From NCBI GenBank assembly GCA_021234155.1, contig JAJEKV010000013.1, positions 12,178,669-12,242,668 of the forward strand: a stretch of 64,000 bases of DNA, written 5' to 3'. Below are positions 1-64,000 of the stretch, in pieces (positions within the stretch are counted from its first letter, which is position 1; each line of letters starts with the position of its first letter). The DNA is from Isoetes taiwanensis (lineage: Eukaryota; Streptophyta; Lycopodiopsida; Isoetales; Isoetaceae). A program made the translations under genes and the position numbers. The notes under the pieces are model-generated. The model was not told where the DNA came from. It ran no database searches and saw only the letters and a program-made list of their open reading frames with translations.

Positions 1-2098
1 TTACCTTGTAATCATTAAGCTTCTTTAAAAGTACAAAGATGCAAGTGCATCTCCTGGAGCTGGAAGATAATCTCTGGAGAATACCAGAATACCTTGTAAT
101 CATTAAGCTTCTTTTGTGCTGCATGAAGGAGGAACTTACAGATTTATATTCCACATATTTGGCCTCAATTCGCCATGGCATATAACCTAGATGATATGCA
201 TGCCTCTATGTTGGATCGTATATGCCATGTGCGGCAATATATTTTATGTTGCCAGAAGCATATATAGAGCTGAATGTTTTCTTTTCGTTAACCAACAAAA
301 ATGCCACTATCTGTACTTGTTTACACAGATTATCCCATATAATGTTTTCCATTGCACCGTAAATTATCGGTCTTCCTTAGCTTGTCTTATTTGGAGTTAT
401 GATTATCGGTCTTTTCTGTAGAACTTGATCATGCAACCTGGTATTGCTGAAAGTTTAGGCTGAAAGCTTACCAAGTATAAGGTAAGAAACCACCAGTTAT
501 CTTAGTGAAATACATGTTTTTCAAATTTCTTTAACCACCGGCTTTTGCTACACAAACCTCTTCATTTGTGCATTCGCAAACCTCTTCTTTTTGCAGGTCC
601 TGAGCCTGCAGCCCACAAGTGCTTAGGCTGCAATTAAATTTCAGATGTCTGCCTTATCCATTTGTTCAAAACATTTCAAGTAGAATTGTGCTCGATGTGC
701 CCTCCAAAACTGAGCCATCTTTACCATACATATCAACTGATGCTGCAGATACTCCTTTTTCTTGATTTCGGCATGTATTTGCCTCTTTGCAATAAGATAT
801 GAAAAATAAGCAAGGTTTTACAGCATTTGTAACCACCTGATCAATTACAGATAAATTATCGGAATATGCATCATGTAAGCCCCCAAGCATTTATTTTCAA
901 ATACTTTGGATTAAATACGTTAGCTTTGTCTAAGCTGCCTCTTGAGGAGCAATGTGAACACATATCAGATGTCAATGGAGGAAGCGCAGAAAGTGGCCTC
1001 TTCAAAGAAGAATTTATTGCATTTATTTATCCGTTGTCTTGCTGTTCTGTTTTTGCATATTTAGCAAGAGACATCTCATTTTCGTTATCACATAATTTCT
1101 TCTGGCAATTGCATCATAATATATTTGTCATATTATGTTCAGCCTCCTATTTTTCTTGGATGATAGGGGTTTGTGCATATGCTCAGTATAATAGGATGCC
1201 TGTGCATCGCAAGAGCATCCTCTAAACTAGTGACTAGACGAAGTATTGTAGTTTTTCGCAATAGAATTGACAATTCTTTTTTGGTACAGTTAAGCCCCAT
1301 TATGGCAATGTATGCTGAAGGATCCTTGACTGTGTCTTTGGATGGGTCCTCCATTCTGCCTCTCTTGTGTCTTTGTGGTAAGTATTTTTTTTGGAAATGA
1401 TTATGGCAAAGTTAACATTCGAATTTTTGCTATTGTTCAATGCAATTTCATATGTGAATTCCCATCAATCCAATGATTAAATATAAACTTCTATTTCAAA
1501 AGGGTTTTGAAAACTAGGTTTGAAGTCCAAGAGCACGTTTATGATTTATGAAAAGCAAAACTCCCTAGTATTTAGGAACATTTTTCCGAAATAGATCTCT
1601 CATTTTCCCACAAATTTGAAACTACCATTTGTTTACATATAAATGCCAATTTTAATGACGCTAGTTGCACAATTTCTAATGTGGTTGTTTGGTTTGTATG
1701 TTTAAATGTCTATTCACCAAAATTTCAAGATACTAGCTCATATGCACAATTTCTAAGGTGATTGTCTTCCACGTTGTATTTCTAATATTCAATCGCGATG
1801 ACTATGTTAGAATGTTGCAACTTTTAATTTCTTTCCTTTTTCTGTTATGATTTAAAATGCATCACTTTTGATGTAAATGCATATTAATCCTGATAATACT
1901 ATAGGTAGTGTGCTTAATGAACAACGAGTTCACCATTCATAGTAATTATGAAAATGTTCATGGTTTCACTAATAGCTCTCACGTCTCTTGCAGTGTGACT
2001 GTCATTTAGCAAGAGCCTCTAAATTTTAGGCAAGTTTGCAATGGTGGCCTATGATTTAGAAAAGATGGCTTTATAAATGTTTATATGAACATTTCAAG
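1..2098. other. Upstream region without a recognised gene
   Basis: AT-rich sequence with no open frame I recognise. A 24-bp direct repeat (starting TACCTTGTAATC) occurs at 2-25 and 90-113. A pyrimidine stretch ending in CTCTTGCAG near 1993 could be the acceptor of a 5'UTR intron of the downstream KASH gene, but no matching first exon can be fixed from sequence alone. An open frame at 866-1225 has no family resemblance that I can see and is probably chance. Confidence 0.5.
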
Positions 2099-4979
2099 AT
2101 GGCCCCTCAATTTAGACCAGTACTGAAGCATGAATTAGCAAGGCTTGAAGACCCAAAAAGTCGCTATACAGCTTTAATATCCTTACAAGGGCATATCAAG
2201 CGTTTGGATCATGCATCTTTACGCAATTTTCTTGATAGCATATGTGAATTAAAAGATCAAGGTGCAACACGCCCTTACATAATCTCTTTGTATGAAGATG
2301 TGGCCGTAGTGCACAGAAAAACTGTGATACCTTATATTTCGCGCATAATGGCCTCTATAATTCGGACCCTCGCATCAAGTGGAAGTGATTTTCAATTACA
2401 CCGACGATGTGGAAACGTAGTTGCAGCTATTGGAAATCGATGTATAGATCCACAAATGACTAGACAACAAGTGGGAACAATATTGAGGTATTTATCAAAA
2501 CCTCTTCTAGAAGCTCTTGTTTCTAGCTTCGAACCAATGACTGGTGGTGCTGCATTTTGCCTGAAATCACTCGTAGAATTGAATTCTTGGAGTAATATAC
2601 CACAAGATATTCTGGATGAACTATATATAAGGTTGACTTTTGCATTGAGTGGCAGGGTGACAGTGAATCACATGGAATTGGCTTGTGCATTGGCAAAGTC
2701 CAATAGCCAGATGCTAGATACACATGCTTTGGAATGGTTGGATTCATGCATAGTTGTATTGAGAAATAAAATGGAGTGGCAACTTAGGGCTGCAGCTGCC
2801 CAACTTATGGGTACAATTTTAAGCATGACTGAAAGAAGAAATCTAATGCCTAGTATTGATGTTGTGGTTAGGAACCTCGATGCAAGCCGTTTAGATAAAA
2901 TGCCAAAGGTGAGGAAGGAAGTAGCTGATGCTCTGCAGATTGCAAGAAACATTGTGAAGGCAGGTGATAAGCAATATGACAATGGCATTCCAATGGAAAG
3001 GAATAAGCCATTCTATTCAACATTTTTGAAATCGCAGTCTACAGGAAGTTTATTGACAAAATCTAACTCTAGACTAAAATATTTCAATGCTTTAAGAGAT
3101 TGCAGAAAGCATTTTTCTAATATATCCAAGCCACCTCCTTCAGCAATTTCTGAACTAACTGCTTTAGAAGAGTTGGCTGCAAAAATCTGTCAAGAAAGAC
3201 CACCAAGGCATGGAGATCAAAACACTTTACAAACTTTATCAAGGAAAGGCTTTGTATCTTTAAAGAATTTGAACATACCTGGTATATGTGCAAATTCAGA
3301 ATGTCAAATAAGTGAACCAACTAGGTTGCATGAGTTACAAGATAATTTATTAGAGCAGACTGGTGCAGATTCTGATGAAGAAAGCAGCTGGGTGAGTGCT
3401 TCAAGCTCTAATACAATCTCATTCATAGATGACACTCTTGGTAATGAAGATGTAGATCAATTTTCTCAAGCCTTTGGAGATGCGAATGATGCAGTAGACT
3501 TAGTGGACAATGAGTCTGAAAATGAGTCAACGGTCGTTACGAAAAGATTTTTGGCAGATGGATTGTGTAATATGGACAATAATGAAAGAGAACTTGCCGA
3601 CATATGTCTACCAAAAGGCATCAGCATTAGAGTGAAGCCTACAAAGATCTGTCTTCAGAGTGGTGCAGCTAAAGATTCTTCACATGAAGCACATATAGGA
3701 ACCCCAAAGATTTTGGACAATAATTGGGATTCAGAAGGATGTCAATTATCTCTCATCATCAGCCATGAGAACACTAGAAATGCCCTTGACTATCTCGATC
3801 ATCAGAATGATTGTGTTGCTGCTGGCCACAATGCATATTTGCCAACTACAAATAATATGGAGGAAATGGCCCTTGTGGTTTCTAAAGTCGAGGATCAGGA
3901 TGAAGGACTACATTGGAACTCATCTATAAGTCACCAATCTTTACAAGAAAAGTCTTTGCAAGAACAAGAAGAATGGCACCAGGTGACATTGGCATACTTC
4001 CTCTGGTCAACTTTCTCATTCTTTAAGCTGGATATTGAATTATTAAATTTGCTTGATTCTATCACAGGATCAAAGTTTATTGTTGTTAGAAAGCCCACAT
4101 GCTCCTTTAAATCGTATGCTTCAACTTAATTTTCTGCAAATAGATGATCTTAGTAGCAAAAGTTTTTGCATAAACTTGAAGAAATCAAACTATGCCACCA
4201 TAGGCATAGACTGTGATGTAAGTGGTTGGAGCATGTGGCGTAATCCAATCAAAGAACACTACGAGAGAGAGAGTAATATAAAGTCACAATTGATCTCTTA
4301 TGGAACAAGAGCTGCAGAAAACCTATGCAGTTCAACTTTCAAGTATGCGTATCAAGAAAAATTATCAATAGGAGGACCCAAAATGTGTAATCATGATGCG
4401 TTTGGAAAATTTACAGAGATCACGTCAGAAGATGATGACGATCAGCATGCGAATGAGGATGAGCATGAGCATGAGGATGCAACAGTGTTCCAGAAACATA
4501 TAGCAAAAACTCCGCATGGGGATTCCGATGATCTAGCTGGAGCTGTGCAGATAAAAAGCATCAACCTCATAGACCCTTCTGCTGTGCTTTTTGTAGAGAA
4601 GCTACTCGAGTCCACCGACTGGATTGAAATACATGAACGTGAGGTGTTAGATCCTATTGAAAATGAAAGAAACTGGATAGAACTACACGAACATGAAAAT
4701 TTAAGCCCTCGTGAACCAAAAATAGACCAGATAGAACTATATGAACATGAATCAATAGGTCTTTCTGAACAGAAAGAAAACATAGTACTAGGTTGGGAGC
4801 ATGAGCAATACCTCAACACATTGTATATAGTAGTTGGAAAGTTTTGTAGAGTACTTTATTGTGGATTGGAGGGATTCATTGGTGGTTCCATTTGCGCACT
4901 TATAGCTGTTCCTACTGCTATGGCTCTTGTAAGTTGCATGAAAGATCAGAATGACTATGAATTATTGATCCCCACATAA
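2099..4979 (+). CDS. SINE-type ARM-repeat KASH protein of the nuclear envelope (two exons)
   Basis: Exons 2099-3982 and 4068-4979 join in phase 0 across a GT-AG intron and give a 931-residue protein. Residues about 1-290 are helical ARM/HEAT-like repeats of the kind in plant SINE1/SINE2 (opening MAPQFRPVLKHELARLEDPK). The middle is long, acidic and low in order. Residues about 897-919 (GFIGGSICALIAVPTAMALV...) form one membrane segment, followed by a 12-residue tail ending LIPT. Plant KASH proteins end in a closely similar X-V-P-T motif that lies in the perinuclear space and binds SUN proteins, while the ARM part reaches actin in the cytoplasm. Just before the anchor are three imperfect repeats rich in IELHEHE-like units. 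From memory the Arabidopsis homologues are shorter, so the extended acidic middle is unusual. The ATG at 2099 begins the conserved N-terminus. Stop is TAA. Confidence 0.88.
3983..4067 (+). other. Intron of the SINE-type KASH gene
   Basis: An 85-bp GT-AG intron: donor CAG|GTGACA at 3983, acceptor TATCACAG ending at 4067. The intron reads open in the upstream frame until 4129, so an unspliced reading would give a shorter protein with no membrane anchor. Joining in phase 0 leads directly into the KASH tail, which is the main support for the intron. Confidence 0.85.
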
Positions 4980-5217
4980 TTGGTCCTAGGGACTCTTACG
5001 TCAAATGCTGTATAGACCAAAAAGTTGTAACGTAGTAATCATTTTGTCCACTATCATATTTCAAATGAATTAGAATTAGAATATGAGCATGAACTTGTTT
5101 GTCCCACATAGTTCAGTTTTATAAAAAAACAAGCATAGAAATATAAAAGCATCAACACTAAGCGTCAAGACATATGGCATGATTACTATAACCTCCAAAT
5201 CATTGAATTTTAAGGAT

Positions 5218-5223
5218 AATAAA
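5218..5223 (+). terminator. Possible polyadenylation signal of the KASH gene
   Basis: AATAAA lies about 240 bp after the stop codon in AT-rich sequence. It is the first canonical hexamer I see downstream; no transcript evidence is available. Confidence 0.4.
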
Positions 5224-5227
5224 AGGG

Positions 5228-5725
5228 GCCAATGCTATAGGAAAATGTGAAATGATGCTTTGACAAAAGACTTCTTCTGTAACATATGGTTTAAAGATAG
5301 ATAGAGAGATAGATACATTTTTAACATCCATGGGAAATGTGAAATGATGCGTTGACAAAAGACTTCTATAACATATGGTTTAAAGATAGATAGATAGATA
5401 GCTAGTATAGATAGATAGATAAATTTTTAACATCTAGGGAAAGCTCATGAAGTTTATGGGGGATACAACACAGATGCATATTTAACATCCATAGGAAATG
5501 TGAAATGATGCTTTGACGAAAGTCTTCTTCTGTAACGTATGGTTTAAAGATAGATAGTTTTAACATCCACGGGAAGCTCATGCAGCTTATGGGCCACAAC
5601 ACACCCAGATAGATAGATACATCCTTAACAACCACGGGAAGCCCATGAAGCTTATGGGACACAACACACTCCATGTGAAGCTCATGAAGCTTATGGGACA
5701 GAACGCACCAGATGGGACCTGCCCC
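5228..5725. repeat. Complex minisatellite with GATA tracts
   Basis: Degenerate tandem units share the blocks GGAAATGTGAAATGATGC, a TTGACAAAAGACTTCTTCTGTAAC-like stretch, TATGGTTTAAAGATAGATAG, TTTTTAACATCCATGGGAA and CATGAAGCTTATGGGACACA. Short (GATA)n runs separate them. Units lose blocks towards the right end. Open frames on either strand here are repeat artefacts. Confidence 0.8.
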
Positions 5726-5924
5726 CACCATTGTATATAGCTAAAGTGGGTCCTTCCCCTACAACTTTACAATGATCAACATGACCACATTCACAAGGAA
5801 GCGTTGAACCCGACCTTGGACATGGCAGTTTAGGATCTTACCACAAGGCCCACATCCATGCCTCTAATAAGAATTGGCGACATGGCTTGTGGTTCAAGAA
5901 GTTATGAGAAGCTTAGAATAATTG

Positions 5925-6200
5925 GATTGAATTGAATTGAGTTTTATCATCGACGAAGACCATAAGAAAGAGAACACAACAAGCTCGCTACATAAAACCC
6001 CGCCCCAAAGGGCTTTCAAGGGAAAAACCTTAACAATCATGGACTCGCTGAAAAATTGTACATCTATACATTTTTACATATATGCAGGAGTTATTTTATC
6101 TCGCTTGCCAAGAACCTTCAGGACAAAGGATATAATGCTATTATTGCAAGAAACTGCAAGAGCAAATGTAATGGCTGATTAGGAGAAAAGTTCTAAAAGG
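5925..6200 (-). mobile_element. Non-LTR retroelement 3' end fragment, minus strand
   Basis: Read on the minus strand, the segment runs through a GGTTTTTCCCTTGAAAGCCC-like block and then TGGTCTTCGTCGATGATAAAA, followed by a short AATTC-repeat tail (plus strand GGATTGAATTGAATTGAG at 5931). The same layout (GGGAAAAACC block, then GACGATAAAA, then a simple-repeat tail) is found at three other LINE 3' ends in this window. No coding part remains. Confidence 0.5.
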
Positions 6201-7435
6201 TCCCTTTTTTTTTACATTAATTGTCAAAGAGTTCGAAGAGGGAATTTTCCTCGGTCACTGGCTTAGTTTTATGCATTCTTGGACTTAGATCAATGATGGG
6301 CTGCCATGGCAATTCCACTTCTTATGTTGGTCTGGACATACTTCATCGGCCAATATATGTGCTTTTGCATATGCCTACAGTGGTGCTAACATCATATATC
6401 ATGGAGGACCTTGACCAAAGGGCCCACATATGCTCGCCTCTAGCACATTGATATCATACTTTGTATACTTAGCTTATGAAATTTTTGAGACTACCCCTTG
6501 AAAGGACAATATTTTCATCACAATTTTTAAGACTTGGGCTTCGTCACAGCTGATATCGCATCAAACACTAAACCACCACTCCCTCGGAGTCCTTGACTCC
6601 CCCACTAGTACGAAAGCCCCTGGCTCTATCAAATGCTTGCCGAAATCGTAGTAGAATAGCTTAAGCAGTATTTGCTTCTATGAAGGAAGGATTGTGTCAC
6701 GCCTCTCCGATACATGAATCTTTTATAGCACACTAATTCTTGTGTTGAAAGCAATGGCTGGGTGGCCAATTGGGCCAAAATTGTCCTTTTCAGGCCAATC
6801 TGATCTCAGACCACTGCTTGGCCTCAATGCTGCCTTGATCGGCCGCGTATCAGGGCGTGAAGCAAAAGCTTCATCCTGTTAGGTTTCTCCCATCCAATCT
6901 GGTAGTGGCACATCAGCATAACATAAGATTTCATACTAACTATTAATTGAAAGAAGAAGAAGAAGAAGAGATTTTAACGTCACGCCACAAGGCAGCCCCA
7001 TGGTATTTCTATGTTTATAGCATACCTCCCTCCTTCATATCCTTAATCCCCAAAAGATACGGGAGTATGTCTATTGTGAAACTCATTCCTTTAGCTACTC
7101 GGTAACCATGGTTTCACCATCTAGTCCCTTCTGAAACCAGCTCCCTAGATCACATTGTGATCATGGTTTTATAGCTCGTTCTTTTACGAACGTCCTGCTT
7201 GCCATCCTTGATGCAAGTTTCTAGTTCTTAAGATAGACACCTTAAAGCATAAGGTGATGGAGAATGACTTTATGCATTGCCCAACTGACAGAATTGGGCC
7301 AGAGAATATTGGATTAGTTCTACTTATTATAAATATTTTTATCAACATTTATCGTCATTTTTATTTTCCTCGTCAATAATTCTTATTCTAAGTGTTAATA
7401 TCTTTATGATTCTTATAAAAAAGCATAAGAAAGAA
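6201..7435. other. Intergenic stretch, nothing recognised
   Basis: No coding, RNA or terminal-repeat signature seen. A short GAA run lies near 6951-6970. Small open frames here are scattered and show no family resemblance. Confidence 0.5.
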
Positions 7436-7437
7436 CA

Positions 7438-7500
7438 ACAAAGAATAAAGAATAAAGAATAAAGAATAAAGAATAAAGAATAAAGAATAAAGAACAACAA
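7438..7500. repeat. AATAAAG heptamer microsatellite
   Basis: About seven or eight uninterrupted copies of the heptamer AATAAAG, flanked by AACAACAA-rich sequence to about 7535. Confidence 0.9.
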
Positions 7501-7935
7501 CAAAGAACAACAAAGAATAACAACAACAACAACCACCTACTTGAGGAACACTGCCAAACAACTAATTAATACTAGGAAGTTGGATGGAATGGATCCGGGA
7601 ATTTTATTATATCCAAATTGAACTTTCAAAAGCCTGAAACTGAGGCATGCCTACAGACCGATAGAATAGAATAGAATATAATAAAATAGAGTTTTTATTG
7701 TCCACGGAGACCAATTGGCCTATGGGACCCAAACAGGAGGCGCAGCAAGCGTATTACTATATGGGTTAATACCTTCCCCCCCTCCCCCAACCCCGAAGGG
7801 TTGTTTGGGGGAAAAACCATGACAGGAATAGGTTTGCTGTCAAACTGTACAAATACAAATACAAATACAAATACAAATATATATCATGGGGGAAAGAAAT
7901 ATATACAAGTGTCAAGTAAGTGCCCGTGGACCGAG

Positions 7936-8784
7936 CTAATCTCGGCAATCCATGATCTCTTGAAGGTACGATTTCAATCTCCGTACCGAGCCCGTGCTCG
8001 GCATCTCATGCAGGGGCTGGCCAGGACGGACCAGCTCAGCGTAGCGTATCCGAATGTCATCATAGGCCGAACCTCTGAAGTGTGTGGCATTCGTCTTCCA
8101 CAGCTCCAACCTGGCAGCATTGACAAAACCTCTCCTCATGCGACTCCCCAATCCATCTCCCCATCTCAATCCAGAGATGGTGTGCACCTAAACAGACAGA
8201 GCCAATAGATCTGCGCTTTTTCATGGGTAGATGAGTGCACAGGTAGCATTGCAGGACCCGCCCCAACATGGGATTTATGTGGCGTTGATAATGTGCCGTC
8301 TTGACCTGTTCAAGGGTGTTGGCATCCCATAGCTTGTTGAGGAAGCATGTATCAAGGTACTGTCTGAGACTGTGGTGATCTGCCTCCTTTTGCATTCGGA
8401 TGCACCTAAGCTCCTGCACGTTCCATCTGGCCAGCCACTGAGCTCTCTTTTCCCGCTAGCAGGCTTTTAGGCGTTGAGGCCCCATTGCCACAATGTAAAC
8501 GAGGTTAGGGAGACGAGTACTTTCTGGAAGTAGACGATGTGTCTGTCAAGGGCCCCTCTTTGAAGAGGCAAGAAACCTGTTTCCTGCAAGACTTCATCCC
8601 CAGGGCCCGTGCCAAGAAAGCTTTCTGCACCTGCTTCAAGTCATTCCAAGTGGCGAGGGAAATCTCCGGGCCACAGACCTCGACCCCATACAAAAGCATA
8701 GGTTCTACTAGCACCTTGAAGAGGTGCGATTGGTGGGTCCAATTATACAGCTCTGCCTTGTGGCTATTGTTATGCATTGCATAG
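7936..8784 (-). pseudogene. C-terminal half of the LINE ORF2
   Basis: Minus-strand readings include MHNNSHKAELYNWTHQSHLF, then MLLYGVEVCGPEISLATWNDL and VQKAFLARALGMK, typical of the region after the LINE reverse transcriptase fingers/palm. A cysteine-histidine cluster follows (RFCQCCQVGAVEDECHTLQ), like the zf-RVT domain, then GLYDDIRIRYAELV. At least two frame changes occur between the pieces. Confidence 0.75.
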
Positions 8785-8790
8785 AGTGCC

Positions 8791-10290
8791 TAGCTACCCG
8801 GAACGGGAACGGGAATGGGAACGGGAACTCGGACCCAAAATTCAGAACGGGAACGGGAACGGGAACGAATTGGAATGGGAACGTCCAACCTTCGAATTTT
8901 TTAAAAATTCAAACGGTTTTGGCGTTCCCTTTGCAAGCAGATCATCATAGAACATTTAGAATAGAAAAAAGTGAAATACATAGTGATGTGTGAACATAAT
9001 AGATAAAACCACTTTTTGACTTCCATCAAGAGTTTGGAAACAACAATTTTAAGTAAATAGATAAGCTTCTAGTATCATTATCTAAAACATAATAACATAT
9101 GTAAGAATATAGTAATATAGTAACTATTCCAACTAGTTCAAGAGTTCCATTTCCTTTTGATTCAAAATATCGTTTCATTTTCTTCACCCTACAAAAGGAA
9201 ACAACAAATTCAATTTTAAGTTCAGATCATCACCAATAAAAATTAAGGAATAGATAGATCTACTTTGTTTTTGCATATTTTTTTGATCAAGCTCATGAGC
9301 AGCTTTAACTTTTGAAAAGAAAAATCATAGTGTATCCATCTATTTATGCTTTTGTAGATTTTTTATGGGATGCTCTTTGTGCAAACGTAAACTCTGAAGA
9401 ATCGATCAAATACATTTGAGATATATATTGACTGCAAAGGATGCTAAATTAAAGAAGCATGAGATTAAAAGTGGCTAGCCGAACTTTTGATCTTATGCTT
9501 TGTTGATCGTTGATGCTTTTTTTCTCTTTTTAGAAACTTTTGAACTGGAACTAATGAATTCAAATTAGGACGTAGTGCAGGCTGCAACAGCAGAGGTATT
9601 TTTTTTTTATTGAGAATGACAGATAAAGGAATGAAGCTTAGATGCTTGGGATTGGAAACGAACTTACCTTCAGATAGTTTGGGCAGATTTGTTGGGCTCC
9701 TCCTCACCAATCCGGCAGCATGGTAGAGCTTGGCTGGCTTGGCTTCAATCCGACAACTTGGCTGGCTTCAATCCGACAGCAGAGCTGCAGAGCAATGAGA
9801 TGAGTTGGACTTCCGATAGCAGAGCTTGATAGCAGACCTTGATAGTAGAGCTTATAACAGAGCTGATAGCAGAACTTCCGATGAGATGCTTGATAGCAGA
9901 GCTGCAGAGCAATGAGATGAGTTCAACTTGAACTTCCGATGAGATCCGACCATTCAAGACTTCCACAACAGCAGATGTGTGAGGCAGACATCGCAGCAGC
10001 AGATCGATCAGGCGACAGGCGCCAAAAAGAAGCCATGAAAAGGGGGAAAGAAAAGCTTTTCTTGGTATTTGACTCTCTTTTTTTGTTGTTGCTTTGTTAA
10101 TTAAATCAATTTAATGGTTAAATAAATTTGCTACCGGGAACTCAAGTTCCCATCTATGGGAACTTTGTCCGGAACGTAGTTCCCAGTAGCAAACGTTGTG
10201 GGAACTTGGCTAAGAGTTCCCGGAACTCTAGACCCTCGGGAACGGAGTTGGGAACGGGAACCAAGTTCGGAACTTGGTTCCCGGTAGCTA
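8791..10290. mobile_element. 1.5-kb non-autonomous inverted-repeat element inside the LINE
   Basis: The left end reads TAGCTACCCGGAAC and the right end GTTCCCGGTAGCTA, so the termini are inverted repeats with one mismatch. Both subterminal zones are packed with GGAACGGGAAC-type motifs (left 8798-8885, right 10135-10285). Deleting the insert brings the two halves of the LINE reading frame back together at a GWK..LYAM motif. The flanking TGCC (8787-8790) and TGCT (10291-10294) may be a short degraded target duplication. No transposase is inside. Superfamily is uncertain; the subterminal repeat style would suit a hAT-like element. Confidence 0.72.
9725..9965. repeat. Degenerate minisatellite inside the inserted element
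   Basis: Imperfect repeats of GAGCTGCAGAGCAATGAGATGAG, GATAGCAGAGCTTGATAGCAG and TCCGATGAGATGCTTGATAG blocks, plus GGCTTCAATCCGACA twice at the left edge. The open frame on the minus strand here is a repeat artefact. Confidence 0.75.
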
Positions 10291-10370
10291 TGCTTCCAAC
10301 CTGCTGCGACCCGCAGCCAGATGGAATTGTCCCAGTTCATGGCCGACCGGAACTCCACCCCCAAATATTT

Positions 10371-10935
10371 TTAAGCGAATGCCACTTCAACATTTTGGCC
10401 ACGATAAGTAAGGGTTGGGGCCCTTGGCTGGTGTGTGGACGATACGAGAACTACCTTGGTCTTGGCTAAGTTGACACACATGTCAGTCACCTGGCAAAAT
10501 GTGTCCAGGGCATCGAGATGGCATTGCTTGTCTGCCTGAGTGTGTGCTAGGAGGTCCACATCATCAGCATAGATCAGCTGCCTGGTGATCTGGTGTAAGA
10601 GTTGAGCTCCAGTGCCTCCATTATTAGCGAGCCATCTCTCCAGCTGATTAATATACATGCCAAATAGTGTGGGAGAGAGAGGGCATCCCTGGCGGACTCC
10701 GATACTGCTCTCGAATGGTTGGCTCGTCGGTTGCAGCCGGCCTGTGCATGTCTCATATAACCTGTACACCTCGTTCTGCAGTTCGGCAGGGACGCCTAGC
10801 TGCTGCAATCTTGTCCACAGCTTTTCTCGAGGCACAGTGTCAAAAGCCTTGGCGAAGTCTACGAAGCAGCAATACAGATCTTGCCTATGGTTCCTGCTGT
10901 TCTCAATCAGAGTCCGCAGCGTGAAGATATGATCT
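10371..10935 (-). pseudogene. LINE reverse transcriptase core
   Basis: The minus-strand reading contains CCFVDFAKAFDTVPREKLW (RT motif with the first catalytic aspartate), SSIGVRQGCPLSPTLFGMYI (the R-Q-G-C-P-L-S-P motif) and QLIYADDVDLL (the YADD catalytic pair). After that comes a CVNLAKTKVVLVSS strand. These are diagnostic of RVT_1-type LINE reverse transcriptases. The domain is incomplete: the upstream part is in other frames and the downstream part lies beyond the 1.5-kb insertion. Confidence 0.88.
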
Positions 10936-11721
10936 ATGGTTGTGTCTTGGCCTGAATTTTGCCTGCGTGAGTGCCTGCACTTCTGCTGCCTCTGCCCATC
11001 CTGTCAACTGCTGCTCGAGGATCCCGGCGAGGAGAAGACTTAGCTGATCATGATGGTCCGTAATTGGCCGGGCAGTGCGGGTCTCCTAGTTTGTAGATTG
11101 GGATAACACTGCTAGTGGTCCATTGCGGGAAAAAACCTTCTCGCAATGCCTTGATGAACATGTCGGTGAGTACCGGTGCCATACTTGAGTAACTTTGCCT
11201 GCATGCCGTCAAGATCTCGTGCTTTTCCATTGGCTAGATGTTACGTTGTAGACCCCTGCGCTACCTCCACCTCTGTGATTTCCAACATTGGGTCCTGCTG
11301 GGGGGTAATGCCGTTCGTCACCCTCAGGATTGTAGAGCTGCTATAGGTATTGCCCCCACTGGTCTGGAGTGATGTTTTCTGTGGGCAGCACTGGCCACCT
11401 GAGGACTCTTTGCCAAAAGGTCCTGGGATGGGATGACGTTCCAGGAGGAAGAACATAGAAGATGTCAAACCGTGTACTTGTTGTCGGCAGTGGATCGCAT
11501 CTACAGTTGTTGAGCAGGAAGCGGCGAGTGGAATAGATAAGTTATAAAGAGCAATATGGGTAAAAGAAAGTTGATTTTTTTCAAATAATCTATGATAGAG
11601 GAAAACACACTCTATTTATTGATTCTCTGGTAGATTTCTTTAGAGCTTATTCTCTTTTCAATGGGATTTTCATCGATTGGAAGGAATGGGCAAAAAGGAA
11701 AGACTATGAAAACTTGTTTTT

Positions 11722-11997
11722 TTGTTTTTTAAACAATTGCGAGAAGCATTGTCTACATATTTTACAATTTTTGTGCGTGGTGAGGCAATGGTGGCTTCAA
11801 CTGATTCTGATGCAATTAAAAGGGCCATACAGCTGATAGATCAGATCCATCTGCCATTGTTTACGCCTCTGGAATTATCAGGAGACAACGGCTTAACTAA
11901 ATTGCTTAAAAGAGGGATTCCTCCTGCAAAGATATTTGCGAAAGATTTCACACAGAAGATTCTTGTGATTGTCCTCAGATTTCTGTGGTTTTGGTGA
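11722..11997 (+). pseudogene. Isolated coding-like segment, possibly a spatacsin-like exon remnant
   Basis: The frame reads KQLREALSTYFTIFVRGEAM, VASTDSDAIKRAIQLID and LPLFTPLELSGDNGLTKLL: amphipathic helices with good codon character, unlike the surrounding AT-rich noise. From memory it resembles part of the C-terminal helical region of plant spatacsin, but I cannot confirm this. No adjoining exons are visible, and the reading degrades after residue 75, so I treat it as a remnant. Confidence 0.3.
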
Positions 11998-11999
11998 AG

Positions 12000-12580
12000 G
12001 CTGTTGCATGCTTAAAGTGTTTCGCGATATGAATAATTGCAGTATTATGTTTCACCGGATCTGCTGCACGAGCTAGGGCCATCGCTCATTCGCAGAAAAA
12101 GGCTGGACACGCCCAAAAAAACTCCAGCGGAATTTTTGTACCCAGGAAAAATCAACCCAAAAAAATTGATACGTGTCATTTCAATACAAAGGAATAAAAG
12201 AATTGAATTTTAGGAGAAATAACTTCTAATGGGCCTTTATTTCGTGTGACATTTTAAATTCATAAGTTAAGTACACTTGCTTTCTTTAGAAGTTGCTATT
12301 GCGCGTCTTTAGCAAAAGAGTTCCATAATCCTTGCTACTAATGCAAATAATGGTATGCAAATAATGGTAGTTCTTCCTGTAACACTCAACGTGGAACAAA
12401 GATTGGTTCAAACAAATTGGCATGAAATGCTTATCTCTAGTAATGATATTATATGTGCCCAAAATATTCGTTTGTACCATTAGTGATGCAATTTCAGAAT
12501 GAGGATATAGTTTAATATTGGTGGCATAATTTGGTGTTTGCCACGATGCATCACCAATTCCGAAATGTAATCGACACGGC
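12000..12580. other. Intergenic stretch, nothing recognised
   Basis: AT-rich sequence without repeat structure or coding signature that I can support. Confidence 0.4.
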
Positions 12581-12587
12581 AAATTCT

Positions 12588-13300
12588 TTATACCAGTTTA
12601 ACTGGTGAACCCTTGAAGAAACGAATAAATAGCATAAATAACATAATAGTAGAATTGGCATTATAAAGAGCTTGTTGTAAGCATTTTGGATTAACTGACA
12701 TCTCCACCTCTAATAGGATTCTTAAAACATTTGAAGCATCTCCTCTTCTTGATAACCAAGTTAAAGGCAATTTATAAATCCCATAACTTGTTTAGGCAAC
12801 AAAGCAACCTTTGAGGAATGGCAGAATGGTGGGATAATAGATTTTAAAACCATTAATTCCCTTTGATTCCAGCTTTTTACATGTTTAAATCCAACTGCAA
12901 TTAGTTCTCTACAGAAATTCAACGTTTCTACTTGTATAGATAACTCGTCTTTCGCAACAAATAAACACATAAGTTGTAAGGAGGAAGTACCGTTGATAGC
13001 CAAGACATGGGTTGCATCTTTGTCTCATGGCTTTAATATCGGACGCAAACTAGATTGCAACATGGAGGCTTGTCATCATCATGCTATTTTTGAATAATAA
13101 TACATGTTTTCATCACAAAGGAAATGAAAATAAAGAAATGCCTTTTGCGATTTCTCTTGGAACTTCATAACCTGCAAGTCTGCTAAAAATATGGATGATT
13201 TCTTCATTGAAATTAAGATGATGCCAACTGCATACCCCAAGTTATTGAGTCTTGCAAGGTTCAAGTGTGGCAACCATACCAATGCAATATTCTAAATAAA
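12588..13300 (-). pseudogene. Ankyrin-repeat-like protein remnant, minus strand
   Basis: Minus-strand pieces in more than one frame read FNEEIIHIFSRLAGYEVPRE, then AINGTSSLQLMCLFVAKDEL, ELIAVGFKHVKSWNQRELMV, and finally PLTWLSRRGDASNVLRILLE and SVNPKCLQQALYNA. The LTW.SRRGDA..V...LLE pattern is ankyrin-like (TPLHxAxxxGxxxxVxxLLxxGA). The frame changes and the lack of a clear start indicate a decayed gene. It is unrelated to the neighbouring retrotransposons by sequence. Confidence 0.45.
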
Positions 13301-13479
13301 GAGATTGGTCATGGTCATCTTTGGTTGAGCTGTAGACATGTAGATATGTCAGAATTGCAGCAAACGTTGTGCGTCAGAAAATATAAGCCTTTTAAAGAAA
13401 AAGAAAATTGGTTGGAGGAAAAACAAAAAAGCCGACCATGAATGTTATGATTTTATATATAGATTGCTACACACATTAG

Positions 13480-13740
13480 CATTTGTGATGGGAGGAATCA
13501 CATACATTGGCATTTGGGATAGGAGATGGTTCAACATCTGGGCACTATCCAGGTGCGGTCAACTATTTTGAACTTCTTGAGTTTCTATTAACGCAAAAAC
13601 CAGTTACTTGCAGTTCTAGCCTCATTTCCAATCTGATCATACCATGTGGCGGATCTTCAAAGTTTGAATTACAGCAAGCTTCGCCGACAGATCTCCCACT
13701 CGACTCTTCAAGAACTTACCTTACATTCTACTAGATTTAC
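13480..13740 (+). pseudogene. Remnant related to the Helitron tail at 61.2 kb
   Basis: The DNA at 13503-13590 reads (in broken frames) HTLAFGIGDG / GIWDRRWFNIWALSR followed by FELLEFLLTQK. It lines up with THVGVCDGRRFKAWASIP...YELPEFLTKH at 61246-61350. The match suggests a second, older copy of the same Helitron-associated coding segment. Function unknown. Confidence 0.4.
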
Positions 13741-14078
13741 AACACATTCTGCTCATTTACCTTGCATTCCAGCCCCAGAACAACAAGTAACTGCACGATA
13801 TAGAAGTGTCTCGCTACCAGACATTCTTGAGATGCCAACAATGCCTCCACGCTTCCACGTCGGCACTGTTTCCATCTCAAGAATGTTTGGTAAAAAGACA
13901 TTCCTGTAATAAAATAGTTGTGGGAAAACTTGGATTGTATGTATGAGAAGCTATGAGAGAATGTGTAATGTAGACGTTTACGAGAGGGATAACACCCTGA
14001 AACGAGGGTGTTATCCGCCTTAACAACCTGGGCTAGAGAGTTTTATAGTGGTTTTGTAGTGATTTTATGGTGGTTTTC

Positions 14079-14256
14079 ATAACAAACTAGGTGTTTATGG
14101 CCATTGCATAACAAACTAGGTGTTTATGCACTGTCCAAACTAGGTGTTTATGCACTGTTTAATGTGTTACTGGTGGGTAACACCATTGCAACCAACGGCT
14201 GAGATCAGGTTTAATGTGTTACTGGTGGGTAACACCATTGCAACCAACGGCTGATA
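14079..14256. repeat. Short tandem duplications
   Basis: AACAAACTAGGTGTTTATG-like units occur three times (14081-14152). A roughly 52-bp unit with GTGTTACTGGTGGGTAACAC follows and occurs twice (about 14157-14208 and 14209-14260). The GGTGTTATCC / GGGATAACACC region just upstream (13987-14012) forms a small inverted repeat. Confidence 0.8.
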
Positions 14257-14589
14257 TCTGATCTCAGCACTAAAACTTGAGGGCCAGGTTGTTGACACAG
14301 ACGCTCCATTTTTTTTGATAAGGGCCAGATTCGACTGTGGAAATTAGATGTGTGTCAGTTCTCCGTGAACCAATTTTAGGATGGCACGTCGTAACTGACA
14401 CTTGTCCTCTGATTCCATTGCAACATTTAGCAATTAGCAAAACACTCCTCCTAAAACCAAAAACACTGCGCTTTAACTGCAAAACACTCGCTTAAGTGAC
14501 AGGGGTGATCCCCTGGCCGTTAAAACTTGAATCAAGTGCCAGGCAAATCTTGCTGTAAATTCCTTAAAAATTTAGATCTTAAACGTTTA

Positions 14590-14880
14590 TTTTGAATTGG
14601 CTTCAAACTGCCACCGCCGCAATGGAATCAGGGAGTTGTTAGGTCACCTTTTCCCCTTTGGCCGCCACCGATTAGGGCGCTGCGGTGCGGTGCATATTTG
14701 TATATATTTGGGTGTTTTCGTGATTTTGTATGTTAGTTTGTCGGCCAGGCCGATTGTTGCTACGGTTTTCCCTCGAAAACCTTCCCGGCGAGGGTTTTTT
14801 AATCCGGCAAAGAATCCGCTGCTTCGCGTTTTAGATTGGGTCCCATAGACCGATTGGTCTCCGTGGACGATAAAAGTACC
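14590..14880 (+). mobile_element. LINE 3' end fragment, plus strand
   Basis: Holds the three 3' blocks seen elsewhere: TTTTCCCTCGAAAACC, then TTGGGTCCCATAGACCGATT, then GGTCTCCGTGGACGATAAAA followed by a CTTCC-rich simple tail at about 14880-14900. No coding sequence is left, so it is a strongly 5'-truncated copy. Confidence 0.65.
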
Positions 14881-15060
14881 TCCTTCTTTCCTTCCTTCCT
14901 AAAAAAGGGGAGCCGGAAGTATTGCCGCTGCCGCATGTGGAATCTGGCCCTAATATTGCGACAAAAGGGGCAACTTATTTACGTGGTCCACTAAGAATGG
15001 CCCACGTTGCTGGTTTGTGTTTCTTGATGCTTCTGTTGGTATTTTAGGTTTTTAGAAAGC

Positions 15061-15956
15061 GGCTCCAGTGAGGAAGGCGGAAGCTGCTTGCGCGAGGCTA
15101 CAAGGTAAGAACGATGGCATCTTCTTAGCTTTTATGTTACTTCTACTTGCATAAACTGTTCGGAAAAAAGGTTTTGTCTGCAAACGAACACGAATGGTGT
15201 TATTTAGAGACCTTACGGTTTTCCTCTGCATGACGGGTTAGAATGGTGTTTTCTAAATAGACCTGTTACTTGGTTCATTGGGTCAAATCCGCTGTGGATA
15301 GTGTATTTCTATGGTTGCAATTAGTACTAGCGTTCTTATTACAACACTTTTACCTAGTCTCTCACTGTTTAATACTCGCTAAATAAAGTTGCACTGCAAC
15401 ACGTTGCGGAGCCTTTGCTACGAAACAGAACAAACGAGAAAGAAAACAGGTGCCGAAACATCTTTTTAAACAAGTAAACTACCTAACAAATTCATGGGAG
15501 TATATGCTCTTTTAATCTATTAAGATTTAAATTCTTCTCCATGCTGCAATACTTACATTGCCATCTTCTGGCTTCTGGTCACTCTGTACACTTGCTAGAG
15601 TAGCTGAACAGCCAATACTTTCCTTCACTTTTTGTTGGCTCCTGATCCCTCTTTACACTTCAGTAGAGTAACTGAACAGCCAATCACTATCTTGTTGTCT
15701 TGAATGTCATCCAAATTTTACTGATTAACCGTTTTTAAAGGTCCACTTTGGAACAAAACAGACTTTTAGGGTAAAACAAAAACGTATTCTGGAACACGTT
15801 GCATATCCTTTAAGCATATTAAGGATAGCAGTGCATATTCTATTTGCACTTTAAAAAGTTGTAGGTTGAGACTGGCATTGATTTTGCATGGCCTGCACTT
15901 CAAAAAGTTGTAGTTCAAAAATGGTAATAATATAGAGTGCATTTTACTGACTGAAG
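15061..15956 (+). other. Probable 5'UTR exon and intron of SF3B6
   Basis: A purine-rich leader ends CTACAAG|GTAAGAAC with the donor at 15105. An acceptor candidate TTTTACTGACTGAAG ends at 15956, 28 bp before the ATG. This would give an 852-bp leader intron. Splice signals are good at the 5' side and only fair at the 3' side. Confidence 0.5.
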
Positions 15957-15984
15957 TCAAATCTTATTATTGATGAAGTGAACA

Positions 15985-16356
15985 ATGGCGGCGCTTCTTA
16001 GACGCAGCAATACACGACTGCCTCCAGAGGTGAACCGCGTGCTTTATGTTCGTAATCTGCCATTCAACATTTCATCAGAAGAGATGTATGATATTTTTGG
16101 AAAGTATGGTGCAATCCGCCAGATCCGCGTAGGAAGCAGCAAAGAAACTCGAGGCACTGCATTTGTGGTTTATGAAGATATCTATGATGCCAAAAATGCT
16201 GTGGATCACTTGTCAGGTTTTAATGTTGCCAACAGGTATCTTATTGTGCTTTATTACCAGCAGGCCAAGATGTCCAAAAAGATAGACCAGAGGAAAAAGG
16301 AAGAGGAGATCGACAAATTGAAAGAGCAGTATGGTGTTTCGACCAAAGAAAAGTAG
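15985..16356 (+). CDS. SF3B6: Splicing factor SF3B6 / p14 (SF3b 14-kDa subunit)
   Basis: A 123-residue single-exon CDS. It contains one RRM: RNP2 as VLYVRNLPF (about residues 20-28) and RNP1 as [10 protein letters not shown] (about 52-61). The family-specific segments [17 protein letters not shown] and [20 protein letters not shown] are almost the same as in plant and animal homologues. The protein sits in the SF3b part of U2 snRNP, contacts the branch-site region and binds SF3B1. The charged tail (QQAKMSKK...YGVSTKEK) is also conserved, so the length is complete. The ATG at 15985 matches the usual start. Stop is TAG. A single-copy housekeeping gene between transposon debris and a hAT element. 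Confidence 0.97.
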
Positions 16357-16537
16357 CATAAAAACAGAATGTAGCAGTGACATTAGGTTGATGTATATTG
16401 TGGAGATTCATTTTATATATATACATTTCTAGACTGGTCTCTTAAATAAGTGTTTTGAAGTATGAGGCCTTTAGTTTTAGATTAAGTTTGCCAACAGCTA
16501 TCTTTTTGTGTTATTGTGTTGTGTTAGATGTCCAAAG

Positions 16538-16543
16538 AATAAA
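16538..16543 (+). terminator. Possible polyadenylation signal of SF3B6
   Basis: AATAAA, 180 bp after the stop codon, preceded by a GT/T-rich stretch. Confidence 0.5.
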
Positions 16544-17544
16544 GGAGACTAGTTATGGTGCCCGGCGTTGCCGGCTTTAGTAACAACTTGATAGGGGAGG
16601 GGAGGAGGGAGATTGTTGAACTTTGGCTAGAAAATTGGCTAGAAAATGTGGCTTTTGGGGAGGAGAAGAGAAGGAGAGGATGCTATAGAGCAGCCTTCTA
16701 AGATTCATCAATGAAGATAAAAGCCCACTGTGCCAAATTATGAATTTCATTTCAGATGTTGAACTGTAAATCTTCTTTTTTATTTTGTGAGGTAACGCCA
16801 CATGTTACGCCGGATGCGGCCAGGGTTGCCCTTAAGGGTAAATTTGTGTAGGTGTAATTTAGAAATGTTGGCTAATAATAGTTTTTTAGCAATAGCAAAG
16901 TTGGCGATTTTTTCACAATTTTCAACACTAGGGATAGAAATATTGGCGAATTTTGACCAACACGTTTAGCCAAAAAGATGGTTTTAAAATGGTTTTAAGG
17001 CATTGTGACGATGAGATTTTTGACGTTTCTAAACATTCACAACCTTCTAGCTTCCAGAATTCTCCCCTTGTGCAACTATCTAGCAACTCAACTTCCCTTC
17101 TTGTGCCCATGAGGTTTAGGGACAATTACCCTTCCTTGTCTTTATTCTTTCTTCTTTTTTTTCTTCAATTGTTTGATACCCTCTAGATTAAGTATCAGGA
17201 CAAGTTTCCTAAGTTCTCAAGGTCACAATGACTACTTAGTTAAGCATACTCTTGGGGGATCCAAAATTTGTTAATAGATACTTCAATATGCTTATATATG
17301 ATACTCCCATAATTATGTCCCACATGGATTTAATACTACATTTATTACGGAACTCCAATTTTGAGATGTTAAAATACCTTAAGGATTTGTCATAGGCGTA
17401 TGTCAAGAATATTTGAATGTTTCAAAGACGTCTTTCATGAAACGTTGAAAACAATGCCTTAAAACCATTTTAAAACCATCGGATATAGCCGAATGCCGAT
17501 TTCCATGTTATAACTTATATTTCGTTCTAAAGCCCAGCCGATCA

Positions 17545-18110
17545 ATTAATCTGTAGCCGATGTTTGAAGACCCTAGGTTCATAGCAAGACCCTAGGTTCG
17601 GATCAATCTGCATGCTACCGATCATATGAAGCGGATATCTACAGAATATGAAAACCCCTTTTTTAAATAACATGGACTACATGACAAAACGTGCAAGACC
17701 CTAGCCGACTATTTCAGACATCTCGATGAATCTGTAGCCGAAGTTTGAAACCCTAGGTTCATAGCAAGACCTCTGATATTAATCTGATCTACATCTAGGT
17801 TCAAGGACTACATCTAGATTAATCTGAAGCCAAAGTTTGCAGACCTCTGATATTTTATTGCCTCTGAATTATTCTGAGCTGATGTTTACATCTATTGCCT
17901 CTGAATTCTTCTGAGCTGATGTTTGCACTCTCTGCTAACTAAGATAGACTTCATGCCTGCTTCAAAACACTGCATGACTGCATAACCTCATATAAATAAC
18001 CTGCTTCAGAAGACTATATAACATGCTGCTACTGAAGGCTGCACAATCATACTGCACAATCTACACAGACTGCACAATCTTATAATCTACACAGACTGCA
18101 TGTTGATTCT
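17545..18110. repeat. Short interspersed duplications in the hAT 3' region
   Basis: Duplicated blocks include AGACCCTAGGTTCATAGCA (about 17568 and 17745), TTGCCTCTGAATTATTCTGA / TTGCCTCTGAATTCTTCTGA (17860 and 17894) and CTACACAGACTGCA (18060 and 18090). They fall between the transposase stop and the left TIR. Confidence 0.6.
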
Positions 18111-18467
18111 TCTATAGCAGATTATGGAGGTCATGTATCCACAGTTTTTTCATAAGAAACCATATCAAACATTCTAACAATAAGCCTTACTAAGGGATTA
18201 CTGTTCAAAGCATGACAGTACAGATCAGACTAGAGATACTTCAAGCCTCTTTCAATGAGACAAATAGCATATAAGCTTTGAGTTCCACATGCCTACAATG
18301 CATATGAATCCAGAACTAAAGAAATATTATCCTCATAATGTTTCAAGAGCAGGCTTACCATTTGATTGTAGTGCAGAATCTGAAGACAACGATCTGAATT
18401 GTAGTGCAGAAATGCAGCCGACCACCATATTGTAAACTCATATTGTAAAATCAAATTGTAGATTGTT

Positions 18468-21173
18468 TCAAGAACCTGCAGAATCTGGTAGAAAGCTCCA
18501 ACCACTTGATGAATCTAAAGACTTAGAACTTCCTGCAATCTCCAATCCTGCTTGACTCTCTCTTCTTGAAGTTGAATCCCACAAAGCTAACGCTCTATCA
18601 AATGGAAAATCCTTGAGAGTGTAATTGCATGTGTATGATCGTAAAGCAATATCCAAATTCTTCTCGAGCCTATTGCGGACCTTATTCTTCAAATAATTCA
18701 TGGTGCTAAATACTCGTTCGTCCTCCACAGAGCCCAAAATCATGGTTTGACACAGATGGACAAGTTTAAAATACTCTGGCATTCGATCTCGAAGAAACTG
18801 ACTATTGCTAAGCAGCATCCAAAGTCTAGTAATTGAACCAAATTCCTTGGGCTCCTCTAGTTGTGCGCATTGCACCCACATAGTTTCCCAAAACATTGTG
18901 CTTGTTCCATCAATGCATTCCCATCTATGATGCCATAAAGCATTTACGATTCTACAATAACTTGGGCTTAGAGAAATAATCTTTTTAAAGTACTGAACAT
19001 TGCTTTTGAAATCAATCGCTTTAAGTTTTTTTATGATGATCACTTTGTGGGCTGATCCAGAACTGAGGATACACAATAGACATTGCATCCAGGATTTCAT
19101 CCCTTGGAAAACGATCCCGTATTTCTTTAGCTAAAGTACCTGCTATATCATGCAGATTTTTGCGCACATTTGTAACTATTTCAGCAAATGTATCTCTGGT
19201 TATGGGAGCTCGTCGCAATAGACGACCTCGAATACGTTTCTTTGGTGCATACATCTGCAAATTCGTCTACTAGATAATGTGACAATAAGACATATAAAAG
19301 ACAAGATTGAAATGCTGCATAAATAAATAGTACCTGCACTAAATTAGAGTGGACCTTCATGCATAATTTCTCGTTGGCATCAAACTCCAAAATGCTTTTA
19401 TTGCCATCTACATCAAGTAACTCATACCATAACACAAATTTCTCTGCATCATATGGACCAGCGACAGGATACATGAAATCAAATGCAAGACATGCCATCT
19501 GTCTAGCCCGCACATACTCTGAAATGTACATAGTTTTTTTTGCTAAGCTTTGTTAAGAAGTTCAGCTCCTTTAACATGGGAAGAATGCCTGCAAAAGGAA
19601 CCAATGTCAAAATAGACTGGAACTAATGCAAAAACATGCCTTAACTAGACTGGAACTAATCCCAAACTATAGACTGGAACTAATCTCAAACTATAGACTG
19701 GTACCTGCCAGAGTCAACAATGTCTCGAGATCCACGAGTTGAGCAAGTAATTGTATTGGTTTCTCTGAGTCTTGCCCACTTTTTGATGACAACTTATCCA
19801 TTAACCCGACCAAGGAAGGGTACTCCAAATATAGGCGTTGTGCTGGTTTATAGAGGGATATCCACCTCGTATTAATAGTGTTCAACAGCTTGTTACCCTT
19901 AGTCAACCCTAATGCCATCTTCTTAAACTTGCGGAATCTAGGATAGAAAATCCATCAAAACAGGAACTTATAAACTAATACGAATGTAATAACCAAAAGA
20001 AAAAGTACCTAACATACCTTTTTGAGCTTCGACAGAAGAAGTTATAAACATCTTTTATTAAGCTCTCAATCTTCATGACGCAATCAAAATTGTCTACAAT
20101 TTTGTATGCAAGGTTCATTCTATGAGCCATGCAATGCACACCAAGAGCATAAGGTGCCAATGTAGTTTGAATCCTAACTGTAAGCCCATTACGACATCCT
20201 TGCATTACAGATGCACCATCCATGCCAATGCAGACCAGCTTTCTTGCAATATCAAGTGTTGAAAGCCCCAAAACTGTCTTTAAACTCTCGTCAACAATTG
20301 CAAATATATTCTCCGCAGTTGCATTTTTTTGCAAGCGCATGATCCTAACATAAGATGCTCGTCTAACAAAGAGGGTCACGTAGTATACTGTCATGCACAG
20401 CCAAGACGAGTTATCTTTTGCGGTTGCCTCATCCAATGACATAGCAAAAAAATCACACCTATGGAGATCTTCTTGCAAATCTTGCCTAACCACTTCATCA
20501 ATGCATTTTGCGAACTCCCAACCACTTTGCTTAGACCAATGTGAGTTGGAAAAGTTCTGGTTACTAGGCTGCATTTCCAAAATCTCTTTTTCCTTAGGAT
20601 AATCAGTCATAGGCCTTCCTTTTTTTAATTGATCGGTTTCACAACGGGTAAGTCTTTCTTTGCAAGGTACTCCGTATATTCCTCAACATACGGCAAATGC
20701 CTACACTCATCCTTTGTTTTCCACCTCATCACGGACACTTCCTTTCCATCCTCCAGCTTCTTATCATAGGTTTTACCAGCATGCTTCTCTATTGTGTCTA
20801 ACTTCAGCTGCAGGTCGACATTAGCTCCTTGTTTCCATGAACATGCATCACATCGTGCTCGTCGTGCTCTTGGAAACCCAAATTCATCTTCTTCGACTAT
20901 AGGCCTTATGTAAGGAAATCTTCTACCCCAATCTTCCTGAAAATCTCTACCTTGAGTCCACTGACCTGACTGCCTTTTCCGCTTCTTGCTTTTGGCATTG
21001 TCAACATCAACATTTTCTTGAGGTTCATTTGCTGCTTGATCAGTGGACACCTTTTCACTTGAACCTTCTACTATGGCTTCCAGACTCTCCTCCACAAGTA
21101 CCGTACTGTTGCTACAACTGCCCACAACATTGTTGTTGCTCTTAAAGAATGACAAAATGCTCCGTGTAGACAT
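18468..21173 (-). CDS. hAT-family transposase (four exons, three homopolymer frame slips)
   Basis: Exons on the minus strand are 21173-20018, 19937-19705, 19588-19334 and 19254-18468, all with GT-AG borders, totalling about 810 codons. The N-terminus (MSTRSILSFFK...) leads to a C-x2-C...H zinc-finger-like segment (RCDACSWKQG...). The RNase-H-like catalytic part shows FFAMSLDEATAKDNSSW (first Asp) and VCIGMDGASVMQG (second Asp), then ALGVHCMAHRMNLAYK. The C-terminal hAT dimerisation region is clear: SVEDERVFSTMNYLKNKVRN. The closest relatives I recall are hAT proteins of the KIAA1586/ZNF862 type. The reading frame breaks three times, each at a run of 7-8 A (20626-20620, 19541-19534, 19032-19026 on the minus strand). 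Those breaks may be sequence errors. Confidence 0.88.
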
Positions 21174-21943
21174 TTTTATCTGCCTAAGGTCTGGAAATAC
21201 AGCAAGGAAACTGAGATTCAGAAATTAGAAACATAATCATGAAGGTCTTTGAGGAACTATATAGGCTAAACCAAAAGAACTTGTATGTTCAAGCATCTTG
21301 CATATTCACAAACGTATTGCTGTCATCTTCCTCACTAATTTGCATGGCACTCATAATCTAATGCAACTAATGCAACTATGCTCGATTACAACATCATCAA
21401 AGGGAATAACTCAGCATCATCAAAGTATGGCACAAAAGGAAAGTACCTTTAACATCAACCGAGAAGACTGTGAAACGGGTGTAGGATATGACATGCTTGA
21501 AATCGTATAATGTAGTGCCAAGCCAGTAATGGCTCTCAAGCCTTTATTCAGGTTAAAATTTCCTGCTACAACAGAAATCGTATAGATTATTCACAGAGCT
21601 TAAATGCCGGTTGTGAGCAATTTCTTACATTATTATTCATGGTATAAGTCGACATTGTGGATTTCGTTTGCAAGAAATTTACCTCATTGGAGGGGTGCTA
21701 AGAGGCGAATCCATGAAGCCGGTCCACCGCCTCCATAGAATTGGCGGCTAAACCGTAAACCTCGGCCTAAGAATATGGGGCGAAAGAAAAAAAAATTGGG
21801 AGATGAACCATCGAAAGTTGGCGAATTTTTTTCCCATATTATTCAATGGTATCCTACTAACATTTAGAAATATATTTTAGAAAAAACCTTGAAAATAGCC
21901 ATTGGGCTAAAATTCGCCCCTTAAGGGCAACCCTGGATGCGGC

Positions 21944-24570
21944 GTTCCCTTCCAATTTCCCTCCCCCTTGCGGGACGCAGGCTGGCAGAATTGAATGAGG
22001 ACATCGCAGATCTCGAAGAACGAAGGCGTTGGAATTGAATGGCAAATATACGAAATTGGGTCGGCTCCATTCTATCCTCCTCTGTTTCATGCTTTGGCGC
22101 CTTCGTTCTCATTTCTGGCAAAACGTTCTCAGAGTTGGGCTTTTCTTAATCGTTACTATGGCTTCCAGAGAAAGAGATCTGCCCGTTTCGTCCGGTTCAG
22201 CACAATCTGTTGTCAAAATACTGCTTCTTGCAGTGCACAAAGCACTGCCTCGATTTCTCTTTAGCACAATATAGTTGCAGAACCCATACCAAGTTCGTGA
22301 AAAAGATTGAAGGGTTTTACAGAGCATTCCGGAAGGATTAAACCAAAACCTGGTAAGAATGCATGATTGCCGCTTTTGAAACGAATAGCAAAGTTTAAGA
22401 ATCCTATGCTTCCTAACCTGGGCGAACGATTTGGATATAATGGACAGATTGGCAGATTCTGGAGCTAAACGGGTCCATTCTTGCAAAGGTAAGCTGAGCT
22501 GAGTGTTCATATTCGCATCATATTCCCTTGCACAAGACATCTGTATAAAGTATCTCGGATATTGATCTTAGTTGTTGCTGCAGGCACCAAATGAGCTACT
22601 AGCGTATGATCTAACCAGTGGGAAAGCAGCGGTCTTGGTTGGACATAATTGTCAGGTTAAATCTGTGTACTTGCAAGAAACAGTTTTATAGTATTAGTGT
22701 AAACAGTAGTGAAGATATTTGGCCATTTTTCTAAAGGCGTAATATGGATATGCAAATATAGTAAGGGATCTTGCTGGACAACTTGAATGACAGTTTTGTA
22801 TCAGTCATATCTATGCATAGCAGTTTGTATTTCACGTGATCAGCTAATATAGAATGAATTTGTAACCTGAAAAATCGAAAAAAAAAGGGTTTTTTGTTAA
22901 TGATTATGGTATAACAGCAGTGCACATGTTAAGAACGGTAATGTTAGAATCGTAACTTCCACCTTTTGCAAAAAGTAGTTAAAATTTTGCATATATGATC
23001 CAAAGCCCTGGTATACATAGTTGTGAATACAATAGTATGCAGATCATGGAATCCTTCCATAAAATATGGAACAGTAAATATCGGAGTTCGGCTTTATAAG
23101 CAGATAGTATAATTCGTTTAAAGATAATGATGAAGGGTTTAGGGTTTGAGCAGGCTTGGATTAAGGCGGGGCTTGGATTAATTGAGGCGCTTGTTTTGGA
23201 GCAAGCGAGTGGTTTTGTGGAAGAGTTGCAAGAGGTGAGCCCCTATTGGTGTTTCCGGATTGTGGACGTTTCACCATAGCAATTCAAGCTTTAATAACAT
23301 GGCCATGAGGGTAGTTTTTGAATGTGCCATTGAATGCCACGAAGCTTCGACCATTTCGACTTGCAAGCTATGATAGCTATTATTGTAATGATTTTATACC
23401 CACGACCGGACTACCTCGCCGTAAAGTTTAGGATTGCGGCTTTCTTTGGTTGGTTCATTCATGAGCCGGATCTAAGGTTTGCAACATGTAAAATGAACCA
23501 AAGAAGGCGATGCAACATTCTTGGCAAAAGGCTTTTCATTGGTGAAGCCGGGTTCATTTAACTATGAATGTGGCAAGCAAGCTTTGTATTAACGGCCCTG
23601 ATTTTATTCTTTCTGGTTGTGTTGAGAACAATTCGTATATGCTTTGAACATGTAGGACATGTGTTGATTGCTATTTCTAATGTCATGATTTTTAAACTTG
23701 CAGATTCACAATCAGCCTTAAATTGATTGGGCATGTGACGAAATCGAAGCAAGCCTTGGATTTGTTGGTGTTATGGAAATATCTGAAGCTGGAATGCATC
23801 TTTCATAGGTGTATAGACCAGTCTTGCAAGGTTTGTTCCTTTAGGCTGTCTCCAACACAATTCATGAATTACTTATGAATCAATTGATCTTCGTAAAAGC
23901 AAGCATATTGTGTTAACGTGGAAAGAGTAGTATTCTGTAGATGGTAATGTACGTGCAGAATGCATTATGTGATGTGTGCATGGCTTTGCTTGGTGTATAG
24001 AAGAACTGTCCAGAAAAGATAAATAAGTTCGTTCTGTTTAGCTAAAGAATGGATGCTTATTTGGAGATAAAAATAAAGAAGGCAAGCATATATTGAGCCC
24101 TCTAAGGCAATGTAAATGCAGCATAGTTTAAAGTTTGAACATTAATATATCTCTAGCTACTTATTCGTTCGTTTGTCTATTTGTTTGCAGCACCTAGGAA
24201 GTATTGAGAGTATAAGCTACAGAAAAATCAAGGAGAGAAGCTGTAAAGTTACGGCACATTCGCATCCGCAAGAAGATATTCTTCTTTATTGTTATTGTTG
24301 ATCAGAAAGTTGCTTGCAGTCAATGTTCTTAGCAATCATTAAGTATGCCTTTATCATGTTACAGTTGCTACTGTATCAACAATACAAAAGGATATTCGAG
24401 AAGAGTTGCAGCTGACTTCAAGGCCCACAATTGTAAGTTAGTACCATTCTTTTTTTTTTTTTTTTATCTTACTGTTATTGAACCTTCGGCTTAGATGGAG
24501 TTCTCTATGTGTTAAACAAATGCAATTATCTAAAATTTTAAAGAAGATGATTTCTGAAAATATTTCTGAA
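21944..24570 (+). other. Region with possible decayed plant exons
   Basis: Downstream of the hAT target duplication the sequence keeps splice-like signals but no continuous gene. At 22585-22656 a segment bordered by GCTGCAG| and CAG|GTTAAA reads APNELLAYDLTSGKAAVLVG followed by HNCQ, which looks like one WD40 blade. Upstream, an ATG at 22441 gives a short exon ending CAAAG|GTAAGC. At 24363-24432 the frame reads VATVSTIQKDIREELQLTSR then a GT donor, vaguely like the TAT motif region of RecQ helicases. I cannot assemble a gene and treat these as remnants. Confidence 0.25.
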
Positions 24571-25349
24571 AAGTCGTATTTAATTAAAGTGGGACTCATT
24601 TCATTCCCAATTTTTTTGGGAACCCTGTTAATTTACACAAAAAGAAGCACCCCGACCCGAAAACTGGCCATAATTGGAATTTTTGTCTATTAGTGTGCAT
24701 CCAAGCTTTTCTTCCAATTTTCTTGGATAGCGTGTCGAGAACAAGAACAATGCAACGCAAACATAGGAATTTCATTACAGCTTGAAACCAAAGTTCTAAT
24801 TGAAAAAGATTCTTAGTTGAACATTTTGGCTGTATTTTCTTAGGTGGGTAGACAATAGATCACAAATTCCAACAAAAATTAAGCAAATTGTTTACTTAAT
24901 CACCCAAAAATACTAGTTTTGAGATACCTTATATTTATAAATGGGCTCATTACAATATATATTATAGTGGGTGAAGAGACCATAGTGGTGGTATGGGCAC
25001 AATGATTACACCCTCTTCACACATGAACCACCTAGTGCAAAGGGCGCGTGGAGCTCTCTCCTAGTCACGAAGCAACTTAGAGGGCGATAGAAATTTGTAT
25101 GAGGAGTTCCTTTATGGGCCCGCGTGCTTGTATGTCCAACGATGTCACCACCCTCTTCTCGGCACCTTTCTTCAATGAACTGATCTTTTCATTGCTCCCA
25201 AGCATGTACTATCTGGTCGAGATAAGGACTGCAAGAGACACAATCAAATTAGTCAAGTGATGCTACATGCAAAAAAAAAAAATAAAATAAAGCACAGTTC
25301 TTAGGGCCATTTTTGGAAAATCTGAGGCATGAGAAAGGCGGTCGAGAGG

Positions 25350-25745
25350 GAAAAAACATCGGAGAAGGCCTTTCTCGACTCAGCGAGTCGAGAAAGGCGA
25401 CTCAAAAAAAACACGTGTTTTAGGGGTCCGGAAGGCCTTTTCGACTCGCGAAGTCGAGAAAGGCAGCTAGCGAAAAACACGGGTTTTAGGGTCGAGAAGG
25501 CCTTTTCGACTCGCGAGTCGAGAAAGGCGCTTTCAAAGTTTAAAAACGCGGGTTTTAGGGGTCGAAGGACTTTCGACTTCTCTTGAAGTCGAGAAAGGCG
25601 ATTCAAAGCTAGAAACGCAGTTTTAGGGGTCGAGAGGCCTTTTTCGACTCGCGAGTCGAGAAAGGCGACAAAGCAAAAATGCAAGTTTGAGGGCCTTTTC
25701 GACTCATGAAGTCGAAAAAGGCAGCTCGTGAGTAAAAAAAGGGCA
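25350..25745. repeat. Palindrome array in transposon copy 1
   Basis: Six or more tandem units of 60-75 bp. Each has a palindromic block of the TTTTCGACTCGCGAGTCGAGAAAGGC type followed by an AAA-rich linker with ACGCGGGTTTTAGGGGTCG. Perfect cores are at about 25503-25524 and 25641-25662. Others have altered centres (CAGCGAG, GCGAAGTC, TTCTCTTGAAG, CATGAAG) while the arms stay complementary. Confidence 0.9.
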
Positions 25746-26270
25746 ATTTCAAAGCTCGAGTCAGAAGGTCGAAAATGAATAACCTTCAAACATCCTATGT
25801 ATTTTCTATGAAAAAATACCCTCCCCATAAATTTCCTACGTATTTTCCATGAAAAATAGACCCTCCCCATGTATTATCTAATGGACACATATCCAATGGA
25901 CCCTCCCCCTTTCTAATGGACCATACCATATAGCGCTGGGGACCATTGGGCTCATATTTAGCTATGTAAAGAGTAATGCCTAAATAGCAACATATGCACC
26001 TATAATGCACATTATAACCTATGAGTGCCTATTAGACCTATGCATTAAATCTATTAATATGCATTAGACCTACTAATATGTACTTGTCCCCATTTTGTGT
26101 CTTGAACCTTCAAAATGGGTTAAACAAGGTGTAAATTATATCATGATCTTCGCAAAGTTAAAGAATATATGCCTAGAAAACGTGCACCATGGGAACATAA
26201 TGTTTAACGTGTGAACATAGTAGCACACACATAAAAAGAGGAAATTGGGGACACGTCCTATATTATTAGC

Positions 26271-26456
26271 ATTTATTTTACACTTTCTTTTTCAATGTAT
26301 TATTTTACCCTTTTTTTTTTCTAATACCCCGCCTTTTTTCCCGCCCATGCTTGAATTTTAAAATCATTTATTTTACACTTTCTTTTTCAACATATTATTT
26401 TACCCCTTTTTTTCTAATACCCCGCCTTTTTTTCCGCCCATGCTTGAATTTTAAAC
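26271..26456. repeat. 95-bp tandem duplication
   Basis: Two near-identical copies (26271-26361 and 26366-26456) start ATTTATTTTACACTTTCTTT and end CGCCCATGCTTGAATTTTAA. They differ in T-run lengths and a few substitutions. Confidence 0.9.
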
Positions 26457-27459
26457 TTTGGTACATATCTTTGAGATAGAAGTTCATTTGTACCGCTTGG
26501 AATAAACTCCCAATGCCATAGCTCCCACCGGCTTGCTAATCAATTTCGGCTTGGCAACCACGAATCCGTTGAAAGGGAAGAAAGGGAATGGCAGAGCGGC
26601 TATCAAATGTAAGCCCCCATTTGGGGAAATTTCGTTCTTGTTGGATTCTTGCCAGCAGGAATAAGTTTGGCCCTTCAATCTCCAATCGCAAGGGAGCAGT
26701 GAGCTTTCTTGTTAGAAAGCTCAAGAAAACAAGAAATCTGTTGATTCCGATGCAGGAAATGGGTAAGAAACGAAGGGGGCAGACGAATCTTTTAACTTCT
26801 TCATTCCTCCATTTCTACTATCCTTGAAGCTCCGTTGGATCTGCAAGCAGCTCAATCAGCAACGTGGAGGGGATCTGCTGATTTTGATCAAAGAAATAGA
26901 CGAACGACAATTGCTAACACCTTGAAGATCTGAAGCCCCAGCGGATCATGCGCTCACCGAATCCGTCGAAAGGGAAAGGCCGGGTTGAATCGACTTGAAT
27001 GAAGACGCTTTGAATCGGCCGCCTGCGGAACGCCATGCAACGGCGAAAAGGGCAAAAAAAAAAAAAAAAATCCGTGAAGGCGTATGTAGTTTTTGAATCG
27101 GGTAGAAGCACTTTGAATTGGCAAAAGCGTACTTTGAATCCAAGAAGGCACCATCTTTGAATTGGCGTAGCGGCATTTTGAATCTTTTAATCGGCGAAGC
27201 TTATAAAAGAAAGTTTCTCTTCATCCGCTTATAATTAGTTAATTAATTATAAGCTTTGTCTACCGCTCGAACCATGGTGGCGTAATCGCGTAACTTAACG
27301 CCATAGCCGGAGCTTGGCTGCCGTAACTTGGGCTCCGCCGAACTAGTCGCTGGGTCGCCGGAGCCGGGAGTTGGGCTGCCATAGCCGAGCTCGGCTGTCA
27401 AAATCAAGGGCGTCACGGAGCCGAGCTTGAGTTGCATCTCCTCCGCCGCTTCCATAGCG

Positions 27460-27625
27460 GTAACCGGGGCCCGAGCTTCAAATCTCTATTGGCTAACGGT
27501 GCAGAGAAGAACGCACGTGATGTATATGGAGCGATGCCCTTTCACTTTGCTGCAAGATGTGGAAATGTGGAAGCAATGAGTATGTTATGTGATTTACCTG
27601 TATCCACGGCATCAGTATCAGTTCC
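27460..27625 (+). pseudogene. Ankyrin-repeat-like exon fragment in copy 1
   Basis: The frame reads FKSLLANGAEKNARDVYGAM then PFHFAARCGNVEAMSML. This fits one ankyrin unit (LLxxGAxxNAxDxxGxxPxHxAAxxGNxE). It is preceded by GC-rich sequence with GCCGGAGC and GGGCTGCC repeats, and runs into repeats on the right, so it is probably a captured fragment. No start codon or partner exon is evident. Confidence 0.5.
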
Positions 27626-27851
27626 CTCAGGTTATAAGCATCAACTCTACGCTCCATCAAAATTGGAAGCTCCATCAAAATGGTGTTTTCCATCAAAATG
27701 GTGTTTTCCAATTCTCGACTCACTAGTCGAGAAGAGGAGAATGATTTATATTTTTTTATTAGTTATTTATTTAATTAAATTAATTAAATTATTGTTAATT
27801 AAATTAATTATTAATTATATTTTGATAATATGTATTTTTAATCTCAATGGA

Positions 27852-27990
27852 TACGTTCCCTTGCCCCTTGCCCCTTCTTCTCCCTTGCCCCCTTCCCCTT
27901 GCCCCTCTTCTCCCTTGCCCCCCTGCCCCCTTGCCCCCTTCTCCCCCCCTTTCTCACTCCCATCTTCCCCTTCCCTCCCCCTTTCGATCT
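27852..27990. repeat. C/T-only minisatellite
   Basis: About 135 bp almost free of purines on the plus strand except in CCCCTTG units, with irregular repeats of CCCCTTGCCCC and TTCTCCC. It follows a strongly AT-rich stretch of TTAATTAAATTAATT units (27770-27835). Confidence 0.85.
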
Positions 27991-28505
27991 CACCTCGCTC
28001 AACTTTCTGAACTATTTATTTGGAAATTCTGTAAGAAAATATTATGAACCAGTCCTTGTTATATGATGTGAAATTTTGATGTCAATATGAGTCCCATTTT
28101 CAGTCCGAGTCCCAAAATTCAAGATTTGTCCCACTTTAATTAAATACGACTTTGAAATTTCTGAAATAGAAAATGTATCGATTTGCATTAATATCATTGT
28201 GAGCAGATAATCAAGTTGTGTTCGTTGTATCCAAGGAAGGCATAGTGAGCTGGTGATGCGGCTGCTTTGCAAGGTTAGTTGACATGCTTCTTTTATTTAT
28301 TATTTCATGTTTGGAAAGGGTAGATGTCTAAGGGTTTAGAGTAGAATCTTATGTTGTGCTTTCTATATTGAGTCAAAGAGTTGTTTGTGTTTTGTCCCAG
28401 TTAAAGAGTCCAATAAACTTGCCTTTAAGTTGTCCTCTACTATACACGTGTCCATGCCAGTCCTTGCCTAAACTTGCTCTAATTTATTTTTCTATTGTCG
28501 TGTAG

Positions 28506-28823
28506 ATGGTGCAAATTTTGGTGCCATGGTATGCTTTTGACAGCCATGTTGCCGAATGGTTGATTCAGAAGGAGGTGCATGTTAGTCGCATCTCCTTCGT
28601 CGTCAAAGCCTTGGGGTCGTGGTATGAGTGGCGACCTTGGAGGCCATGTCCAAAGTGAGTAGATGAGTTGATAGGTGTTGACACCGAGAATCTTATTGCC
28701 AAGCTCGAGAAATTCTATAGCCAAAGCACTTTTGTCGAAGTGAGGGAGGTCAAAGAAGTCATTGATGACATGTTGTTTGTGCTGAAGAATGAGGAAGATG
28801 GTTGGGAGAATAACATGGGTTGA
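28506..28823 (+). pseudogene. Unrecognised plant-like ORF with one internal TGA
   Basis: From ATG 28506 the frame reads HVAEWLIQKEVHVSRISFVV and SWYEWRPWRPCPK, meets a TGA at 28656-28658, then continues in the same frame as VDELIGVDTENLIAKLEKFY and VKEVIDDMLFVLKNEEDGWE to TGA at 28821. The codon character is protein-like on both sides of the stop. It lies directly to the right of transposon copy 1. It is a remnant, or an exon of a split gene with the GTGAGT at 28655 acting as a donor. I do not recognise the family. Confidence 0.4.
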
Positions 28824-28829
28824 GAGCAT

Positions 28830-29330
28830 AGTGCAGTGCAGGTTTTTGTTTTTGTAGATAGACCTTTAATGGTGTTGTAACACTTTCTTGATGATAAAAG
28901 AGCATCGCCTTAGAATACTCTTTTTTGTACTTCATCAAAGATATAAGGTACATGCCTTATGTACCCTTTTGATGTAATCCTTCAACATGGTCAATGGATA
29001 AAAAAGTTTATCTATTTATTATAGTCTCTTCAGTTTTATTTTTTTTCTTTACTTGAACTTCAAGATTTTCTCTTTTTGGTACGTTGCTAGAACATGATTC
29101 TCAAAGTACATACCATTGTATTCGAGAAGGTAAAAACAATTATTTTCCCTTCCCTTGGGTCAAACAATTGTTTGGTATGGATCACAATGGTAACCAAACT
29201 TTATAGCCTTTTTTCGTGTGTTTTGTTTTTTCTTTGCTATTACATCCATTTTTTCTTTAGGGTGAGCGACATTCCATGTGCTAGAGGAAGACCTTTTTGG
29301 ATTCCACCTGTTCGACAGGTCATTTGTTAG
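28830..29330. other. AT-rich intergenic stretch
   Basis: No coding signal or terminal repeats identified. Confidence 0.4.
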
Positions 29331-29612
29331 GACGTTTATGACACTCTAGGAGAATGTTTTGTTTCATGATGGCATGGACACGTAGTATATTTGAGGTCTT
29401 TCCCTACGAGTAGAATTTATGTTCATCAATCTTATCTGTAAGATTCTTTTAGGGATTTATATTACTTTTGATAGAACGTTTATGACTCTCCTAGGTTTAA
29501 GTTTAGTGTCGTGCTGGCATGGGCACATAGTGTGTTCGAGGTCTTTCTTTACCAGTAGGATTTATGTTCACCAGCCTCTAATTATTTTAGGGATTTATAT
29601 TACTTTTGTCTG
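29331..29612. repeat. Two-copy tandem duplication, ~138-bp unit
   Basis: Both copies start ACGTTTATGACTCT-like (29332 and 29475) and contain GGCATGGACACGTAGT / GGCATGGGCACATAGT. Both end TTTTAGGGATTTATATTACT. A poly(T) run at 29709-29729 follows. Confidence 0.75.
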
Positions 29613-29739
29613 GCCTAAATGTCGTCATGTAATATTATTATCGATTTATGTTGCACGCTTAATTGACCCTTGGCTTCCTTTCCTATATGCCCCGTTGGGA
29701 TCCATGACTTTTTTTTTTTTTTTTTTTTTCTATTATTAC

Positions 29740-30288
29740 TCTCTTTTCTCTGCGCCGCCTAGCCTAAGCACCTGGGCTGCTGCCTAAGGGCCTAAGCGCC
29801 CAGGGCCCGTTCTAGCTCATGTCCGATTTCGTTCAGGTGGTAGCCCAAGCCCAGCCATACCAACAGCAGATCCCAACGGCCGCAAAGAATGTATTTCGGA
29901 ATAGATCGGTCAGTATAGCAACCTAGCAGATTGGTTCAGTTTGTTGTTTTTCCAGCTTTCAACTTCGTTTGGCACCTCTGTCAGAGTTGGGCTTTGCACA
30001 GAGCCACATATCTTGCTCCCGGTTTTCTTATAGGTGAAAGTCTTGGTCTGCTCAGCCTCAGGTCACTTAATACGATTCCATCTAGCACGATCTTGCCCAG
30101 CACGAGTTGCTTTGTGGCCCGCTCAGGTCATCTGTACAAGGGCCAGCATCAAGCCATCCGATTCTGCAAAGAGGGGTTTCTGTTCTTGCTTTTGCGACAG
30201 GCCATGTACCAGCAACCACATCCCCGATCCCTTCTCCTTTAGCATCAGGTTTTACTTCCCCGACCCCTTCTCCCTCGTGGGCGTCCCC
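29740..30288. other. GC-richer spacer left of the LTR
   Basis: Contains short CCTAAG / GGGCC-rich inverted motifs near 29755-29815. It shows no gene or element boundary that I can place. Confidence 0.35.
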
Positions 30289-31151
30289 TACTGTATACGG
30301 TTGCACTCACCGTACACAAACGAGGAGTTCATCCCCCATACCAGCTCCATGCTAATCTGGGGCCCTCCACATGACACCGCAGAACCGTGGCGGGTTCCGA
30401 GTGGGAAGAGTGGAAGGGTCATTGCACCCCGTCTCCCTCGGGGCCTACCTAGCTGCGGAAGCGTAAAACATACATGTCAGTAGCACATACATCAACATCA
30501 TATGACCATCACGAAGGATGGTCCTCCACATATATCTGCATAGACAAAGATCAAAGCACATCACATAGGGAATCCTACCCAAGGCTCGGACTCAAAGGGA
30601 TGACCGGGCTTTGGTCTCGAGTTCAGTTCGTGCATGCAATTCATGGCAATGGATTTGGCTGGCATAAGAACATGGCATAGGGTTGTCCACTCCATCCGCC
30701 CCTCCCGTGCACACTTTGCGAGTAGGTTGAAAAGTGTTGGGACTGATCAGAGCCCCGGATGCATAGCCAAGAAGGCTATATCCCGGGTTACATCTCCCCA
30801 GCCCGATGGGGCGGTAGGGATCTCTCCCTCCAGAGATCTACAATCCGACTCAAGGTGACTAGAGGGCCACCGCCTGCATCAGGACTTGAACTCAATGGAA
30901 GGTTATATTCACTACCTCACGAGTGTCGAGCCCATGCCTTGCCCACACGGTGGCAAGCCATTAGACCTAGTCACAAAGTGACCCCCAGCAGTACTAACAC
31001 ACCATAGGGGTCGATTCAAGAGTCGAACATGAACCTCCTTATAAGCCGGCCCCGCCCCTTCACCCACAACCGGGTGTGGCTCTTGTGCCACCGTGCCGTA
31101 TCTATAGTGTGCTAGAGAGGCTACTCTAGGAGCATCAACTACAAAGCTTTT
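30289..31151 (-). repeat. Left LTR copy
   Basis: Starts at GGCGTCCCCTACTGT and ends CAACTACAAAGCTTTT on the plus strand; the same sequence recurs at 39662. In element orientation this is the 3' LTR. Its minus-strand ends would be near TGTAGTTGATG and GGGGACGCC, so canonical TG...CA borders are only partly visible. Confidence 0.7.
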
Positions 31152-31654
31152 AGGTCTCTACCCCCTTCCCAATACAAGGAGTTCACAGAGATACATCATC
31201 CATATACATCACAGAAGAACTAAAGAACAAGATCTAATCTATATCATAGAGTTAGGTTCTTTAGTTAGAATCTGCTATCTAGAGTTCTAGAGGGCTGCTA
31301 TGGGCAATTTAAGAGGCTAAACCTACTGATTCGATGGCTGAAATGGGGTTTAGACTACTAAATTGCCTAAATACCTGATCCTTTGAGTTCCTCCTCGACT
31401 GAACTTCGACCATCCCGGCTGAAATGCTTTCGAATCAAGGAAAACTAATGATGCGGTTCTCTGGGGGCCAGTCGGGGAGGCGGTTTTGGCTCTTGAGGCA
31501 GCCAAAGCAGAGCTCTAAAACCCTAGAAACGAAAATGGGCAAGTTAGGGTTCTCCTACTTAAATAGACAAGGGGGTGGCTAGGGTTTCCAATTATCCCCC
31601 TTTAGGCATGTGGGATAGTGGGAAAAGGGCCCACTTGCCTTTAAGGGCTAGGTG

Positions 31655-31860
31655 GCCAAATGTGCCCACATGGAAATGTGTGCACCCAAATGTGCTCACA
31701 TGGAAATGTGTGCACATTAATGAATGTGTACATTGGAAAATGTGCACATTAATTGCACCTATGGGTATGGCCCACTTGGCATCAAGTGGCCACATGGAAA
31801 TGTGTGCCCACATTAATGTGTACATTGGAAAATGTGCACATTAATACTAATGCACATTCT
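31655..31860. repeat. Minisatellite of ACATGGAAATGTGTGCACA units
   Basis: Repeated CACATGGAAATGTGTGC, ACATTAATG.ATGTGTACATT and GGAAAATGTGCACATTAAT blocks. Many units are themselves partly palindromic (TGTGCACA, TGTACA). Confidence 0.85.
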
Positions 31861-32079
31861 TAGCAAGTTGCCCCTAGGGGCTACCCACTTGGCTACTGCG
31901 TTGGCGACACGTCGGTCGGGTGGCGTAATGCGGCGTGGCGTGGCAAAGACAATATACGTCCGGGAGCGTATCGTGTCTTTGGAACGTCACATTCTCCCCA
32001 CCTTGAAATGATGCTGTCCGCAGCATCGTGGTTCTCCCCACCTTGGAATCTTCCTAACCTGCAATCAACCTGAGATAAT

Positions 32080-35000
32080 ATTTTTAAATCATTATTACGC
32101 CATTACATTATCAAATAAGTTGTCAATTCGTAACTTCTACTAAAATAAGGTACTTATTAGTTTCTATTATCACAACATTTAGTTTATCACAATTTAACAC
32201 TTTCATATACAATTATTATTTAAGGTACTCTTCATTCCTTGCAACACATTCCAACAAAATTTGTGTTGGGTGTCTTCAAAGACCTTAAAATCCTGCATTA
32301 ATTTTATAATATCTATAATTACATACTTACTATCTTAATTATTAGAATTACTCTAAGGTAATGTTTAAGACATTACTATTTTCGTTATCCTATTAACTTA
32401 TCACATCATAACTTAATCCACGCTAGGTAATTATTAACCTTACTTAATACAACATTTAAGTTTATCAAAGTTTATCAATTTCATACAAAATTTACACTTC
32501 TAAGGTACCCTTCATCCCTTGCAACACATTATAACAAAATTTGTGTTGCAAGCCTTCGTAGTTCGACCTCCTTGCCCTCCGGAGCTCTATTGGCCTGCAG
32601 GTCGACACTACCTATTATTAATTATTACAAAAATTTTGGTTATATGGTGACCACCCCACCTATCTACATGGATGCATGGCTAATCTCCCGGCGTAGGAAG
32701 AGGGTGGATCTTCCATTATGGCCGTGGAGACAGCGCCTATATGCCTATATGCCGCTCATGACTACACCTCTAGTTGCCCAGCGTGGAGGATATCCTTCCC
32801 GCGTGGGGGGCGTGAAGGATAGATTCCTCCTATCAAAGCATATATGGGGCTAGAGGTGCCTTTCCTATCAATGCATTCCTTAATGACCTCCTTTCTCTCG
32901 AGGTTGTCTACTTCCGTGGAACAGAAGTAGACTTTCTAATCTACCTTCCACTCATCCAAGCGGAAACGCGGTCATGCCTACATTGACATTACACCACGCC
33001 CTAGAGATCACTGTAGTGGTCTCATCATCGGTAACAACGCATGCAACCCATACCTAGCATAGGTTGCATGCGCAGATTAATCTTAGCTACATATAGAATT
33101 AATCTACACAAATTGACATGCCTGAGCCATTGGATACATTACTTCCGATAGTACAATTAAATTTACTCTAAGCTTTGCAATATTTAACGACTTTTAGATC
33201 GCGATTATTTAAACAATAACCCTACTTTCGACCTATTGTTACATAGACAAGGTTTTAATTATCATACACAAGAATTAGATGTGCTTCTTATTCTCTTCCT
33301 TGGGTCCTGCATTACCCTTGGAAGTATATCCCTAAGATGCACTTAAGTATATCCGAATTCTATTTTCTATTTATATTTATAAGGATCTATGGCTATCCTT
33401 GGAAGGAATTGCATCCTTGCGAAGGATTAATTAACATGCTACCTCACATTATCGTTGATACATATACGTACAACAATTTCTATGCAGTTATTAGGATCTA
33501 TATTTAACTTATCAATAAGACACATTAAAGCTTATAATACATGCGCATACCTTACCTAAGGCTAGAACGCATCCACTCATTGAGCCGGCGTCGAGTAGTT
33601 TGGAGATGACTTGGTCGTTGCATTGCTCCCATGGTTTTGCTCCACTTCGTTGGTGTAGTTAGCTATCATGTCGGTCTCGCACGTTGAAGGCCTCCTGAGC
33701 TATCTATCTATCTATCTTACGCTCTATTCGCTTCGGCCATTGCCGGAGTGAACTCTATTCTACGGTCAGTCAATTCGGTGCAAGTACGTTCAATCATAAG
33801 ATTGAGCCCTCCCACTTTCTTTGAAAAGAAAATGGTCCTGCACCCCTTCAATGACATTGCACACAACGTCATATCTATTCTCTCCCCTTAAGAGGTTATA
33901 CGCTTCTTACTTAGCGCATTAAGTTACTAGCCTTAGCTAACATATATAACCATCTAAGATGGATGCACATATTATGTTATTATTTATTTCAATATAGTTA
34001 TGGGTTATCTACTTAGTTAGAACGATTCTAAACCACAAGGTTTTGTCATGACGACAATTCCTTTTGTCTCAAAAGACTATTTGATTACTATAATTCTTAT
34101 TTTAGATGTACCTTGCATGTACTATTATTTTATTATTCTAGAGATTCCCCCTTTCTTAGTTATTTAAACTCTTGGAATATTCCTACCAATCGAATTGATG
34201 TCATCGTAACAAGTTGGCCGGACTTGTTAGATTACTTCTTTTCTTTCGGTTGGATTATTCTTTTGGAGGTACTAGATTTATACATGGTCAACAATTATCC
34301 TAGTAATGATTCCTTCTTAGTGAGGAGATCAATCTCACCAAGTGGTTCAATACATTGGATGTCTGTTAACAATCGTGTATAATTATAGTTACTCCTATGC
34401 ATTTCCTTCCCAATCTTGACGCTTAGCTCAATATTGGGGCAATCCTTTCAGCGAGAATATCTGGAAATGCCTTCTAATCCCAATATGGATGTTACCATCC
34501 ATACATTTAACCTACTAGGCCCCGTGGCCTTAGATCCTTGAGCTTGCTAGAAGCTCATCCACTTGTTTGCTTGAAGGAGCAAGGTAACGTTCTTCCGTCG
34601 TCGCCGATACTTGGTCTCCTTGACAGTGGCTCCTCTTTGATGTAGAGGTTGACTTTGTTCGCTAGAAGCCTCTTATTGCTGGTGGCTTGCTGGTGTAGTT
34701 GATCATTTGAATCTTGCATGCCGCTTTTCAAATGCCTGAAAGTGGCGCTGTTGAAAGAGATCTTTCATCTTGAACTCTTTGTCTTGGCAGCTAAAGGATG
34801 ACTCTGTATCCGATATTGTTTCTTCGACTCCATCGATGTCTCATACGTCGAGTCCTCTTGTCGTTATCGTGTTGCCCGAAGAGTGTTGACGATGTTGATT
34901 GCTTCACCCCTGCAACTTGCATGACATCTCTTCCTTTGATGTGTTACGCTATGGGAGGGAAGAAATAACAAGGGAACTATACATGCACAACATATAGCTT

Positions 35001-38000
35001 ACATAATTACAATTACTACTAGAGCTATTAGGTCTCCCTTTGTGCCTCCCTTCGAAGTTGGACACCTACTCCTTGGCAATGTCATCGGTGTTCCTCCCGG
35101 TGCAATGGTGTTGACGATCTATATCCTCCTATTTTGTACGCGGCTCTACTCGGGGTAACTTGTTGATATACTTGGGCCTTCCGATGTTTGTCGGCTACGG
35201 CACAACACGCTTTGCATCACATTCTAACTAAAAATGTGCTGGTCGTTGATGCTTCGGCATTTCGGTCTGCTTCCTGATCCTGTTCTCGGGCGGTAATTGT
35301 TCCCCCCTTCATGATACTTGAAGCTATTTGGAGGCGTCTCTTGAGGCTAAGGCGATTCCTTTGGCTATACTCTCTGAGTTGTTCTCTTCTGCAGTTGTTC
35401 TTTGAATCGTTCATCCTTGGGTTCACCAAGTTGCATGCAAGGCGTGCAAGTCATCGGCTTCGCCTCACCTAGTTGGTTCTCCATCGAGCTTCCAAACTTC
35501 TTCGTTTGATCCCCTCGATCACATGGCTTGGACGTTGTCACGTTCCACAGTGCTATGCCGTCTTCTTGTCTTGAGGTACCCTCCGGTGACTTTGATTGTG
35601 CTTTCGTCGGTTTGATCCTCCTGTTGCCTGCGGGAAGCTTCGTGGAAGAAGTCGGTTGCTAGCACTTCTCCATCTTCGGGTTCCGACCTTTGTCCTTCTA
35701 TGCATTTGGGTCTCTTTGGCAAGTAAGGCATCATGACTCTCCTCCACGATGGCTCCGTTTGTCGGGATGATGGATCCTTATCTCTGCTTGCGGCTTGACC
35801 CTAGCGTTGAAGAAGTACACGCCTTAGATATACTCTTGTCGTTGAATAGCCTGGCTATTATCTTGAACTCTCTTTTCGCGAAGGTGCTTCAGTTGCTATC
35901 CTTGTCGTTAAAGGCGTCGAATGCTTCTACCTTGGGCGTTTGGCGTGCCACATGTCGGAGATATGGTCGGCTTCTTCTCTTCTAATTCTGGTAGGAGTAC
36001 GGCGAAGCCATCACCTAGTTGTTGGGGCATATCTCCTCGTCGCGGTGCCTTTCATAAGTGCATCTCCATCTAATACGCGTGTCATAGCACATCCCCTATA
36101 TTACCACAAGTTGGAATTATGGTCGTCGAGATGTTGCCTTCTTAGTTGGCTTCGTTGATGTCGGGTGTTCCTCCTTCCATTGTTGAGGCCACTCATGTCA
36201 TAAGTTCGTCAAGTGCTGCCACCGCTACAAGAGGTAGTGTTGCGCTACGGCGATGTCACGGTGCTGCGTTGATGATCTTGACATGATCGGTGTTGTCTCT
36301 TATTCTAACATTGGGTGGCCGAGCAGTCTTCTGCTTGAGGGCATTTCCCGAAGTGTTTGGAGTTGAAGGTTTGCTTGGGCTCTGGTCGTTCTCCCTCGTA
36401 CTTGCTCTTCCATTTTGATCTTGGGCTATAGTTGTGCTTCCTCGCTTACTCCTTTGGTAGTCGAAGTGAAGGAGCTTCCTGATCTAAGCGCTAAATCCGT
36501 AAAACATGACTTTAAACTCATGTTTCTCCACTATATATGTGGACATCATTTACATTGGGATTTTAATTCATCCACTTTTGCAAAACAACTACGAAGATCT
36601 ACCTAATTATTTATACTCCTTTAGGGTTTCCCTTCCTCGATCGCGTTTGATCCTTCGGTTTTGCTGCATCTTCTTCGTTCTGGTTGACTCCGGGATTCCT
36701 TGAGATGCTGCTACTATTGTTGAGCTTTATGTCTGATCCGAGCTGATCACCTCAAGTTGCGAAGAGTGTTCGTCGATGTGATCCCTTGAAAAAGATGCTC
36801 CTCCTTATTGTGTATATTCGTCGCGAGGAATGCGGTAACCGCTCACGTCCCTACATCGCGATTGTATCGTTGCAAGATTGCTGATTGCGGTGCCATTGAT
36901 CGAGCTTGAGTAGGGTCACCTGGCTGTTGCAGTCGGGCATTCTTGAATGTCTTCGAAGCTCTGAGATCGTGGTCGGTAGGCAGGCATTGTCATTCCCCCG
37001 CAGGTTGAATTTCTGAGTGCGACTCCTGTTGCTTGGGCTTTGCTTTATTCGAGGTGGCTCTCGTACTGCCTGGAAGTGTGGTCATCTCCATTGCCCTATC
37101 ATAGCTCCTTCTGGTCGCCTTTGCGTGATTTGTACCTGCTGGCTAGGTCGTCTCCTCCGTCCTTTGGGTCCTAACCATTCGAGTCTGCACTCCTTGGCTG
37201 ACGTAGTAAAGCCGTCCTTCCTTTGGTTTCTAGGTGTTCCTGGGTCCGGAATTCCTGTTTGAGCAGAATATTCTCCTCCTTGGTCTTGCCCCTAGTCTAG
37301 CGTCTGAGGGCCTTCGAGTCGGAAATGTTCCTTGATATCGTCTCCTCCCTCTCATGGTCTCCTACCTTTTTTTTTTTTGGAACCGATGAAAGTTCTCTGC
37401 TGGTGCAAGGGGGGCTGGAGGCTCATCTTGGTCAGCCTTAGTGGTTTGTGGTTGCCTAGCTTGGTTACTCCTTTTGTTGGCGTTGCGCTTTTGAGCTGCT
37501 GGGCTGCAAGGTCGTGGTGATCTTCCCTCCGGTTTCTATACGCTCCTGTGTCGCCATGAGTTGTCTCCTCGACGGAAGATTATGCCCTCTGGCCCTAGCT
37601 CGTGATGCTAACGCGACATCGATGCCTAACATCTTCCTGTACCTGTATTTTGTTGTCTCGCGTTCTTCCATTTGAAACTCATGTGCGTCGAGTTGGTGAA
37701 GGCGTTGAGATCCTCTTTCTGATGTGAGCTCGTGGACGTGGTAGCCGGGAGGTTGACATCTAGAACATTCTTGGTGCCTTTGGTTACCAATATTCTTCCC
37801 ATTTGATGAAGATTGATGATAAGCCGGTGGTGTCCTGTTCTACTCGTTTGTCGGTTGAGGTGTTTGTCATGCTTCCCTCTCTTGGGTCTGCCTTTTCGGT
37901 CTCCTCTCCTTATCTGTTTGTACATCGGCTGGGACCTTGATGTCTTCAAGAAGTTGCGCCCTTAGCTCGTCTGTGGCTCTGGCCCCGTCCTTCGAAAGCA

Positions 38001-39350
38001 ACGCTCGTGTATCCTAGAGTCTAAGAGTCTACTTGAAGGGCTCTCCTACAATATTCTGGGCTCTATAAGCAAGCAAGATGGCTCGAGCAGCATTACTAGA
38101 GACATATCTATAATTTACAAGTCTATGGACATTAGGACGTGTGGTATGGCATGACATAAGGGTTGTTTTGCAAAGCCCTCATGGTGTTTGAGATATACTC
38201 TAAGGTCCTAGCAAAGTTGGTTTGGGGGGGTCCAATCTCTACACATGGAATGACTTGGGCAGCTCTAGGCTCTAGCTCCTTTCTAGGTATCCTGGCAATA
38301 GGGAGTGTCAATGTGGCGGCTATATAAGTCAAACTCTATTAGAAGGACACAGAATTAGGTCAAGGTTTATGCCTTTGGCTCGAGCAGAGGTGGTGTACCA
38401 ACAGTTGGACTTGGGTTGCTATGCTAAGGTCTAGATGACTATAACTGTGGGGTGTTCCTTAACACTTCTACCCAGAAGTAAGGCATCAGCTTCGAGCCGA
38501 GAGCAGTACTTGCGAGCTACTAATGGGGTATGCTTCTATCTACAAACAAACTACAGTTTGGGAAAGCAATTCAAGGGTTTGAGCAATTTTGGTCATTTTG
38601 AGATGGGGTTTGACATTTCTATCCTAATTTGAGGTCATAAATGGATTCTAGGCTGTCTAGCGGTCCTAACGCAACAAATTTCAGGCGATTTGGAGCTCTG
38701 TAGCTCAAGTTATGGAGGTTCAAAATTTGGAGGTCTCTGCGTTGTTGCCGCACCGATTTTGAGAATGTAGAAATCCTGTCCGGCGACGTGTGAGACATGG
38801 GTTCTAATTGGACTAGGCTTACTCAATTTAAGTGATCTAAGGCTGTAATTCCACTAAACTCATCGAAGTTAGGCAGAATTGACCCCTTATTTGGTCGATT
38901 TGGAGCTGTTTTGGGCATTTTTGGGCATGGTCTCACGTTCGCTCGGCCCGATTCCTAAAATCTAGAATTACGTCCCCGGCGGCGTGTGAGACATCGTCTC
39001 AATTTGCTCAAAAGCTCCAATTTGACTAAAACAAAAGCTAGAATTCTATAACTTAACTTAATTAAGTAACTTTATCTGATTATAATTTACTCTAAAACAC
39101 GTTGTATTAAACAAATTTTATCATTTCTGAAATTAATAATGTTCTCCTTTGATATGATTGGTAAGTGCATATCTTTCTTCATTAGAGTTACTCCCTTGGG
39201 TGTGTCTTGCGGCGGCTGTTGAGTCTTCAAAATGTTGGACCGGCTTACGCTCTGCTTTGCTTCTTGACCCCGGCCTCCCGCTCTCGTTCGCCCTCTCCTC
39301 TTCTTGTTTCCTTCAGCCTCCTTGGCCCTCCGGCTGTTTGCCCTGTTTAG
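32080..39350. other. LTR-element interior, no intact coding sequence
   Basis: The left 2.5 kb is AT-rich. From about 33.5 to 38.1 kb it is rich in TTCG/TCGTTG motifs with many short minus-strand frames that are lysine/arginine-rich, such as NRQTSRTGHHRLIINLHQMG near 37.8 kb. These could be gag or spacer relics, but none carries a motif I can name. A (TCTA)n run lies near 33700-33716. Confidence 0.4.
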
Positions 39351-39354
39351 CTTT

Positions 39355-39640
39355 GTTTTGCGGCGTGTGAGACCATCCTATTTGGCTACTAAAACTGTAT
39401 AGCGACGTGTGAGACCATCCTATTTGGCTCACTAATTTTTTTCTTTAACTGCTACTAATTCACTTTAACTGTTGCTAGCTTAGCATATACTACAAAAATG
39501 AGAAAAAATTTCCCATTTCTCGAGGTTTGAGGATCCTATCAAGTTAGTACTTTTGGGAGCATGGTCGATTGCTTTGCTCTTGGTCTCAAGTTAGTACTCT
39601 TTGGGAGCATGGTCGGTGCTTTGCTCTTGGTCTCCAAGAA
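39355..39640. repeat. Two tandem duplications next to the right LTR
   Basis: GTGTGAGACCATCCTATTTG occurs at about 39365 and 39408. A ~48-bp unit with TTGGGAGCATGGTCG and TTTGCTCTTGGTCTC occurs at about 39540-39590 and 39591-39638. Confidence 0.8.
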
Positions 39641-39661
39641 CATTGCTCGATACCCCTTTGT

Positions 39662-40536
39662 GGCGTCCCCTACTGTGATCACGGTGCACTCACCGCAGGT
39701 ACACAAACAGAGTTCATCCCCATACCAGCTCCATGCTAATACTGGGCCCCTCCACATGACACCGCAACGTGGCGGGTTCCGGTGGGAAGAGTGGAAGGGT
39801 CATTGCACCCCGTCTCCCTCAGGGCCTACCTAGCTGCGGAAGCGTAAACATACATGTCAGTAGCACATACATCAACATCATATGACCATCACGAAGGATG
39901 GTCCTCCACATATATCTGCATAGACAAAGATCAGCACATCACATAGGGAATCCTACCCAAGGCTCGGACTCAAAGGGATGACCCGGCGGGCTTGGGTCTC
40001 CGTTGAGTTCTTGCGCATTTAATTCATGGCAATGGATTTGGGCTGGCATAAGAACATGGCATAGGGTTGTCCACTCCATCCGCCCCTCATTGCACACTTT
40101 GCGAGTAGGTTGAAAAGTGTTGGGACCCGGATCAGAGCCTCACGGGATGCATAGCCAAGGGGCTATATCCGGGGTTACATCTCCCGCCCGATGGGGCGGT
40201 AGGGATCTCTCCCTCCGTAGATCTACAATGCTGACTCAAGGTGACTAGAGGGCCCCAACGCCCGTATCCGACTTGAACTCAATGGAAGGTTATATTCACT
40301 ACCTCACGAGTGTCGAGCCCATGCCTTGCCCACACGCAGTGGCAAGCCATTAGACCTAGTCACAGTGACCCCCGGCAGTACTAACACACCATAGAGGTCG
40401 TTCAAGAGTCAGAACATGAACCTCCTTATAAGCCAGTCTGGCCCCTTCACCCACAACCAGGTGTGGCTCTTGTGCACAGGCCGCATCTATAGTGTGCTAG
40501 AGAGGCTACTCTAGGAGCATCAACTACAAAGCTTTA
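39662..40536 (-). repeat. Right LTR copy
   Basis: Near-identical to 30289-31151, with small indels. In element orientation it is the 5' LTR, followed by the primer-site-like motif. Its outer edge ends CTACAAAGCTTTA and is joined directly to GATATGG, which is the target duplication of the neighbouring LINE. Confidence 0.7.
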
Positions 40537-40539
40537 GAT

Positions 40540-41450
40540 ATGGCGAGGAAGGCAGTGAAGGCTGCGCCATGCCCGCCCCCTCCGCCTGCACCCATAGTTT
40601 CTGTAGATGCATCCCCGGATCCCTGCAACTCGGCCACCTCACAGTCCCCCTTGCTAACAATTCAATCCAGGATGCAGTCGGTTTGGTCGGGAGTTACAGT
40701 TACAGCAAATTCGGTGCAGCTTCCTCTGGACAGTTGGGCGCAGGTTCTGGAAATATTGGAGCACTTGATGAAGGAATATATAGGTCACAATAGCTCCCCT
40801 TTGCCACAAGACGGATCTGCACACACCTTGCTTTCGGATGTTGATGTCTGACGAAAGCCATAGAGATACTGCCAGAAATAGCCACGCCCACGGTGCATGT
40901 TGATGCCGCGGCCAGGTGCGAGGCGACAAAGGGAGAGGCCCCATCCATGAATTCGAATGTTCAAGTGCAAAATGCAGCTCAGGAACATGCACAGGAACCA
41001 GCAAGAACGTCTGATGGCACACACATTCCATGTGTGGGCCAGCCTAAGCAGGACCGCTACTTGAACTTGCGTCTAGTAGGCGTCCCAGACATAGCCTCCT
41101 GCTTGGATAGCGAGACTGCTGCACATTTTTTCACGGATATTATGCACATCCAGGAGTCCAGAGCTTTTGGCCTGCCGGTAGGTGCTCATCGGCCGGACCG
41201 GCCACGCCATCTTCTGGTACAATTTTCGTCATCCCAGGACCGGCTATATGTGCTACAGCATGGGAGTCACCTCAAGGGCATTCCCTTTTCGGTCCAGGAA
41301 GACCTCTCCCCAGTTCAATTAACTCGACGGCATGATGAGTTATGTAAGGTCCGAGAGGCGAGGCTCCAAAGAAAATGGATGGTCTATCGGGAAGGTGGCG
41401 CACTTATTCTTGATCAGTGGCCTCAGAATCCCTCGGTAGGTTACGTCTAA
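40540..41450 (+). pseudogene. LINE ORF1-like nucleic-acid-binding protein
   Basis: A proline-rich start (MARKAVKAAPCPPPPPAPIV) is followed by a stop at 40849-40851 and then an open frame to 41450. That frame reads DRYLNLRLVGVPDIASCLDS, HLLVQFSSSQDRLYVLQHGS and KGIPFSVQEDLSPVQLTRRH. The beta-alpha-beta spacing and the VQEDLSPxQ segment resemble the RRM plus C-terminal domain of L1-type ORF1 proteins. The ATG overlaps the target duplication, so the first residues may not be native. Confidence 0.55.
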
Positions 41451-41655
41451 GCGCACCAGTAGTTACGTCTAGTCGCTTCTGTCTGGCTCGAGTCTACGTT
41501 TGCTCTGTTCTCATGAATTTTGGCATTGTTTTTGTTCTGCTTGTACTCCATTGTCTATAATGTTTCGGGCTTATGCCCCTTCTTCTGTATTGGGTCCCAT
41601 AACCCGATTGGGTTTCCGAGGACGATAAAATATTTATCTTTATCTTTATCTTCAG
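40544..41655 (+). mobile_element. ORF1-only LINE insertion with 7-bp TSD
   Basis: GATATGG at 40537-40543 is repeated at 41656-41662. Between them lies an ORF1-like coding part, then the 3' blocks TTGGGTCCCATAACCCGATT and GAGGACGATAAAATATTTATC and a (TTTATC)n tail just before the right duplication. No endonuclease or reverse transcriptase is present, yet the 5' end has the ORF1 start, so this is an internally deleted 'half-LINE' and not a 5' truncation. Confidence 0.75.
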
Positions 41656-41658
41656 GAT

Positions 41659-42519
41659 ATGGTGACATCAAAAACCATGAGTCCTAGAACTTATAAAGAT
41701 AGCAAGGCATCTTCAGTTACACCCGAACAAGAGTCAAAGTCAGCTAGGGAGAGGCGTCTGGCCCGTAAGCGTAAATTAACATGGAGAGCACGAGCACGTG
41801 CAATAGGGGGAGACATGGTTGTGCATGATGACACATGCGAGAGAGATGGAACTACCTATGGAAGTATTGCTAGAAACTTGCAACATGACCTGAATGAGTG
41901 TATGTCAACCCATGCATCAACAAGCATGGATGTTGTGAGTTCGTTGCCAAGTGAGGTTGTTGATGATGAATGTACTGAGGCTCTACCAGCAAGAGACACT
42001 ATGCATGGAATTCCTTTGAACCTTGCTCAAACCCCAGATGCTGTACGACAAAATCCATCTTATGAAACACCTAAGGAAATGGAGTCTAAGCTGGAGAAAA
42101 GCAATCGTCGAGCAAGAAGACGCATGGCCAAGGCTAGAGCATTGGCAAGAGAATTTGAGAATGTTAGCTTAATGCTTGCTAGCACAACAGTGGCATCATA
42201 TTTGACAGACCAGGGTGGGAATGTATTTGATGGACGTAACAATGCAACAATGCTGGGTGAATGTTCTGGACTTGGCGATGTAGCACAGAACACCATTCCC
42301 ATGCAAAGTGAGAATATTGTTGCAGAGGGTGATGCAATGGGAGCGGTATCGCATTTAAATCCTGTTGCAAGTGTGCCAGGTGCACGTGTGTTAGCATGAG
42401 AAGGATGAATCTAAGGCATGGAGAGGCATTCCAGGATGATGATGGTGATGCACCACAAGCTGAGGCATTAATAAGGAGAAGGGTCGGATTTTGGAAAATA
42501 GCTTGGAGTGGTGCAGCTC
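41659..42519 (+). pseudogene. Helitron protein N-terminal region
   Basis: An open frame of 246 residues starts MVTSKTMSPRTYKDSKASSV and is rich in basic repeats (RERRLARKRKLTWRARAR; RRARRRMAKARALAREFE). It stops at 42397, but a shifted frame continues AFQDDDGDAPQAEALIRRR and FWKIAWSGAAPQ up to the insertion site at 42520. The zinc-finger segment that normally follows is found at 55786. Confidence 0.55.
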
Positions 42520-42719
42520 CGCAAAGTCGTATTTAATTAAAGTGGGACAAATCTTGAATTTTGGGACTCGGACTGAAAATGGGACTCACACACCATAAAA
42601 AAAAATTCTGAATTGATTGCTTGAATAGAATTACACATCATACACAAAGAATTGGGTTACTTGTTTTCCTCATAAATTTTACAAACCACTAGTTGAGAAA
42701 GTTTTCAAGCTTCTCAATA

Positions 42720-45658
42720 TTATCTACCCTCATACAATGATATAACATGGAGGTTGCTCATGGCTTTGTCCATCTCCCTTTTTGGGATCTTGTGTGTGTT
42801 GTCCTTTGCAGTGTGAGAACTTGGATATGACCATACCACACACTCCACCAATTCCCTCCTTTGAGGATCAGCATAATTTGCCCTCCACTTCTTCTCCCAG
42901 CAGTCGGTGTATTGCTCCTTCAAGTTGCCCTTCTTGTGTCTCCCAATGGGCTCCCAATATTGAATTTGGAATCCAGGACGCAGGCATAGTGGTGGTTACA
43001 TTAGAGAGTGCCACCCCTAACCATATTGGACAGTCCTCATCATCAGGCCTTACTAGCACAAAGTATCCTTCCTTGATGTCCTCAAAGGGATCCCACTCAG
43101 GAAGATCAAACCACTTCGGCTTTGAGGCCTTACTTTCCACAAACCACTTGGAACCCTTGTTAGGACCCAAGTGAACATTCTTAGACGTGCTTGCTCCTTG
43201 AGAACCCTCCCATCTTGACTCTGGCAAGAACCCGTCTCTTAGCTTCCTCCCACATGGTTGTTCAGTTTCTAAGCATGTCACAACCTTCTCCCAGTACTTG
43301 ATTAGGGAGTCCATTTGATTTTTCTTAAGAGTGGAGGTGTGCTTTCCATTTCGAACATCATCCCAAGTCGTTATGTAATCCTTGATGCCCTTCACTAGTT
43401 GGCTAGAGTCTTTGACAGTCTTGAAGGGAGGTAGTGGTTTTGGCTGCCCTTTAGGAATGAGAACTTCACCGGTAAAGCACCCCCTTTGCCACAACTTCGA
43501 TTCCTTGTGAGGCATCCACGACTTGTCACCTGGTCTCCACTTATATTGCATGATTGGTATTCCATCCCTAACCCAAAACTTGAACTGAAGTGACTTTGTG
43601 TGTCCTGTCAACTGGTCCTTACCATCTAGCAAGTATCCCTCTACAAATGATTTCCAATCTGCAACTTCATCCATCAAGAAAGCCATTGGGTTGGGGTCAA
43701 TGCAGCTCTCAAACACATCCATTAGTTCAGGGAGACTAGTCACGTTTTTCTCTCTTGAGCTTGGTGGAGAAAGTTCAAAGAATCAATCTATATCATCATG
43801 CGTATGCCCAACCATCATGAATCCCACTTTCACAACTTTGAATACTCCCCACCTTTGTCAAGTATGACATTGCCCCAAACATCCATCTATTCTTGTTTTC
43901 TTTCCAACAGTTGTCCAATTGAACACATAGCTCCTCAGGCAGTGGTTTCTCAAGTAAGGGAAAATCATCCCAAGTCCTCCTTGATTCACTAGACACCTTG
44001 GATGTGAGCTTTTTTATCTGCCTTTGGTAACAAAGCGGTTGATCATCCATCAAAGCCTCAAAAATGGGTGCTGAAGGGGAATACCTCCTCCCTTCTATCG
44101 ATCATTTCTCTAGTGTTCTCAAGCACTTGAAAATAGAGCCCACATGGAAGTTTGGATCATCCCTCCATAGATCAAGCACAAAATGACCATATGTTCCAGT
44201 TCCATGACCATGTGTTAAGACACCCGCCAGACTTACTTTCATCTGAAAAGCGTTTTGACAACGCTTGGGTAAAGGATCTAGCTTTGGCAAGAAAGTCTTG
44301 TGTTGGTCATCATGAATAATACACAAAAATTTGTCCGGCTACATCTCAGAAAATGTTCTCCACTGTCAATACAACTGTCTACATGATATTTGATCCCTTT
44401 GGTGATCTGCAAATTGCTCCCTAATTGCCATTCTTTCTTTCTCTATTGCAGTTGATGCAAGTATATCCTTGAGTTGAATGCAAGTGTTGCACTTTGAGAA
44501 TGGCATGTGTTGCAGGACACTCACGTCTGAGAAGTGAGTGCTCCATAACTTGCTGAAATGTGATTGAGAAAGAGGCCTACCTCTAGTAGTTTCTAGGATG
44601 GAGTTGACCTCCTTAAGGCACTCCTTTTGGATATAGTGTTGTGGCAACACCCTTTGCACCACTCGCACACCGTGCTCGTTTACCTTCGACTTGTGGGGCA
44701 TAGATTGAGACATGTATCTCACAAAGCTCTCGAAGACTGCAATGGCCTTGAGAGTATTTGCTCTAGGTTTCAAAGTGAGTGCATTACCATGTTGGAACAA
44801 ACTGTGCCCTTTTCTAACCTGCTCCCAGTATCTGTAGAATGAAGACTTGCTCACCCCAAGAATCCATCTCAATGCTCTCATACATACCTTCATGCCCCTC
44901 AATTGATATAGTAGCCTTCCTGTGTTTTCATCATAGCTGGAATTCCTACACAAGGAGTAGATGAAATTAATCCTATCTTTTTGAAGCTGTCCAATGTATT
45001 GGGACCTTATCTGCACGAGGTCGTCCACACTGTACTGCACTGTGCAATCTAGGTTGCAACACTCTTGTCCCCTAATTGCCTCTAGGTTTTCGTTGGTTGG
45101 GGCCATACTTTCCATCCTTTCTAAATATTTGTCACTTCTAGGCCTCTTGGGCACCCGTGGATGCCTTTTATGAAAAACATAGCGTCTCTTCCTTGTGATC
45201 AAAGGATGCTCATCGACCACCAAATCTTCCACATGGCCTTGGGTGGGCCTTGGGGTATGTAGTTCAGTAGGGCATTCCAGACTATCACCATTCTTGTATG
45301 TAATATATCTAATTGGCCATCTCAACTGAGTTTGGGACTCCAGCAACCTAGAGCACACAATGCAATCACTAGAGCTTCCCTGGGACATGATTGTATCAAC
45401 TTCGATAAGAAGCTTCACAATGCCAACTCCAAGATGATCATCTCCTAGCCTTTCATCATTCACACTATCAAAAGGATCAACTGCAGTTATTATGCCCTCT
45501 GCAAATACCGTCTCGTTGCAAGGGTGCAACAACAAGCAACCCATCTTCCTCCATTGGAGCCTAGGGCAATGGCCTGTGCTGGGCTTCCTTGGCTCCATTT
45601 TGCTCATCTCACATGCTCCCTGAATGAAAGAGCACACATTAAAACCATATACAACCAT
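42720..45658 (-). pseudogene. DUF7869-like transposase candidate, decayed
   Basis: Pieces on the minus strand run 45658-44366, 44326-44102, 44053-43786, 43743-42868 and 42923-42720. The protein likely starts near 45607 (MSKMEPRKPS). The first part has VQYSVDDLVQIRSQYIG and SKSSFYRYWEQVRKGHSLFQ, a DNA-binding-like module, and SMPHKSKVNEHGVRVVQRVL. The core has CIIHDD, PKRCQNAFQMKVSLAGVLTH, VQLDNCWKENKNRWM and MMVGHTHDDID, which fit an RNase-H-like acidic triad. The C-terminus has EGYFVLVRPDDEDCPIWLGV, a BAH-like strand pattern. This is the repeated non-seed-plant family I know as DUF7869. In-frame stops at 44368-44366 (TGA), 44341-44339 (TAG) and 43785-43783 (TGA) plus a frame change near 42900 break it. 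It is the best transposase candidate of the element. Confidence 0.72.
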
Positions 45659-45875
45659 ATATGAATGAGCACTATAGCCATATAACCATTAGAAACCATA
45701 TAACCATTAAAAACCATTGAAATCTTGGCTAACATTAACCATTAAGAAGCATTAAAACATTATAACCTTATAACCATTAAAAACATTAAAACTTTTAACA
45801 CTAACATTTAACATTAAAACATTTAACATTAACCATTAAAAAGCATTAAAACATTATAACCATTAAAACATTGGC
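45640..45875. repeat. Low-complexity ACATTAAAACATT / CCATTA tract
   Basis: AT-rich, irregular repetition of AACCATTAAAA, CATTAAAACATT and TATAACCATT just upstream of the DUF7869-like gene start; it covers the likely promoter region. Confidence 0.75.
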
Positions 45876-45895
45876 TTCCCCGAATTCATGGTGTC

Positions 45896-46250
45896 TTGGC
45901 GTGGCGCCGTCGGCGCACATCGACATGGCCCGCGTCAACAATCCGGTCGCGGATGGCATGCCCACGCTGGCGTGACTCTAGGAGTGTCATAAATGCCACT
46001 TTTTCGAGGTTCGAGGATGCAGCCCGAAATAACTACACCCTCTACCTCTTCTCCGCGACCCTATTCCTTCCATTCCTCTTTGTCTTCCCTGTTCCAAGAC
46101 TCGTGGCGCTTTGTTCCCCTGTTCGCCTTTGGCACTCGATCGTGAGGCATTTCCGGGCAATCTTAGCGGATCGCGACGCATCCGGTGACGAGGTTTTGGC
46201 TCAATTTGAGTTAGCCAGTGAAAAGTACTTCCTAAGAAGAAAGTGAGAAA
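45896..46250 (+). other. Coding-like segment of unknown nature
   Basis: GC-richer stretch with open frames. The second half (LWHSIVRHFRAILADRDASG, EVLAQFELASEKYFLRRK) looks like a real C-terminal exon followed by TGA. No family recognised. It is flanked by repeats on both sides. Confidence 0.3.
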
Positions 46251-46839
46251 CCTTTTACGTAAGTTTTTTTATATTCTTATCTTTGCTTGTTTATTGTTTT
46301 TGCAATTCCTTTACTCTTGTCTTTGCTCCTATTATTTTTTAGAGGCTCTTTATATACCACGATACATTTTCCCATGTTCAAACCGACAAATCCTTACTCT
46401 CGCTTTGCAAGCCTTTGTAGCAAAATAGAATCGAACTTCTGCTGACTTCCTCCTCATCCAACAAATCTCGGTATTTTTTTTTTTTTTTCTCAATATTTTT
46501 CTCATTTGTCTGCTTTGTTTCAAAGGCGCTTCCTTTGCTTTCCTTTTGATTTGCTTTCTGATTTTGTGCTTTCTTGTGTTTAGTTGTTGTTTACTTGAAT
46601 ACCTTGTACTGAGGGCATCGGTGTTCTTAGATGCTAATAGTAGTGGCAAGCACCCGACTTAGGAATCCTGAGAGATATGAAGAAAAGTATTGCATAAAAG
46701 TAAGAGAACTGTCTATGATTCATAAAAGAACATAACTATACATGAAATTGCTTTACAGAAACTTAAAATAGGAATTACCATACAGATTGAAAATTTCACT
46801 CACAGCATATCCTCCTTTGTAGGAGAGGTGCATAAGGGA

Positions 46840-47055
46840 ACCTGGCTTTCTCGACTGGCGAGTTGGGAATCCCTCAGCTTGCCAACAATCAAGAAAGGGC
46901 CTTATTCTCGACTTCATGAAGTCGAACTTCGACTTCGCGAGGCGAGAACAGGGAATGTACACTCTGGATTGTTGGCTGGTTGAGGGATTCCCGACTCGCC
47001 AGTCGAGAATAACGCCATTCTTGCATTCTCGACTCGCGAGTTGAGAATGTCATAC
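46840..47055. repeat. Cluster of variant palindromes
   Basis: Four or more palindromic blocks of the TTCTCGACT...AGTCGAGAA type with altered centres or arms: 46847-46870 (TTTCTCGACTGGCGAGTTGG), about 46902-46925 (centre CTTCATGAAG), about 46985-47010 (CCGACTCGCCAGTCGAG) and 47027-47048. The first and third are joined by a ~60-bp repeated spacer (GGGATTCCC / GCCAACAATC) in opposite orientation, forming a larger inverted repeat. Confidence 0.85.
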
Positions 47056-47119
47056 CTAGCCAATGCCCCTAACCTGTCGACAACACCTGCTAATCTCACA
47101 CACACCAGTGCCGGCTCTA

Positions 47120-49080
47120 GTGCGCCACTCTCCTTCAAACTATCTTGCTCGGATATTGCGAAGGGAAGTGGCTTTTTCGATCACCGCAGGCCTCGGCCAA
47201 TGACCAATTCTCCGGTGGTATGGTCGCAAAGGGCCTCTACCCGCCGAGATCGTCTCCTTCGAACCATCTTCGTCGAATATTGCGAAGGGGATGGGCTCGG
47301 ACTGGGTGGAGGCCTCTACAACTAACCACAGGGAAACCACAGAGCTTGCTGTCTGCATTCTCGCTCCTTGATCGAGAATGCCCTAACCACCAAAGACTCC
47401 ATGTGTACTATTCGAGTTCTCGATGGCTAAGGCATTCTCGACTTGCCAGTGAAATCACGGCAACAACCAACACTTGCATTCTCGACTTCGCCGTCCCGAG
47501 AATCATAACTCACCAATTCTCACATGCATGGTGATGGCCTCCCACCGGTCGAGCCACTCTCCTTGAACCATCTTACCGTGGTGAATATTGCGGGGAGGGA
47601 GGCTGGGCTGATGGGACCTCTACAACAACCCGCGGGGAAACCCGAGCTTGCTGTCTGCATTCTCGGCTGTGAGTAGAATGCCTAAACTCCAACCAACCTC
47701 CCATGTGTACTATATCGGGGTTCACCGATGGCTAGGCATTCTCGACTTGCGAGTGGGAATGCGAAAAGAAAACCAACACTTGCATTCACCGACTGCGCGA
47801 AGTCGAGGAATCCCTTAACCAATTCCAATTCTCCCCTTAATTATGGTGGCCCTGCGACCGGTCGAGCCCTCTCGCCCGAACCATCTTAAACCGAATATTG
47901 CGAAGGGAGGGGCTGGTTGGGTGGGCCTCTAACTAACCCGTGGAAACCACTGAAGCAGCCGTCAAGATTCTCGGCCACAGCCCAGAATGCCTAAAACTGT
48001 ACCAACACTCCATGTACTATCCGGAGTTCTCGATATATAATTTCTAATTTCAAGTAGCCTATAATGCGTAGAGGAAGTTAACACTTGCATCTCTCATCAT
48101 AGTCGAGAATCCTTTACAACTACTCCTCTGCGGTATGGACGTTAGTGGGTCTTCTATTCCGCCAGTCACTCTCCTTCGAACCATCTTCGCTGAATATTGC
48201 GAAGGGAGGGGTCGGATTGGGTGGGAGGCCTCTACAACTAACCATTGAGAAACCACTGAGTTGTCTGCATTCTCGGCTCAAGAGTCGAGAATGCCTTAAA
48301 CCGATCAACACTCCATGTGTACTATCCGAGTTCTCATTGGCTAAGGCATTCTCGACTTCATGGTCGAGAATGCAGAGAGGAAGCCAACATACATTCTCGA
48401 CTCTAAGTCGAGAATCCTTAACAAACCAATTCTCCTCATTGTATGGTCGCGGTTGGCCTGATTTCCGTCAGAGCCACTCTCCTTCTAACCATCTTCGTCG
48501 AATATTGCGAAGGGGAGGGGCTCGGACTGGGTGGAGGCCTCTACAACTAACCACAGGGAAACCACTGAGGGGTGAAAGCATGCTAGGGTGTACCATCTAA
48601 AGTTCTTTTTAGGGAGTGCAAAACTACCCAGAAAAGTACCCAGTACTGGGTACTGGGAACTTGCATAAATGTCTCAATAAGCAATAAGTTTGAGTGTTGA
48701 TTCATTCATTTTAATCTTTAATAGTATTGTTACCCACTAATACTATAGATTAACATGTTATTGACCTTCAATCCAAAATTTTTTAATTGATTTTAATGGG
48801 AAGAAAAAACAAAAAGTACCAGTTTTAAAAGTACCCAGTGGTGGTACTTTTGAGGGTTCCAAAAGTGGTACACCGTAGCATGCTTTCACCCTGAGCTTGT
48901 CTGCAGGCCTTTGGGTCTTAGCACAGGCCTCTACAACTAAGCACTTTGTATTCTCCTGTTTTTAGTCCCAAGTGCCTCTAGCCTGTCTGAGCCACTCTCC
49001 TTCGAACCATCTTCCTCGAATATTGCGAGGAGTGGTTCCGACTGGGTGGAGGCCTCTCCGACTAACCACAGGAGGATGCA
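47120..49080. repeat. ~305-bp satellite array with embedded palindromes
   Basis: A conserved box (GCCACTCTCCTTCGAACCAT, then CTTCGTCGAATATTGCGAAG) recurs at about 47125, 47251, 47551, 47866, 48167, 48474 and 48990. Units of 300-315 bp also contain GGACTGGGTGGAGGCCTCTA, CACCAACACTCCATGTGTAC and two or three TTCTCGACT...GTCGAGAA palindromes. The last interval is 516 bp because a 322-bp MITE is inserted. Open frames here are artefacts of the repeats. Confidence 0.88.
48570..48891. mobile_element. 322-bp MITE inserted in a satellite unit
   Basis: Left end starts GGGTGAAAGCATGCTAGGGT and the right end is its reverse complement over 26 bp with one mismatch. TGAG flanks both sides (48566-48569 and 48892-48895). 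Inside are many GTACCC / GGGTAC motifs (CCCAGTACTGGGTACTGGG). No coding capacity. It interrupts the satellite at ACCACTGAG|CTTG, which is continuous in sister units. Confidence 0.9.
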
Positions 49081-49217
49081 TTTGAACCGCATCTCCAGGG
49101 CCTTAGACCTAGCCTGATCTATATACAACATTCGAAGAAAACATTCCAAGATAAAACACACCTAAAACTGAACTACAAAATAACCTACACAAAATAACAG
49201 GCATCTCTGAAACTCAC

Positions 49218-49520
49218 CTCTTCACGCAGTAATTCCTTGGGCCATTGTATGACAGACCCCGCAGCTTCACCGAGAGTCTTTGCTTCTTCTGTCGGTCTCA
49301 TCAAGAGTGCACTCGCATCTAACACTTGTATCAATGCGATTCTCGTGTATCCCCGTTCCATGGCGCTGCAGTGTAGCATTCCCGTGCCTGGCAGCTCCTC
49401 TCCGCTTGCTACCTTAACTCTGTGCTCATCGATCAAATCAACTACTTGCAATAAGACGCGCGGTTAGAAAAAATACACAGAGCAAGGCGCTGTGAGGAGC
49501 TTACCGCGTCGTGGCGCCAT
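49218..49520 (-). pseudogene. Two-exon fragment of a plant-transposon-type protein
   Basis: Minus strand: ATG at 49520, exon 49520-49505 (MAPRR), a 60-bp GT-AG intron, then exon 49444-49218 ending at a GTGAGT donor. It reads VVDLIDEHRVKVASGEELPG, GYTRIALIQVLDASALLMRP and TLGEAAGSVIQWPKELLREE. The T.GEA.GS...WPK.L motif is what I recall from DUF8039-type domains of CACTA-associated proteins. The next exon is lost in the satellite array, so it is a fragment. Confidence 0.4.
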
Positions 49521-51189
49521 TCCAAAAGTCGCTTACAGTCGATGCTCGCCTCCCAACTCTAAGTCGCCAATGCCGCAGTGAAGATAAGCTACACTGCGCT
49601 CACTAAGTCCCTGGATGTGATTCAATTTCGAAATGGTGTTTGGGCGGGCTAAAGCCGACCGTGCTGTACCCTTAGCCCGCTTTTTTTCTTAAATGATTGT
49701 ATGTCCTTAAATTCAAATTTAAGAACACGCCCGACCTTTTTTACTTGCAGTCCTAAAACCTCCAACGCGCGGAGGAGGCTTAATTTACAGAAGGGTTCGA
49801 GCAGGAAGAAGATGCGGGGGCATACAGACATGACGACTCCGTCCAAGAAGCGAGGCGCCGGAGCGGAAGCTGGTTCTAGCGGCAGCAAGAGGAAAAAGAC
49901 AGGCGCTCTAGGTGAGCTCTGAGGTTTTTCTTTGGTCGGAATACCTTTACTGATCCATCCTTTGGAAGTGCAGCATTCACCGCGGACTCACTAGTGATCA
50001 CTGGCCGAACTCCGTTCTTCGTCATCGAGGGATTGGAGACAGAGCTTCTTGACACACCAGCAGATTCTTGGTGGTATGTCGAGGTATCAACAAGTGGGAA
50101 GGAGAAAGATCTGTTTCTCCACCAAAGGGATAAGAAGAGCTCCGGAGACAAGTACAAGAAGGTCGGCGTTGTGCTCTCCGTCTCTGCGCCAGATTCGAAG
50201 CATCTAACAATGTATGTGGAAGACTGCCAGAAGAGTAAGTTCTACCACACCAAGAAATTATCAGTTTCAAATTATTCTCACTCTTCAATGAGCAAGGCGA
50301 AGGGCACCGACAAAAGGCCGGCGCCTTTAAACTGTCAGAACCTTGGGTGGAAGGATCTGGAAAGGATGAAGGAGGCCGGAACCCTAACATCCAGGGAGCT
50401 TGGAATGGAGATTTCCAGAGTCAGGGAAAAACTGTTCAACACGGGGAGCTTCACTTCCAGTGCGCTGAAGACTCTACAGCATTCGGCAGTTACAAGGGAA
50501 GTTGTGGTTCATAAAGAAAAATCTCCGGACAGGACCTCAGATGCAGATGATATCACACGAGAGGAATCAGATGATGAAGCAGACGAAGATATGGTCGACT
50601 CCCCATTAATGGATCCAGATGAGCAGATCAGGATTTCACAGAGAGGGGCAATGTAAAATGGAGCGGCTAACCCGCTCAAGATATATCGATTGGGAATATC
50701 ACACAAGCTGCTGCTGGACATCAGACGCCTGAAGGTTTGCACCGGAGAAGCCGTCTTGTTCAACCACAGGGAATTTAATCCAGCACACATGCTGGAGATT
50801 CTGAACCTGATGGTGCGACATCCTGTTGCAGATCCAATGCCTGCGGATGTCATACCTTTCGCCAGAATCGACCCGGTCGGTTGTTGTTGGTGGAAGTCCG
50901 AGGAAGAGCCGGAAGGAAAAGACGTCCGGTTACGGGTAGTAGACGGTCAAGATTCGGAGAGCGCGGCGCAAGTATTGCGCACGGAGAAGGAGGTGCCGCA
51001 AGGATCAGGATAGATATGCCAAGCGAGTCGCGAGTTCTTTCGGCGGAGGCGCCCAAAGAACCGAGTTGGCCAAGATTATGCTGCGCGAACACAATAGCGG
51101 TGAGTGCCGGTTACATAAGGTAAATAACTCTCGATTCGGTGGTTTTTCGATTTCGCGAGTGAAAGCCCTAGCATCCTATCATTTTCTTT

Positions 51190-51861
51190 TTTTTCACTGG
51201 GGTTTTCGACTCCAGTCGAGAAAGCCGCGGAAACACTGAAAAATCAAAGGATGCGGAGCTTTTCGACTTCGAGTCGAAAAAACAAGTAAAAAGAAATGGA
51301 CATTAAAGGGACTTTTCGACTGTGAAGTCGAGAAACCCGAAGGCGATAAAGAATATTCGAGATTAATGGTCGAATTTACCGAAAGCATCGAGCCTTCCCA
51401 TCCTTTCTTCCTCGGCCTCTTTGGGCAATGTCGCTTAGTTTCTATTCTAAGTTGCATCGTTCGAAGAGGCGCGGCAAGAAAGGATTTGGGAATGAGCAGT
51501 GCTTTCACTCTGGCCTTCACTCTCGCACCATGTTCTCTCCTCTCCCAAGGGTATTCTCGACTCGCGAGTCGAGAAAGTCCCTTGAATAGAAACCTCTCAC
51601 TTTCTCGACTCGCGAGTCGAGAAACCCAAGGGTAAAAGAGAGAACATTGGAGATTAATGGCTGAAGAGCAAAAGCATCGAGCTTTCTCAATCTTTCTTTC
51701 CCCGCCTCTTCGGGCAATGTCGCTTAGTTTATATCCTAAGTTGCATCGTTCGAAGAGGCGTGAAAGCAAAAATTTGGGAATGCGCGATGCTTTCGCTCTG
51801 GCCTTGATTCTCCTATGTTTTCTCCTCTCCTTGAGGGTATTCTCGACTCGCGAGTCGAGAA
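51190..51861. repeat. Palindrome cluster with a ~290-bp duplicated unit
   Basis: Perfect 22-bp palindromes at 51554-51575, 51602-51623 and 51840-51861, and looser ones near 51207, 51260 and 51318. A surrounding unit (CATCGAGCYTTCYCAATC, CGCCTCTTYGGGCAATGTCG, TTGCATCGTTCGAAGAGGCG, TCTCCTCTCC..GGGTATTCTC) occurs twice, at about 51360-51580 and 51660-51862. All lies between exon-like blocks of the FCP1-like gene. Confidence 0.9.
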
Positions 51862-53542
51862 ACCCCCTGCATCCTCCTATTTAGTGTTTACTTCCATGCT
51901 CTAACATTGGGACATTTACTGAATGCAGCCCGTATCCTGACCAGATCATACACGCTCGGCAACATTGGAAAGCATTGGGTTGTCCTCAGCGTCCTAAAGG
52001 AAACAGGGCTCCCTCGGATAAGTGGAAGACCTTTGAGTCACTCTGCAGATACTTTTCTTTGGAAGGCCGTGAAGATGATGAGGGGAGGATGAAGAGGAAA
52101 AGAAGAAGAGAACACCAAGAAAGGGCGGGGAGTCTCTCTCGGACCAATATGACCTCATTCTTAGCACCGATGCGATTCCGGGAGAAATGGGTGAGATATG
52201 GGCTCAATGGACAAGAGGCAAAGTTTGAAGGACAGCAATGGAGAATTTCCATGCAGGCGGACCCAAAGTTGTTCGACGGGCAATTTATGAAAAGGATATA
52301 GGGCCGGACCGACAAGGAAACGCTTGATCTAGGCGAGAATCACGGATGGAACAATCCTACTAAGGAAAAGTAGAAGCTCAAAAATGCGGGGCGCAAAAGG
52401 ATTATGCCAGTCCTAAAAAGAGGCGGCGTGCGTTGGAAGAAGGCATCATCACGGAGTTACTGCAATGTTGCTTCCAATGAATACCACGACTTTGATTATT
52501 ACAAGGAAAATTTGCCCTTGATGAGGAAGACATGAAGGAATTGAACCGTCTATGTCAACCCCTACATCAACACAAGCTAAAGCGTAGCGTCAAAACCCTT
52601 CCCTTCCACGAGCGTGCTATGGCAATTCTGAAGAGGAAGCTTGGATTGGGGGTGGTCCCATTTAAGGTAGATGATAGCTCCCCTCCATTTTACGGTAACA
52701 TTGGGACACAAGGGATTTGGTGGTGCGGGCTGGCACGGGGGCCCGGCACTATTTGTCATCAACATGATCGAAGACCCCACCCTTTTTTATGACAAAGTGA
52801 CATAGAGCCTTTGGTACAAGACGTGTCTGGACATGACCGACCTGGATACTTTCAGTTTCCTTGTCTTTTACATGGCGGGCAATGGGACAACCGCTTTTGT
52901 CTCCCAATGGGCGGTGATATTAACTTCACCAACAAGATCTTGTACTCCATATCGAACTTGAACATGAGTGTAGACTTGGCTTGCCGAAGGCACCAAGCTT
53001 TTGCCAATATAGTTTTGGTTTTGGTTTCAAGATCGGTGTAGACTGGACAAGTGGTGGTCTAGCGAACATCATTATCTCGGACAGGTTCATGATTTCGCAA
53101 GAGCAGATGGAACCCTGGAAGGGCGACAGATTTATGGAGGATGTGCCATCGATGGACAAAGTCAGCAATGATGGTGCGACAGGTCCTATACATAGAATTC
53201 CTATCCGGCCAAGAGTTATCAAGTACTTCATAACCGGCTTGGTGAGGAAGATCAAATTGTATCGCGAGTGGTACATGAATGGCTGTTCTCTCGGGGGCTA
53301 TATCCGTGGTTGGAAATAAGGACATGGTTGAAACCATTCGGTCATACACGGATGCGCTTCATGAGCATTTCAAAGGGAGGAAGACAAATGGAAGCGATGG
53401 GGCGATGATGACGAAGACAAACACGAGAGCGAAGGAGAGAAACATGGCGAAGAAGAGAATGTCGAAGGTTTAGACCCGAATCTTTGCTTGGAACTAATTC
53501 TTGAGAATCTGAGATTGAGGTGAGTTCTTGCTCTCTCGGTGT

Positions 53543-53613
53543 TTCTCGACTCGCGAGTCAAGAAACCTTTCGGGACTAACTTTTTTTTCCATTCTCGACT
53601 CGCGAGTCGAGAA
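53543..53613. repeat. Two palindromes in the intron before the FCP1-like exon
   Basis: 53543-53564 (one mismatch, GTCAAGAA) and 53592-53613 (perfect). They lie in a 130-bp intron with donor GAG|GTGAGT at 53520 and acceptor CATTTCAG ending at 53649. Confidence 0.9.
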
Positions 53614-54603
53614 AACTCGTTTCCTATCTGACATCTCTCATCATTTCAGGGAGATCGAAGTCAACGACTCCGGATCATTGACAATATCTAGTGGCGGTTC
53701 ACGTCGCGAGGAGGACAATGCACTCCCCAAAGACAATCAAGAGCAAGACACTGCGGGCAGCCAGAAAGGAGCTAACAAAATAATGATCCCGCATATAGAT
53801 CCCGATGAACCGGAAATATGGTCAGAGCCAAACTCCAACTGGGATCCAGCTGGTCCAACCAAGCTTGTAATATTTGACGTCAATGGAGTATTAGCTGCAG
53901 TATACCATGATAAAGACGTTCCTGAGCTTAACACCTCGCAGATCCCGACGAAGACGGAGCATAAAATCGTCTATCCGAGGCCTAGAGCAAAGGAAATTGT
54001 TGAATGGTGCCTGGAATGGGGATTCGAAGTGGCCATATGATCTTGTATGGCAAAGAAAAATATTGTCAATTTTCTTGGTGTTCTCGGCCTTCCAGTTTTG
54101 AAGTTCAAGTTTGTTTGGGGAAGCGAAAGGGTCGAGCATGTGTCAGACCTCGATCCAGCCATCACAAAGGGGAAGCATATTATGGTGAAAAGGCTGGACA
54201 TGGTTTATGAACAATTCCCGGACTATGGCAAACACAACACGCTGATCATAGACGACTCCGCCTACAAGTGCTATCATAACTCGCAAAATACAATCATTGC
54301 TAAGACTTATCGACCAGAAGAGTATGAGATGGATAGGTGGCTGTCTTTCGGACTTTGTCCTATCTTGGCAGAATCCCTCTTTGCCATTCGTGTGGCCGAT
54401 GTGATTACGAACTATCCGAGCCTCAAGGAACCCGATCCAGAGAGCCGCGCGATCATGAAAGCTATGGACGACAAATATTTTGGTGATCAAGAAGAGTGAC
54501 CTCTGCTTTCAGATAGTCAAATTGTGTGAATATTGTAAAGAAACGTGAAGAAATGTACTATGTTTTGTAATGAATATACATGTATATTGATTTTTCGCTG
54601 GCT

Positions 54604-54890
54604 TTCTCGACTCGCGAGTCGAGAAAGACATGCTTGTCCTGTTGATGAAACCATTTGTATGTTTGTTTGTGTGACTGGATGCAGCCGTAATCTATTATGA
54701 TAATGGTTGTACATTGGGTTTCCTGGGCCTTTCTCGACTCGCGAGTCGAGAAAGGCACTGCTTGTCTCGTTGACGCAACCATTTGTATGCTTCCATGTGT
54801 GATTGAATGCAACCATATTCTAATGGGAATGGTTGTACTTTGACTTTTCCGGGCCTTTCTCGACTGCGAAAGAGAAAGACTACTTTTCAG
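54604..54890. repeat. Three ~125-bp units, each with a palindrome
   Basis: Palindromes at 54604-54625 and 54731-54752 are perfect; the one near 54857-54882 is shortened. Each is followed by CTTGTC..GTTGA.G.AACCATTTGTATG, then TGTGTGA.TGGATGCA, then TAAT..TAATGGTTGTAC, giving a tandem array just after the FCP1-like stop codon. Confidence 0.88.
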
Positions 54891-55017
54891 CGTGATTGGA
54901 TGCCGTTACATGGAATGAATGTTCTCTATTGTAATTGGATTTCACCATTCTTTTCTTCGTTTTGACTAATGGCACCGTAATTGTTAATCATAGACTCTCC
55001 TTGCTCCAGGTGGTTCA

Positions 55018-55508
55018 GCCACAGATCCGACACCGGCAAAAAGATCCCGTTCGGGGCATCACAGACCGGGACGCTCCGACGGCAATGAGATCCTCTCAAG
55101 GCGGAAGAGATACCGATTCGGCACGTGATCCCGCCACGCTACACTCTTGCCGGCCTTTGGGATAAGGTTGCTCGTGAATCAGGCGCCATGCACACGCGCT
55201 TCGGGATAAAGAAGAGGAGAAGAAATTAGAGAGTCCCGAAAGCTCAAAGCATCTTGCAAGCATTGCATAACATCCACGGAGGTTGGGGAAGGAGCATATT
55301 CGATGAAAAGCTGCGGGAGGAGAGTGGAGAAGTCGGGTGGACAGGTCAGCCGGTGGCTCCAGAGGCATTCCACACTCTTCAGGTTGTCCCCAAGGCTTAC
55401 AGTCGGCGTGAAGAAGCGCCGCAAGTTAATCCCCTATGGTGGACCACCTACCACGATGATGTAACTGTAGTGACAGCAAGACCGCCATGGTCTCTGCGTC
55501 CGATGTAA
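55018..55508 (+). other. Coding-like last exon(s) near the B-end
   Basis: After an acceptor (CTTGCTCCAG at about 55009) the sequence is GC-richer. The best frame (55254-55508) reads ALHNIHGGWGRSIFDEKLRE, GQPVAPEAFHTLQVVPKAYS and WWTTYHDDVTVVTARPPWSL, ending in TAA. The upstream half is open in a different frame (GGSATDPTPAKRSRSGHHRP). I do not recognise it. An AATAAA-like AATAAAAA follows at about 55541. Confidence 0.35.
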
Positions 55509-55529
55509 AATACATTGTACTTATTCAAT

Positions 55530-55756
55530 TTATTAATAAAAATTCTTTTTCAACTAGAGCTTTGGTTTCAATCTTTAATGAATTTCCTTTGTTTTAGTTG
55601 CATTGTTCTTGTTCTCGACTCGCTATCCAAGGAAAACTGGAAGAAAGCTTGGATGCACAATAACAGACAAAAATTCGAATTAAGGATAGTTTCGGGTCGG
55701 GGTGCTCCTTTTCGTGTAAATTAACAGGGTTCCGAAAAAAAGTGGGAATGGAATGA
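55530..55756. repeat. B-end subterminal region shared with copy 1
   Basis: Its reverse complement aligns with 24596-24820: TTAATTTACAC, AAAAGGAGCACCCCGACCCG, ATTTTTGTCT, GTGCATCCAAGCTTTCTTCC, TGGATAGCG.GTCGAGAACA and ATTCATTA.AG.TTGAAACC. About 85% alike by eye over ~225 bp. Confidence 0.85.
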
Positions 55757-55785
55757 GTCCCACTTTAATTAAATACGACTTCACA

Positions 55786-56605
55786 ATATTGCGATGCAGG
55801 AAGGATTAGCAAAAAATGCAAGCATTGTGGGGCCTTGCTGTGGAAGGACAAACTTGGTACATTTTGTTGTTCAAATGGGAAGGTTTCATTGCCACTTTTC
55901 CCGACTCCCCCTCCTGCTCTCATGGATCTATACACACGAAGGGATGACATTGGAAAGGACTTTCGCTCTGGTATTAGAAAGTATAACAATGCTCTTGCAT
56001 TTGCCTCATTGGCTGTTAAACTGTTGATATGCGTCTTCGAATACCAAGTGCAAACCTGCAGGATTCGCGTAGACGACAATATAGTGCTCCATCTGCAAAT
56101 GAGATAGCAATATTAATGCCACTTGACTGTGGCCCAGAAGACAATCTCAGAGACATTGTCGTACATTCAAAGGAAGGAGGAATAAAGCATATTGACGCAC
56201 TATGATGCTCTACACTTTGCACTCATGTTCCCCTATGGAACTGATGGCTGGCATACAGGGATCCGACAAATGAACAGATCAAAGTGCGTAACCATCTTGC
56301 AATTCTATAAGTATCACCTACAGGTACGCAGTGGCACATTATCACCACTTCATATCGCAGGGAGGTTGTTCCATGAGTACATCTGTGACATGTTTGCTAA
56401 GATGTGGCAGTCAAGATTGGGTTGGATACAACTAAATCAGGCTCAACTACGTAGTGAGTTGTATAATGGTATTGTGGATTCCACTGGGCACGATGGGACC
56501 TCCATTGGGCGTCGTGTCATTCTACCAGCAACATTTATTGGAAGCACACGTTACATGACTCAGCTCTACCAAGATGCGATGGCAATTGTTCGAGAGCTTG
56601 GCTGA
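55786..56605 (+). pseudogene. Helitron zinc-finger and Rep N-terminal region
   Basis: Right after the TIR transposon the frame reads YCDAGRISKKCKHCGALLWK then GTFCCSNGKVSLPLFP, a Cys-rich motif typical of plant Helitron proteins, then YNNALAFASLAVK. After a break, ALHFALMFPYGTDGWHTGIR, VTILQFYKYHLQVR and GRLFHEYICDMFAKMWQSRL belong to the Helitron_like_N domain. The frame ends at a TGA (56603-56605), where relatives carry a K or R before the PDLFIT motif. Confidence 0.85.
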
Positions 56606-58339
56606 CCAGATTTATTCATCACTATGACTGCCAACCCAAAGTGGCCAGAAATACAAAGGGAACTCATAAATGGCCAGGACCCATCTGACAGGCCTAATTT
56701 AGTAGCCCGTGTCTTCTATTTAAAGTTGAAGGAGCTATTAGAGATTGTGTCTCACCATGGCATATTTGGCCGCATTTCTGCCAGGATTCATGTCATTGAT
56801 TTCCAGAAGAGGGGCCTTCCTCATGTGCATCTTCTTAACATATTGTACCAGGAGGACAAGCCACTGACAGTCGAGGATATAGATAAAGTGATTTGTGCGG
56901 AGATTCCAGACAAAGAATCTAACCCTGAGTTGTATGAGGTGGTGACACGTCAGATGATGCATGGCCCCTACGACCCTACGTATCCCAATGCTCCCTGTAT
57001 GGTTGATGGGGTGTGTAGTAAAGGGTACCCAAAGCAATTTCTAGAGCAGACCATGATTAGCAACGGGTACCCACTCTATAGACGTAGAAATGATGGGAGA
57101 ACTGTCTATCGAGATGGCATGAACATGGACAATAGATGGCTTGTACCCTATAATCCGTGGTTATCCTGCTATTTTAGATGCCACATCAATGTCGAGATAT
57201 GTGCTCATATTAAAGGAGTTAAATACTTATACAAGTATATCTATAAGGGTCCAGACATGATATCAGTGAACTTAGGACAAGGTTCTGGAGAGAGTGTCGC
57301 CACACCGAACGCCATAACAGATGAGCATGACAAAGTTCAGCAGTATGTCAATGCCAAATACTACTCTGCCTCTGAGGGCGCATGGTGGTTGTTCAAGTTT
57401 GGGTTGCAAGAACAGAATCCTCATGTCGTGCGCTTAGCAGTTCACTTTCCTAATGAGCAACCAATACTTTTTGATGAGAATGCAGACTTAGATGAAGTGA
57501 TTAACAATGCACATGACACCACTCTCATGGGTTGGTTTAGGGTGAATGCTGCAAATGAATACCCAGTGTCTCGAACTTTGTTCTACCATGACTTTCGCAA
57601 GAGCTTTACTTGGAGCAAGGCGACATACAAATGGACAATTCGTCAACGTATTCAGGTTATGCCATCTGTGTGTAGAATGTACTTTGTGACTCCCTCACAG
57701 GGTGAACGATTCTATTTGCGGATGTTGCTAAGCAATGTACCCGGAACTACGTCTTTTGAAGATTTGAGAACTGTTGACGGTCATTTGTGTGAGATGTTCA
57801 AGAATGCATGCATCAAGCGAATGATTGTGAATGATAATTCAGAGTGGCTAGAATGCCTACGAGAAGCATCATCATGGGGTATGCCACGTCAATTGCGACA
57901 CTTATTTGCATCAATTCTGTTGGAATGTAACCCATTGTATCCACTTGATATTTGGAAGGAGTTGAAATATAGGATGGTTGAAGATTTTCTAGACCAGGTT
58001 GCTTATGATGCATATTCCAAGACAGGTCAACTGAGTCAGTATGCTATTGACATGGCACTAATGGATGCGGAGGATCATATGCAATCGGTTGGAAGGAGCC
58101 TAGCAGAATTAAGCTTCAACTTACCAGAAACTGTGCTAGACACAACCACACTATTCCAGGAGGAAATGATGTATGTGAGTATGGATAAAGTCCTATCTGA
58201 TTCCGAGAAGTTGAACATTGGTCAACGGTCAGTTTATGATGTTGTTCTCGACCATGTTATCGATAAGACTGGTGGTGGGGTCTTCTTCGCGGAATGGCCC
58301 CCGTGGAACCGGAAAACATATCTATATAACACTCTCTAG
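56606..58339 (+). pseudogene. Helitron Rep (HUH) domain and helicase N-terminus
   Basis: Continues in frame after the TGA with PDLFITMTANPKWPEIQREL. DFQKRGLPHVHLL contains the HUH metal-binding pair (His-Val-His, residues 67-69 counted from the ATG at 56624). CAHIKGVKYLYKYIYKGPDM contains the paired catalytic tyrosines. Such proteins nick and join DNA during rolling-circle Helitron movement. The later part (FYLRMLLSNVPGTTSFEDLR; LRHLFASILLECNPLYPLDI) leads to the helicase. The frame ends in a TAG just past a degraded Walker A. Confidence 0.9.
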
Positions 58340-59640
58340 GGGGTATGCGTGCAAGGGGTTGGATTGCTCGGCGGTTGCATCTTCCTCGATATTGCGTCGA
58401 TTATTTCTTTGCAAGGTGGTCGAACAGCTCATTAAGCGTTTAAAGATACCCATAGGGGCACACAAGGCGTCTACACCGCAACATTCCACGGCGTTTAATT
58501 GGCAAGACTCATTCGAGCATGTCGGTTGATTGTATGGGATGAGGCACCAATGATGCACAAATGGATATTTGAGGCAGTGGATAGAATATTGAGAGATGTG
58601 ATAGGCAATGAGCAGACCCCGTTTGGTGGGATTCCAATGCTATTGGGAGAGGATTTCCGACAAATACTACCCGTGCGTGGTTCCTAAAGGTTCGCGCACA
58701 CAAATTGTAGAAGCTTCTCTAAAGCGTTCGTATATCTGGGATAGTGTGAGAGAATATAAACTGACAATCAACATGCGCGTCATGAATGCATTGGGTTTAG
58801 ATGCGCTTGAACAACAAGCATTTGCTGACTACCTACTAAGTATAGGAGATGGCCGAGGACCAACCTTTCCGGAGAAGGGTCTTGATATGGTGCATCTCCC
58901 GCGAGATATATGTCTTGGCTCAGATGATGTGGATGATTTAATTCAGGACATATTTCCTGATATCCAACTGGATACATCGTGCTATACTATCGCCTTTGAA
59001 CTATTTTGTTGATGAGATCAATAAGAAGGTGGGGTCTCTGATCCCTGGAGAGATGACAGATTACTTTAGTGCTGATCGAATCATAGACACAGATGGCCAA
59101 CAAGCAGGTCTATATCCCATTGAGTTTCTTAATGCACAAACTCCAAGTGGTGTACTGCCCCACGAGCTAAACCTGAAGGTGGGAATGATCGTAATGTTGT
59201 TGAGGTCTACATCATTTAAGAAGGGCCTGTGCAATGGAACACGATTGATTATACGAAAGCTAGGAAAACGTGTCATTGAGGCAGAGATAGTAACTCGGAC
59301 ACACATTGGTGATACTGTGCTCCTATCACGCATTCCAATTGTGCCTACCGATTCAGGTTTGCCATTTCAGTTTGAAAGGGTGCAATTCCCTTTGCGGCCG
59401 GCCTTCGCCATGACCATAAACAAGTCCCAGGGCCAGACAATTCATAAGGTGGGGATATATCTTCCAAAGCCTGTCTTTACGCATGGACAATTATATGTGG
59501 CATTCTCAAGGGTACAAAATTGACAAGGAATTCGGGTTGCTATCAAAGACCCACCATCCATGCCTCAAGAAGACGCCAATACAGTTTCAAGGTTCACAAG
59601 GAACGTGGTTTACACGGATGCTTTGTGATGGAGGTAAGTG
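58218..59640 (+). pseudogene. Helitron PIF1-like helicase, broken
   Basis: The Walker A is readable only in a shifted frame as NGPRGTGKH (near 58295-58320), one base short of the expected GKT. Walker B appears as LIVWDEAPMMHKWIFEAVDR and GGIPMLLGEDFRQILPV. The C-terminal motifs follow in other frames: YKLTINMRV, FLNAQTPSGVLPHELNLKVG, LRPAFAMTINKSQGQTIHKV and GQLYVAFSRV. A tail GIRVAIKDPPSMPQEDANTV continues past a TGA at 59521. At least three indels are needed to explain the frame changes. Confidence 0.88.
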
Positions 59641-59981
59641 TCATGTCCTCGACTAACGTTGTGATGTCCATATATTGCATGTATATGTGTTTTTTTTTCA
59701 AAGGTTCTCATGCTTCTTGGATGTTTATTGATCTTCTGAATGTGTGCAGATCATGAAGCCCTACACACCTTTTGTACCTCGGGAACTTGGAAATCCTAAG
59801 CCAAGGGCGATAGTTCATGTACATCGTAGGGATGGTGAGTGCAAGGGTTTCCTATCTTTTTCTGAAATGATATCTTATTATTGTAGGGAGTTATGCGATA
59901 GTTGATAACACACGCTGGCGTGTTGCTGTGTTGGTGTCAAAAAAGTTCTCCTCCAAGTATACATGCAGAGGAACTTGCTTC
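59641..59981 (+). other. Helitron 3' part before the retroposon
   Basis: Short coding-like runs such as ATGAAGCCCTACACACCTTT (59754) and, after a GTGAGT, ACACGCTGGCGTGTTGCTGT (59910), read TRWRVAVLVSKKFSSKYTCR in frame up to the 12-bp target duplication. Removing the retroposon continues this frame into 61238. Confidence 0.45.
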
Positions 59982-61225
59982 TTTTTTTTTTTGAAGGAAC
60001 GAAGTTTCTGTATTAATCAGATAGGAAGAATTACAATACAGAGATCCCTCTATGGATCAGATATAAGTTAAGTACAAAGGATCCCATCTGGATCCGAGTC
60101 ATGTCTCAGAGCTAAAGTACACATGAGCCTCTCTCAACCTCTTCTTTTGTCTAACCAGTACTACAGTATTAACATCTTCCCAATTAAACAGAGTACTATA
60201 GGAGCCAAGTGCCCATTTTTCGCAGCTGCAAACAAATCTTGAATGCTCCAAAAACCTCTTGCAAAAATAGAAATGAAGATGGTAGAGATGAAGAGTAACC
60301 TGAACAGTCTCCCCGCTCGCTTTCGTGGAATCCCATACTTCGGACTATGATCCAAATATACAATTTTATTCCGAATGTGTGATTAAAAGGAGATGTTTGA
60401 TTGTCGGGGCGCCGGTCGGCTGACTCAGTAATTGGCTAGACACGCCCCAGCCACCGTAACTCTCCCTAAATCTCGGCTCATGATATCCGGTCTTGATATG
60501 GAAGCATCTTCACAGGCACAATCAGATCCCTAGCTCGGCAATCTCAAATAACCCGACATTTTGTTTCAAAACCGTAATTTAAGATCAAGAATTTACTCGC
60601 TTCTTCCAAGAAAACATCCCTAGATCTTTTCCGCTAGCAAGAAAGAGCAAGAGGAGGGGAAAAGTTTCCAAAGATAATAGACTTGTAAGAAATATTTAGA
60701 CCGCCAATAAAACTGAAACTTTGAATTATCTTCTCTCATAGCCCGCCGATTTTATTCTACCTTATAGGCATCCGCGACCGTTTTTGTGCTTATCCATAAA
60801 AGAAACAAAGAAGAACCTATTCTGCAAGATCCGGCTCATCCCTAAATCACATGTTCAGATGGACTAACCAAGAAACAAGAATCTTGGGCTGCTGGAAACC
60901 TATCAGAACTATTCCATGCCTTTGCTAAATTCATGAAAATCACTAAGCTTACCAAAGGGGAAGCATCAGAATAAGTCCACGTTAGTGGAAAAATCGTTTG
61001 GGCTGAAGAGACCGCCATGAAGAAGATCCAAGAATCACCAATTAACAGCCTGATATAAGCAAAATCTGGATTATGTAGGAAGCCAAAACCCCTTCTAGCA
61101 GCCAGGAACAAGATTTTGAACGAAATTAGGTGTCACCGCAGTGCCGTGAGCAGAGAAAAAGGGCGGCCCCTTTCTCCGCTACCGCCCTAGCCGTGAAGGC
61201 GCCAAGAAGTCATCCCAAAGTTCGG
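59982..61225 (-). mobile_element. Poly(A) retroposon with a 12-bp target duplication, minus strand
   Basis: GGAACTTGCTTC occurs at 59970-59981 and again at 61226-61237. On the minus strand the insert ends TGATTAATACAGAAACTTCG then TTCCTTC and an A10-11 tail, the hallmark of LINE-driven retroposition. The body (about 1.24 kb) has no convincing reverse transcriptase; two minus-strand frames (for example NPDFAYIRLLIGDSWIFFM at 61.0 kb) are unassigned. It may be a truncated L1-like LINE or a retrocopy of another transcript. Confidence 0.8.
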
Positions 61226-61480
61226 GGAACTTGCTTCACGCCCGGAGGCATCACACACGTTGGTGTTTGTGATGGGAGACGGTTCAAGGCTTGGGCATCG
61301 ATTCCACATGACGCAGTTGGTGATTACGAGCTTCCTGAGTTCCTAACAAAGCATAACATTGTTGTTGGTACACCTGAGTCGCGCGTGTGGGACATGGTAT
61401 CAGAGCATGTTTACACGTTCATGTTCGCCACCATAGGCACGATGGGAGGAGCTTCTATACCTATCGGCTACGCAACTTAG
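61226..61480 (+). pseudogene. C-terminal Helitron-associated coding segment
   Basis: Reads GTCFTPGGITHVGVCDGRRF, WASIPHDAVGDYELPEFLTK and TPESRVWDMVSEHVYTFMFA to a TAG at 61478. In frame it continues from TRWRVAVLVSKKFSSKYTCR left of the retroposon. The beta-rich pattern could be an OB-fold-like extension, as some plant Helitron proteins have, but this is a guess. A related remnant sits at 13.48-13.74 kb. Confidence 0.45.
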
Positions 61481-62470
61481 CTTCACATCGATCCGACGGA
61501 CGTTCCTAGAGTTCTTTGGGACAGGTTCTTCATGATGTTGATCCATTGAGATTGACGGACATAACCTCATCTTGCACTAAAAATATTTTGTATTTGCGTA
61601 TAGAACCAGTATATTTGTTTAACATTTTGTTTGAACTTCATATTATGTGTACACTTTAAAAGGTAAAGTTTGTTCAGTATCTATATGTGTCTATTCCACC
61701 TACACATATATTGCCTTCGATGCATTGTGCACATTCACGACACAACCACAACTAACGCACATAAATGCCCTCATACGTCCACGACTAATGCCCGGCATCA
61801 CCGGTCACATGTTTCTAGTATGTTATAGTATGCCATTAGATGCAATGCAAAGGCATGCTGTAATGTACAATGCTAATTGACTATAACATACAGTTCCAAG
61901 AATATTATCAAAAAGCATCATGAATCCAAATGTGTATTTATTTTAACTGATTGAACAAACAACTTGATATTCTCAATAGCAAATTTAAATTTTCACAATG
62001 CATTGTTGGTCCTTAGCAACAATGTCTTGTATTGGGTTAACAGACACTCCACAATGTCGTGTATTGAGGTTAACAAACACACTTGAATTGGATGCTTGCT
62101 CGATGGGGTCTTTCTTGGCAATGTTATCCACCATAAATATGTGGGGTGAAACATGTAGGCCTTAGTATAATATCTTATATTGTATTTGTTAAATGGTTAT
62201 TTTATAAAGAGTAGCTAGAAATGAAGTCAGTATAAATCATTAATGTATACATGATACTAACCATCTCACTAATACATCTAAGGCTCAAAACATGTACATA
62301 TACACTCCATGAAATGCTAAATTGAAATGGTTGCCGACATGTTGAACCCCCTCATAAGATGACGAATAATGTCATCATACGTTAGAATGGTGATGGGGAT
62401 GCATATGTTTGCATAGGCAAGAGTCCTAGAAGTAGCATACATTTGACTCTAGCTTAGGAACGTGAAATTA
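61481..62470. other. AT-rich stretch, nothing recognised
   Basis: No coding or terminal-repeat signal. The Helitron 3' end probably lies in or before this part but I could not find its hairpin and CTRR end. Confidence 0.4.
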
Positions 62471-62479
62471 ATGAGGTGT

Positions 62480-64000
62480 TTAAGCAACATTATACCACAG
62501 AGTGTGTTTCTACAGAGTCCATTCTCCCATTTCCCATGCACATACCAATGCTGCAAATGCGCCTCGTGTTGTTCCATCTTCTGCACCCACCACATCTTCT
62601 TCTGCTCAAGGCCATTCCTCTCATGATGTTGCTAATGGTACCCTTGATGTCGCCGCCTTCGCCGATATTGTTGTCTTCTTGCTGCCGCCGCCGCCTCTAT
62701 TGCTCCAGCCTCCTCGGGCCAAGACCGATCATACCTCAAATGTACCTTCCTAGGAAATGTGCCTTTGGGTTGGTGTCCCGGAATTGTCGAGGTTTTCCGG
62801 GTAAAGGTGATGGCTTGAATCCCATTGCAAAAGATATGGATATCATTTACGCTCATGGAAACGTGGGAGCATTCAGCCAAACGGCTACCTCATTTTGCTG
62901 GGCTATCAATTCTTTTCATTATTTAATGAATGTCATGGGCAAGGTTGCGGTGGAGTTGCTTGCTATTTCAAGGATGCCCTTGCTCCATATATCACGCTTC
63001 ATAAAGTCGATAGATATAATCGCTACATGTGGATCAAACTTCATTGCCACAATAGTAGTACCATTTTTGTTCTCCGCCTGTTACTTCCCACCTACATCAT
63101 CACCTTTTATGATGAATATGATGTCGCCGCAGTTGATCCTTATGGTGATCTTTATGATGACATTGCTCAATTCAAACTTGGGGCATGTTATTCTTCTTGG
63201 TGATTTCAATGACCGCTGAAATGCAAGCTTGCTCAACTCATACTTGAGGATGTTCGTGACCCTTTATGGATGTCTCGCTAATGATCTGATCTTTCCACGC
63301 TCATCGCCGATGCTAATAAACCCGTCTCAACATTTGGAAGGGAGCTCATCCGGTTGTGTGAAGTCTTTGAGATGGTACTTTGTAATGGCTTAGAGCAATG
63401 GCCACACTCTAAAGGTATTACATGCGCATGCGGGATAGGCGGGGGTGGTGGTACTAGTGTTGTTGATTATGTCATTTCCCAAGTTCAAGCCTTGGATCTC
63501 ATTTCAGATTTTCGAATTGGCACAAGGCATAGAGATGAGGAGATAAAATCTGATCACTATCCACTTTATTTGTCATTAAAGTGGCGGCTTCCACCTCTTC
63601 AACCCATTGCTATCGGGTTCTCGTCCCTCGCATTCGCTTTGACTTATTCTAGATCTTTTGAATATGAACGGACATTAGCTCCTGGCTTGCGGGTATTTTG
63701 ATTACCCAACTCTTCAAGAGCGTAATGCAAAGATTTGTTGATACTTTGCTTACTTGGCCGCCTCTCTTGCTTTGGTACACGCATACGGGTGTTGCTCATG
63801 CCGGTAGGAAATCCTTTCCTAGAAATGCCCGTTTGATGAAGACCGCAGCGCCTTTTAAAAACAATTGCGAATGATAGTTGAGCCAGACACGCGACATAAT
63901 GCCATTCATAATTATAAGTCTGTTTTTTGAAACGCTAAGAAGGCACGCTTTGTTGCCGAAAGCACCGAAGCAAATGTTTGAATTATCGCACGTGGAACCT
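62480..64000 (+). mobile_element. LINE with decayed endonuclease domain, runs off the window
   Basis: A serine/alanine/proline-rich stretch (about 62500-62753) precedes an endonuclease/exonuclease/phosphatase domain read in several frames. It has SRNCRGFPGKG (62772, N-terminal strand), GCGGVACYFKDALAPYITLH with NRYMWIKLH, then YFPPTSSPF, GHVILLGDFND (catalytic GDFN, about 63180-63215) and DEEIKSDHYPLYLSLKW (catalytic SDH, about 63535-63590). These are the signatures of the LINE APE-type nuclease that nicks target DNA. Frame changes between motifs and a TGA after GDFNDR show it is inactive. The reverse transcriptase would lie beyond 64000. Confidence 0.8.

Follow-up and report, generated by a model that had tools for sequence, protein, structure and literature searches.

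The Sola superfamily of DNA transposons has been described as having an aspartate-type (DDD) transposase, a 4-bp target-site duplication and inverted ends of 11 to 1124 bp, and the moss P. patens is named in this description (PMC10741241); a table in PMC9033089 includes Physcomitrella Sola1. Pack-type elements (Pack-CACTA and other Pack-TYPE elements; PMC13317346) have inverted ends around host gene fragments. The Pfam family DUF7869 (PF25273), for which Pfam states no function, covers the same catalytic part as the transposase described below, which lies between inverted ends. Here, we analyzed a window of 64,000 nucleotides from Isoetes taiwanensis that contains two related elements. The reading that we prefer, with a probability of roughly 0.7, is that they represent a cut-and-paste DNA transposon family of a land plant with a DUF7869 transposase, most likely within the Sola superfamily, in which a 13-kb copy was once autonomous and is now dead, and a 3.6-kb copy was moved in trans.

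The larger element, copy 2 (positions 42524-55781; 13,258 bp), is oriented on the minus strand, that of its transposase gene, and the smaller one, copy 1 (24571-28152; 3,582 bp), is non-autonomous and lies on the plus strand. Both have the same perfect 25-bp inverted ends, as reported in an earlier note on this DNA. The arms of copy 2, at 42524-42548 (A-end, plus strand) and 55757-55781 (B-end, minus strand), are 100% complementary, as are those of copy 1, at 24571-24595 (B-end, plus strand) and 28128-28152 (A-end, minus strand). The first 20 bases of the motif are found at four places in the window that form two inverted pairs, and perfect 25-bp ends present twice are not chance. The common B-end extends over 240 bp at 90% identity (24571-24809 versus 55781-55544), an alignment that also bears out the opposite orientation of the copies, and the common A-end over 65 bp at 100% identity (ca. 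225 and 64 bp, respectively, in the earlier note). Under looser alignment, the A side reaches ca. 150 bp of copy 1 (70% identity over 180 columns, with the identical 65 bp counted in), and the B side gives a second, weak match (61%) that partly overlaps. The A-ends (42524-42588 versus 28088-28152) are identical at 65 of 65 positions, yet the B-ends differ by ca. 10%, which may reflect constraint or conversion.

Copy 1 is flanked by TGAA on both sides (24567-24570 and 28153-28156), and when lengths from 2 to 12 bp were tried, the flanks matched in full at 4 bp only. Those of copy 2 are CGCA (42520-42523) and CACA (55782-55785), the letters of both pairs being as given before; three of the four positions agree (two of two if the duplication were CA only), and the lone mismatch is of the CpG-to-CpA type. 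From the base composition, a 4/4 match is expected by chance with a probability of 0.004 and one of at least 3/4 with 0.054. Given these figures and only two copies, a 4-bp duplication has support short of proof; the proposal of a DNA transposon family is supported, and 4-bp duplications are probable for it. A Helitron-like protein starts in the right flank of copy 2 (PF14214 in 56606-58339; E 1.5e-28). When one 4-bp copy is deleted, the left and right flanks form a single open frame, with the junction after residue 63, 11 codons upstream of a CxxCGALLW motif that a simple pattern detects in 51 of the 120 Helitron-type relatives listed (of 1175 found). Among the 53 alignments listed for this joined frame, 10 start no later than residue 60 and 5 no later than residue 50; the long frame left of copy 2 (41602-42399) had no match better than E 0.83 among the 120 Helitron-type relatives listed. 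The joined frame thus lends weak support to a 4-bp duplication. Remnants of the Helitron-like protein extend over 55784-59523, from the right edge of copy 2 onward.

The comparison of the internal proteins with protein profiles, as the earlier note had advised, revealed a decayed transposase in copy 2. Minus-strand frames from 45619 to 42725 match Pfam DUF7869 with an E value of 7.6e-39 and 133.7 bits (gathering cut-off of 26) when read through with X at stops, and the unbridged pieces give 38.7 bits (E 1.1e-9) and, below the cut-off, 21.4 bits (E 2.1e-4). A tblastn search of the window with 26 relatives (E <= 1e-3) produced matches for 24, all of them in 42732-45625 except one at 49403-49227, where residues 6-73 of relative P0008 align with 34% identity (E 6.6e-6). 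On the basis of this last match, we predict a first exon at 49218-49463, whose putative 5' limit is set where the open frame begins, followed by an intron of 3,598 bp (45620-49217) and a decayed second exon (42725-45619) with the catalytic DUF7869 region and the C-terminal part, all on the minus strand. The predicted splice sites, a donor GAG/GTGAGT (exon ending at 49218) and an acceptor TTCATTCAG/GG (exon starting at 45619), are in frame, so that the 3.6-kb intron would join both exons with the reading frame kept. Exon 2 is interrupted by four in-frame stops and changes frame twice, and the transposase gene of the 13-kb copy is therefore dead; its first catalytic motif has, by eye, two residues fewer than that of the relatives. 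With this decayed gene inside, the 13-kb copy is likely the former autonomous form, in agreement with the initial suggestion. One could argue that the 25-bp ends come from another repeat and that the DUF7869 gene is a passenger, since the gene is found in only one of the two copies and the relatives are known here without sight of their own element ends. We regard this as very improbable, because the gene ends ca. 200 bp from the A-end of copy 2 and each copy has the two end regions together.

A protein search with the transposase recovered 26 proteins at E <= 10, of which 25 were at E <= 1e-3; the only one with an organism name belongs to a moss, Ceratodon purpureus. This moss protein and a TORTIFOLIA1-type match elsewhere in the window (see below) point to a land plant as host. 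Across 24 aligned relatives (the distant P0025 and P0026 were excluded), R486, D509, D512, Q652, D654, K661, V688-H692 and D694 are invariant (P0001 numbering for the aspartates), D694 being nearly invariant once P0025 is added (25 relatives). The predicted models of two relatives have an RNase H-like order and place the conserved acidic residues at RNase H positions, with a DDD-type pattern formed by D509, D512, D654 and D694. Together, the alignment and the models suggest an aspartate RNase H-like active site, the putative center of catalysis in the DUF7869 transposase. The N-terminal domain of some relatives weakly resembles TNP1/EN/SPM: at E <= 0.1, PF03017 matches 3 of the 24, with a lowest E value of 6.6e-4, and in P0001 it covers residues 10-68 at E 0.023, short of the cut-off. 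This could point to a CACTA/EnSpm-related element. CACTA elements have CACTA-type termini and 3-bp duplications. However, the termini here start with AAGTCG, a 3-bp duplication fits neither copy (at this length, one of three and none of three flank bases agree), and DUF7869 is matched by all 24 relatives, making a CACTA/EnSpm relationship the least probable of the readings considered. Ginger elements have a transposase with an integrase-like (rve) domain. A Ginger assignment was also rejected, as rve neither matched the read-through of the window (E <= 1) nor appeared among the 10 families listed for the 24 relatives (E <= 0.1). Academ elements feature an XPG nuclease/helicase protein, and none was found among the element frames scanned, which are part of all frames.

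The claim that the family cannot be placed in a known superfamily did not hold, given that its transposase matches DUF7869 and its features fit Sola, which the earlier note had itself offered as an example. Like Sola as described in PMC10741241, the family combines the aspartate residue pattern, a probable 4-bp duplication, a size within the range given and occurrence in a moss, and its 25-bp ends, perfect and present twice, fall within the 11 to 1124 bp of that description. Membership is likely on these features, Sola being matched by description and not by sequence. The palindrome arrays and gene fragments described below go unmentioned in the Sola passages considered here (PMC10741241 and PMC9033089). 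It could also be that DUF7869 elements form their own superfamily apart from Sola, with 4-bp duplications, an aspartate-triad enzyme and chromatin-reader-like domains. We consider this unlikely, although less so than the passenger or CACTA/EnSpm readings, as the probable length of the duplication, the type of the conserved residues and of the ends, the size and the presence in a moss all fit the Sola description (PMC10741241). Under the preferred Sola placement, the 25-bp ends and the common subterminal regions would be bound by the DUF7869 transposase. Its RNase H-like aspartate site (D509/D512, D654 and D694 in P0001) would cut both ends, and their joining to target DNA cut with a stagger would give the 4-bp duplication, if 4 bp is the rule. 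The 3.6-kb copy would have been moved in trans, carrying, within the same ends, DNA that is for the most part unrelated. An unnamed Pfam domain is thus linked to transposons with defined ends and a probable 4-bp duplication, which would help to assign many proteins without annotation to the transposases.

The view of the 3.6-kb copy as a derivative stood only in part. It is a relative with no transposase match by tblastn (26 relatives; E <= 1e-3), but its interior is largely unrelated to that of copy 2, unlike that expected after a simple deletion; apart from the ends, the two are linked by palindromes and short, weak matches only. Copy 1 carries a plus-strand open frame with an ankyrin-repeat match (27327-28007; PF13637, E 4.5e-6, 27.3 bits versus a cut-off of 22.7), and copy 2 a plus-strand NIF/FCP1-type phosphatase gene fragment (53519-54496; PF03031, E 8.1e-5, 22.8 bits versus a cut-off of 21.8), where the match is confined to 54041-54496 and the stretch before it, separated by one stop, was added on the basis of frame and visual inspection. 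Judging from these matches, both are probably captured host DNA. Further plus-strand open frames in copy 2 (49916-53316) may stem from capture or from a second gene since lost, and none of the three scanned there exceeded a Pfam cut-off. Inverted ends around probable host gene fragments recall Pack-type elements, from which the present ones differ in their transposase; Sola does not occur in the main text of the review (PMC13317346). Gene fragments within such ends would add a DUF7869/Sola-like group to the shufflers of plant genes.

Both elements also contain a family of 22-bp palindromes, TTCTCGACTCGCGAGTCGAGAA, whose restriction to them within the window is new and unexpected. With up to 5 mismatches, all 19 sites in the window fall within the two elements, whose combined share of its length is 26.3% (binomial probability of 1e-11). 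Many of these sites lie in arrays and are non-independent, so that with ca. 8 separate clusters we estimate 0.263^8, or ca. 2e-5, for a motif that was taken from the elements themselves and picked after being seen. Two of the 19 (24720 and 55612) are half sites in the common B-ends. Half sites (TCTCGACTCG, up to 1 mismatch) number 39 inside the elements versus 1 outside, a count that needs no pairing and includes both strands of one palindrome; with up to 2 mismatches, a nearby inverted partner exists for 43 of 80 inside versus 1 of 15 outside. In copy 1, the palindromes form an array with a period of 66 bp (25364-25679, with sites at 25503-25662) and a further site at 27712-27733. In copy 2, they are found, together with additional half sites, in the predicted intron (46848-48370), and upstream of the transposase gene in clusters at 51313-51861 (three exact TTCTCGACTCGCGAGTCGAGAA and one with 5 mismatches) and 53543-54752 (three exact TTCTCGACTCGCGAGTCGAGAA and one with 1 mismatch). 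Palindromes of any sequence were also counted and compared with the maximum of 10 shuffles: copy 1 had 8 versus 4 and copy 2 had 19 versus 9, and three stretches outside the elements had 12 versus 8 (enriched), 12 versus 13 and 2 versus 6. What is element-specific is therefore the palindrome sequence family and not palindromes in general. Internal transposase binding sites or hairpins are guesses at their role.

A profile scan of genome contigs with the alignment of the relatives matched 49 stretches, which reduced to three loci (L001, L002 and L003). L001 is a 4,327-bp contig with an unbroken frame of 947 residues matching DUF7869; it was binned with a cyanobacterium, and we infer a eukaryotic, perhaps moss, origin. 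Another palindrome, TTTAGCTCGANTCGAGCTAAA, derived from L001 itself, has 12 sites on this contig with up to 7 mismatches (mean of 1.1 and maximum of 5 in 200 shuffles), all of them flanking the gene, on either side (L001:34-509 and L001:3573-4296). By eye, it has the 9-base core CTCGACTCG in common with the palindrome of the window. The palindrome arrays thus recur with other letters but a common core around an independent DUF7869 gene. We tentatively suggest, as a reading that we hold somewhat less likely to be right than wrong, that DUF7869 transposons as a family carry, in non-coding DNA, many element-specific palindromes that share a CTCGACTCG-type core and evolve along with the transposase; these may act in transposition or regulation, as hairpins or as sites for internal binding, and persist even where the rest of the interior is replaced. 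General palindrome counts were not enriched in L001 (3 versus a shuffle maximum of 4) or L002 (2 versus 4), and in L003 (6 versus 4) the enrichment came via a tandem repeat. These mixed counts, the weaker conservation of D694 among 25 relatives, the outcome for the left-flank frame in the Helitron comparison and the relatives' ends being out of view weigh slightly against both this palindrome trait and the preferred reading of the family, and they make the passenger reading a little more probable. An 89-bp tandem repeat in L003 (L003:4984-5146) contains two palindromes and lies downstream of another DUF7869 relative.

Elsewhere in the window, we detected a direct repeat of ca. 870 bp with 91% identity (30280-31150 versus 39662-40535), a minus-strand reverse transcriptase fragment at 10371-11003 (PF00078, E 1.4e-23) and a match to a TORTIFOLIA1-type gene at 2060-4129 (PF24714, E 1.2e-25).
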